Below, piece by piece: positions 1 through 64,000 of a stretch of DNA of 64,000 bases. The stretch is from Siniperca chuatsi (Eukaryota; Chordata; Actinopteri; Centrarchiformes; Sinipercidae), in the NCBI RefSeq assembly GCF_020085105.1, contig NC_058051.1:710001-774000 (forward strand), given 5' to 3'. A program made the position numbers and the translations under genes. The stretch's first letter is position 1. Every line of letters starts with the position of its first letter. The notes under the pieces are model-generated. The model had not been told where the DNA came from, did not search any database, and saw only the letters and a program-made list of their open reading frames with translations.

Positions 1-13
1 CGTGTTTCTGCAG

Positions 14-3000
14 GGTCTGTCCTTACTACCTCTCCCGGTCCCTGAAGCAGCAAGCAGATGTCATCTTCATGCCGTACAACTACCTGCTGGATCCCAAGGT
101 GAGCGGACTGCTGGGAAAGAGGAGGCGGAGCTTATCCAAGACGTTAGGAAAGAACTCAGGTGACGTCTGTTGGAAAAATAAGACCCAAACAGTCCTGAAT
201 GGTACGCTGCCCACTCCAGGTTCCTGCTGCCGGTGTTAAAGCCGGAGGAATTGATTTCTAGTTTCTAGACTTAGATTAGCACTAGCATCTTCCCGGTGGG
301 CAAACACGACGGTGGCTAGCTCGCCAGCTTCAATAGTTTGCCTGCTAGCCCTGTGAGTTGCCACTAGCCGCCTTTATGTAGATCTTAGAGTGCTGTCTGT
401 CACTGATGTGCGATGATCGGTCCTCTCATTACAGAGCCGCAGGGCGCACAACATCGAGCTAAACGGAGCTGTGGTCATCTTTGATGAAGCTCACAATGTG
501 GTAAGACTCTGTGAGGTGCATCGTTTATTTTATAGTTACAGCAAGTCTAATGTTTATCGCTCAGACAATGAGGCACAAAGGTCAGATGGTGCAGCGTTGC
601 ATTCTCCTGAAAGGTGCGGACCCTTGAGCCTGTGCGGGACTAGACGGACGTGACCCTTCAGATGATGTGTGTGTTGTCTGCAGGAGAAGACGTGCGAAGA
701 ATCAACATCCTTCGACCTGACTCCCTACGATGTGGCCTCGGCCATCACCGCCGTGGACAGGCTGCTGGTGGAGCAGGCGAAAGAAGTCGGCCGCGGAGAC
801 TCGGCCGCTGAAGAGTTCAGCGTAGGATCCCTCAACTCCGGTCAGCATGTGTCTTTGTCCCGGGGATTAATGGCATTTGACTGAAATAAATCTGTCCTTT
901 ACAGTTTGTGTACTTAAATACCAGCTGGTGATATGTTTTTGTTTCAGGTTTAAAAATGGAAATCGAAACCATCGCTAAAATTAAAAGTAAGTGTTGTGAA
1001 GGTGTGAAGAAGATAAATATCTGGATATCTAGATTGGGCCGTTCGTCGGTTCTCTGTGGGATTTGACTGTCGTTCGTGTGCTTTGACAGAGATTCTGCTG
1101 GATCTGGAAGCTGCCATCGATTCCTACGAGCTTCCAAGTGACCGAGGCATCACGAAGCCTGGAATGTACGTGGAAGCGTGGTAGGAGATTGTTTTTGATC
1201 CACTGACGGTGGTGCCAACCGCCTTTCGTTGCATCAGAGAGGGCTGGTCTATCACCTGGAATCAGTTGCCACGTTTAGCTCAGTAACGAATGAAACAGTA
1301 CGTTGTTAAACACAGCCGTGCACGAGAAGGGCCTGCCTCTTCTTTGTGCTGAACACCTGAACAGAAAGTGACGGGTTATGACGTAGAATGAAGTACGAAA
1401 GGCTGTGTTTCACATCCCCTGGCTATAAAAACAAGTTATATTGGGTCTGAAGCGAGACCAGAATGTGGTCTGGAAGCACAGGGAGACTCCCTCCCTCGGG
1501 GTTAGCTGCTCTCGCTGGAATCAGCTGCTGGTGAAAGAACAAAAACCCAGAAGAACAGTCGAAATGATTGTCAACATATTAATGGTTCTGACTTGTCTGT
1601 CTGTCCGTCTCAGCTTCATCTACGAGCTGTTAGAGAGAGCCCACCTGACCTACGACAGCAAGACGTCTGTCTATGAAGCTCTGGAGCAGATCAGCGGATA
1701 CCTGGCAGGACGTCAGTATGGATTCATTTCTTCATGTTTCTGTTTATACAGCGTGTCTCTTGGTTTAGGGGCTGTTACGTTTTCTGCTGTCCCCCATGTG
1801 AGTCTTACTTCCCTTCAAAGCTGCATGTATGAGCAGGAAGTGTATGTAAACTCGCTGTCTGCTGGCTGGATCGTACAGACCCTGCTACAAAATCAAAAAA
1901 TCAAATGAGCTGTGTGACGTTTCTCATCAGAATCAGGAATCTTCCTGAACATCGGTGGACTGCAGAAGCTGGCTGATATCATACAGGTATGCTGCAGTTC
2001 AACATTTCTGAATGATGTTCTCGTGTCTGCGTGTCCAGTTCAGAGCCGGAGTCGGGACGGGGTTAGCCTAGCTTAGCACAAAGACTGGAAGCAGGGGCAA
2101 ACAGCTAGCCTGGCTCTCCGACGAACACGCTGCATCTGTCTGTTTAATCTGGACACAAACAGAAATGTAAAAACCGCCGTTTGTGGTTTTAGGGGGAGTT
2201 ACGTGCTGAAGTGTTTCTCGGTGAACAGCTGGGTGCAGCGACTGCGTGCAGCTTCCTGGAGTCTTTTCATCAGTGAGGTTGTCAGGTTTGGTGCCATCGT
2301 GTCTGCACAGAGACCACAACCAAAACCTGGACTCCCCGACTGTATGTGGCGCCCGGCGCTGCAGCCGGAGACACTGCACCGCAGTGTCACTAAAACCACA
2401 AACTGCTGTTTTTCCGAGATTCAGTTATGAGACTGATGTTAGACACATCGCTGCTGTGACTGTGTCCTTCTCTTGTAGCTGGTGTTCTGTGGTGAACCAT
2501 CAGAAAAGGAGCGACAGCAGCAGAAGGAGTTCAACACCACTCATTTCAAGGTGTGTGTCCGTTTAAAGGCATCGGCGGCCATATTGAAATGATCTCCACG
2601 GTGTAAACGGTGACGTCAGCTGTCGTGTCTGTGTTTCTGGCTCAGGTTCATATCCATCGAGACAACAGCTATCACAAGAAGAAACAGAGCGCCGATGTGT
2701 GGGCTTCGTCTTCATCCTCATCAAAGAAACAAGGTGATGACGCGCCGCCCGAGGCGTGCTGGCTGACCGTGTTTGAGTGAATGAACGGATTCTCTGTGTG
2801 GATGTCAGACCCTGCGGATGTTGAAAGTTTAGTTCGTCGTTAGCTTCTCTCACTGACTCCCAGTAAACCTGGTTCTCACGTGTTTCTTTGCACCTTGTAG
2901 GCAACGTTCTGAGTTACTGGTGCTTCTCTCCGGGCTTCAGCATGCAGGATCTGAAGAATCAGGGTGTTCGCTGCATCATTCTGACCAGTGGGACCCTCTC

Positions 3001-6000
3001 TCCGCTGACCTCGTTCACCTCTGAGATGAGGATGTGAGTCACCTGTCACGTACTTCATGAAAAAGCAACTGACACCCGGGTGTAGCTTGAAGTCCGAGTG
3101 GTAAACTGCTCCTACTACGTCAGTCGCACGCTAGCAGTCTCTTTCCGGTCGGCAAACAGGAGTTACGTATGTGACTGTGAATCTCGGCCGTGCGCAGCTG
3201 GGAGGCTCGTTCAGATGAGTTGCTGGTATTTTGGGAAACTGGGTCTTAGACTTTGACCCGAGACGTCTCAGAGCCACATCTGCTTCTGCTGCGACGTCGA
3301 CCGGCTGCCGCTTTGGTGATTTTATAAAGACTTGGAGCGAATGTGCAGCAGTAACACAATAATGCTTCAAATCTACATAAACTATTTTAATTTAAACACT
3401 CGCGTTTTAAATCAGCGTCACAAATGAACATTTAATGTGGTGAAATCAGTCTGCGCTGATCTCTAAAGTAAATCAGAGTGCGGCACCATCACACGACCAT
3501 CCGCTTTGTTTATTCGCATTAAACCAGGCGGCTGCGGAATAACCACGCACACCTCTGCACGCATCAGGCCGGCCAGCTACACCTCAGCGCGGCAGCCTCC
3601 GTTATTACTGTTATTCAGGTTTTATTCCTGAAAGGCAGCGCAGTGTAAACGCTGCTCAGACGGCTTCATCAGCATTTGTTCTTATTTATTTCTGTCATTA
3701 CTGTACTAATGGAATAAAGGCCACGCCATCGTCATCCAGATCACAGCGTCTTTCCGTTTGTTGAGCTGCGGTCGTCATGCGTCGCCGTGATTGGCTCCGC
3801 CGCTTCAGAGCGACGAGACCAGTGATGCGATTGGTTGAGGGTGTGTTTATTAATCACAGCATCCTGTGATCTGTATTGGCCTTCAGCCGGCCGTTTAACA
3901 CACAGACGTGACCAACAGCAGGTGGAGACGCCCACGCAGTCTGGGAGACCGGGACGTGTCCGCTGTTCTGTCCGTCAGACGGAAACGTCTCGCCACAAAG
4001 CAGGAGTGAAGCTGACGCAGTGCATCTGAAAGCGCCGAAGGGCAGCCGAGCCGACGAGGTGCAGAGACACCGGCGGCTAGCACTCGCTAGAAAGGCAAAG
4101 CAGCCGCCTGCGGTGAGCTGAGAGCGGTGAGGTCCAGTCACGTCTCAGTACATCACCAGGCCGTGTTACTGACCCGGCGGCCGTCCCTCATTTACTGCTC
4201 TGCACCAGACCTCTCTGAAGGAAACCACGTCAGTTATATTCGTTCTTTATTAACCAAAAGCACCTTTCATCAGAACCAGCGGGACATGTTATCCAACACA
4301 CCCCATTTAAAAAGCTTTATTAGTCCAGCTGCTGCATTAACGGCAGGTAAACCTGATCTTGTTGCTGCAGAGAGTTCCCCGTGAGTCTGGAGAACAGTCA
4401 TGTGATTGAGCGGGACCAGATCTTTGTGAGCGTCATCGAACGAGGCCCAGATGGCGTGCATCTCAGTTCAGCGTTTGACAGAAGGTTAGTATTTTACAAC
4501 ATGTGAGGAGCTGCGTCTCCTTACATACCACCATATCTCCTCCCTGGCGTCCCGATGTGTCTCTTGCCTTCGGAGCGGTTCCTTCCGCAGTAGTTTCTCT
4601 TCGCTCTCGCTGTGACGATGTAACAAAACAAATGGTCTTTCCTTGTGTGACAGGTTTGTTCCTGAAAACATGGCCTCTTTGGGAAACACTGTCGGTAAGA
4701 TCAAACGAGATAGAAATGTTTTTGCGGCTGACGCTGAGGGATTGTGGGATGTCTTTCATGCCGTGTGTCTGCTGTGTCTCTCCTCAGCCAACCTGAGCCG
4801 TGTGGTTCCTCATGGCCTCTTAGTGTTTTTTCCCTCCTTCCCCTTAATGGAAAAAACCCTGGACTTCTGGAGAGTGAGTGGAGATTATAACGGAATATAA
4901 CTTATATTGTTGATTCATTTATAATGACTTCTGATTGAACGGTGTAAAGTCAGAACTGTGTGTGTGTGTGTGTGTGTGTGTCACCAGGCTAACGGACACG
5001 CAGCTCGCATTGAGAACGTAAAGCCCATGTTTGTTGAACCTAAAGGAAAGGGCACCTTTAACGAGGCGAGTGTGGTTTTATTAAAGGACTGAAAAACACA
5101 TTTCCAGGTTTCTGTAAAGGCTCGACGTTTCCTTCGAGGACTAACACCAGCCGAGCTTGTCTCTCTGTCTGCTCTCAGGTTATTGACGGATATTACAACA
5201 AAGTCAACGATCCGGCATCCAAAGGGGGAACCTTCTTCGCTGTGTGTCGAGGGAAGGTGAGCGTGGAGTCTGGAAAAGTACAAGTTTCAAAGTATACAGG
5301 TTTACTGACAGTCAGTAGATGGAGCATTTTACATAATATGACACGATAACTACTTTTGTTGGCCGATAATATTGCCCCCGAAAAAATTGCGATAAACGAT
5401 ATTATTGTCATTTTATGTCACTGATATAATAATAATAATATGATAGCACAATAATTCAAGTACACCTTTTCAAATAGAAATGAAGTTTTAAGCCGCCCGC
5501 GGTGAAACTCAGACGCAGAGAGCAGACGACGAGTGGGCCGAAGCAGAACGTGTCTCGGACTCAGCGTCGTTTGTTCAGGAGCTGTGGAACTAAACGCTCG
5601 GGCTTATAATGTAGGGAAACCCTGCTGTGTATTCTGTTGGCTAACATGTTGGTGACATTCCTATCCAAATAAACCGTGTGAACACAACCGGCAACATCGT
5701 ACGACATGCGGACCTCGATAAGGCGAGAAAGCAATCATCGCCTTTCCTCTAGTGTCAGCAGATAGTCGGCTCCCGCTGTTGGGTGTAAGTTATGGTTACT
5801 GTCCACGTTGTGGAAAATAGTTTTGACTTCACCAAAAAGCGTAAAAAGCAAAACAAGACGAGGACAAACGACAGCAACCATTCAATTCAGTTTAATTTGT
5901 ATAGCACCATGACCGAGACCCAGCATGAGCAAGCACTTGGCGACAGTGGCAACCAACACTTAAAATGCATAAATAAAGAAAATGGAGTCAAATCTAAATT

Positions 6001-6585
6001 GGGAGAAAGGCTAGGTTAAAGTATACAGGACTTCAGATATTTATAATACATAATAAGCTCTCTGTGCTTCTGTCCGTCTGAGTCTTTGTCTCTGAACATC
6101 TCTGCAGTTTTGTCAGCGTGGTTTTTACATTTCGCCCAGCTGTAACCTCTCAGCTCGTCTCGCAGGGTAACAGCAGATGTGTGAATGGGACGGACGGCGT
6201 TCAGCTTCATTTAATAAATCATCAGCCTTGAAAAGAAGCTACTGCCTCGAATGTCTCACATGTTGCAGTGAAAACACGTGATATGATCATTATGGCAGTC
6301 CCAGGCTTCAGTGTGTCGACATGGAGTTCCTTCGTATCATGGCAGGTTCTCTGTAAACGTCTTCTGTTGCAGGCTAGCGAGGGTCTGGATTTCGCAGACA
6401 CCTTTGGTCGGGGTGTCGTCATCACCGGCCTTCCTTTCCCCCCAAAGATGGACCCCCGAGTCGTCCTGAAGATGCAGTTCCTGGACGAGATGAGGCAGAA
6501 GAAAGCTCCTGGGCTGAAGGTGAGGGGGGGGGCTGCTCTCTGAAGAGGCTGTGTGTTGTTTTAGTGCTATCATGGTTGTTGTTAT

Positions 6586-6623
<38 letters not shown>

Positions 6624-9600
6624 AGTACCTGTCTGGGCAGGAGTGGTACAGGCAGCAGGCTTTCAGAGCTGTGAACCAGGCCATCGGCAGAGTCATCCGC
6701 CACAAGGAGGACTACGGAGCCATCTTCCTGTGTGATCAGAGGTCAGGCGATCACAGCTTATTCTGAGACTCTTCACAGAAACGCTCGTTCCAACAGAGTC
6801 AACACGGGCGGAGCTGAAACACTTCGTCCATTAACTGATTCGTCGATCGACAGAAAATTAATCTGCAGCCGTTCGGCTGCTCTCCCGCTACTTTTCTCTG
6901 TTTTACGTCGGACACAACGAGACTTTTGCAGACGTTGTGTTACTTGTCCAGAAAGAAGTGTCGTAATGTGAAACTAAACTGTGGTAATGTTGCGGTAATC
7001 ATATCGTTAAGAAATGTCGTTACAAGCCCCTGAAGTCAGTCTCACCTAACACAGTTGGGATTTCTTGAGCCGTCGTTAACGAGACGTGTGCTTTTCCTGC
7101 AACGACAAGTCAAAATGTCTGCTGTGAAAAAGGCCTGTTATCTATCGGAGTAGGAGGTCAAGCAAAGACGGACAGCAGCTGTCAATACGTCTGTGGACAC
7201 TCCCCCTTATTGCCAAACATGGCCATCTTCCATCTCCGTCGCTTCACTCTCTCTCGTTCTTTGCTCTTACAGAAGCTGATGTTCTTCTAGATGAGAACCG
7301 ACCGGCTCTATTTCTATAGCACCTTTCACACAAACATGGAGCCCAAAGTGCTTTACGTAGAAACATGACGCAACAGCAACAGCAAACAGTAAAGTGTTAG
7401 AAGTCAACACATAGAACTCATAGAATAAAAATAAACACGAGGATGAAAATAATGTAAGAACCAACTTTACTCCGAGTGAAAATGAAAAGCCAGATTTAAG
7501 ACAGAGAGCTTTCCTTTACTTTTCCTTTGATGGGACTCGTGTTGACCACATGTTGTACTGATACTGTCGCGTTCCTGTTAAAAAGTCCAAGCCCAGTAAC
7601 CGTGACGAGGTGAGACTAACATGTGACTCTCCCCCGCAGGTTTAAGAGCTCTGATGTCAGGGCTCAGCTTCCATCGTGGGTCAGGCCTTACGTGCGTCTC
7701 TGTACGACAGCTTCGGGAACGTGGTCCGTGACGCCTCTCAGTTCTTCAGGATCGCACAGAAAATGGTTGGTTCCTCACACGGCTCACAAAAATGCTATGG
7801 TGCCGACTCGCTGTCCTGGTCCTGGGTCAGATGGCCAAAAACGAGGCTGCTGTGACGCAGTGAACCGTAACTCGTGTTTGGTTTTTGGTGCCAAAAATAG
7901 TAATAATAATAATCCTCAGACCCCATCAGCTGTCTAATCTCTCTGCAGACAGATGTGTGTCTGTTGGACCGAGTCGTCCCCCTCAGGGACTAAGCATAGG
8001 CTCCAGTCACTACGTTTCTACTGTGTAGATGAACAGGAGCCGTCTGTTTTACAGTTAACCGTAACACACATGGAAAGCCGGTGCTTGATAAGACATCGAG
8101 GGCCAGATTTACAAAGTGCCAGTGACTTTGTGCAGCAGCTCGTGAATGACCTCGACTCCACAACGTTTACTTTGACTGAGCTAGATGATGATCTTACAGT
8201 CTTTGAGGACTCGTTGTATTATTAATACAAAAGGAGACAAGAGAAATGAAAAACAGATGGAATAAGATGCACAAACCTCTGCAGGCTGCAGCAGCAGGTG
8301 GAGATGTAGTTTATGTTCAGTCCACTTGAATTTAAACTCGACGATGACACCAACTCCCAGTTTATTTGGGCCAAAATAATCACGTACAGTGTGTTGTCGT
8401 TTCTGTTTAGATCTCTGATACAGCGCCGCTCGTTATAAATAAAACCACAGCCTTCCCTGTAGCTCAGAGGTGGAGAGTCACGGGCTGGCTTTAGTACATA
8501 ATCTTCCTCTGTTAACATGTCTGGCGTTGTTATTGTCCTCACTAAAGTGACTGACGGCGACTCCGGTTAATGCACGAGTTCAGACGGTCTGACCTGGTTG
8601 TGTGTGTTGGCGTTATGGAAGTTTAATTTGTCAGCTTGACTGGTTGTGTTTGTGTCAGAGGCCTGTGGTGGAGAAGAAGGCTGCAGCAGAGAGCTGTGGG
8701 ACGGCGTGTCCATCGGACACTCGGTCCTCTGGCTTCACGTCCTGCTCGTCCTCCCAAAGCTCCCAAAGCTCCCCCGCCCACAGAAGGCCAGGGTGCTGGA
8801 CGCCCACCTGCCCAGCCTGAAGAGGAGGAGACTCGGTGAGTGTCTCCACGCCTCCTCAAAACATTTCACACAGGAAGAGTGAGCCCTTTGTTCACCTGTC
8901 GCCCTGTGATCAGACGAACACGCCGGAGCCAATGGGATGGCCAGGATCTGCATCGAGTATGAGCGCGAGGTGCAGGAGAGCCAGAGGAGGCCGGCCAGCC
9001 TGCTGGACGCTCTGGAGCGAGGCGAACACTGCGGCGCAGAGGACGCGGACGCTGTCGTGGGAGAGGAGAAGGTAGCTTACCTGTGTGAGACACTTTGGTC
9101 CGTCCCGCTAGTCAAAAGCACGTCTCTCTTTCTGACGTGCGCTCACCTGTAAGGGAGGTGGTCCGCTCTGTGTGTAACAGTCCAGCTGTTTCTGAGAGAC
9201 AACAAAGGTCAAGTCAAATTATTTGTGATTTAATGTTTATTTGTTCAGCTGTACATTGTGTCCTTTTGAAGGCCAGCCGTTTGTCCACGCTGTCTCTTCA
9301 ACACGACAAGAGGATGGATGATGAACTGCGGGGAGGCAAACGGAAAATCAAGCTGGTCCAAGAGCAGGTACGTGTTACCTGTTAAAGACAGCACAGTGTT
9401 GTTGTGGTGTTGGATTTCCTGTTGTTTTAATCAGATCAGCTTCAGCCGAGCAGGTTGACACACACACGAGGAATTTGCTTTGGTATTTTGGTGCAAAACA
9501 ATAAAAATAGTAGAAGTATAAAGCAAGTACCGCAGGTCAAGAATAACTATAAATAAGCCCGCTGGTGTTCGTGAGCTCCTCTCTGCTGAAAGAGCTCCGG

Positions 9601-12600
9601 GTGTCGCAGCAGAAGCAGCGAAACACCGAGCAGCCGTCGGCCGTCTTGAAGAAGCAGAGTCTGGATCCGTTCAGTGCTGCTCCGCTCCGAATACACAGCC
9701 GTGTACTCTAAGCCTGAAAAGATGAGTAAAATCTCACGTGGCTAACGAGAGAAAATCTCCGGGTGTGAGGATGATGACGTGCTCCTGACATCCAAGGTGT
9801 CTCGACATTTCATTCACACATTAATTTAAATTGTCAAACACGTTTGTTGCAGTAACGACGGGATTGGTGGCCTGACAGCCAATCGTAGGTCCTTCTGCTG
9901 CTTTGTGGGTTGGACTTATTTCACCTGTACTGCAGGTGGCGCTCTGCTTACACGACTTTAGATGAAAGACGGCTCTCTATTATCTAAAATCGTCACAACG
10001 TGGAAACTAATGAACTGTGAGAAGGAATATGGTAGGCATGTATAAGATTATATATCTAATATAATATATTATACCATAGATATTATCTTATATTAAGTAC
10101 ACAGTCAAACACACGTAGAGGGGATTGCACAGAACAAACCAACACACGTGTTTCAGGCTTCGTGAACACACAGGTGGAAGGTGACCTGCAGAGAAGATGA
10201 ACGCCCGTGAAGAGACGCACGCAGTAATCTGCCTCCATGATGCTGCACTCTGCACACGGCAGATAAAGCCACGACGCTCCGCTTCATCACTGCGCGGTGT
10301 TAAACTGTATGTGAGCTGACTCGACAGACGTTTCTGTTGAGTTGTAAATATGTGAAGTTTGTAAGTTGGTTTCAGTGTGTTTGTTTTTATTTAATTTAAG
10401 GACAGGGCCGTCCAAATGGCTGTTGAAACTGTTGTGGCCTCCATCATCTAATTACTTTCCCTAAGTGATAAAGTCTTATCTGCGGTGCTTCAGATATCTT
10501 CTGACTGATTGTTGTTTCTATGAAAAATGTTCTCCGTGTACGCGGTGAACGTGAGCAGTGTGTTTTTGTCCGTCCCGGTTGCAGAGGACGAGCGTGTCGG
10601 AGGACGTGTCGGAGGAGGGCTCGGCCAGCAGGGCTAAGAAGTTCCTGGCGGAGATGAAGAAGTCGCTGAGCCAGGTCAACTTCGACCGCATCGTTCAGGC
10701 TCTGCAGAACTACAAGAAGACTGACAACCTGGACGTCCTGCTGACGGGGACGGCTGTCTTAACTGAAGACGCTAATACTCACGGTCTGCTCCGGGGTAGG
10801 TCTCCTGCTGTGGTGGACCTGCACCTGGGATTTATCTGGTGGGGTTTGAGGCTGTACAAGTGTTTCTAATATTATGTATTCACGTTCAGCCAGAAATATT
10901 TACAGCAGCTCCACAAACCACAGCCTCTAAATCACCACGCAGTGTCTCTGTCTGTCTCTGTCCACCGCTGCACCACTATTGGATGGATTCCCATGAAATT
11001 TAAACATTTGTGTTCCCCTCTAGCGCCATCATCAGGTCAACATTTTAATATGTTTTGACAAAATACCTGCAGAACTAATGACATTCCCATCAGCCTCAGC
11101 TTTAGTTAGCATTTAGTGCTAATGAGCTGTTAGCATGCTGACGTGCTGTGTTAGCATTTAGCTCCCAGCACCACCGTGCCTGAGGACAGCCTCAGAGCTG
11201 CTAGCATGGCCGTGGACCCTGGTCTAGTTCTTGCAGGACTGGATTCATGTGATTTCCTGTCACTGGCTGGATTAGTGGATTCAGTTTTCTGTTTCAGATG
11301 TTGAAAGTTTAATAAACCTGTTTTGTTTCCAAAGAAACACAAATAATCAGGATCTAATATTAATGATGTAAATAGTAGTGGTGTTTGTCACCAGCCGCTC
11401 TCTGACTGTGTCACAGGCGTCTACCAGTTTGTTCGCCCACATCACAAAAAGAGGTTCGATGAGCAGTGCCAGGAGCTGACTGGGCAGAGCTGTGGCTACA
11501 AACCCGACCACTCGCTGTCCAGGGACGAGAGGAAGGCGGCGCTGCTGCAGAGCGGTACGACACATCCCGACACGCCGTCTGACGGGCGACACGGGCCAGC
11601 TCTCAAACACACGGGGACTGAACCATCTGTCGTGTGTTAGTAACTCAGTCTTTAAAGTTTCAGAAATGTGTGAGTCGGCATCTGTCACGTCCAGGGTGTC
11701 ATCATCGGATTGCTTCTTTTGTCCGATCAACTTACTTTTAATTTATAATGATAAATATAATTTTATATATTTATATATATGGATACTGTTGGGGCTTCGG
11801 AGATTACTTACGGCGTTGTAGCGTTTACCATCGTCGACCTGTAAGACACAAACTGAAGTTGAATCCCAATTTTACCGCAACCAAAGTATAAAGTCTTGTG
11901 TAAAAATATCGATAAATACATATTTGAAATATTTCTCCCGGCTCTAGTATCTGCGTGCATTATAAATAAAGCTTCGGACAAAGAGGATTCACACTGTTCA
12001 GACTGGCCCCGAGATTTCTTTCGGCTCGATATTTGTGTGTTTGAGTCCTAATTATCCGTTAAAAGCAGAACAGATGCATCATGGGAAAAGGTGGAGGGTT
12101 TATCTGGCCTCAGCTGGGCGATGTGGCCCTCAAATAAGATTTCAGGGTGTTTCTTTACATGCCACCCTGGTTTGTTGTACCTCTGATCTGTTAACCGACC
12201 AAACCACTTCCACCGCTGCAGTCGCCCCTTTTGGAGCCAGGTCCTTTCAGCCGTGCTCGTTGTTGCTGCGTAACGGTACGACGTCATTACGTCAGCAAGA
12301 AGGAATATTGCCATTATGGCGATATGAATGTTTTTCATCATATTAAAAATGATGCCGCGGCCGACACGGCGCAGCCCTGCTTCTGAGTGACGGTGCAGCA
12401 GGAAAGGAGGACAGCATGTGTAACTGTTGTGTTTCCTTCAAGCTACAGGCAGACAGGCCGCCGTGGGTGTCGCCTCCTCCGGCGGGACGTCCGCCTGCAG
12501 CCAGCTGAACACGCAGCAGCTCAACAGAGGAGGACAGCACCTGAACCAGCAGGGACTCCGAGAGCCTCAGACCGGTGGGACATTACATCCTTTCACCTTG

Positions 12601-14213
12601 GACACGAGACAGTCACCACTGTTGGTAGCAGCAACTTGAGTTAGAGCAGACACGCGCGGTTTAGTCATCTCCTTACAGCGCACGCCAGGTAACCACAACG
12701 TCCAGGGTTCGATCCCGGCCCGGGACCTGTGGCGCATGTCGCGTCCCCTTGTTTCCTGTCTGCCTGTCCAATAAAGGCAAGAGACAAACTTCCGCCCTCA
12801 TGTTCCAAATCAGTAATCAGAGCACGTAACAAAATGGCGGCATGAAGACGCAGGTAGCTCGTCTTGTCGAGCAGACTGACCGCTGGTTAGTTCCTCTCAC
12901 GCCATGAACACATTTGTTACACGTGCATATCACACAGCATTATTACGTCTCTACACATTTCTGTGAACTAGTGAGTTTGAGCAGAATAATGTAGTTTAGT
13001 TGTTGGCAGATTTAGTGTATCGTGTGGTTATTAAGCGTCTCCTCTCGTGTTGTTCAGGTTCCGCTGCGAAGAGCGAAGTCCACGCCGCCTTTCTGTCTGA
13101 TGTGAAAAAAGCCCTCGGAGCGGAGAAAACGGCTCAGCTGTTTCAGGCCATTCACAGCTACAAGAAGACAGACAACTACGAGGACCTGGTGACCACAGTG
13201 GGGAGCTTATTCACAGAGAGAGATGAGGACTTCGACCTTCTAGTCAGTACGTTCTTTCGAATCCCGACTTATACTGACTTCCTTGTAATAGATGTTCTTG
13301 TCAGCGGTTCTCACTCCGTCTTTCTTCTTTCTGTTGTTGAGGATTTGGGATGGTTATCCGCCCTCACCATAAGAAGCGGTACAAAGACATGTTGGATGCT
13401 TTGATAGGCCGGTCGGGCTCTGCTGCTGATGTTCCTGCTCTGAGCGAAGACCAGCAAAGACCAGGTGACGCTCAGTGAATCGCCCTCACGGAGATCATTA
13501 ATATCTGCAGAAGTCGGGGGTTGATGGTCGTTGGTAGACCTGAAGTGAAAATGGTTAAAGGAGTATCTCGCCGAGATTTAGACGAGAACATCAGTCAGTG
13601 CTAAGCTAAGCTAATCACATAGGAACTTACATCCACTTTATTAACGTCTCAGGAGGCCTGAGGACCAGCACGTTGGTAATAACGTGAGTACGAGTGATCG
13701 ACGTTGTGCAGATGTTATTTTAAATGTTTCTTATAGTCAACAAATCCCATGACATGATCCAGGCATGTCGGTCCGCCTCTCAGCACCGTCTGACTTCCTG
13801 TCTGCGGCTCTCAGCTGCGAGCCCATTGGTTCCTGCTGAAGACGTGAATCTTTAAAAACACAGATCTATAGTTTCCTGTTTAAAGAGGCTCAGTAGTTTC
13901 CTCAAACAGCTGCTCGCTGGAGTTTTTATCAGACCAACAGGAGGAAACAGAGCATCTGTCGGGGACTATTTTCAGCGGCGGATTAACTTTGTGGAAAAAC
14001 ACACATTTCAGATGTTTTTCCCCACAGACACAACAACAGTAGCGTTATTATTTACAGAAAAAACTGTCGAACGAGTATTAAATGTAACGAGACATGTGTT
14101 CCCTGTGAGACCTTTAAACTCCTTTTCTGTTTGTTTCAGCGTCGTCGTCGTCACCTCCTGTGAAGACACAAAGCAAGATTCACAGTTTTTTCTCAAGCAG
14201 CCAAAGAAAGTAG
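14..14213 (+). CDS. rtel1: RTEL1 DNA helicase, 3' part (27 exons; 5' end outside window)
   Basis: Superfamily 2 iron-sulfur helicase that unwinds telomeric D-loops, G-quadruplexes and replication intermediates in the nucleus. Exons: 14-98, 435-500, 684-840, 948-986, 1090-1165, 1614-1711, 1931-1986, 2479-2550, 2646-2733, 2901-3033, 4371-4484, 4654-4694, 4788-4873, 4988-5065, 5179-5256, 6373-6519, 6626-6741, 7640-7765, 8659-8835, 8914-9071, 9272-9367, 10585-10795, 11417-11554, 12449-12574, 13058-13246, 13342-13464, 14140-14213. Seen: the last Fe-S cysteine in CPYY (exon 1 here), DEAH box (481-492), [24 protein letters not shown] and the motif [11 protein letters not shown]. Two harmonin-N-like modules follow (exons at 10585/11417 and 13058/13342, each with a VRPHHKKR or IRPHHKKR end), then a C-terminal PIP box QSKIHSFF just before the TAG. 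The Walker A exon lies upstream. All exon phases join except at 7640-7765 (2-nt excess) and probably 8659-8835. There is no C-terminal RING-like extension in the last exon. Confidence 0.95.
2041..2430 (+). repeat. Dispersed fish repeat, copy 1 (RTEL1 intron)
   Basis: Contains the block TTAGCACAAAGACTGGAAGC followed by CAGCTAGCCT, recurring at 36561-36960 in an RCC2 intron. This module is very common in percomorph genomes. ORFs here are not coding. Confidence 0.65.
3775..3852 (+). repeat. Short dispersed repeat in RTEL1 intron
   Basis: About 78 bp with GATTGGC, TTCAGAGCGACGAGACCAGT and TTTATTAATCAC; a near copy lies at 46710-46785 (TTCAGAGCGATGAGACCAGT ... TTATTAATCACC) in a cyclase-gene intron. 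The rest of this 1.3-kb intron (3034-4370) shows no exon. Confidence 0.55.
4961..4981 (+). repeat. (GT)n next to a 3' splice site
   Basis: A GT run that ends about 6 nt before the AG of the RTEL1 exon starting at 4988, replacing the usual polypyrimidine tract. Confidence 0.85.
5066..5178 (+). other. rtel1: GC-AG intron of RTEL1
   Basis: The exon ending ...GTFNE at 5065 is followed by gcgagt, not gtgagt, and the next exon starts after ctctcag at 5179 (VIDGYYNKV). Protein homology runs straight through, so this is a minor-class GC donor spliced by the major spliceosome. Confidence 0.8.
5330..5425. repeat. Dispersed AT-rich fish repeat
   Basis: Contains TTGCGATAAACGATATTATTG, a sequence familiar from fish dispersed repeats, inside the RTEL1 intron 5257-6372. 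A tail-like segment follows near 5880-5990 (TTCAGTTTAATTTGTATAGC). Confidence 0.4.
6589..6620 (+). repeat. (GT)n next to a 3' splice site
   Basis: A GT run separated by only CGCAG from the RTEL1 exon starting at 6626. Length change here could alter recognition of the exon that carries helicase motif VI. Confidence 0.85.
6820..6875 (+). repeat. ATCGA-type dispersed fish repeat
   Basis: TTCGTCGATCGACAGAAAAT with flanks resembles the segment at 41900-41945 in the opposite sense (CTGTCAATCGATGAATTG). It lies in the RTEL1 intron 6742-7639, where I see no exon. Confidence 0.45.
7640..7765 (+). other. rtel1: RTEL1 exon with apparent +2 frameshift
   Basis: The exon begins in frame ([19 protein letters not shown]) and resumes two bases out of frame as [21 protein letters not shown], which is again clearly RTEL1. 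The switch is at a CTCT run, 7698-7701, where one CT looks duplicated. Exon length is 126, whereas the flanking phases need 124 modulo 3. The splice sites (cccccgcag / gttggt) are normal. It may be a real disabling allele, a polymorphism, or an assembly error in a dinucleotide repeat; the intact remainder of the gene favours an error or recent change. Confidence 0.75.
8659..8835 (+). other. rtel1: RTEL1 linker exon with uncertain reading frame
   Basis: The 3' end reads [17 protein letters not shown], matching the RTEL1 linker, but the 5' part in the phase expected from the previous exon reads [12 protein letters not shown] then a serine-rich stretch and meets a stop at 8818-8820. Two explanations fit: use of the AG two bases downstream (tgtcagag|gcc, exon 8661-8835), which restores the phase but gives an unusually hydrophobic segment; or a one-base loss in the repetitive CCCAAAGCT region around 8755-8780. 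Confidence 0.5.
10950..11235 (+). repeat. Dispersed fish repeat (GGATGGATTCCCATGAAATT family)
   Basis: Carries TCTAGCGCCATCATCAGGTC, ACATTCCCATCAGCCTCAGC and GCTGCTAGCATGGCCGTGGA, a frequent ray-finned fish repeat. Related pieces lie at 30600-30915, 31455-31545 and, reversed, 46445-46570. No coding potential. Confidence 0.65.
12660..12790 (+). repeat. tRNA-derived SINE
   Basis: Contains a clear pol III B box (GGTTCGATCC, inside GGGTTCGATCCCGGCC) and the tail GTCCAATAAAGGCAAG typical of a tRNA-derived percomorph SINE. The A box is poor and the copy is divergent. It sits in the RTEL1 intron 12575-13057. Confidence 0.65.
13770..13990 (+). repeat. Shared dispersed repeat, copy 1 of 3 (RTEL1 last intron)
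   Basis: About 220 bp including CCTGTCTGCGGCTCTCAGCT and TTTTTATCAGACCAACAGGA. The same element is reversed at 35640-35900 (RCC2 intron) and forward at 61340-61635 (PHC2 intron), about 90% alike by eye. No ORF; nature (SINE or MITE) not determined. Confidence 0.75.
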
Positions 14214-14506
14214 GATCTGCGCTGCAGGAACGTTGTGTATGGATTTCAAAACGTCCACATCTGTAGCTGCTGACAAGAGCCTGAACTCCCCAGGCTCCGG
14301 CTGAGCAGGAGGCTGAGCGCTGAAGCCGATGGACTCGAAGTCCTGCAGCTGCTGACAACACTCAGCAGCTGCACCTCTGTCACTAGATCACTAATTTAAG
14401 ATGACACTAGCACAAGGGCCGGAAGGACTTTGCACTGCAGCTGTAAATGAAATGCCTGGTCTGTATTTAATTCATGTCAGAAAAGTGAAAATGTAACGTA
14501 TGAAGA

Positions 14507-14512
14507 AATAAA
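14507..14512 (+). terminator. RTEL1 poly(A) signal
   Basis: AATAAA lies about 295 nt after the RTEL1 stop codon and is followed by a T-rich stretch; it is the first canonical signal downstream and gives a short 3' UTR. Confidence 0.6.
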
Positions 14513-14838
14513 ATGTTTTTATAATTTGTTTTCGCGAATTAAAATTCATCAAATGTGCACGCGCCTCAGGTTTGTTGTGTAGCAGCAGTGCTGAGCCGGC
14601 TCCGTGAGGTAGATGAGGAGCTTCATCCTCTTCCCTCTGCACCTGACAAACTGCTGTTTGCACATCTGGCCTGCAAACCAGCTGCAACATGTCTTCATGT
14701 CCTTTACAAGTTCAGGTCCGATCGATGGCCCTCGTTGCTTGGTTGGTAAATCCTGCCTTGACAACACTGCACACAAAGCTGAAACTCAACATTGTCTCCA
14801 CTGAAAGCATAAGGACATTTCTCTGGAGCTTGTCCCCA

Positions 14839-14883
14839 GGGACAGGACAGGACAGGACAGGACAGGACAGGACAGGACAGGAC
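14839..14883 (+). repeat. (GGACA)n pentanucleotide repeat
   Basis: About nine copies of GGACA lie in the 650-bp spacer between RTEL1 and ICMT. Nothing else in 14513-15069 looks like a gene. Confidence 0.9.
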
Positions 14884-15069
14884 CGGCTCCAGCGAGAGCC
14901 CCTGCAGACAGGCATTGAGCTGCGCTTTGTTTTGTTTTCGTTGGCTAAAAGAAATGACTTTTTTTGTTTTGTTTATTACCCAAAAAGTTTTTTTTATCAA
15001 ATTTCATTTGGCCCATAGAAACCCAAAGAGTCCTTAAAGCCATATACGGACGTCACGAGGTCGCCTTTT

Positions 15070-15157
15070 AGTTCCTTCAGCACAGTACTTAGGTATCGCG
15101 ATAGTTCCTTCAGCACAGTACTTAGGTATCGCGATAGTTCCTTCAGCACAGTACTTC
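15070..15157 (+). promoter_or_regulatory. 33-bp triplicated element at the ICMT start
   Basis: Two full copies and one partial copy of a 33-bp unit (AGTTCCTTCAGCACAGTACT followed by TAGGTATCGCGAT), beginning at 15070, 15103 and 15136; the last runs to within 5 nt of the ICMT ATG. Each full junction makes the perfect palindrome TATCGCGATA. Position implies the 5' UTR or core promoter of ICMT. Confidence 0.7.
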
Positions 15158-15161
15158 CATC

Positions 15162-17540
15162 ATGGCAGGCAGTAAGTTGGTGCTAGAAGGAAGAGTAAGT
15201 ATAAATGCATTTATTTTAGGGCTCGGCGTGCTTGTAATCCCACTGATAAGAACCTGGTTTGGACATATCGACTGGGTCTTTGATTATCTGACAGAAACTC
15301 CCGGGAAAATAGCGATTTGCATCCACATTGCAGTTGTCAACGGCCTCTTGCTAATCATATACAGGGGACCTCTATACAAGGTAAGCATTGACGTTAGTTA
15401 GCCCACTTCCTGCCTTGATTTTCAGTTTATCTCATACTGAGTAAAGCGCACATGAGTGTTAGTGCTGTCCGGCAGGATTTCATCTACCAGTAGCTAAGGT
15501 TGCGGAGTATGACATAACTTACTTCGCCATTTAAACTTAAATTTTGCACTGCTAATGTTGGCTAACCAAATCACCTAGCTAGCTAGCTAACGCTAGCTAC
15601 CTGTTAAAGGTAATCTTATTAGCTAAAGAAGGACGAGACAGCTGTCGTTAACGTCCCCGAAATAGAGACCTAAGCCAGGTAAAGCTGCAGAGGCTTACTC
15701 CCTACTTGGCACGTGGCATGTTTAATTTTCTGAATAGCCCTGACAGGCTCCGTATGCGCCGTTGAAAGAATGAGACCGAACCCAATCCCGAAATCTGTTG
15801 ATTCAGTGTTACCTTGGCTTGTGTCGAATGTAATTTACTTCTATAACATGATTTGAGGTATTTGACGAATTCACAGGCTCCTGGTACAAAATCGGCGCAA
15901 TCCACTAAACAAAACAGTTACTAGTGTATTGTCTAAAATCTAGCTAAACTTGATTTATTGTTGGTTTGCTACCCAAAATATATTTTTTGAAGATGGTGGG
16001 GAAAGCAGCCGAATTTAAGAGTGTACCCTAATGATCGGTAGAATGGTTTCCATATAATGCTAGGTATGTGGGTTTTAGCAACAGGTAATCAACACATTTA
16101 AAATGCCAGATTGCGTAGGGAGTCCGCAGTGTAGCCCGCTGAAACCTGCTGTTAATCTGAATTAGCAGTGGGGCCAGCTGGGCTTTGTTTAGGTGAGGCC
16201 GGCCGTTTGCCCGGGATAACCCGAGTGTCCTACCTCGTTCCAGGTTGCTGTGAGAGCCTGCTTTCTGGGGGTAACTTTCGGCTGTGGCTTAATTATAAGC
16301 TGCTCCGAAACCACTTGGACACATTTTGGCTGGTATGTAGATACACAGTGAAGCAGGGCATGTGCCCCATTTTGGCAGCAGGATGTTGAACATGTGTAGT
16401 AATGGTGCCTCTCTGCAGGTACATGTGCTCCCTGTCCTTCTTCCATTACTCTGAGTACCTGGTGACTGCCATCATCAACCCTCGCAGCCTGTCGCTGGAC
16501 TCGTTCCTGCTCAACCACAGTGTGGAGTACACCCTGGCTGCCATCTCATCATGGGTGGAGTTCACTGTGGAGAAGCTGACAGTTCCAGGTTGGTCTTCGT
16601 CGCTGTCGTCGTGTGTTCTGTTGACGGTGTGCAGAGTCTCTCGTGTGTCCACCGGTATTTAACCAGCCTGTCCTCCCTCTCAGAGCTGAAGCAGCTGAAC
16701 TGGTTGAGCGTCGTGGGTCTGCTCATGGTGCTGTGTGGTGAGGGTCTGCGTAAGGCGGCCATGTTGACGGCCGGCTCCAACTTCAACCACATCGTCCAGA
16801 ATGAGAAGGCCCAGAGCCACGTGCTGGTCACCAGCGGGGTCTACTCCTACTTCAGACACCCCTCCTATGTGGGCTGGTTCTACTGGAGCACAGGAACACA
16901 GGTGAGCTACAGCAGCACAGCGCTGGCAAAGTTTCTCTAGTTCAGCGCGACGATACAGGAGGACTCGCTGGATGTGCACACCAAATTTAGTGATATTTGA
17001 ACAATGTAATCTTGAGATACAAATGTGCTCCGGGTGTACAGAATATAGTGTCTGTTGGTGAGAAAATGTTCCAAAAATGGCACCATCCATCAGGTAGAAA
17101 TGGGTGTGGCCTGTATCACTAATAACGAGCCCGCGGATATAAAGGGCTGGAAAGACTTCCTCCTTGCAAATGTCACATTTGCAGCTTGGAGGGTTTTGGG
17201 CCACAGAACCACTTCATGCTGAAATCTAAAAATAATAAAAAATCGGAGCAAAAACTCCGCGTTCCAACACTGTTAACGATGAACAGATGAAATGATGAGT
17301 CATGGTTTGCTTTGGTTTCCCTCGTGTTGTGTTTCCTGATGAGACTGCTGGCTGTTGCAGGTCATGCTGTGTAACCCGGTGTGCATACTGGGCTACACGA
17401 TAGCCAGCTGGAGGTTCTTCCGGGAGCGGATCGAGGAGGAGGAGCTCTCCCTCATCCATTTCTTTGCCGAGGACTATGTGGAGTACAAGAAGAAGGTTCC
17501 CACCGGGCTGCCCTTCATCTCAGGCATCCGTGTCAACTAG
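15162..17540 (+). CDS. icmt: Protein-S-isoprenylcysteine O-methyltransferase (ICMT)
   Basis: Endoplasmic-reticulum multipass enzyme that methylates the exposed carboxyl group of prenylated cysteines in Ras, Rho and lamin proteins, using S-adenosylmethionine, the last step of CAAX processing. Exons 15162-15380, 16244-16332, 16419-16588, 16684-16901 and 17361-17540 join in phase to give 291 aa (human about 284). Recognised from ACFLGVTFGCG, WYMCSLSFFHYSEYLVTAI, LLNHSVEYTLAA, LRKAAMLTAGSNFNHIVQNE, the SAM-binding region SGVYSYFRHPSYVGWFYW, and RFFRERIEEEELSLIHFF near the C-terminus. The first 75 residues hold two hydrophobic helices. The start ATG has CATCATGG context and is the only good one. 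Splice sites are canonical (gtaagc, gtatgt, gttggt, gtgagc). No defects seen. Confidence 0.96.
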
Positions 17541-20163
17541 GCCCAGGAGCTGGACGCTGGACGTAACAGACTTAGAGCACTAAAGCAGGTCAGACCTGGT
17601 GGGTGTGTGGCGTCTGCCGTGGCGGCTGCCCTCCAGAGGGGAACCCTGCAGCTGGCTGAGAGCCTGTAGCTCACGGAGACCGTGGCGGCATCGGGCAGCT
17701 GGGCTGCTGTTTTTCTACCGACTTCCAGTTAAAGACCAGACAACCTCCACTGTACTACATGTATCCCAATAACACCCGCTCCATCTGTCTCAGTAGTGTT
17801 TCTGTTTGCATGCTCTGGCCACGCGTAGTGTTTTCACTGATGTTGTGTTGAAGAGTGATTCTGCCGGCCCTTCTCTCAAGTTTTAACGGTAAATGTTTGG
17901 AGATGTTTCACCGGAAATCCACCAGGTTCAATGGGTTTCTTTTATGATGTGATCGTCAATATTTTCAACACGTTGCCAGCACTGTCCCTAGTTTAATCAA
18001 AGGTTAAAACCTAAGGAATGCTCCACTGAAAATCTGTCATCCCGTCTTCACAGACCCGCCGCCCCGGGACCCGAGGCGAGCCGGGGCACAGCGATATCCG
18101 GTCTAATCACATCTGGTAGGGTCCCGTTGTATCGCTGCAGGTCTCAGATCTGCGTAGCATCGTTAGTGAGAGAAACGTGCCGGACGTGCGTTTGTGTCCC
18201 CGGGTGTTTTCCACAGGTCTGTTCCTGATTGGACTAGTTTGGGAGTGCAGACGTGTTGGACAAACTTAACAAATTCCTTCTACGCCGCTCACCGTAGTTT
18301 CTCCACACCAGCGCTAAATACATGACTTCATGTCATCATCATGTCATAGATCCAAAGCCGCCACAAGTCGTGTATTTAGGGTTCATTTCAGCAACAAATA
18401 TTTAAATAATTTATTATAGAATAGACCACACGAAACCAAGGATGTTGTAGTTCTTGTAGAGTTCGTAGCTCTTGAACACACGTGTATCCAAACAGTGGTA
18501 AAAGGAACAACAGGTGACCTTTTTTATGTATTTCTGAGCGTATCCTCAGAATCCTTATTCAACTATAATAGAAAGAATCGAATGTGTAAAGAAAGTATAG
18601 GTTTCTTTCAGGTTCTTGAGACTGTTTAAATGTCGTTAGTGAGGAAGCTCCCGGGCCAACCGCGGCCTGATGTTTGTCTCGCCCACTTCCTCATCGTGCA
18701 CTCAGGCTGAAACACTTGAGTTTGACGGGAAGAGACAGAACAAGGAGCAGTCGCTTCGTATTCTCTGTTTCATTTAATAGACATGTTTCTGTACACAGGG
18801 GCATGTAGCATGATGGGTCATTAAATGTTGTGTTGCACTGGAGAAAAGAAGAGTTGGGTTCTCCTCCTGCACAAGTGTTGACATCACTGCCTGTGTTTTG
18901 GTCTCTTTTGTTGTTGTTCAACATATAAATCAGTATTTGTTTTGGTGCGAAGCCGCCATCCTGAGCGCTGCTGGCCTCTCATTTCATCAGCGTGTTCCTG
19001 CTCTTTGTGTTCGAAACCAACCCAACGACTGACTTGTGTATTGTAAAGGGTTCGATCTGTCTGAGTGGCTTCAGTGCTGCTACTCTCCAAACCCTGATCT
19101 CACTGTGACACGGAGACGGGTCAGTGAAGGGTTTTCTGAAGGTAAAATAATAAATGTGGACTTTATTTATGAGCACTGGTGGCGCTGTAGTGCCATGTTT
19201 GGATGCAACCTTCAGTGTAACATTAAAGAAAAGGAATCTTCTTATTCAGTGTTTTTGGAAGATTGTCCCATTGGTCAACTCGCGTACTAAAATGAAAAGC
19301 ATGAAAATGATTGTGGAGTAGAAGTGTTTATTCAGGTCTTTGCTGACACACTAATATTTCGTACGCAATTTTTACTCTCAAAATGGATCATGTGTGCACA
19401 CAAAACATTAAAACAATAGTTGACATTTTAACATGTTTAAGTGATGTCAAAGATAACGGGGGGAGGGGGGTGACCGTGTCATCACAATGTCCCTGGTTTG
19501 GTTCCAGTTGCATGCCATCCCTCGTTTCTCTTCCTTTATTTCCTGCCTTCCCTCCTCTAACAGAGGAAACAAAAAGCCCTGCTGCAGAGAAGCGCTGACA
19601 CCGTGTCGTTCACCGGGCAAACGAGCCCGAAGTGTTACAGGACGTTCTCACCGATACGTGGATCTGGTTTGGATTTTGCACATCCCTCTGACAATGACAA
19701 TGTTAGCTTTGTATCTACTAATTTACCATTTAATCTGTATGCTACAGTATTAGCATGCTAACTGTCACTACACAGTCTATGCTAAAGAATAGAGCGTGCT
19801 AATCCCAGCCCTCAGGACTGGCGTTGAACACAAAAAATACTCAACCAATTCATTCGTGTAGTTTTGCGACCAATGGCTCAATCTACTGAATACTGTGCTG
19901 GTGTAATGCAGCTAAAGAGTGCACGAGTGTTTTGGGGTGATTTGCAGAGTTGAAAGTGACACTTGTAGCATATCTGTGACTGTGTAGGGTTAGATAATGA
20001 GGCCGCTGTATGCCAGGTGACTGTTGCAGCATGGCACACCTGAGCTGAGTTTTGGATATGTTGCACTCTTACATTTCTCACAGGCCTGTGTTTAACACTC
20101 GGACTGATTACTGTGCAGTTATTCACAAAGCACACTTTCGCAGCACCACTTGTGTGAAATAAA
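17541..20163 (+). other. Probable ICMT 3' UTR and downstream spacer
   Basis: No exon or ORF with protein character is seen. Vertebrate ICMT usually has a long 3' UTR, so much of this may be transcribed. A candidate poly(A) signal AATAAA is at 20158-20163; where transcription really ends is unknown. Confidence 0.35.
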
Positions 20164-20359
20164 ATCAAGGCAATTATTACTAAGGCTCTGTCATTATTAC
20201 CTCATGATCTCTGAACTGTGCGCTGGGACGAACGCCATCCTGTACTGGGGAGGATGTCGTGGATTTACAGTAAGGATTAAAGTGTAATTCATTAGCAATG
20301 CATTTGTTTCATTACACTGAAGTAAAGGATGATTATGTGACCGTTACTGAAAACATACA

Positions 20360-21745
20360 GGAGGCCTGTGGTGAGTTGATCCAGAATACTGCGGCACTGA
20401 AGAGAGATCAAACCTCTCCAGTATCAGCTTCTCTGCACTGGCTCCCTGTGAAATCCAGAACTGAATTTAAAATCCTTCTCCTCACCTACAAAGCTCTTAA
20501 TGGTCAGGCACCATCGGATCTTAAAGATCTCATAATACCTTATTACCCGACTAGATCACTGCGCTCCCAGGATGCAGGGTTACTTGTGGATCCTAGAGTT
20601 TCCAAAAGTAGACCGGGAGCCAGAGCCTTCAGGTATCAAGCTCCTCTCCTGTGGAACCAGGTCCCAGTTTGGGTTCAGGAGGCAGACATCATCTCCACAT
20701 TTAAGAGCAGGCTTCAGACTTTCCTCTGTGATGAAGCTTATAGTTAGAGCTGGCTCAGGTGAGTCCTGAACCATCCCTTAGTTCTGCTGCTATAGGCCTA
20801 CACTGCCGGGAGACTTCCCATGATGCACCTCTTTTCTCTCTCTCCTCCATCTGTATGCATTTTTATCCCATTACTGCATGTTACTAACTCGACATCTTCT
20901 CTCTCCCGTAGTTCTGTGATTTCTCGTCTCTCTCCTCTCTCCTTCTGTCGCTTTCAGCAGGTATTTCTGCCCCGGAGCTGCAGAGTCTGGATCTGTGGTT
21001 GTGGGCCACCTGCTGCCCCCGTGTTCCTGCAGAGTCTGGATCTGTGGTTGTGGGCCACCTGCTGCCCCCGTGTTCCTGCAGAGTCTGGATCTGTGGTTGT
21101 GGCCACCTGCTGCCCCCGTGTTCCTGCAGTCTGGATCTGTGGTTGTGGGCCACCTGCTGCCCCGTGTTCCTGCAGAGTCTGGATCTGTGGTTGTGGGCCA
21201 CCTGCTGCCCCCCCGTGTTCCTGCAGAGTCTGGATCTGTGGTTGTGGGCCACCTGCTGCCCCCGTGTTCCTGCAGAGTCTGGATCTGTGGTTGTGGGCCA
21301 CCTGCTGCCCCCTGTGTTCCTGCAGAGTCTGGATCTGTGGTTGTGGGCCACCTGCTGCCCCCGTGTTCCTGCAGAGTCTGGATCTGTGGTTGTGGGCCAC
21401 CTGCTGCCCCCGTGTTCCTGCAGAGTCTGGATCCCTGTGTTCCTGCAGAGTCTGGATCTGTGGTTGTGGGCCACCTGCTGCCCCTGTGTTCCTGCTCGAC
21501 AACGGCTGCTACAGTTGTTGTCATTGGCTCTGTTACTAATACTGACATTATTCTTCCTATAGCTGTCATTCCTATTATTACTAATTTATTAACACTACAA
21601 TTGTACTATTTTAAAATTCTAGGTGGAGTTTGCATTGTGCCCCCCAGTCTGGTTCTGTCTTCTCTTAAAGTTATATTGTTACCATGGAAACGCTGCAGAC
21701 GACACAGATCTAACCCTGGCTTAAACCTTAAAGCAAGACTGTAAG
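20360..21745 (+). mobile_element. Non-LTR retrotransposon 3' region (L2/CR1-group-like)
   Basis: A 5'-truncated element. 20380-20747 encodes the end of a reverse-transcriptase ORF, with SASLHWLPVKSRTEFKILLL, YKALNGQAPSDLKDLI and LLWNQVP. The sequence after the stop (CTGCTATAGGCCTACACTGC ... CCCATGATGCACCTC) reads as this element's 3' UTR, and the minisatellite at 20979-21497 sits inside it. A non-functional fragment. Confidence 0.75.
20979..21497 (+). repeat. 49-bp minisatellite, about 10 copies
   Basis: The unit (CAGAGTCTGGATCTGTGGTT, GTGGGCCACCTGC, TGCCCCCGTGTTCCTG) is repeated head to tail with small indels and one truncated unit near 21430. The flanks continue as retroelement 3' UTR. The array makes long overlapping ORFs in four or more frames, none of which is a gene. 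Confidence 0.92.
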
Positions 21746-21845
21746 TTTTAAATAACACAACCATCTTCTTACGAACGAAAAGTTTAACTCGTCAGCAATA
21801 AAACTCTTGCTCAGGTGTTTTACTGCTACAGACTAACTCCTGGTG

Positions 21846-21957
21846 ACCAGCAGCTGGTGGTGGCTAATATTAGCAGCTGGTGGTGGCTAATATTAGCAGC
21901 TGGTGGTGGCCTAGCAGTGGTGGACCAGCAGCTGGTGGTGGCTAATATTAGCTCCTG
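21846..21957 (+). repeat. Short tandem repeat, 23-bp unit
   Basis: Four partly degenerate copies of AGCAGCTGGTGGTGGCTAAT + ATT. The spacer from here to 22850 has no gene that I can recognise. Confidence 0.8.
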
Positions 21958-22859
21958 TTAGCAAACTTTAGATGCTACTGAGTCACTTTGCTGATGTTAT
22001 AACTCTCCTGTACTTGTGCTGCTGTTACACTGTTTTTAACATTTCCCATCATCCATGACTGCCACTTGTGGCCACAGTAACAGCAAATATGAATCTCATG
22101 GCGGAGCAGCATCCCCATGAAGAACTGTTATTATACTGTAGTGACATCAGATATAACAGGGGCCATTTTACTGCACAATGAGTACTTTTACTTTGATCCT
22201 TTCAATAGATTTAGTTGATTATACTTAAGCAGCTTCATTGGCCAGGTGTGTGTTCACATACAAGGAATCTGACTCCGCTTTCCTGCTGCTCTCAGTGTAA
22301 ACAGGAATAAAGCTAAGGACCAAGGACAACAAGGTAAACAGACATTAAGCTACTGTGTGCAATATAGTAACAGTGAGATGTGTAAGACAGAATAAATGTG
22401 ATCAGGTTGCTTCACACACAGGAGGTGGAGGAGGTGAGTTAACGTGGTGATGCTCTCAGAAGCATGAGGTGGTGTTCAGGACCAGGGGGTGTTGGATGCA
22501 GGACTTTTACTGGTAGTGGAGTATTTGCACAGTGTGGTGTTTGGTAAAGGACCCACCACTGCAGTACACGAGGCTGTCGGCCCCCCACCCCGAGCCGGGC
22601 AGCTGCTGTTCAGGCTCCCTGCAGTCAGGAGGAGGCTGAGGTCTCTGAGGACCCCGGAGAAAAAGAGCCCGAGCCCAGGTCCAGCGGAGACCACCTATTT
22701 CCTACAGTTGTTGCAATAATTGTCTCAGACTACTAGATTTTATTTTACTTTCTTTTGTTTTCCTGTTATTACGCGCTCTTTCGTATTTACTGACACTTTC
22801 AAATAAATCCCAGTTTATTAAATCAATCCCAGATGCGCGGATTCAATCAATAGCTCGGC

Positions 22860-22922
22860 GTTCGATTGGTACGTGTAACGCATGCGCACGGCCTGCTCTT
22901 CCTTTCTGCTAGCTTCTCCGCC
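22860..22922 (+). promoter_or_regulatory. rpl22: RPL22 core promoter and 5'TOP leader
   Basis: An inverted CCAAT box (GATTGG, 22864-22869) precedes a pyrimidine run CTCTTCCTTTCT (22896-22907), about 16-27 nt before the ATG. This is the arrangement of a 5' terminal oligopyrimidine mRNA, which couples ribosomal-protein translation to mTORC1 and LARP1. The exact start site is inferred. Confidence 0.6.
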
Positions 22923-25870
<2,948 letters not shown>

Positions 25871-25900
25871 ATGGACAACTCATCAGATTTTGTACATTTA

Positions 25901-25906
25901 AATAAA
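25901..25906 (+). terminator. RPL22 poly(A) signal
   Basis: AATAAA 30 nt after the stop codon, giving the very short 3' UTR typical of ribosomal-protein genes; followed by TGTTGTTT. Confidence 0.85.
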
Positions 25907-26071
25907 TGTTGTTTACAGTACAGAAGCTTGTCCCGCGTGTTTTCTGTGAGATTTCCTGTCAGTGTCGCGCAGGTCAGCTGTCTGCCCGGAGGACAAACTT
26001 TATGTGGGTTTAACATTTTGGTGTCTAAAGGTTCAACTGTAAACATCTCGCACAGAGACTGAACGCTGAGC

Positions 26072-27232
26072 TCAGAGCTGAGACGGCGAGCACAGCTTAC
26101 ATCTGTTCAGTGAAGAGCTGAATGCTGAACTTAATGAGGGAGAAATAACAGACAGACACAAACCCACTAAAGGAATTACTGCTTTCAGATAAAAATGTGT
26201 TTTGAGACGAGACTTAAACGAAGACTCTGACTCAGACAGCCTGATGTCTTCGGGCAGGTTGTTCCAGAGCCTCGGGGCCCTGATGGTCAAAGCTCTGTCC
26301 CCCTTAGTTTCCATCCTGGACTCAGGAACAGACAGGAGACCCCTGCCCGAAGACCTCAGACTACGTGAAGGTTCATAAGGGATTACAAGGTCTAAAATAT
26401 AATCTGGAGCCATGAAGAGCCTTAAAAGTAATCAACAAGATCTTAAAATCAATCCTGAAACCAACAGGGAGCCGATGTAAAGAGGCTGAACCAGGTGTGA
26501 CGTGGTCGCACCTCTCGGTCCTGGTTTACAGCCGAGCAGCTGAGTCCTGTACAGTCTGCAGTCTGTCAGAGTTTTTAGATTAAGACGAGTGAACAGGCTG
26601 TTCCAGTGATCGAGGCGTGAGGAGATAAAAGCATGAACAACAGTTTCTGCATCACTAAGATTTAAAATGGATCTGATTTTTGTTTCTGAGGTGATAGAAA
26701 CCTGATTGGACGAGCTCAGTGATAAGTTGCTCAAAACATAAACTGCTGTCAAACAGGACACCGAGGTTTCCTGCAACAGGCTTGATGTGTTGTGACAGGT
26801 TACCAGTAGATGGCAGTATTTGTTTAGTGATGTGTTGGGGCCCAATAACAAGGATTTCAGTTTTATTTGAGATGAGCTGAAGAAGATTTATCGACATCCA
26901 GTGTTTTATGTCAGACAGGCAGTCCTGCAGAGAACTCGACAGGGAGGTACAACTGTGTGTCATCTGCATAACAATGAAAAGAAATCCCATGTCTGCGGAT
27001 TACATCACCCAAAGGAAGCATGTATAAGGAGAACAGTATTGGTCCCAGAATTGAACCTTGAGGCACACCGTACTTGATATGGGAAAAGGATGACATGAAG
27101 TTATTAATGCTGACACAGAATTTCCTACTGGACAGATAAGATGAGAACCAGTCTAGTGCAGAGCCAGATGTGCCTCAGTCTGTCTAAAAGAACGCCATGA
27201 TCAGTTGTATCAAAGGCAGCACAGTGGGCTGC
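26072..27232 (-). mobile_element. Broken L2/Maui-like LINE
   Basis: Reading leftwards, pieces of a reverse transcriptase appear in several frames: [20 protein letters not shown] and YADDTQLYL near 26960-27096, later domains at 26432-26990, and the C-terminal block LWNNLPEDIRLSESESSFKS at 26170-26300. Frameshifts and stops show it is dead; it is truncated at its 5' end near 27232. Related 3' pieces lie at 33640-34137 and 59250-59455. Confidence 0.85.
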
Positions 27233-28385
27233 AAACTGGTTCACAGGCGTTCAGGCATCACAGCAGCTTGAACATTACAGGCTGCCAAAATAGCTTCATT
27301 ACATAACACATAAGGGAAGCCATGAGTGAATGTATAGTACTGTGGGGGAAAGACAACATCACGTTTTGGCAGCGGCCCCCCTTTCCTCTGTATGCGTAGG
27401 CATGTAAAACCGTCTCCTTTAAAGGACGAGGCTGGCGTTATTCGAGATTTTATGTGTTAGTTCATCTTTCTGACTTTCCACTCGTGTCTGTGGCATGTCG
27501 GCTCCGAATATATAGTTTCATTTAGTTTTGACCTTATTCTGATCTCCGGCTCTCCGTCCCCTTAAAAGGTCAGCACTGTGAAGATGGCTTACTGTTGCTG
27601 AACATTGTGAATCTGCGGGTCAAAGTTCACCAAAGCGTGGACTTACTCTGCCCGTGAGTGAATCCACTAACTGCTGCGATTCTGTTGGAGTGGAAAGCTG
27701 GTGTGACGAGGCCGTAATATAGGAAGCCAGCAGCAACATGTTTACTTTATCAACACGTAACTGAAACCACCATCTCTCCCTCACCTTCACCAAAGTGCTT
27801 TTATTGCCTAAACCTGACCACATGCAGGACTCTGGAGTCCAAGTCCTGCACTCTGTACGCCTGCCACCCCCCCGCCTCCCTTACGTAGGCTACCTTTGCA
27901 TTCACTGGAAAAACCGTTGCCTGTGACCATAATCTACGTTCATACTCAAGTCCTCGTTAGTACTTGTGTCCAAAATAGTCATATAAAGCTGCCCGGCCGG
28001 GACATTTCTATAGGCTTTCATCGTTTTCTGTATTACAGGCTGGTGCTGGTGGCGGTGTAGATATTTTCTTGGCATACATTAAGACCCAAGGGCGTAGGTT
28101 TGGTCTCAGCATTGGTAGAGACACAACAACCCCCCCCACACACTAACTGGACGTAGCTCTTAGGCCCATCATATGCCCGTCAGAGGTCTCTTTCCTCCTC
28201 GCAGACCTCGGCCTGAATGAGTGCAGTAGAAGGGACTCGGCTTTTAAATGAAGTTTTAGGTAAGTTCGTATTTCTCAGGTCACATCGTCACTGAGTAGTT
28301 CTGCGAAGTCACGTCACAATGCCACACCCTGGCTTTGGCAGGTGTGCTAATGTGACATGACCTTTATTCCTTTGGTCAAACTAAG
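27233..28385. other. Gene-free spacer
   Basis: Only short ORFs without recognisable protein character; no splice-linked exons seen. C-rich stretches lie near 27868 and 28130. Confidence 0.4.
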
Positions 28386-28389
28386 GAGC

Positions 28390-28925
28390 GCCTTCAGCTG
28401 AAGACTCATCCCCCCACAATGCACCACAGGAAGTCATTCCTGCCTGTGGCCATCAGACTCTTTAACTCCTCCCTCTAAGTGTCAGTCTGTGTGACCCGAA
28501 GTCACTAAACTGGACACTGATCATTAACATCTCTGCAATACTTGAGATAACTGTGCAATATACTGTTTAATACTCCGGTGCAATATACTCTTTTCAGTTT
28601 AATTTATTGATATTTATTCATACATCTATCACTGCTGTGCAACATCCTCCGTCTCATAATAATCTTAATAAGCTGCACTTCACAGGACTCATTATTGTAT
28701 TATTACTCCGTACATACTCATCAACCTCTAAATCCACTTTGTACTTTACACTTATTTTAATTTTATACTTATACCCACCTTGTTCTTAATCTGTCTTGCC
28801 TGTATTATAGTGTATGATATTTGATTTGCTCAGTGTTTCTCTTCCTGTGTGACTGACGTGACAGCAAGCAGCTGTAACAAAGAGTTTCCTCTCGGGGATC
28901 AATAAAGGATTTCTGATTCTGCTGT
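28390..28925 (+). mobile_element. Non-LTR retrotransposon 3' end
   Basis: Begins with remains of a coding end (AGGAAGTCATTCCTGCCTGT, CATCAGACTCTTTAACTCC), then an AT-rich UTR with GTGCAATATACT repeats, and finishes with CTCGGGGATCAATAAAGGAT and TTCTGATTCTG, a 3' tail common to fish LINEs. The clade cannot be assigned from this piece. Confidence 0.55.
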
Positions 28926-29427
28926 TTGTTTTCTTTGATGGCACTGTTCCTCCGAGCGGTCGAGTAGCTTCTTGTTGACTGAACACTGCAGGTACTTGAA
29001 CGAGACATGAGCTCCGATTATGTTTTCGTGTAATGTGAATCCCGTTCAGAGAGCAGTGCGTTCTCCTGCTAATCTGGTTTTGTAAACGGCCCTCTGCAGA
29101 GAACCAGCTATTCACAGCTCATTAAAGTAAGTAAAGCAATCATAATTATGTTATTACCCGTGGACCTCTGAGACTGATAATTAAACGAGGCATTAATCGT
29201 CTGGACTGGCAGCCGGACGCTGCGTTAAGAGGATGTCGCGGTAAAAGTCCAACCCAGAGCCGCAGCCGTGCCCCCCGACGCAGGACTCCCTGCACCAGAC
29301 AGGACACACACTCAAGTTCAAATAAAAATCAATGTGTGCGGTCTGAAGAAGGAGTTTTATAGATTAAGGTCAATGATGTAGCACAAGTGGAGAAGCAAAG
29401 AAAACAATTCATCAATTCACATGAATC

Positions 29428-29433
29428 TTTATT
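29428..29433 (-). terminator. Candidate RCC2 poly(A) signal
   Basis: TTTATT on the + strand (AATAAA on the RCC2 strand), about 930 nt beyond the RCC2 stop. It fits a 3' UTR spanning 29400-30365, a stretch without other features. Confidence 0.4.
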
Positions 29434-30365
29434 TAACCATTTCAATGAAAAAAAACAATGTAACCCAGAGAAATTTCACCATAAAAAAGAACGCAGTACA
29501 AGTAGGAGGAAAGCACCTCTGCTGTTTAAAAACGCCACGCCTTCTTTCCCAGCACTCTGCTTCGCTGGTTCCTGAAGTTCTGACCTGCCCGTGAAACCGC
29601 TTTGAGCGTCGGAATAGTTAATATTACTCAAATTAGCAAAGAGCTAGCAGACAGTGTGGTCTCGGAAGGACTGAGGTGTGCATCCTCGATGCAAACACTG
29701 AAGACGACAACAAAGGGAATGTAACGTCGAGCGGAGTGCACGAACTCAGAATATCACGTTCCGAATCCTGATTGTAATCTGTGGCAGCTGCGCACACCTG
29801 CTCACATACACTAAACCAGAGCGATCGGCTGATCCTCTGAACAACACAAACAAGACTTCCATATCCTGAACACGCGTAGAAAAAGGCACAGGTATGGAGA
29901 GTATTGGTCTTTGAAAAGCCCTCAGTAGGAAAAGACTGAGGGTCCTGCTGTAGCACCCGTAAATGTGACAAACAACGTTATTTCAAATACTGCAACAAAG
30001 AAAACGACGACAGAGCTAAAGACATGAATGTTTGGCTGTATTACAAAATAGAAAATGTGTTTTTTTTAGGGAAGTGCTTGGAGCAAACTGTTGCAGGTTC
30101 ACTCGAGGTGGGAAGTGAAGATGTGTTGACCATTCGCTGCGAGATCTGTCCGTCTCCTGTCCCATTTACTCTGATTTCAGTGTCCAAATTTGTGTGGAGC
30201 CGGTTTGCTGGTAGTTGAGATGTGTGGATATCCAGCGCCTCCCCCCGAACTCAACCATACCCCCCTGTGAGCGGCGGTGACCGGACAGGCCAGGTGTTCT
30301 CCCGCTGAGCGTCGCTGGTCTCTGCTGCGGCGAGAACGGTTGAGCCGTCGCTGCCGGAGGACCAA

Positions 30366-32086
30366 TCAGAGCGTTCGGGGGTTGTACTCGGGCAGCTTTT
30401 TCTGTTTCTCCTGTTCCTGCTCAGTGTCCTGTCTGGCAATCACCAGAGAGTGAGAGTAGCCCATCACCACCTGCAGAAACAACAACACACTCAGTGAGAC
30501 GTACTGCTCCTCCTGAAGAGATGACTAACTCAAAGCATCTCAACGTCAGACCGCAGGAACATTCAGAGCCGGCTCGCGGCTGCAGGCCTGTACGAACCTA
30601 ACCGCCGATCCCCTGGCGGTTCCTCTAGCGCCACCACGAGGTTAGCATCTGTGGTTTTGAGTGAAACATCTCGACAACCATCAGACGGACTGTGATGAGA
30701 CGTGCGTCGTTCATGCTCCCCTCAGGATGAACTGTAATAACTCTGCTGATCCTCTGACTTTCCCTCTAGCGCCACCATCAGGTCGACATGTTAACGCGTC
30801 CGACGCTTTGGTTTCTGACCAAACACCTGCAGAGCTGATGACGCTCCCATTAGCCTCAGCTGCACTCTGTGTTCACTGCTAACCAGCTAATGTTAGCATC
30901 AACAAAGATGGTCACTCCAGAGGTGTATATCACCCACAATGCATTGGGGAAAACACATCCATGGTCAGGTGGCAGTAACAAAACTCCTGCTGCCTGATTA
31001 GTTTCTTCAGATAATCTCAGACAGCTTGATGTTTCACTGAAAAACATCTGCAGTTAATATTTACTTGGACTGTTGTTCAGCTTGTGTGATTTCTTTATTC
31101 CATCATCATCTGTAAACGCATGGAAACACTGCTGCTTTGCCAGACATCAGTTATAATAATCACGATACACGTCACAAGCAGACGTTTCTGCATCAGAAAC
31201 TGACGCAGCTGATTCCAAAGTGCCGACGTTGCAGCTATCTGCTGAGTCTGCAGGTGTTTGATGGTTTGTAACAACAGTAAAGCGCTGAGCTACAACTGGC
31301 GTTCGATCCACGATAGTTTGGTCTGAAGTGTACAAAGGAGGTGCGTCCCATTTAAACCCCCGCCCCTCCCCCGCCCGCTCTCCGAGTGGCCTCCGTGCGA
31401 CGTCTGCTGGTACGTGACACCAGGGGCTGAGGGGAAACACTAATGAAACGCAGCCATACCTGCTAAAAATCAGCATGTTAGCATGCTATCATTAGCATTT
31501 AGCTCAAAGCACTGCTGTGGCTAAGAGCATAGCTGCAGACCGTCTGTGCCTGGATTTATCCGCTCAGGTCACTTCCAGCCGCTAGCGAGAGAAAACTGCA
31601 CTTTCCAATGTAGACGGCTCAGCCTGGACTCTAACTCTAACAGTTTCCCCCTGTTAGGAGCTGATCAGAACGTTTGATCGATGTGTGCATTTACCTGCTC
31701 GATGTAGATGCCATCCAAGGTCTTGACCTCCTGGGCGGTGGTGGAGGATTTGGGTTTGTTGTCTCCATATCCCTGAAGGACAAATAACACAAGAGCCAAT
31801 CAGTGCTGCGCTCCCGGCTCCATCACGACAGCCAATACCGAATCAATAAGGACCCCGTCGTGGCCGACGGCTCAGGTCTTACCAGCTCTCCAAACGTGGG
31901 CGAGGGGCCCCAGCTGATCGTACTCTCGTCTGCAGCAATGATGACGCTGCTCTTCCTGTTAAACACAAGCGCACTCTGTCAGCGAGCGCACGCGAATGTA
32001 GAGTCGTCACTAACCGTACTGATGAGGGCACAATCACGCCAGTGTCTCACAGGACCGAGAGCAGACACTTCCCTGTCGGTGAATCC

Positions 32087-32132
<46 letters not shown>

Positions 32133-35100
32133 ACAGGATCGTCCAACAGAGTCTGGAAACCCCCTGAATGATCGACTTTGTTTGCAGCACACAGAGGGCT
32201 TCAGACACGCCAACGATCAGAGCTCTGACCCCCGGTGAACTGTCCCTCGAGGACAAGACATTAAAATGTCCTCCACACAAACGAAAAACCACATCACAGA
32301 GAGAGAGAGGAACAAACACGTGACGCCGGCACTCACCCACAGGACAGACTGCGGATCTTCCAGCCACACAGATCCTGCACAGCTTTGGGGTACATGGTGG
32401 ACTCTCTGGAAGTGTTTGTCACCCCCCAGAAAAACAGCCCCCCTGCAAATACAACACCGATCAGACACCTACAACAACAGCGTCATTTATTATATACAGT
32501 ACTGAGACAATTTATAGCCCTCGCCTGAAGATCAACACTTATCAGACGACAGCGGGCGAGACTGCGTCCACACGTCGTCTCTGTCCTCACCCATCTCGCT
32601 GACAGCGAAGGAGCACTGGTAGCCTGTACAGATCTGACTGGCACCGCGTCCAGGGAAGTCAAACAGTTTGACCAGTCGGGGAACCATCTCGTCCTTCTGC
32701 TCCGTGTGACCCAGACGCCCGTAACCACCAAAACCCCAGCTGAACACTCGCTTCTGAGAGTCCAGCACCAGCTGCAAACACACACACACACACACACGCA
32801 GGTTTATGCTCAGTGTAAAGGATAACAGCATTAGTTGGTAAACTTTGTTGTTAGAACCATCGCTGGACAGACTACTGTAGGCTCTCACCGTGTGGTTAGC
32901 CCCGCAGGCCACGTCTCGGACCACCACGTTGGGCACGGGCATGACCTGCCCATCCTTGGACTTCTCGATGAAGATGGCGACGCGGCGAGGGATGAGCTCA
33001 CAGTCAAACTCGATGCGCTGGGCGCGAGCGATGAACTTCCCGTCGCTGTTGTGACCTGCAGTGAGACGTCAAACGGGGTCAACGTCCCGAATATTTACAA
33101 GACATAAGAATCTGATATATCGGCCGATCCTTGCATTTTAACGTCAACACTTCACATAAACAAAACGGCGCCCTCTGGTGGACAAACCGTTTCTAAATGA
33201 CCCCCCACATCTCTTATCAGCTGACACAGACAGGCGCTGATACCAGTATCTATCTCCATCAGCTATAAGCAGCGCTGCTGACATCACTAAGTAACTGACA
33301 CACACGTTAAAGCGACACATGAAACCGGAGATGTGTTGGCGTGCTGCGAGCGTACCCAGCTGTCCGTACTCCGGGCAGCCGAAGGAGTACAGGTTTCCTT
33401 TGCAGTCCACCACCATGCTGAATTCTGCCCCACAAGCCACCTTCACCAGGGGCTGGCCATGGTAGGAGATCTGGAGGGAGCGAGAGAGAGAGAGGGAAGA
33501 CTAACATGGACACTTCTGTTGAGCTTCTGGGTCTCTGCAGGTTACCGCTAATCACACGACTGTTTAACACGAGCTCTACCGCAGCATCAGGAAGGGGCGC
33601 TGATGCAGCGCTAACTTGATAATGCCTCCACTGGAGGACTGATTATTATTACCGAGAGCTGCGACCACGTCACACCTGGTTCAGCCTCTTTACATCGGCT
33701 CCCTGTTGGTTTCAGGACTGATTTTAAGATCTTATTGATTACTTTTAAGGCTCTTCATGGCTCCAGACTGTATTTTAGACCTTGTAGTCCCTTATGAACC
33801 TTCACATAGTCTGAGATCTTCGGGCAGGGGTCTCCTGTCTGTTCCTGAGTCCAGGATGGAAACTAAGGGGGACAGAGCTTTTGCCATCAGGGCCCCGAGG
33901 CTCTGGAACAACCTGCCCGAAGACATCAGGCTGTCTGAGTCAGAGTCTTCGTTTAAGTCTCGTCTCAAAACACATTTTTATCTGAAAGCAGATCCTGATT
34001 TTACCTGAACTGTTTATTTTATTGTTTATGTATTTTATTTCTTTATATTTCGTCATTCACTGTGGTGTTTGATTTCCCTTGTTTGATAAGTTGTTTTGTT
34101 TTGATAAGTGCTCTATAAATAAAGTTTTATTAATTCTACTTCTTCTTCTCTGGCTCAGTCTGACCATTATTTCTCAAATTCAGCAGCTCAACCTCGGATG
34201 CGTTCTGTATTCGCCTGCGGCCGGGCGCACCAACCGGGCTTACGTCTGGTCTTAGTCGTAACTTGGCGTTCTAGAGGCCCTTTCAGACAACGCGACGACG
34301 GCACCGCTGCGCTCCGAAACCCATTATTTCCAAAGGCGTGCACTGCGAAGGCTTTTCGTTGCGTCAAGCTCGACGCCGCACAGCGCGCCGCTTGCAGAGT
34401 GCGCTAAACCCAAATCGCATCGTGTGTTAAAGGGCCTTAAGTTCGACAGAACAGTTACGCTGGTTGCACCATCGAGGCTTGAGCCTTCTTCTCTCTAAGA
34501 CGGGGCGTAACTCTTACACCTGGTTTGGAGCAGGCGGAAAGTCAAAATCTAGGCCTACCCACGACGCACGCATCCTCCGGGAGAGCGCTATGCCAGGACT
34601 TCGAGGCTGGCAGAATGAACGGGCCGCTCCTCGGCGACAGAGGCTACCAGACCGGCGGTATAACACCAACCACGCCGCCACCAAGTCACGTGATGCTTAA
34701 GTTTGGGCGGTGCAACCGACGTAAAGTCCGTTCTAAAGACTGGTCTTAACAAAGACCGGCTCAGCAGTAGTTCGCACCAGGCTTAGTAAAGACCAGTTGG
34801 TGCCACCCGTCCCTGAAGAGGCATATTTCATTCTTTCCTGTGATGTGATTTGGACACCTGGGTCAGTGCGGGTCATGTGTTACAGTGTGTATCAGCGTCA
34901 CAGCGATGGCCTACCGGTGCTGGGCTGAGGACCGCATCAGTCTGGTTGCCTTGGCCGAGCTGGCCCAGCTTGTTCTCACCAAAAGAGTATGCAGTGCCGT
35001 CCTCTGAGGGGAGAGAGAAGCAGCACAGAACAACACAATCACACATTTTGAGTTATTACGACCCCAGAGCGCGCTGGGTTCCCTTCAGCCAATGACCTCA

Positions 35101-37065
35101 ACAGATGCTTTCACCCGTTAATCAGCTGCTGGAAACACAGACGCCCCCGATGACATCATGGCTCAGCCTACCTGTGAGTGCCAGGGTGTGATTGCGTCCA
35201 CAGGCCGCAGCAACAATCACGTGATCTGCCAGGGCCTCGATGAGCTTGGGGGCCTCCAGACGCTTGGTGTCCCCGTGACCCAGCTGCCCTTTGTCGTTAC
35301 GACCTGAGGAAGCCAGAAACCAAGAGCTCAGCGACCGAGAACTCCCTGCAGCCCGGACTCAAACACTGCGGCACGAACCCACTTACTCACAGTCCAGGTG
35401 GAACTGTAATTTGCACCTGAACGCAGCACGTTACTTACCCCAGCTCCACAGCTTGCCCTCGGTGGTCATGAGGAGACTGTGTGCAGCGCAGGGACCAGAC
35501 ACCACGCAGCTGACCTGGACGTCGTTCAGACACCCGTAGCGGTGAGGACCCCACAGATTCTGGCCCAGGTTGCGGAAAGCAGCTGAAAACACACAACAAA
35601 ACCTGATATCATCCATTTTATACACACACTGACTCAGTCCCACACACACACCGTCCTGCTGCCCCAAACACTCACTACAGCACCACATGTGGATTCATCC
35701 GCCGCTGGAAATAGTCCCCAACAGACGCTCTGTTTCCTCCTGTTGGTCTGATAAAAACTAGTACTATATATCTGTGTTTTTAAAGATTTACGTCTTCAGC
35801 AGGAACCAATGAGCTCGCAGCTGAGAGCCGCAGACAGGAAGTGAGACGGTACCGAGAGACGGGCCGACGTGTTGCTGGTTTGAGTCCGAACATGGGACAC
35901 CATCTTTATCCTTTAAATTAAAAAAGGGGCTTTAAGGAACCCGCCCTCTTCACTTCAACAGCACGGACGGCGATGAGTGCGTCCTTGTTAAATCGGTTAC
36001 TTGAACTAAGTTCCTCACAGATAAAAAGGAAGTTTCGCGAGATATTCAGTCTCCGATCACTTTAAATGGAGGAAGCTCAGTTCAGAGACAAGCTGCTGCT
36101 TCAAATGCCCAAATAAGCCTTTATATATGTAAGTGTTCTGCAGGAGACCGAAGGTGTTTTTGGAGCAGCATCTCGCACATCGTCTTTGTCTACGCAGCTG
36201 CTCCTGCTGACACCCCCACCCCACCCCCACCCCGTCTCAACAAAGCAGATTTATCAGTGTGTACCCGAGTAGTGAGGCGAGGCTGGAGCAAGGCAGTGCA
36301 CAGCCTGCCCCAGGCCTCACGGGGGGGGGGCAGGACATGCATACATATGAATAGACATTACTGTCACAACCAATTAAAGGAATCTCACTGGCTTTAACAC
36401 GTATGTGGCTGTGCGTCCCAAACAAAGAGACACGTACGCCAAACGTACGCTCACACCGGGAAACCTGATCGATCCCCTATTGATCCTGTCTGGCCGAACA
36501 GCTCATCTGTACACCACAGTGAGGGGGCAGATGGGAAGATCAGTCTCATGTCTGCGTGTCCACTACGGAGCTGGAGTCCGGACGTGGTTAGCCTAGCTTA
36601 GCACAAAGACTGGAAGCAGGGGGGAACAGCTAGCCTAGCAGAGCTCTGAAGCTCTCCGACGAACGTGCTGTATCTCGCTGTTTAATCCGTACACCGACGG
36701 AAACGTAAAGACGACAACTTGTGGTTTTAGTTTCGTGCCGGAACCATTTCTTGACAAGCGGCGGTTTGGCACCTCTGTGCAGCGTCTCGAGCTCCAGCAC
36801 GGGTCTCCGTACAGGGACGACGGTGCCAAACCTGACAGCAAGGCTCCAGGAAGCTGCACCGATGGTCGCCAAGAAGTAGTTCCAGCCCCCAACGGTCCTC
36901 AAAGCACAGCAGTCGACCCTGCTCAGAGGCGACCGCTGCACTTAACTTCAGTAAAGCCGGCCGACTCTTCTCTTGCATTTAGAAGCGATAATGGCAATAA
37001 GTCTGACTTTTAGATGACAGACATTAACCTTTGTTATTGCGAGAGTCATCAGCCACACTCCAGCT

Positions 37066-37096
<31 letters not shown>

Positions 37097-37515
37097 TTAA
37101 ATATTCTACCTTGTTGTTTGGGCACCTCCTTTCGTCCAATCAAATCCCAGTTGGTTGCTCCAAAGATGAGCAGCTGACCTTTAACCTTTGGGCACTCAAG
37201 TTTCTGTAGAAAGGACACAATGAGGTCAGTGCCTAAATTCAAAAACTTATTATTTCATCATCACCACCATCAGCGTCTGTGATTTTAAGCTACTGAAGCA
37301 TTTGAAATCAAACCCACTATCTTCTCTTTGACGTCGTCGGCCACCGTGACCGGCTGGAGACCGGACTTCACGGGCTTCCCAGGTTTCTTGTTATTCTCCT
37401 GCTCGAAGTCAAACTCATCGTCGCTGCTGAAGTCCCTCTCTTTCCTTTTGCCGCTGGCCCTCTTCTTCTTCACCCCACCGTTCCCCGAAACATCGGTCAC
37501 CTTCTTACGTGGCAT
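30366..37515 (-). CDS. rcc2: RCC2 (TD-60), RCC1-repeat chromosomal protein
   Basis: Mitotic and Rac/RalA-regulating protein with a seven-bladed RCC1-type propeller; found at centromeres and the nucleolus. Coding exons, in order: 37318-37515, 37110-37203, 35439-35582, 35172-35303, 34915-35003, 33356-33470, 32889-33055, 32591-32771, 32337-32442, 31883-31955, 31695-31772, 30366-30470. They join in phase to 493 aa (human 522; the difference is in the N-terminal tail). The N-terminus is MPRKK followed by a basic KKKRASGKRKER run (likely nuclear localisation) and an acidic SSDDEFDFEQE stretch. The propeller begins GQLLIFGATNWDLIGRKEVP and includes NLGQNLWGPHRYGC, ACGRNHTLALT, CGAEFSMVVDCKGNLYSFG, RVFSWGFGGYGRLGH, and SSTTAQEVKTLDGIYIEQ. 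It ends KKLPEYNPRTL, as in human. No broken frames. Upstream non-coding exon proposed at 40413-40650. Confidence 0.96.
30600..30915 (+). repeat. Dispersed fish repeat, RCC2 intron
   Basis: Same family as 10950-11235: CCCCTCAGGATGAACTGTAA, CTCTAGCGCCACCATCAGGT, CCATTAGCCTCAGCTGCACT. A further piece at 31455-31545 contains AGCATTTAGCTCAAAGCACT and may be the other end of the same insertion. Confidence 0.6.
32089..32131 (+). repeat. (GT)n microsatellite in RCC2 intron
   Basis: About 21 GT copies between the RCC2 exons at 31883-31955 and 32337-32442. Confidence 0.95.
32776..32797 (-). repeat. (GT)n beside an RCC2 acceptor
   Basis: On the RCC2 strand a GT run is followed by TTGCAG and the exon 32591-32771, as at two RTEL1 exons and near one RPL22 exon. 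Confidence 0.85.
33640..34137 (+). mobile_element. L2-like LINE 3' fragment in RCC2 intron
   Basis: Encodes SHSLRSSGRGLLSVPESRME, LWNNLPEDIRL and LKTHFYLKADPDFT followed by a stop, then a 3' UTR ending ATAAATAAAGTTTTATTAAT. Opposite in orientation to RCC2 and to the longer copy at 26072-27232. Confidence 0.85.
34227..34804 (+). mobile_element. PIF/Harbinger-like transposon remnant
   Basis: The centre, 34550-34650, reads in two shifted frames as THDARILRES and LLGDRGYQTG, resembling the HDxRxFRxS and LLGDxGY blocks around the second catalytic Asp of Harbinger transposases. The outer ends share CACCAAC in inverted orientation, suggesting terminal repeats. Heavily decayed; it is G+C-rich compared with its flanks. 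Tentative. Confidence 0.45.
35640..35900 (-). repeat. Shared dispersed repeat, copy 2 of 3 (RCC2 intron)
   Basis: Reverse complement of 61340-61635: GTTGGTCTGATAAAAACTA, GGAACCAATGAGCTCGCAGC, CAGACAGGAAGTGAGACGG. It extends the element past the end of the copy at 13770-13990 (CCAAACACTCACTACAGCAC). Confidence 0.75.
36211..36234 (-). other. Predicted G-quadruplex tract on RCC2 sense strand
   Basis: Four C-runs of 5, 4, 5 and 4 separated by single A bases on the + strand. On the RCC2 strand this gives four G-runs with one-nucleotide loops, the most stable quadruplex class, in the intron 35583-37109. Confidence 0.7.
36561..36960 (+). repeat. Dispersed fish repeat, copy 2 (RCC2 intron), rearranged
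   Basis: The first part matches 2041-2200 in the same direction (TTAGCACAAAGACTGGAAGC). The part near 36820-36860 (GGTGCCAAACCTGACAGCAA) matches 2240-2305 in the opposite direction. Confidence 0.6.
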
Positions 37516-37833
37516 TTTCCAATCAGAGGCTGTGCGAGAGGGAAAGATATACAGAGTGCAACAAGTACGCGGCATCAGCACACTCAAATCTTCAAAGGAA
37601 CAACAACAACAACAATTTATTTATTTATTTTATTTATATATTTATATATCTAAAAAAATATTCATATTCTGCAAAGTATGAATTACAGAATAGCACAACA
37701 CAGATGATGCAGCACCATTTAAACACTTCAGGTTGTGGAAGAAGAATTATTAGCCAAAGCAAAAACTTCCACACTTCTGCTTTCAGTTAAATTAACTTCA
37801 CAAAACAAGTGAATAACGGAGCCTGTAAACACA

Positions 37834-39839
37834 CTTTACACCGGCGGAGAGACGTCACCGAACGCGTCTTTACACCGGCGGAGAGACGTCACCGAACGCG
37901 TCTTTACACCGGCGGAGAGACGTCACCGAACGCATCTTTACACCGGCGGAGAGACGTCACCGAACGCGTCTTTACACCGGCGGAGAGACGTCACCGAACG
38001 CGTCTTTACACCGGCGGAGAGACGTCACCGAACGCGTCTTTACACCGGCGGAGAGACGTCACCGAACGCGTCTTTACACCGGCGGAGAGACGTCACCGAA
38101 CGCGTCTTTACACCGGCGGAGAGACGTCACCGAACGCGTCTTTACACCGGCGGAGAGACGTCACCGAACGCGTCTTTACACCGGCGAGAGACGCGTCAAC
38201 GAGCAGCGTCTTTACCGGCGCCACCGAACTCGTCTTTACACCGGCGGAGAGACGTCACCGAACGCATCTTTAAAACCGCCACCGAACGCATCTTTAAAAC
38301 GGCGGAGAGACGTCACCTTAACGGCGCATCTTTAAAACCGTCACCGAACTCGTCTTTACACCGGCGGAGAGACGTCACCGAACGCATCTTTAAAACCGTC
38401 ACCGAACGCATCTTTAAAACCGTCACCGAACGCATCTTTAAAACCGTCACCGAACTCGTCTTTACACCGGCGGAGAGACGTCACCGAACGCGTCTTTAAA
38501 ACCGTCACCGAACGCGTCTTTAAAACCGTCACCGAACGCGTCTTTAAAACCGTCCCCGAACGCGTCTTTAAAACCGTCACCGAACGCGTCTTTAAAACCG
38601 TCACCGAACGCGTCTTTACACCGTCACCGAACGCGTCTTTACACCGTCACCGAACGCGTCTTTACACCGTCACCGAACGCGTCTTTAAAACCGTCACCGA
38701 ACGCGTCTTTAAAACCGTCACCGAACGCGTCTTTACACCGTCACCGAACGCGTCTTTACACCGTCACCGAACGCGTCTTTACACCGTCACGAACGCGTCT
38801 TTAAAACCGTCACGAACGCGTCTTTAAAACCGTCACGAACGCGTTTTTTAAAACCGTCACGAACGCGTCTTTACACCGTCACCGAACGCGTCTTTAAAAC
38901 CGTCACCGACGCGCGTTTTAAAACCGTCACCGAACGCGTCTTTAAAACCGTCACCGAGCGCGCGTCTTTTACACGTCACCGAACGCGTCTTTACACCATC
39001 ACGAACGCGTCTTTACACCATCACCGAACGCGTCTTTAAACCATCACGAACGCGTCTTTAAAACCGTCACCGAACGCGTCTTTACACCGTCACCGAACGC
39101 GTCTTTAAAACCGTCACCAACGCGCGTCTTTACACCATCACCGAACGCGTCTTTACACCATCACGAACGCGTCTTTACACCATCACCGAACGCGTCTTTA
39201 AAACCGTCACCGAACGCGTCTTTACACCGTCACCGAACGCGTCTTTAAAACCGTCACCGAACGCGTCTTTACACCATCACCGAACGCGTCTTTACACCAT
39301 CACCGAACGCGTCTTTACACCATCACCGAACGCGTCTTTAAAACCGTCACCGAACGCGTCTTTACACCATCACCGGACGCGTCTTTAAAACCGTCACCGA
39401 ACGCGTCTTTAAAACCGTCACCGAACGCGTCTTTAAAACCGTCACCGAACGCGTCTTTACACCATCACGGCGGCGACACATCACCAACGCGCGTCTTTAA
39501 CACCATCACCGAACGCGTCTTTACACCGGGCGGAGAGGCGTCACCGACGCAGCGTCTTTAACACCGTCACGAACGCGTCTTTAAAACCGTCACCAAACGC
39601 ATCTTTAAAAGTGACGTCACCGAACGCATCTTTAACCGACAGAGTGACGTCACCGAACGCATCTTTAACCGACAGAGTGACGTCACCGAACGCGTCTTTA
39701 CACCGGCGGAGAGACGTCACCGAACGCATCTTTAACCGACAGAGTGACGTCACCGAACGCGTCTTTACACCGGCGGAGTGACGTCACCGAACGCATCTTT
39801 ACACCGGCGGAGTGACGCCACCGAACGCGTCTACACCGG
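37834..39839. repeat. 2-kb CpG-rich minisatellite in the RCC2 5' region
   Basis: About 75 related units. Left block (to about 38200): a 34-bp unit containing CACCGGCGGAGAGACGTCAC followed by CGAACGCGTCTTTA. Middle: a 24-bp unit lacking GGCGGAGAGA, with AAAACCGTCACC or ACACCGTCACC or ACACCATCACC starts. Right block (39600-39835): a 33-bp unit with ACAGAGTGACGTCACCGAAC. The core CACCGAACGCGTCTTT is shared by all, and most units carry ACGCGT; the right block carries the full CRE TGACGTCA. It lies between the RCC2 coding exon 1 and the proposed leader exon, so probably in intron 1. ORFs inside it are artefacts. Confidence 0.93.
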
Positions 39840-40412
39840 ATAACGGTAAAGTTTACTATTCGTGATTTAAGTAGCCCGGGTTGCAGCTACTGTCCAGTAG
39901 CAGGCATTAAAATGGAAAATGTGGCCAATGGTGTTAAATGACGTTGCTCACTGGCTTTCTGATCAATAAGCAGCGGAAAGTGTCGCCGGACACCGGACAC
40001 CGACAGCGGACTGAAACATGTACCGGCGTCCGCCTGGCAGCTAGCCGCTAGCTTCATTACGCTAAGCGGCTAACTGCTGTCCTTTGTTCACACAACGTTA
40101 ATGGCTGGGTAGCATGCTAGCTGACATGCTAACGCACCGTACGTGAAGTTATATAGTTAGCCGCCACACAAACGAGCCAGGCAAAGTTTGTATGTGACAC
40201 AAAGACAGCAAACTGTCTTAAACCCGGACTGAAATAAGTGTTAGGTGTTTAAAGAGCGGAGTGATGGGGCTCATTAAGCTAACGTTGCCTCGCCACTGTA
40301 AGCTAACAGGCACTAAATAAAGACACGGACACTGACGTTACACGAAGCGATGCTGCTACTAAAACTTTCCCAAACCTCGTCCCTGACTGGACGCGTTTTG
40401 AGTTCAGCGTAC

Positions 40413-40650
40413 CTTCGACCTCCGCGGCGTCCAGGAGCTGTCGTTAGCGATTCGCTGAAGCGAGGACTAAACAGATGTACCGGTGATTTCCTGACTGCAG
40501 CTCTCTGTCCGTCTCCGGTTTGATTGATTTGAACAAAAGAAGCTGCAGTCTGCTTTCACACCACGTGGTTCACATTAAGCGATCGTACAGGAAACCGAGC
40601 ACTCACCGCCGCACGCGGCTGGACGCGCCGACGCGCCGGGACCGGACCGG
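40413..40650 (-). promoter_or_regulatory. rcc2: Proposed RCC2 leader exon and promoter
   Basis: On the minus strand a good donor, GTCGAAG|gtacgc, lies at 40412/40413, and the coding exon has an upstream acceptor ctcgcacag at 37530. The surrounding 39850-40850 is CpG-rich and includes (GGACC)n at 40636-40664. Start site not defined. Confidence 0.45.
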
Positions 40651-41129
40651 ACCGGACCGGACCGCGAACGCGCGGCTCGTTAAATTTAGACTTTACCGAA
40701 CGGACTCTGGCGCTGGAAACAAAACCGAACTTTTGGCTTGCAAAAAGTTGTTGCGGCACAGAAGAAAAGTTCCGCTGAGAAGAAAGAGGAAGATCACCGG
40801 AGCCCGGAACAAAGAGTGCCAACAAACAGCACGTTACGGTCCATTAAAACCTTTGATTGGAAGGATTTTTTTCATTGATTCGTCCTGATTAATCAATATG
40901 CAGATTATATGGAAATCACGCCTCTCCTCCTGCCCTCAGTACATACAGTGACAGAGGACCATAACAAACACAGAGCCGCGTTCATTGCTTCAGCTCTGCA
41001 GGTACCAGGTGTTTTACCTTAAAAACACGTGACACACCTGTAAACACAGGTCCTGGTCCACAGACTGAACCAGGACCTGTTTGGCTCGTGATCCTTCACA
41101 GACAAACACGGTCTGCTTGGCTCCACCTG

Positions 41130-41460
41130 CCACCTTACCTGGTTACTACCTGTTTATCCCTGTACTCATCTCAGTATATATATTGATTTTACTGCCTGTT
41201 CTCATTATGTATAAACATTTACTGCACAACCTGTCTACATTAATACATTTTACTATAACTCACCTGCACAGTATTATGTATTATTTTATATTATATATAT
41301 TTTATTCCTGTATTTTAGCTTTCAGCGAAGGCCCTGTTTTATGTCTGAGGTCCATGCATAATGTTTATGTATGTCTGTAAGAGCCTGAGAGACGGCTGCT
41401 TCACTGTAACTGCTGTGTTCATGACAATAAATCATAACAATAACAATAACAATAAATGAA
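41130..41460 (+). repeat. AT-rich retrotransposon-like tail
   Basis: An AT-rich stretch ending ATGACAATAAATCATAACAA with CAATAA copies, resembling a LINE 3' end. Weak call. Confidence 0.35.
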
Positions 41461-43009
41461 CTTGACGTCCTCGGTTCCACAAAAACGTGATTTTTCCCCT
41501 CTGAACTTCTCAGATGCTTCAACTGAAATAACTGTTTCGGTCTCAAAGAGAAACATGGTCCAACATCTCACAAAAGATGCAAAAAGTCAATGAGAGACAC
41601 TTAAAAAGAGTTCAACAGAAAATAAACCAGGAGGAAGAAATGAGCCATGGTTTGATTTGACAAACTGAAAAGTCCTGATTTGACAGAGCTGAGAGTTGCA
41701 GCTGTTTGTTCCAGATGTGTGGAGCATAAAACCTGAACGCTGACCGAGAGCAGACCTGATCCCAGACCACCTGAGAGGTCTGGTCCATAAGAAACGCAGT
41801 CCCTCAGACAGTCTCAGCCCGTTACAAATAACCAGACTGGACAAACCGATTAACCAGGAAGTGCTTTTACAGGAAAAATGACTCCAACCATCAAAATAGC
41901 TGCCAGTTAATCTTCTGTCAATCGATGAATTGATTAATCGACTCATCGTTTCTGCACTTGTATAAACTGTTGGAACAAAACATCAGATTTTATAAACTCT
42001 CCATGTGTTCGGTGTGGAAGTGCAGGAGCATGCCCAGCACTCGGGCATTTCTCTGGGGTCTGATGATCCTGGTCCTGGTGTCGATGACTGATGCCTCTCA
42101 GGAAGGCAGGACTCTGATCTCACCTTTGAAACGGTTTATCATGTGGATTTCTCCCAGAATAAGATCCAGATCTGCTGGAGGTGCTTCCAGCTTCGTCTCT
42201 GACCTGAGATCTGTCAGCTGAGCTGTTTGTTCCTGGGAGTTTCCCTGTAGTGAAATAAGCTATATATTGCCATTTAGTTTCAATATAAGACTCCTGCACA
42301 CTGTCCATCCCTTGAACTCTTGAACTTTATTGACACAACGTTTCAGACAGACAAACAGCAGCTGGGCCGAACAACGGGAGGATCCACAGACACTGCAGGG
42401 CTTCACCTACAACAACATCTTCAGGTAGGAGAAGCCACTGGGATTATTTATAATCTGATCTGTTATAATTTACGGTTGACTGTGGGCATTGTGTTCTGCT
42501 GCTGGAATAAAAACACGCCTCTTCACTTTGATTTTAATGTAACGTGGAAAACAATGTCGTTTAACAAAAGTTTTCTTATTTTTAATTTAAGCATCGACTT
42601 CTTTAAGTCTGCAGACTTTCTCCGTCACAATCTGATCAAATACGGAACAAAAGGAAGTAAGTAAACTTTATTTATACTTCACATGTAACACACGGTGCTT
42701 CACAGCTACAAAAAGGAAACAGACTACATACAATAATACTTAAATTATACACACAGAAACACACACACCACAGAAACTACTACTGTTAGAGGCCAGGTCA
42801 GCTGTAAGACCAGGTGACTCTTTCACTTTGAAAACAAACTATTTTAATAAAGTTTTTCCAACTCAAATGTTCAGAAAGCAAATAAGCGTCTGAGCTGGAA
42901 CAAGTGACTGATTACATTATTGAGCAGTAATTTATCTACTACAGCCTCTCTGTCTCGCTCCTGCGGCGAGTCAGGTGATGTTTCCATGGTAACTGAAGTC
43001 CTGAGCTGG
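41460..43009. other. Spacer between RCC2 and the cyclase gene
   Basis: No exon recognised. 41587-41950 looks like an old repeat, including the ATCGA-type segment at 41900-41945. The 3' UTR of the minus-strand cyclase gene should occupy the part nearest 43009; a TTTATT (AATAAA on its strand) is at about 42668. Confidence 0.3.
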
Positions 43010-46000
43010 TTACAGGTGGTGGTTGGAGCCAGGCAGCAGGTCAGGTTTGTGCCCACTGCTGCTCCCACGCTGGCTGGGCAGAGGACTCTCATCTCCCCCC
43101 TGCAGCCCCCCAATCATGGAGCCCAGGGTACTGTGGCTGCCGCCGCAGGGCTCCACCTGCGCCGCCACGCTCAGGCCAGGCCTGTCTGTCCGAGGCGGCG
43201 GCGGCGTTTGGTTCAACACTGAGGAGGGAAGGGAGACGGGGGTGGTGGCGTTCTCACTGAGGCTCTGCACTGTCACTGATGACTGGCACAGAGGTACGTA
43301 TGTGAGGTAAATTCATCACATATACATAGACACAGATGACATTCAATTCATTTTCTATCAAAAACACAAAGATTGAAGGTTCACATGTTATATTTTGCTG
43401 GTGGCAAACTTCTGTAGAGGCAGTGTCACTGGGCGGAGCCGTCCAACCACATCTAACCTTTAGCTAAAGCGGCGTCTCTGGGTTAGGGAGGGTGACTACA
43501 ATGATTTCATTCTTTTATCTATCACACTGGCATTCAGCATCTGCAGGCTGGCTAACAAGCTCAGCTTGACTAGTCGTAATCCATTTCCATCTCTTGAGAT
43601 TTGGACATTGCATCACTCGAATGAAGGAGAATGTTGAGAACATGAACTCACCAGATAGTGGGCAACCTCCTTATCAGTTTATAAGGTGTGTGTGTGGGGG
43701 GGGATCTGTGAGGAGAGGTGCAAAGTAACGATAACACGCGATTTACTCAAATCAGTGATGGCGCAGAATGTCTCGCTGAAGGCTGGAAGCTATATTATAT
43801 CAGTAAATCAATGGTAGCGTACTTTCTGTAGCTCTCGTTCCTCTGCAGCAGGGGTGCACACATCCGATGCACCAGATCAGCGCTGGCGCCGACCTTTAGG
43901 TGGATCGTGTACCATAACATGACCGAGCCACATCAAATACAGCTGCTGTCATAAACTACAATGTTTCAGCTCTCAGTTCATGCGGTTTTTAGTGTCTCAG
44001 CAATGCTGTCCTTGTGTTACTTTACACAAAATGGCCCCAATGAGCAGTGAACACACACACACACACACTACCAGGGCAGCCAGGGCAACCTGATGAGAAG
44101 TGGACTACTGGAACAAGACATTCATGGACTAGAGCAGACGTCCAAGAGCGTCAGGCACGAGGAGCTGGACAGCACCGGGCCCCGACGTGATCCACACCTG
44201 CTGGCTGAAGAAACTAACTGCGCTCCACGAACGCCGGGCAGCACGAATGAGCCATCTGCTGATGGATGGGACCCTCCCAACTACCGGCCAATAACCTGCC
44301 TCTGCACAGCACGGGAGCTCCTGTCAGGCATCGCAGCGGCTGAGACGAGTAGGCACATGGCCCCGAGAGGAACTGGTAGTAATACCAGGGGAGCCGAGCA
44401 CCAGCTCACTCGAGGCTGCCAGACCAGCAGACCGACCTGTGCACCGCCTGGATTCAAGAGGAAGGAACACGAGAAGCTCGAAAAATACCAAGAGCTGAAA
44501 GACACACACAGATTTTAATATGGGACAGAGAGCGCTGGTTTCAGCAGGCACCCTGACTTGAGGTATCAGAAGAGAAGAGTCGGACCAGTGCTTTGACCTA
44601 GTTCTTAACACAAACTATGAGTCAGTAATAAGATTTCCTACCATCTGGTGATTGTGTGTTTTCAACATTCTTCCCAAAACTAAAATGTCCAGTTTCCAGG
44701 AGACTGCGATCAAGGATCAGGGCTACCTGAAGGCTACCTGAAGGCTACCCTGCAGGCTAACCTGAAGGCTACCCTGCAGGCTAACCTGCAGGTAAACTGC
44801 AGGTCAACAGCAGAAACAAATGGAGGGAAGTGAGATTGGAGGGAAATGGTTTGGTAGCATTAAGATGCTCAGTTGCCAACGTTAAACCCAGTGTTGGGAT
44901 ATAAACTTGTGCAAGTGACACTTAGTGAAACTGCAGGAATATTTATGCCACGTTCACGTCACATGGGACGGACGGTAGCGACATGCAGTAAGAAAAAAGT
45001 TAAATATGAGGAAGAATAAAGGACACTTCAGTGAATTTCTAGCTTGTGTACAAGTAGAGAATAAAACAGGCAGACGGTGAGTTATTTGAAGCCAACAACA
45101 AACTACAGGACAGGGACAAACGTTCTGGCTCCTCTAATGACAAACATCTGGAAAACTGAACCAGTTCAACTCACATTGCCCACAGAGACCTCGCTGCCGG
45201 CCACCGTCTTCTTCTTCCTGGCCTTGTTGGGATTCCAGTGACAAACCAGGCTGTCGTTCTGCACGCTGTAGTTCTTATGGCCAATCAGCCAGTACGTGTT
45301 CATCTTGCCTTTACCCTGGCAGCAGGAGGAACGACACCAGAGAGGAACAGTGACTACCAGAGGTTACTGTTAAAGACAAGTCCAACTTAAAAAGGGTCTC
45401 ACCCAAATTACAAAAACTACCAACAGCACTGCAGGTAAGACATCCAGATGGTTTTGGTTTCAGATCTCTGAGAAATCTGCCGCCACCGAAAACATTCTCT
45501 GAAACCTGGCAAAATAAGACCTGAACTATACGCATGTAGACAGTTCTTGGGCTGTGTGAGGAGACGCTGTGTGTGGGTTTGGGTGGACAGACCCTTTAAC
45601 TCTGTAAACTTGGTTTTGACTGAGCCACAGTACGAGGTGAGGTTTTAGTCTTTATTGCAGATGTATGTTTTCATCCGACTGTGGAGCGAATTTGATATGA
45701 ACCTTTAAAATTTACATCCACAATAAAAGTAAATGGCTTCCTGGATGTAACAACAAACCTAAGGTTTCATTTCACGGCACGTCTGGGATCTCTTACCTTA
45801 ATCTCAATCTCTCCTCGAAGCTGCAGCTCGTAGGCGTTGTCTTTGATCAGAGCCAAGTAGGTTTCTGAGCTGGTGTGGATTCTCTGAGCTGACACACAAA
45901 CACACAAATAATCAATTCTGTAACACACAACTGAGGTTTGGCCAACGTCGAGCTAAGCATGGATCTCAGCGCTGTCCTTGTTTTCCAAATTCAAATTTAA

Positions 46001-49000
46001 AGTTTTCAAGGATCTGTATGCAACAAAGGTTAAAGCCCTTCTGAGTTTGACTCTGCAAATACCTTTTTTGGATCAAACCACTGGGAGACGCCAGTCAAGT
46101 CCTACATGTACGGGCTCAAACATCTAGTTTCCACTGTCGCTGTGTTTGTGCGAGGTGTGTCGCCCTGCACGCACACAGATGTGTGTGTTTGTGTGTCTAG
46201 GTGCACATACGCAGGCTGGTGGACTCCATTCTGGACGCCGTGTTGACCGTGTCTCCGAACAGACAGTATCTTGGCATCTTGTAGCCCACTATTCCCGCCA
46301 CACACGGACCTTTAGAGCCAGGAGAAAAACAGCTGTGCTTCACTCTGCTGCAAGAAGTCCAATACATCCCACAATGCAACAGGGCTGGAGAAAGCTGAAG
46401 CCTTCCCAGTAAAATAGATTCAAATACAAAATTCAAGTCTAAATAAAAAGACTGCAGCCATGCTAGCAGCTCTGTGAGGCTGTACGTAGACACAGCGGTG
46501 CTACATGCTAACAGCAGCATGCTTACATGCTCACAGTGACAATGCTAACATGCTGATGTTTAGCTAACAGAATATAACAGAATAATGCTAAATATATATA
46601 TTAACTATTGTAATTAAAGCCTCTCCAACCAGTAAATGAGTTTAAATCAGCAGAAATGCATTTATCTCTAAACAGCTGCTCTATTCTGGATGGAAAGTTT
46701 CCCTGCTGCCTCTGATTGATTGTTTCAGAGCGATGAGACCAGTGACGTGATTGGTTGAGAGTGTACTTATTAATCACCACGTTTGACACTTTCACAGACA
46801 CGAACCAAAACTGATCGATGTCCCTATCGGTCCCTGCACAGGTGATCGGTTCGTGTTGGCGGCACAGACCTGAGCCTCCTCTCACCTGTGTGGATGCCGG
46901 CTCGGAGCTGCAGCCTGTGGTTGGGCATGTGAGGGATGGAGACCTGTCTGACGGCTGCTACCAGATCCAGCGCCATCTTGGCGATCTCGTCGGCATGCCT
47001 GTCCCCGTTCCTCTCAGGCAGGCCGCTCACCACCATGTATGCATCCCCGATCGTCTCCACCTGGTTTCATAGTTTGAAACACTGAATTATCCCGGGAAGA
47101 TACGTGGACCAATCAGGGAATGACTCGCACTTCTCAAGCTAACTGAGAAGAAAATAAAACATGGCTTAAAAGGCTAAAAGCGGTTGGCATGTATGTAGGC
47201 CTGTGCAGCTGAGTTACTGCTTTCCATCTGTTTTGTTTGGGAGCTTTAAAAACAGATAATTTAGTATCTTTAAATTGGACAGTTTTCATGCAACAAAATC
47301 TAAATTCTGCAAAGCGTCACTCTTATTACGGTGAATAATTCATATTTTAACCTTCCAAAATCACATTTTTTTAGTTATTTACAAATGATAAATATACTAT
47401 CAGATTGTGGAAGAGGAGTCTGGTAGTGAGGACGCAGAGGGAAACTCTGAGCAATATGCTGTAACAGAAGCGACAGCAGCTTGTGCTGAGGGGGCGTCAC
47501 ACGCCGGATCTATTTCTTGATGAACAACAGGCGGGTGCAGCGACTGTGCACTGTGACTGAACCGCGTCAGAAGATGGAGCAAATGCAGAACATTTGTCAT
47601 CACGTGATCAGTCTGATCAGACCAGTAATCAGCTGATCAATCTATAGACACACTGAGTGCTCACATGGGTGAGAATGAACACATGACTAACGTTAACGAT
47701 GGCTCTGGTGCGCTGAAGTGTCCCGATAAGCCATGTTAGTGAGCCGGCACGCACAGCACCAGCACCCTGCCACTGCTACAATTAAATGGATATTAATTAC
47801 GCCTGTGACGTTTTTCCCATATAGTCGTCTTCTCAGGCAGAGCTCACTTCTAAGCTGTGTATCACCCGCAACAAGTGCCACCATTTTCCCCCTCTACAAA
47901 TGCAGACATTGGACAGGCTGCAGAAAACATTGAACAGATGTTAATATGTGCTGCATGTAACAATAAATGCAGGTCTTCGGTGTGGTGTCAGCGGTGCCTG
48001 CAGGCGGAGGACCAGAGAGGCTCAGCTGCAGCTCATCAGACTAATTAGCAGTCTGAGCAACAGGCCGGTAGCCACATCTCTGTCTCTGCTGCAGGCTGAG
48101 GCCGGGCTGCAGGCGTACACACAGCAACCGAAGCAAAGGTCACCTGGAGACGAGCTGCTGTTTGTGTTACATTTAGACAAATCTAAACCCCTCCCCTCCT
48201 TCGACCCTCTGAGCGTGTGCCACTGTTTTCACCAAATGTTAAAGGAAAGAAGTGCTGACTGTTAAACTTTAAGGTAAAGTCGGTGCGTGAACTGTCTGTG
48301 TGTGTGCTGACATTTCGCTGTTACCTTGTAGACGTTGTAGGAGTCGATGCGAGTGTCAAAGCACATGTAGAGGTTGTTGAGCATCTCCACCACTTGCAGA
48401 GGAGTACAGGACGCAGAGATGGAGGTGAAGCCCACGATGTCGGAGAAAAAGATGGTCACCTGGGACAACGTGGAGAGAAGTGACTCCATCAGTGTGCAGC
48501 ATTATTGCTTGTACTGGACAGACATGCACAGTTTATTAGGTCCACCTAGCTAAAACCAATGCAGTCTACAATCCTACAGTAAATCTCAGTAACAGATACA
48601 CTTCCATTATTTTGTCCCCCCCATTTATATCAATGAGAGCGGGCTAAAAAACAGAAACCCCTCTCTGTATAACAGAGTTCAGCAGCAGCTGAACTACATC
48701 CTCTATAATGGAGTTGAGTCAACTCGTCTCTACAACCGTTTCAGCACAAACGCTGTAACCTTCGTCGGTAGCACGAGTCACATGCGCTGCGTCCCTCGGG
48801 GCTCAGGAAGTTTTACTTTTCCACTCGGTTTGGAACAAAAAGGAGAATCGATGGGTCTTAAATCTTCTTTCCAGAATACTCCAGAGCTCCAAATCAATGA
48901 GCCCGTGGTCCTGTTCAGTAACCCCCCTCCCCTCCCCTCCCCTCCCCACGCAGAGTGCTTTTGGTACAGCTGCTTCAAACCTCTTCAATAAGCCAGACGC

Positions 49001-52000
49001 AATTTTCACAAATATAACTTGTTTTATCTCCTGATGAATATGGAACAGGGCAATTATAGGTAATTACACCAACAATAGCAACAAAGGCAGCAAACGCACA
49101 CATGCATTCATCGCGTTTGCAGATCTCGCAGCGGTAGCCTCCTCGCAGCAGCAGCCCACACCCCTCGCCACACTGGAAGCTCTCAATTTGTTTGGTTAAA
49201 TGTTAAAAGTGAACGTGGGGGCTTTACTGCCTTATCTGTCTTCAACTGTCTGTTTCTACCATTTGCCTTAAAGGTTTGCATTCAGTTTGTGTTGTAGGTG
49301 TTGTTTTGTGGCTTGTTTCCCTCATGGACATTTAAAAGTCAAATGCAATGCCATTTAACATGTTTAAAATAGAGTAACAGCTGATGAATTGGCATAAATA
49401 ATGAATGCTTTTCCAAAGTTTAAATTAAACTGATCAGGTGTGTTACTGCTGTGACTCAGCTACAATCATTTATCTTTTCTGAGCTGAATGTAATAACCGT
49501 CAGGACAAGCTGTCAGGATTCAGCTGTTGTTTTCCCCCTCTACCTGTCTACCTGTCTGTGTGTGCGGACTGGTCTGGGCGTGCTGCTCATAACCAATCAA
49601 GACCACGCAGTATTTCACCCCGGCTCTCCTCTCCGGTCTTTGCCAGATTGTTCGGTGCACTTCAGCGGTACTAAGCCCAAGGCGACCTCAGGGTGGAGGC
49701 CCATGGTGTGCCCGACCCGACCCAGACCCAGACCCAGACCCTGCTTCTGCCGACAGGTCCTGCTTTTGGGTCTCCAGAGCGTGAAACACAACACAAACAA
49801 CGTGATTGGCTGCTTAGGGATTGATTAAAGTATATCTGCTGTCAGAAAAATTAAGAGTTGATTCACTTTTTTATGACATAATTTTTAATCATGTCTAGTC
49901 ACTCCGAGTCAAAAGGCTAAAGTCCAAGTGAACTCTGGAGTCACTGGTGGAAAAGTCTTTTTCTTATTTTGTCTAAGTCATCAGCTCGTGACTCGAGTCA
50001 GATCCTTGAGTCCACATCATGTGACTCAAAGCCACACCTGTTGGAGGGAGTGCTTACAAAGTGAACAGGTTTGTTGAGGCGTTTCTAGTCTTGAATCATC
50101 CAGTTTAGGGTTTGCTGAGCACGAATGTTTATTTTCTGATTTTCTGAGAACACCCTACTCCGCGCTTTATTTAAAACACAAGGGGCTGCATTGGTGGGGG
50201 CGGGTTTCAGGTACCGGCGAGACGATGAAATGTGATCCACGACGTCCAGTTTGAGTAACACATCCATGAGTCGGAAGCCTGGTCAGATGCCAAAACACAG
50301 CACAGTGCTTTATATTAATGAGTGGAATAAGTTTCATATCAGATAAACATGCATGCGTGTCTTTGATTGGCTTTGGGGGAAAAGTCGAGTCGGGTTCAAC
50401 TTTTGTGCTGGATGAGCTTGTATTTTTAGTCCGAGCCCTGCAGCGCCAACACAGCGACCTACCTTCCGCAGGTGGAGAGTCTGTCTGCACATCTTCATAC
50501 AGGAGCTAGTAAACAAATGGCTGCATTCATGTAGCGCTTTACGATTTGGATGCTGACCGGGACCGGGAGCAGTTTGGGTTATTATTTTTGCTGATACGTC
50601 GTGAACTCGAGGGCATTACCGCCCCGAGCTCTTGTTCACGTTTCGCGCTGCTGCAGAAAGAACTTTACAAAGTCGTCGCCCCGACCAGATTTCAGCGCCT
50701 GAGGCTCAGCGGAGCCTGGCGGCAGGAAGTGACTGACTGTTGAAACTAGAAATGAAAGATGCAAGATGAAACATGATTCGTCAACTGCATAACCAGTTTC
50801 TCATCTCTAAGTTATTTTGAAACTGGTTTTGCATAAATAGTTTAGGTTTAGTTTGGCTGCCTTCTCCAAGGCAAAGACCAGTGACGGGCCAGCGAGTAGC
50901 CCGTTGGTGAAAAGGGTCTGAGCACCAGCAGTCGTCTGCTGCTTCACCCGTCCTGGGCGAACGCCTGCTTCGACCGCACTAAACCACAGCGAGAGAAGCA
51001 CAAATGATTACACCAACCTTTTCATAGCTCTCGGCCTTGACGTGTTTTTGCTGGCGGAGCTGCTTGGCGACTGACTTGGGCAGCATTTGGTGCAGCAGAT
51101 CCTCGGCCAGCTGCCTCTGGCGCTTCAGGTCCTCGGTCTTCTCCTTCAAGCTCTGGGCGTAGTTCTGTATCCACTCGGTCATCAGCTTGAAAGAGAATAT
51201 CGCCACCGGGTATATGAGGCAGGCGATGGCCAGCAGGCAGACCCTCACACTGAGGCCCGAAGACACGGATCGAGACGCCAACCTGAGAGCCGGCGCCGCA
51301 CGATCAAACAAGCACTGCTGAGCGTTCGTCAGAGCCTGAACTGCGGCGTCGGACCCAGACAGGAGCTCCGTCCCAGCTCCGGAGATCTGCCACAGACGCG
51401 TGTCAAAAATCCAGGAATGTTTTACACTCTGGCTCGAGTTCAACTTGAGGTCTACGTTCTCCAACCAGCAGCCGTTCAGTCGCTCCGCCGTAACCCTGGC
51501 AAAGCCGAGGTAGCTCAGCACGTAAGTCCACTTGTACTGGAAGCCGGTGTGAGCCGCCAGGTGGGGGAAGTCCATCAGCTGGTGGTTGAGCTCTATGAAC
51601 GCGACCAGAAGTCTTGCAGACAGCACATCTCCCCAGTTAGGATTGTGGTGGACTTTGGCTAAAGTATCTTCGACCGTACCCCACATGTCGAGAAGTCTTC
51701 CGATGGCCAGGGAGTAAGCTACCGTACCGTTTTCACTCGTGCCGTTTGTGTCCAACGAAGCGTTTGGAAATCCTTGAACGCTCCTCCTCATCTCCTGGCA
51801 AAATCCGGCCAGCTCAATACCGCAAGGGAGGCCGTGGCTGTCCCCCGCCATTTCACCGCACGGATGACCGAACGCGGGAAACGCGACCTCTGAAAAAGTT
51901 GCCTCCAGTGTCTCGTTGCCCACGTCTTTGGTAAATAAACGCCTCATCTTCTGAAGCTTAGCGACGAGCTGCAGGATAGCCGTCGTCCTGCACGACGTCA

Positions 52001-53422
52001 GCTCGCCGTACGCCGCCTCCGTAGTGCGCAGCAGGTCAAAGGTGGAGCTGAGGTCGATGGATACGGAGCCGAGCAGGGCCAGGAAGGAGAGCAGGCAGGC
52101 CGTCAGAATCCGCCGGACGGTGCGACTGCTGCCAGACTGGGAAAATATGGAACACCTGGAACAACAGGAGCACAGCCGGTGAATTCCTGAAGGAGGCGGC
52201 AAAACGCCCTCGCACCTGGCAAACTGCTGCACGCGGCGGCCATGTTTGTCCCACTGTTGGTTTTGGAAAGTTAGAAAATAATGTCAGATACAGAACATTA
52301 AATTAAAACATTGCGGTTTCCACGGTTACATGCTGAATCGGTTACTAAGCGATTACTAAGCGAAACAAATAGCTTTAAGACTTGCTATCTTTTCATTCAT
52401 TAATTTAATTAATGATATTTAAACAGTCTGGATTGCGTCTAAAGTCTTTTCTTATATGATCATTTTTGGCCGATTGGCGTCGCATCGCTCTGCTTCTGTA
52501 TCTGTTTGTATTTTATTTTGCCGATTAATTTTATTCAGTTCACAGTAGCTTTCTAAATTCTTGACTTAAGGGTGATGGATTAAAATACCCAACAATAAGG
52601 TTAAAATCAATAATAAAAACAGATAAGACATGTTGGAAATGAAACGTTTGCTAGCATTAACATTATATATTAATCAGCTGACAGAAAATTAACTGACAGC
52701 AGATGTGATAGTTGATTGAAGTTATTTATAAAGCTAAAGTATGAGAGTGTGAGGCTTTGCTGCTCTGGGAACTGTTTTCTGTCCTTCACGTGACTGAACC
52801 ATAAACAGATCTATGTAAATCATCATTAGCTGCAGGTAAATTATACATTTGGGAGAAAAAGGTAATATCACGTGACATGTGACCGAGGTGGTACCTGTGT
52901 TCTGCAAAACATCAGATCGTCTCAGTCCGGCAGAAGATAATCCCCCGACTTTAAAAAGAAAACCTACATTTCAGTGAATCAACGCGTTCTTTTAAAAGAC
53001 AAGTGAGACTACTGAATGTGAAAGCCAGCTCAGACCTGAGCAGGTCCGGACCTGCTCGTGTCAGTGTGAACAGGTCCGGATCCGGACCTGCTCGTGTCAG
53101 TGTGAACAGGTCCGGATCCGGACCTGCAGGTCTCAGTGTGAACAGGTCCCGATCCGGACCTGCAGGTCTCAGTGTGAACAGGTCCTAACTTACTTACTGA
53201 GACAAGTCAAAGCTCAGCCAGCAGCTGGACCAGCAGGTTTACTCCAGAGAAACTTCCAGGGAGAGTCGTGGTGTCTCACCTGCACAGCCGACAGTCCCGG
53301 TCCGCATCCTGCTGCGCCCCCGGAGCGACCCTCCTCTTCTTCACGAGTCTTCTTCTGAGAGAGGCCGAGGACAGGGTCCCAGATGCGAAACACTCTTTTT
53401 TCATCAAGTCCAGCGATGACAT
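43010..53422 (-). CDS. Two-pass membrane guanylyl cyclase with NIT-like extracellular domain
   Basis: Makes cGMP from GTP by sequence. Exons in order: 53280-53422, 51018-52155, 48325-48459, 46886-47060, 46211-46309, 45797-45888, 45175-45315, 43010-43282; all phases join to 731 aa. Layout: basic cytoplasmic N-terminus (1-62), TM1 about 64-81, extracellular helical region 82-350 with five N-glycosylation sequons, TM2 about 351-370, coiled coil with [14 protein letters not shown] (about 401-414), cyclase domain about 425-620, Ser/Pro-rich tail to 731. Catalytic residues are complete: metal Asp434 (FFSDIVGF) and Asp478 ([11 protein letters not shown]), guanine-specifying Glu474 (VETIG) and Cys546 (PRYCLFGD), Asn553 and Arg557 (NTASR). 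There is no kinase-homology domain, unlike NPR or GUCY2 receptors. The NIT assignment rests on topology and a helix [19 protein letters not shown] like the NIT 'LQxER' helix, so it is tentative. Exon 1 is chosen because its phase-2 donor fits the acceptor tgttgttccag at 52156. Confidence 0.88.
44090..44475 (+). mobile_element. Degraded reverse-transcriptase fragment
   Basis: In shifted frames, 44175-44390 reads [31 protein letters not shown] and NYRPITCLC...LLSGI, then [13 protein letters not shown]. These resemble the RT finger region (KAPGPD...; NYRPITCL...) of R2/NeSL-type site-specific LINEs. Frameshifted and isolated, within the last intron of the cyclase gene. Confidence 0.55.
44722..44807 (+). 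repeat. Short tandem repeat (CTGAAGGCTAC / CTGCAGGCTAA)
   Basis: Six or so alternating 11-13-bp units in the cyclase last intron. Confidence 0.8.
46445..46570 (-). repeat. Dispersed fish repeat fragment
   Basis: Contains GCTAGCAGCTCTGTGAGGCT and CAATGCTAACATGCTGATGT, the reverse of the family at 10950 and 31455. A second short repeat shared with 3775-3852 follows at 46710-46785. Confidence 0.6.
48922..48947 (-). other. Predicted G-quadruplex tract on cyclase sense strand
   Basis: C6-T-C4-T-C4-T-C4-T-C4 on the + strand, that is five G-runs with single-A loops on the transcribed sense strand, in the intron 48460-51017. Confidence 0.7.
53037..53187. repeat. 36-bp tandem repeat with 16-bp palindromes
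   Basis: Four copies of CTGCTCGTGTCAGTGTGAAC + AGGTCCGGATCCGGAC; exact palindromes GGTCCGGATCCGGACC lie at 53073-53088 and 53109-53124, later copies slightly changed. It lies in intron 1 of the cyclase gene, just past its exon-1 donor. Confidence 0.9.
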
Positions 53423-53989
53423 GAGACTCGCGCTGCGGTTAGTTCCCTACCTCAGAGGGGGCCTCTCAGGACGCAGTCGCCGCAGAGGGGGGACCGCACT
53501 GAAGAGATGCCCCGTTAGGCGGCGGACGCACCAAGTCCGCAGCAGCGTCTTCCCAACTTCCGCCTGCGTACTTCAAAGTAAAACAATAATATATTTATTC
53601 GGCTCGGTGTGGCACACTGATCAGCACCACTGTTGCCTGGAAACACGTGGATAACATGCAGTAACTTGTTTTTTCAAACCCTCACGTGTTCAGTTTACAT
53701 TAGGCTCTCAGCCCTCTCATTACAGTGAAGCTGGCAATGGTTTTTGTAAAGTTGTGTCTTTTATTTTGAAAGTGAAATCGGTTGGCAGGAAGTGGTCGTG
53801 CTGCTAAACCGCAGCTTTTTTCTTTTTTTAGTCAAGCACAGGCTGCCCTCGGTGTCAGTGATGGTTGATGGTGTGCAGCTCAGTTGTATTTAACCGCTGC
53901 TGACTCTGAGTCAGAGCTGCGATGATTCCTCTGCGTTAAACTGGAGAGCTTTGCTGAAAAAACTACATTTCATTTCACATCAAATGTGT

Positions 53990-54778
53990 GTGTCTGGACT
54001 ACAACTACCACAACTACAACTACCACTACTACTACTACAACCACTACTACAACTACTACTACTACTATCACTACAACTACTACAACCACTACCACCACTA
54101 CTACAACTACCACTACTACTACTACTACAACTACTACTACTACTACTACTATCACAACTACAACTACCACTACTACTGCCATTACTACAACTACCACTAC
54201 TGCCACTAATACTATCACTATCACTACAACTACTACAACCACTACCACCACAACTACAACTACTACTGCCACTACTACAACTACTACTACTGCCACTACT
54301 ACTACTACAACTACCACTACTACAACTACCACTACTACTACTACTACAACTACTACTACTACTACTACTACTATCACAACTACAACTACCACTACTACTG
54401 CCATTACTACAACTACCACTACTGCCACTAATACTATCACTATCACTACAACTACTACAACCACTACCACCACAACTACAACTACTGCCACCACAACCAC
54501 TACACTGCCACTACTACTACTACTACTACTCACTACACCACTGCCACTACTACACTACTACTACTACTACTACTACTACTACAACTACTACTACTACTAC
54601 TACTACTACACTACCACACTACTCACCTACTACAACTACTACAACCACTACCACACAATCACTACACTGCCATCACTACAACTACTACAACCACACTACA
54701 TCACCACTACTACACTACTACTACTGCCTACTACTACTACAACTACTACTACTGCCACTACTACTACTACTACCACAC

Positions 54779-54812
<34 letters not shown>

Positions 54813-55725
54813 CACACTATCACTACAACTACTACAACTACTACTATCACTACCACTACTACTACTACCACTACTACTACTATCACTACAACTACTACAA
54901 CTACTACTACTACCACTACTACAACTACAACTACAACTACTACAACTACTACTACTATCACTACAACTACTACAACTACTACTACTACCACTACTACAAC
55001 TACAACTACTACAACTATCACTACCACTACTACTACTGCCACTACTACAACTACAACTACTACAACCACTACCACCACAACTACAACTACTACTGCCACT
55101 ACTACAACTACTACTACTGCCACTACTACTACTACAACTACTACTACTATCACTACAACTACTACAACTACTACTACTACCACTACTACAACTACAACTA
55201 CTACAACTACTACTACTATCACTACCACTACTACTACTGCCACTACTACAACTACTACAACTACAACTACTACCACTACTACAACTAATACTACTACCAC
55301 TACTAGTATTACTACCACTACCACCACTACCACTACTACTACATCTACTACCATTACTACTATCACTACTACTACATCTACTACCATTACTACTACAACT
55401 ACAACTACTACAACTACCACTACTAGTATTACTACCACTACCACCACTATCACTACTACTACAACTACTACTACCACTACCACTACTACTACATCTACTA
55501 CCATTACTACTATCACTACTACTACTACAACTACAACTACAACTACTACCACCACTACAACTACAACTAATATTACTACCACTACCACCACTATCACTAC
55601 TACTACAACTATCACTACTACTACAACTACTACTACCACTACCACTACTACTACATCTACTACTATCACTACTACTACCACAACCACCACTAACACTACC
55701 GCTACAACTACTGTTACTACTAGCT
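53990..55725 (+). repeat. 1.7-kb ACT-type trinucleotide tract
   Basis: Almost pure ACT/ACA/ACC triplets (Thr-like in one frame), with few G bases on the + strand outside TGCC and TAGT interruptions. Larger duplications are visible: 54010-54230 recurs at about 54330-54480. It yields ORFs up to 588 codons in several frames on both strands; none is a gene. Confidence 0.97.
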
Positions 55726-55930
55726 TTCACGGTTGTCATGACAACTGAGTGAATTCCGTCCAGAGTTGCGTTAAAAGCTTCAGAAAAGCGAGTGGGTCTT
55801 TTTTTGGTCAAACTACTGTTTCTAAGGTCAAGAATAAAATCCTAAATTGATGCTCTTAATACTGACTGTATGATTATAAAACACATTTTGCAAGAAAGAA
55901 AGAAATTTTCACAGATATTTATACGCGCAC

Positions 55931-55931
<1 letters not shown>

Positions 55932-55957
<26 letters not shown>
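55932..55957 (+). repeat. (AC)n microsatellite
   Basis: An AC run followed by ATATAT, 0.4 kb before the proposed PHC2 leader. Confidence 0.95.
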
Positions 55958-55965
<8 letters not shown>

Positions 55966-55999
55966 AATAAATGGGCTTTAATTTTGAAGGTTGTTGCCG

Positions 56000-56354
56000 G
56001 AAGTCCCTGACGCGAATGTCTCGTGCTTGGTCGGTGGGCACACGCGCGCACACACCGACGGGACCGTGGTGTCTGTAGACAGGAGACGGGCAGAAAGCAG
56101 AAACATAGCGAGGATATGATTCCGTTGCTAACTTCGCGTGTCCTCGTGTAACGGCGCCCGCTCGGCCGGTTGAGTATTTGTCGGTGTTCCGGTGGCGGAG
56201 CGGCTCCTCGCCGTTTTGGCGGCGGGAGTGTGAGTAAATGAACGCGTTGTTTGGAGCCGTTGAACAAAGAGCTTTTCTTCCCTCTAACGTTACCTTTGTT
56301 GCCGAGCGGAGCGCCTGTTTTCGACCCAGCTCGGAGGTGGTTCCGACCGTGAAA
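56000..56354 (+). promoter_or_regulatory. phc2: Proposed PHC2 promoter and leader exon
   Basis: CpG-rich stretch with an E2F-like TTTTGGCGGCGGGAG (56214-56228) and a strong donor ACCGTGAAA|gtaagc at 56354/56355. The next exon (acceptor at 57163) carries the ATG, so a non-coding first exon here is likely. The start site is not defined. Confidence 0.5.
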
Positions 56355-57188
56355 GTAAGCTAACTACTCTGAACTGCTCGTGTGTTTTAAAGGGAGCCTG
56401 GAAAAGGCTTTCTTTTCCTTAGCGAGTTCGGATTTAACGTTAAGTGGTTTGTTAATGCTGTGTAAGTTATAATTCTTTAAAGCCAGACATCTTAATACAA
56501 AGCAAATAAAAAACACTCCTAACGTTACCAGATAACGTGCACTGAATCAGTAGTTTCTCCTTCATCTTCATATTATTATTATTATTATTATATTATCTTC
56601 ATATTAAGCAGACGGGTTTCCACCACAGTAATGTACACACGCGTCCACGCGAGCCTAACGGACGGGACCTGTGTGGGGAGATGGCCACGCCGGACTGCAT
56701 TCGGAAATCTGGCAATTCAGGGTTGTCTTGCTTATCGCAACGAAAAGATAACAAATAAAATACGACTCAAAACGGATTGTGACACATTGGAAGAAGCTCT
56801 TTACATCGGCACTCGTTCAAACTCCTTGTAGAACTGAATCCCCCTGTATACAACTAAGTGCAAGACGATTGTCCGAGAAATAAAGTTAACAAATAACAAG
56901 AAGACATTTTAAAAAAAGTTTCTTTAGTGGATTATAGCTATGCCAAATTCAAAAGTGGTTCTTAAGGAGTCATAACACCTGTCATATGTAAAGTAAAATG
57001 ATAGTAACGCTGTGTACTTTTGCCAAAACACTGAGCAACACTAAACTGCCATGTTTGAATGATGTGAGCTTTGCAGTCTTTGTGTATTTGAACAGCAGCT
57101 ATGGGGGGGTGCAGGTCCCAGGTCCAGCGCTTGTTGAGTTTGCCATGCTGCTTGTGTTGACAGGTGAGGGGCGGCCTGTGCTCCAGTC

Positions 57189-59523
57189 ATGACCTCTGGG
57201 AATGGGAACACTAACAGCAGCCAACACGATGGAGAGAGCAAACCAGCCCAGGCCTTAGTCAAGTCCCACATCCTCACCCACCTGATAGAAGGCTTCGTTA
57301 TCCAGGAGGGTGCTGAGCCTTTCCCCGTGAGTACTGCAGCTCTGCATGTGTCTGTCTGTAAACCACAGAATATGACAGTAATCACTGCCCATAATGGCGG
57401 GCAGCTCAAAAACAACACTGGCCATATTGACTGGTTGACCAGGAGCAAAGACTTAACATTATCAATATTTGGGGCGTTTGTTTCCAACCTGTCTGATCGG
57501 TGGACCGCTTATGTTTCTTGCCCCGTTGCTAGTAACTTAGTGAGTGCAGTGTTTATTATTACAAATGATAGCCAAAACTTTAAAAATAAGGCGCAAGTTT
57601 AGGCACCATGTCATGATGATAGTTTAATTATGCACATTTTTAGTACTTAATAAATAAAGCTACTTGCTGGGAACCAGTTAAAATACAGTTTAAAGGTCAA
57701 ACCTTTTTACCACACGCCTGTCTTAGCCCGTTAGCTCTGGCTACCTAACATGACACGTGGATTCCAGTGAGAAACGGCAGCTAGCAGCAACGAAAATGCT
57801 AATCTACAAGTGCTGAGAAATGAACTGTGTCCCAAAACATTAACCGGCAGCACAAATTAAAAGCACAGAACCTCCCTCATTCTGGATATTAATGACGTTA
57901 GCACGTATGGAAATCTGTTTCCTCAAAATATACCAGACACTAGATATCCGTCAGTGTAAACAGGCAGCACATCACTAATAACTGTGTCAGTACAGGATTT
58001 AATAAGTATTATTTATCTGCCACATCATGGAAGAGACTCTGATCACCTGTGTGATGCATCTTACATCCAAAGCCATCAGTCTGCACAGCGTGCACCAAGT
58101 CACACACTGAAACTCTAAACACACGTCAAACCGATCACCAAAGCATTGATCACATCGTCACCGGTGATCCGCCCGGATAGTTCCTGCACCAAAAAGCAGG
58201 GACTCTCTGTGCTCGAGGAACTACATGTAGACCCTGATCCTGCAGTCAAGAGGCAGAAAACGCTCCTGAGGGGGAAACTTGTGCTAACAGAATCAAACAG
58301 AACCGTAGCATTCAACGTCAAACTCTTCCCTCGCCACTTTCTCAGTCCCTTGCAGTGGCATCAGCTGCTGTAATGAAGTATATGTTTGTCTGTCTGCAGG
58401 TGGAACGTCCATCTTTCTCAATTGAGAGCCTAAGGAGACACACGGCAGACTCAAAGATGGACGGCCTCTACCCAAAAGGTAAAGCTCTTAAAGTTGTCAG
58501 ACCAGCAGCACGGCGTCACGTGGGGAGCTGACGTTTCCCTCCTCCAGTATCTACATGTTTCACAGTATCTATAATAATAATCGGCCCCAACCGGCTGTTA
58601 GCCGACCGACTGTAGACGTCGGTCGGCTAACAGCTGACACCGTGCGACTGCTTAGCCGTTGTCCCTGCACACTCGTGTGGATGTTGCTGGTGATGGTACC
58701 TGTGCGGCCTGTGTTCCCTCAGAGTTGAAGGCCCAGCAGGAGCCCATGCTGACCTGCGAGCTGTGTGGCAGGGTGGACTTCGCCTACGTCTTCAAGAGGT
58801 CCAAGAGGTTCTGTTCTACTGTGTGCGCCAAACGGTAAGGCGGGGCAGGCATTACAGACACAATTCACCCTGTGGGGGAAATCAGGGGTGTCCCGAAGAG
58901 GTTTTTTGGCCCCAGTCCTGATCAGAGTTCTCTAATATTGAGTGACACCGAGTCCGATCCGATACTTGTATTTACATAAATGTTTGATTAAATATGTATC
59001 TGACACATGGAAATAACAGCTGTAGCTACTAAACTTGCCGTACTTTATGTTTCACAAGCTGCTTGGTCCAAATACTGAAGGTCCTGATTTAAAAGTTGAT
59101 TAAATTATTGATCTGACATGAGTAAAAGTTTAACTGGAGAATGAGACTGACGTAATGCGATCGGCTAGAGAGAAGACGTCTCTCTCTGTCCGAGCTGTTG
59201 GAGCTACAGAAGCAGCGGTGTTACAGAGTGGAGCTTCACTTTATATAATAATAATAATAAAACTTTATTTATAGAGCACTTATCAAAACAAAGTACAAAG
59301 TGCTTCACAACAAGAGAAATAAAACACCACAGTGAATGACGAAATATAAAGAAATAAAATAAACAGTTCAGGTAAAATCAGGATCTGCTTTCAGATAAAA
59401 ATGTGTTTTGAGACGAGACTTAAACGAAGACTCTGACTCAGACAGCCTGATGTCTTTTTCTAATATAAAGCGTGCATCACCCAAAGAGTCTGTGCACAAG
59501 TTAAAACACATGACATCAGGCAC

Positions 59524-59580
<57 letters not shown>

Positions 59581-62500
59581 GTCCCAAACATGCAGGTAAT
59601 AATGTTACTATAACAACAGGACTGAGGTTAAAAATAAAGTTCACACAGCAACAGAACAGAAGTGGGGTAACTGTTCCCAGCCAGCGAAGGCGTTTTCAGC
59701 CTGGATTTGAAATAATAATAATATGCAGTGAAAGTTTATTAATTAAATAAACTTAAATAAAACGATTCTGGATATTATAAAAGCATGTACAAGGATTTCA
59801 GCGCGTGAATCGGATTAAATGGGGCGTATTTTGGAGCGGATATGTGGCTCAGAGTTGAGCGAGGGATCCAAAAGACTTAGAAATAGTGCAGCCATCGAGA
59901 TTAACGGACAAATCAATTTAAACTGATCTATGTCGCAGATAATGTTTGGCCGAGTAGACCGGCTTGAAGAGAGGAAATTAACTGACAACAGAGCCGTTTA
60001 ATTTAGTGCTGTAATCAAGTTACTCACAGAATTAACGTTCGAGACAGCCGACGTGATCATCTCAACCGCTCAGCGTCGGATAAGAATGAGACGCTGCTGC
60101 CTGAATGTTTCGTCCGCAGATCTCGTGTAGATGTGTCCGTGTTATCCTTGTGTCTGAAGAAACGCAGAGTACGTTGTATTCCTGTGCTGCGATACAAGCT
60201 TTCAACACGTACGAAACAACACGTTTATTTACAGCTAACATACACACCTGAGGTCTGGCACTGACGGGGACCTTACAGAGGGACGCACCTGCTCATAATG
60301 TACAAATACGGAGCTTGCAGTGTGAAAATGAACACGAGCCAGCTCCGATTCGCTATCGGGCTGTAAGTCTGAGCTTGTTTACTTTCTTTGCAGCTACAAT
60401 GTGGGATGCACGAAGAGAATGGGTCTCTTCCCAAACCGCAAAACCACCCTGGAGAACATGAAGAAACAAAGAGCACTGAACGGAAACCACAAAAACTGCA
60501 GTTTAGAGCCTAAAAAGAAGGTGAGACAGACTTTTAATTTCTAATGCCGTGCAAAGATTCCTCACCGTGGTAAAAGTGAAGGATGACTGCACTGTGTATG
60601 TAACAGAAAGCGCCCGTTTGTCTTGTTTATCTGACTCATTACACATTAGATCACGTCATGATGTCAGAGGCAAATATAGTTGAAGTGTCGTATTTAAACC
60701 CCTGTGGCTGTCTCAGGCTGCCCCCCCTGTGCAGAAGCCTGCTGCCGCTCTGTCCGCGGGTCACTCGCTCCACCCTGCGCAGGGAGAGTCCAGCCAGTGT
60801 TCAGACTTGTCCGGCTACAGAAGACCCCCGTCCCCCCAGTCGCCCGCGGTGCGAGGCTCTGAGCTGCCCCCCAGCTTCCTGCCCGGCGACCCCGGCCAGT
60901 GGAACATAGAGGACGTCTACGAGTTCATCTCCTCTCTGCCAGGTGGGCGCTGCCTCGGCTGTTACTGTCTTACATTTGTTCACATCCACATGTTGTGCAG
61001 ATTCTTGCAGGTCACAGGTGACGAGAGGAGCCGGACTCGAACCTGGGACGCTGCTGTTACATCGTCTTTAAAGGCCTGTTTTCAGTTTCTTACTGTACGC
61101 AAGGTTCGAAACACTTTTGGTCATGTGACCGAAGAGATTTCAGTGTTTTTGCCTGAGCTCTTCCTGCTGGTTGGTTTGAAGTGGGACTGGAAAAATGTGA
61201 TGTCACGTACTTCCATGCACCAATCAGGACTCAGCAACATTTGAATCCAAATCTGCACGCAGTTGTGGGGTTGTTTGATGATGCGATACTTAAACTGTGC
61301 TCTCAAATGATCATAGCGTTAAACGTCTTTTTCTTCTTCAGACTCAAACCAGCAACACGTCAGCGCGTCTCTCAGCACCGTCTCACGTCCTGTCTGCGGC
61401 GCTCAGCTGCGAGCCCATTGGCTCCTGCTGAAGATCTTTAAAAACACAAATATAGTTTCCTGTTTAAAAAGGCTCAGTAGTTTCCTCAAACAGCTGCTCG
61501 CTGTAGTTTTTATCAGACCAACAGGAGGAAACAGTGCGTCTGTTGGGGACTATTTCCAGCGGCGGATGAATCCACATGTGGTGCTGTAGTGAGTGTTTGG
61601 GGCAGCAGGACGGTGTGTGTGGGGCGGAGTCAGAATAAACTCCAGTGTGTGTGTTCGTGGTGATGAAGCAACATGTCAGCCAGGGCAGCAGAGCAGCTCG
61701 CTGATCGATGTGTTTTAATAGTTTCTGGTAGTTGTCGATGTTTTAAAGATAACACACGCTTAGTAAAATCCATATGTATATCTCAAATCTCAAAACTCCA
61801 CTAAATCCAAGAGGCTCCTTTTTTAGATGAGACCATTTATTTTGCACATCAGTGGTAAATGTGCAGCAGCTGGACAGTAGCATCACAACTGTATAACAAA
61901 AAACGTTGAGGGACAAATGGAAAGAATGTGACAATCCAACGATTTCAATATGAAGGGATTAATTCAGTAATGGGGCTGCACGATATGGTTAAAAACAAAA
62001 ATCATATTGCGATTACTCTGACAGATATTACGATATGATTCACGATTAGTGGGAATGATCATTTTTGCATCACAATTTTCATTTTCTCTGATGATGTGAC
62101 ATCTGTTGGGGTCTGTACCAAACACACATGCGGTCTTACATCTGGAGAACCAGATGTGCACTTCATTACAAAGCTGTTTGTCACACATCTTACCTTCATC
62201 AAAAAACTGCAGCTTCTGCGATTTGGATAATGTTTGATTAATTGCGCAGCCCTATTCAGTATTTGAATTAACTTTTATCATTGGGATGAGTGTAGTGTTT
62301 TTAAACGTTGTAAAAGTCCTTTATCTAAATCTGTCCATTACTTGATCCAACATCTGTGATTATTAATGTGATCAGTAATGTGTGAGAGTTTTATCTATTT
62401 CATCAATTTTATATTTCAGAAATAAGATTATCATTATGCTCTTTAATGAATTTGAAAACAGGTCCGTTTGTTGTTGTCGGGTTGCGTGTTTAAGGATTCG

Positions 62501-63217
62501 TAATATGTTTCAAATCATTTCTGGATTCCTTCTAATTTGGTCGTTATTTTATTTGTTAAAGGGTCTGTAGTTTTGTGCTCACGGAGCCTCCGGGCTAAAG
62601 ACTGCGGGGCTTTTGGACCTATTTGATTGCACCTCTGCATCATATAAATCGTGTTTGTTTTCTCTCCTCACTGTGAACAGATGGATCTGTAGTAGAGCTG
62701 AGTTTCTGTTCCAGACTCACGACAAGTTGGTCGTGCAGATCGAGCAGTTTTTTTTTTACTTTTTCAGTTTCAGTCTGAGCTTCCTCTAAGGAAAGCTTTG
62801 GCTGCATCCCATAATACAACAGGACGGACTTGTCCGTTATCATTGTGCTGCAGCTCAGCCTTCAGTGCCCGTCCTGCTCTGAAGGAGTCACTCTTCAACA
62901 CATCTGTGCTCAACCTCCAGAGGTTTCTTTGGAGCACGCTTTCATACAGATCCAGATTATTCCGATACCAGCCCTGTAGAGAAAATGCTGTGACTATAGT
63001 GCATGTGGCTAGCCGTCGTGGAGCTGTGCTGTTCGCTGACTGCTGGTGCTTTGTGGCTGCAGGTTGTCAGGAGATCGCTGAGGAGTTCCGCTGTCAGGAG
63101 ATCGATGGGCAGGCCCTGCTGCTGCTGAAGGAGGACCATCTCATGGGGACCATGAACATCAAACTGGGCCCTGCGCTCAAGGTCTTTGCCCAGATTAGCA
63201 TGCTCAAAGACTCGTAG
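57189..63217 (+). CDS. phc2: Polyhomeotic-like protein 2, short form (PRC1 subunit)
   Basis: Chromatin protein of canonical Polycomb repressive complex 1; its SAM domain polymerises to compact target chromatin. Coding exons 57189-57326, 58400-58478, 58723-58834, 60394-60520, 60717-60942 and 63063-63217 join in phase to 278 aa. It starts MTSGNGN, as does the human short PHC2 isoform, then HILTHLIEGFVIQEGAEPFP (the HD1-type conserved block), the FCS zinc finger CELCGRVDFAYVFKRSKRFC with Cys84, Cys87, Cys103, Cys107, a basic stretch and a Pro/Ser linker, and a SAM domain from about residue 214 (WNIEDVYEFISSLPG) to the end (KLGPALKVFAQISMLKDS). The long-isoform N-terminal Gln-rich region is not in the window upstream. 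The linker between HD1 and the FCS finger is shorter and unlike human PHC2, so it may be one of two fish copies. Confidence 0.92.
59250..59455 (-). mobile_element. L2-like LINE 3' fragment
   Basis: Minus-strand copy of the ending seen at 33940-34137: IRLSESESSFKSRLKTHFYL then KADPDFT, stop and an AT-rich tail. In the PHC2 intron 58835-60393. Confidence 0.8.
59528..59579 (+). repeat. (AC)n microsatellite
   Basis: About 26 AC copies in a PHC2 intron, next to the LINE fragment. Confidence 0.95.
61340..61635 (+). repeat. Shared dispersed repeat, copy 3 of 3 (PHC2 intron)
   Basis: The fullest copy: CAGCAACACGTCAGCGCGTC, CCTGTCTGCGGCGCTCAGCT, TTTTTATCAGACCAACAGGA, GTGCTGTAGTGAGTGTTTGG. Matches 13770-13990 (+) and 35640-35900 (-). 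Confidence 0.75.
61970..62255 (+). repeat. Dispersed fish repeat (GGGGCTGCACGATATGGTTA type)
   Basis: Starts GGGGCTGCACGATATGG and ends GATTAATTGCGCAGCCCT, so its ends are inverted repeats of about 10 nt (GGGCTGC / GCAGCCC). This is the form of a short non-autonomous DNA transposon. In the PHC2 intron 60943-63062. Confidence 0.6.
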
Positions 63218-63227
63218 CCCACCTCAC

Positions 63228-63294
<67 letters not shown>

Positions 63295-64000
63295 CTGCGA
63301 CGGGACAAACAGGATGTGCTCAGGATCCCACATGTTGACTAACTGAGCTCACTTCAGGTCGCGGGTCAGACATGTTTGATGGATGTTTTCGCGTCGTGGC
63401 CTGCTGAACGCGAGGACATCAGCTGGGACTGCAGGACTCGCCTTTTACACTGATGACTTCACTACTTCAGGAAACGCCTCCCCGTAGTTTGACAGGAACG
63501 GTGCTAGGTAGTCTGCGGTGGGAACACATCGTTGTCTTCGTAATGTGCTGCTGCACCTTGGGTTCCTGCGGGAGAGGGTTAAGGTTAGCAGTTGATTTGT
63601 TCTAGTGTTTCTCACCGGAGCACCACTGTGAAGATTTTAGGAACATTTTGGGAAACATACCTGATGGTTAGAAGATCAGTGTGCATCCTGTGCAGAGCTA
63701 CAGTTAGTCCTGATCCAAGACTTTCATACTACCTATCAGGGTCCTGCTTCCTCCTTGAACTCGGGACATTTCAGTCACTGAGCGCCTCAGTGGAGCGCCT
63801 TAGAGGGAGAATGGAGGGTTGCAGTCTTTTTAACAAAAGCCATGAACATTACAAAGAAAGGTCTTCTTCATTAAAGTCAGTACAAGCCATGTAAAGTGAC
63901 GCTGAACGGCGGAGAAGGGAAGTTATAGAAAGAAGCAGCATTGCTGCGATACATCTTCCAGCCACCAGTGGCAGCACTGAGCTCACAGCTCTGCAGTTGA
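63218..64000 (+). other. phc2: PHC2 3' UTR, with (AC)n at 63238-63290
   Basis: No further ORF of note and no convincing poly(A) signal before the window ends, so the transcript probably continues. The AC run starts about 20 nt after the stop codon. Confidence 0.5.

Follow-up and report, generated by a model that had tools for sequence, protein, structure and literature searches.

We studied a gene on the minus strand of a 64-kb stretch of Siniperca chuatsi DNA (the window, whose numbering is used for all coordinates). The gene is intact, and a single chain carries the complete catalytic site. It is probably a membrane receptor guanylyl cyclase with two transmembrane (TM) helices and no kinase-homology domain, a plan known from the invertebrate NIT-GCs, and its ectodomain is likely a derived NIT domain. 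The layout matches the invertebrate plan, here in a vertebrate and with a divergent candidate sensor, for which the NIT reading is supported in part.

Gene structure

The eight exons proposed in the initial annotation, running from 53422 to 43010 on the minus strand, joined in phase to give 731 residues; exactly this chain was rebuilt from the DNA, with GT-AG borders in 7/7 introns. The exons are as follows:

53280..53422, minus strand: exon 1, start codon and N-terminus, which is basic and cytoplasmic (donor GTGAGA)
51018..52155, minus strand: exon 2, TM1, the entire ectodomain, TM2 and the signalling helix (open frame)
48325..48459, minus strand: exon 3, cyclase domain with the metal Asp D434 (Pfam and residue check)
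46886..47060, minus strand: exon 4, cyclase domain with E474 and D478 (Pfam and residue check)
46211..46309, minus strand: exon 5, cyclase domain with C546, N553 and R557 (Pfam and residue check)
45797..45888, minus strand: exon 6, cyclase domain (Pfam and chain rebuild)
45175..45315, minus strand: exon 7, last part of the cyclase domain, followed by a basic tail (donor GTGAGT)
43010..43282, minus strand: exon 8, predicted Pro/Ser-rich C-terminal tail ending in TAA (the least certain exon)

The open frame that contains exon 2 spans 434 codons; none of 300 first-order Markov resamples of the region had one longer than 296. The weak point of the chain is the predicted exon 8 (about 90 Pro/Ser-rich residues), whose sole basis is one acceptor, CCTCTGTGCCAG; if intron 7 were retained, the protein would end at 643 residues. 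That the gene is a pseudogene or an annotation artefact is highly improbable: it is known here from DNA alone and exon 8 is weakly supported, but all eight exons are open in frame, the introns keep their GT-AG borders and every one of the six catalytic residues examined is preserved. Contamination was rejected, because the gene has eight exons separated by GT-AG introns and sits on a contig of 31 Mb. The neighbours of the gene on this contig were RCC1-repeat, RTEL1-like and PHC-like exons.

Protein layout and catalytic domain

From the N- to the C-terminus, the protein consists of a TM helix, a 266-residue ectodomain, a second TM helix, a signalling helix (S-helix) and a complete class III guanylyl cyclase domain. 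Only two hydrophobic stretches appeared at the threshold used, and the 266 residues between their peaks agree with the ectodomain of about 270 residues and five sequons described earlier. The N-x-S/T sequons between the TM helices are at residues 128, 179, 185, 190 and 287. The features outside the catalytic domain are:

52053..52109, minus strand: TM1, residues 64-82 (Kyte-Doolittle peak 1.99)
51255..52052, minus strand: ectodomain, residues 83-348, five sequons, candidate derived NIT-like sensor (helical in low-confidence models)
51918..51977, minus strand: helix-1 NIT-like signature, residues 108-127, with half-site Q116-x-x-R119 (motif scoring)
51198..51254, minus strand: TM2, residues 349-367 (Kyte-Doolittle peak 2.29)
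51057..51188, minus strand: S-helix, residues 371-414 (C-terminal part of HNOBA, 9.6e-6; NPR1, 0.0035)

The S-helix stands directly N-terminal to the cyclase domain, where a coiled coil had been proposed, and its match to part of HNOBA was the only one above the Pfam cut-off besides Guanylate_cyc. The latter matched at 1.7e-69, covering positions 1-182 of its 183-position profile. The guanine-selecting E474 and C546 were present, as the initial annotation had claimed for a complete class III domain, and D434, D478, N553 and R557 were also in place (6/6 residues examined). The nearest solved relative of the cyclase domain was NPR1 (273 bits). No sensor family reached the cut-off in Pfam and none was found in NCBIfam; Pfam gave no match to the HNOB heme domain in the protein.

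The reported lack of a kinase-homology domain was borne out: none was found by Pfam in the protein or by kinase-homology probes in the window, where nothing scored below E 0.05. These probes, drawn from one paralog of the genome, recovered 8 of the 12 other membrane-cyclase loci, the probe source being among the eight. Neither did Pfam and hydrophobicity reveal in the protein a peptide-receptor ectodomain with a single TM helix.

Place among the cyclases of the genome

Trees were built from 34 cyclases, all of the same genome, and from reduced sets of 23 and 19. In the 34-row tree all 13 membrane cyclases, the window cyclase included, grouped together (support 96/90), and the 12 others formed one clade that excluded it (97/95), its best position being sister to them. 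The 12-member clade was again recovered without it in the reduced sets, at 92/93 (23 rows) and 95/94 (19 rows). The earlier placement of the gene outside NPR/GUCY2 therefore holds in the best trees, but for five other placements AU tests gave p values between 0.039 and 0.123, above 0.05 in three cases, and these placements are not firmly rejected. The values were 0.047 when the window cyclase was joined with NPR, 0.067 with the C6/C22 pair and 0.123 with GUCY2 D/E/F plus GC-C; joined with NPR or the C6/C22 pair in the reduced sets, they were 0.067 to 0.089.

Two phase 1 introns are common to the window gene and the other membrane cyclases: at codon 530 a GT occurs in 12/12 membrane loci, and at codon 563 in 10/10 of those assessed. 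The matches of soluble cyclases continue through this region. The intron at 427 is not common, falling within exon matches of the other membrane cyclases, and at 594 a GT was present in two of five membrane loci assessed.

The introns at 530 and 563, the proximity to NPR1 among solved structures and the AU values for joining NPR, the C6/C22 pair or the GUCY2 group would all fit derivation from an NPR or GUCY2 gene by loss of the ectodomain and the kinase-homology domain. We consider such an origin quite improbable, since the window cyclase fell outside all 12 in the best trees and loss by itself yields neither a second TM helix nor a helical ectodomain of 266 residues.

Other candidate relatives were discarded. 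The best four cyclase matches of the genome scan (L001-L004), first considered as candidate intronless paralogs, were read by eye as adenylyl cyclases, and identity as a soluble cyclase was rejected on the missing HNOB, the two TM helices and the different introns. A search of the genome for sensor paralogs returned the gene itself and two rows (E 0.5 and 1.5) that matched the TM2/S-helix end only. Viral contigs gave two pattern matches, neither of them a relative.

The candidate sensor

The NIT-like sensor of the initial annotation is not supported as it was stated, because Pfam NIT (PF08376) matched neither the ectodomain nor the genome even with an E-value limit of 10; at the HMM level, this is one of the outcomes that the initial annotation had named as refuting it. 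Whole-domain comparisons were near chance. With an HMM of 29 bacterial NITs the ectodomain scored 0.3 bits, equalled by 41 among the 1,111 shuffles listed of 2,000 (HMMER). Profile alignment with 61 bacterial NITs was in register yet non-significant, its local score being equalled by 7/220 shuffles and 4/145 natural windows and its global score by 72/220 and 62/145, respectively. The length of 266 residues is slightly under the 5% point of bacterial NITs (median 281, 5-95% range 270-299). Two single-sequence structure predictions were all helical, but their confidence (pLDDT 44 and 35) was too low for use, and when the first model was searched against PDB folds, no match resulted (best E 1.7).

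The evidence left for the claim, next to the in-register profile alignment and a length near that of bacterial NITs, was helix 1, the most conserved NIT block, which recurs at the proper distance from TM1. R119 of Q116-x-x-R119 is 36 residues past TM1; the same distance, measurable in 53 of the 61 bacterial NITs, has a median of 33 (5-95% range 32-38). In a post hoc test, run after the motif was seen, the helix-1 score of 10.7 bits was the top one in the protein and was reached by 1/20,000 shuffles, 2/9,447 natural windows and 0/30 4HB_MCP four-helix decoys; even the lowest-scoring of 16 divergent NITs did better (12.1 bits, leave-one-out).

The second Arg half-site, a G-x-x-R expected about 127 residues past the first, was absent in register. 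The sole G-x-x-R, G265-R268, has its Arg 149 residues from R119. We did not accept it because this spacing is out of range: it is 120-128 in the bacterial NITs where both motifs are recognised by pattern (41 of 61). For the middle block of NIT, the score of the ectodomain was reached by 395/4,000 shuffles, and for the KExxGxER block 3,881/4,000 shuffles equalled or beat it.

From these sequence features, the ectodomain is likely, though not proven, to be a highly derived NIT domain keeping the helix-1 Q-x-x-R, with the second Arg half-site lost; the ligand or sensing mode has therefore probably changed. The candidate sensor keeps one trace of the bacterial nitrate-sensing domain and lacks a key part of it.

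An alternative that we regard as possible, with a lower probability, is a helical ectodomain without kinship to NIT, either recruited or evolved anew, in a receptor cyclase that lacks the kinase-homology domain and forms a kind of its own; the helix-1 match would then reflect chance or the convergence of an amphipathic juxtamembrane helix. The lack of a Pfam NIT match, of any Pfam sensor above cut-off and of NCBIfam matches, the near-chance profile and global comparisons, and the second Arg motif missing in register are all in its favor, whereas the most conserved NIT block at the right TM1 distance and a whole layout equal to the third class of animal cyclases, as outlined in PMC1592074, speak for a derived NIT. 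It is unlikely that the protein is a complete NIT-GC-type receptor for nitrate/nitrite or NO, still able to bind its ligand: this would agree with the layout, with the one Arg half-site retained and with the requirement for a Platynereis relative in NO feedback, as summarized in PMC10584369, but not with a second Arg out of register, at 149 versus 120-128 residues.

In the proposed mechanism, two chains would pair via the S-helix, and the pair would have two active sites. Signals perceived by the helical domain outside the cell may alter how the helices pack, and this change would travel through TM2 and the S-helix and raise or lower cGMP.

Significance and comparison with known systems

The count given in one review is of seven characterised types of vertebrate membrane guanylyl cyclase (PMC10061024), and an intact fish cyclase of the kinase-less receptor plan would stand outside that count as an orphan cGMP receptor. 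The window cyclase would show control of a vertebrate membrane cyclase without a kinase-homology domain and would offer a direct test case for NIT-type sensors changing ligand. We give about even chances to the broader proposal that vertebrates kept a NIT-type receptor cyclase, with a fish sensor beyond Pfam detection and one of the two nitrate-binding arginines lost, and that it is an eighth vertebrate membrane type with a new ligand.

Soluble guanylyl cyclases have no TM helix and carry an HNOB heme domain. The window protein resembles them in its catalytic domain and S-helix and differs in its two TM helices, the lack of an HNOB match and its other introns. NPR1 and NPR2 have a peptide-binding ectodomain, one TM helix and a kinase-homology domain; they share with the window cyclase the S-helix and, for NPR1, the closest solved cyclase domain, but the latter has two TM helices and no kinase-homology domain was found in it. 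Among the NPR-like loci of the genome, L010 and L020 have GT at both 530 and 563, and L016 at 530. The GC-C, GUCY2 D/E/F-like and GC-G-like genes of the same genome are also membrane-type cyclases with the intron at 530 and, where assessed, at 563; unlike the window gene, they belong to a clade with the NPR-like genes that excludes it. Kinase-homology exons were seen in the DNA examined at 8/12 of the other membrane-cyclase loci.

The ctenophore cyclase ML02033a, compared by its description alone in PMC10073611, is from a ctenophore and not from a vertebrate. The open-licence literature searched named no vertebrate NIT-GC, and a search for NIT domain with zebrafish likewise gave none. In the account of PMC7400543, NIT-GCs also occur in Trichoplax and other bilaterians and vertebrates are said to have lost NIT domains; Platynereis has NIT-GC1/2, according to PMC10584369. 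As described in PMC1592074, animal guanylyl cyclases of a third class, from insects and sea urchins, combine an extracellular NIT domain with an S-helix and a cyclase domain. The window protein differs from the animal NIT-GCs in its vertebrate host, its lack of a Pfam NIT match and its second Arg out of register. It is like them, as the initial annotation had proposed and by published layout rather than sequence, in the order of TM helix, extracellular domain, TM helix, S-helix and class III cyclase with no kinase-homology domain, and it is like the bacterial NITs in the helix-1 signature with its Q-x-x-R.

Gene structure and genomic setting

The guanylyl cyclase gene lies on the minus strand, from 53422 to a TAA stop at 43010, in a part of contig C10 of a 719 Mb genome of 65 contigs. 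Joining its eight exons at GT-AG junctions reproduced exactly the 731-residue protein of the initial annotation, and the two TM stretches (hydrophobic peaks at residues 64-82 and 349-367) and the five glycosylation sequons between them, both claimed there, were also present. Exon 2 is a single open frame of 434 codons carrying TM1, the complete ectodomain, TM2 and the signalling helix (S-helix), whereas the longest open frame in 300 first-order resamples of the region had 296 codons. Exon 8 is the weakest and least certain part of the gene model. Read-through of the exon 7 donor (45166-45174) gave two extra codons and then an in-frame stop; retention of intron 7, if true, would shorten the protein to 643 residues and remove the Pro/Ser-rich tail. 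The Pfam search, the intron comparison and the survey of TM helices and residues were made on a 726-residue version with a different exon 7 donor, whose numbering is identical through residue 636. The neighbouring features were:

13000-13401, plus strand, exon with an RTEL1-like HHD domain, under Pfam's cut-off
32535-33500, minus strand, exons with RCC1 repeats
57189-63217, plus strand, short PHC1/2-like gene with a SAM domain, its limits judged by eye

Several repeats were also found. An ACT-type simple repeat of 1.7 kb (53998-55722) precedes the start codon of the cyclase by about 0.6 kb; in a minisatellite of about 2 kb (37834-39839), CGTCACCGAACGCGTCTTTA is the basis of units that measure 23-24, 34 and 47-48 bases; and another (20978-21433), with nine 49-base units at 96% matches, is open in all six reading frames (184 to 274 codons).

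Cyclase domain and phylogenetic placement

The Pfam search matched the product to Guanylate_cyc (1.7e-69) and to the C-terminal part of HNOBA, corresponding to the S-helix region (9.6e-6). The closest solved cyclase domains were those of NPR1 (273 bits) and then GC-C (246 bits). Residues D434, E474, D478, C546, N553 and R557 were all present, including the Glu474 and Cys546 earlier proposed to select guanine; the roles of residues of these types are well established for class III cyclases.

A PF00211 scan of the genome gave 131 exon matches, from which 12 other membrane and 7 soluble cyclases were joined for a tree, together with four adenylyl cyclase rows and, as outgroup, ten of 80 bacterial cyclase loci. 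The tree omits many more adenylyl cyclase exons as well as one soluble copy that bears stops (L032), and mis-joined stretches were masked by hand. Solved structures back the names of the NPR-type gene on C18 and the GC-C-type gene on C21; the names of the other paralogs, given from their sequences, are tentative. In the tree (34 rows, 182 columns) all 13 membrane cyclases formed a clade (96/90), within which the 12 others excluded the window gene (97/95; 92/93 and 95/94 after cutting outgroups). Forcing it elsewhere gave AU p values of 0.047 with NPR, 0.067 with the C6/C22 pair, 0.123 with GUCY2 D/E/F plus GC-C, 0.039 with the GC-G-like gene and 0.065 with soluble cyclases; in reduced sets, placement with NPR, the C6/C22 pair or the soluble group gave 0.027 to 0.089. 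Because of these values, the position as sister to the 12 is the best estimate and not a firm one: the proposed place outside NPR/GUCY2 held in the best trees and is tempered by AU p of 0.027-0.123 for the forced placements.

Other branches of the tree were also of note. The C6/C22 pair, L015 (C22:23.22-23.23 Mb) and L019 (C6:15.36-15.37 Mb), are membrane cyclases carrying kinase-homology exons and form their own clade (100/99), separate from the NPR, GC-C, GUCY2 D/E/F and GC-G-like rows; the closest solved relative of the C6 copy was NPR1 (208 bits). The pair L009 (C8) and L022 (C9) (100/98) was placed with the soluble cyclases, separate from the alpha, beta-1 and beta-2-like rows. A soluble beta-2-like exon copy, L032 (C24:16.42 Mb), contains two stops and may be a decayed duplicate of the open copy in L024, which is about 88 kb away.

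Introns and kinase-homology domain

The phase 1 introns at codons 530 and 563 had a GT at the matching place in 12/12 membrane loci and in all ten assessed, respectively, and in the soluble cyclases exon matches continue across this region. The intron at 472 was common to both groups. In other membrane cyclases, exon matches span the site of the intron at 427, and the one at 594 had a GT in just 2/5 assessed membrane loci. Three kinase-homology probes, all from one paralog, detected 8/12 membrane loci (their source included) and are incomplete, since they missed four, whose exons perhaps lie beyond the DNA examined. Their best match in the window had an E of 0.057 and was on the opposite strand, in agreement with the proposed lack of this domain.

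The ectodomain as a putative NIT sensor

The Pfam model of the nitrate-sensing domain (NIT) matched neither the ectodomain (E up to 10) nor any place in the genome. The initial annotation had named absence of NIT similarity as evidence against its own reading, and at the level of the HMM search such absence was found. We compared the ectodomain with bacterial NITs (source genomes with matches: 4/30, 112/299, 24/198 and 1/146), of which 63 were sampled among the matches listed and 61 were usable. Their profile aligned in register with the first half of the fish ectodomain, at a score equalled by 7/220 shuffles and 4/145 natural windows; the global score was at chance. Searched against its own genome, the sensor exon returned itself and two weak rows (E 0.5 and 1.5) matching the TM2/S-helix end only, and is single-copy as far as this search shows.

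A NIT-like signature lies in helix 1 (residues 108-127). The ERG pattern occurred in 57/61 bacterial NITs, 53 of which had two clear TM helices; in these the signature Arg lay a median 33 residues past TM1 (5-95%, 32-38) and the ectodomain had a median length of 281 (270-299). The corresponding fish values were 36, for R119, and 266. The 20-column block scored 10.7 bits here, its highest in the protein, a score reached at that window by 1/20,000 shuffles, by 2/9,447 natural windows (both not NITs by eye) and by 0/30 four-helix MCP domains, odds that are too favourable because the motif had been seen before the test was made. In leave-one-out scoring 16 divergent NITs gave 12.1 to 37.7, all above the fish. 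Scores of the middle block and of the block near the ectodomain end were reached by 395 and 178 of 4,000 shuffles, and the KExxGxER block had no match in the ectodomain (3,881/4,000 shuffles scored at least as high).

Ligand site and signalling

Bacterial sensors are described as binding nitrate through G-x-x-R motifs, NasR keeping both arginines with a glutamine in place of one glycine (PMC8199190); we infer that Q-x-x-R corresponds to the motif in helix 1, and G-x-x-R to KExxGxER. Both Arg motifs were found by pattern in 41/61 bacterial NITs, 120-128 residues apart (median 127). The fish keeps Q116-x-x-R119 and has no second Arg motif in register: the Arg of its sole G-x-x-R lies 149 residues on, so that its sequence does not support a bacterial-type two-Arg nitrate site. 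Nitrate or NO sensing by the product is not supported either. One chain bears the catalytic residues looked at, and a homodimer would therefore have two active sites. In human receptor cyclases, deletion of the S-helix region is reported to leave no activity and no dimerisation (PMC1592074). The ectodomain may alter the packing of TM2 and the S-helix and would thereby set cGMP output.

Comparison with known cyclases

In 2006 a third class was described among animal guanylyl cyclases, from insects and sea urchins, in which an extracellular NIT domain is combined with an S-helix and a cyclase domain (NIT-GC; PMC1592074). A later account adds placozoans and many bilaterians, and states that vertebrates lost NIT domains (PMC7400543). 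In Platynereis, NIT-GC1 is required for NO feedback according to a commentary (PMC10584369), and NIT-GC2 was employed as a cilium marker (PMC11412693). For vertebrates, seven membrane types are named in PMC10061024, and visual and olfactory ones are covered in PMC7674705. The window gene is not classed here as a NIT-GC member because its ectodomain gave no Pfam NIT match and has no second Arg motif in register. These same two points weigh against the NIT-like sensor of the initial annotation, for which the helix-1 signature at the right distance from TM1 speaks, leaving the NIT reading plausible and weakly supported. In layout the gene is like the NIT-GCs, and it is unusual among vertebrates.
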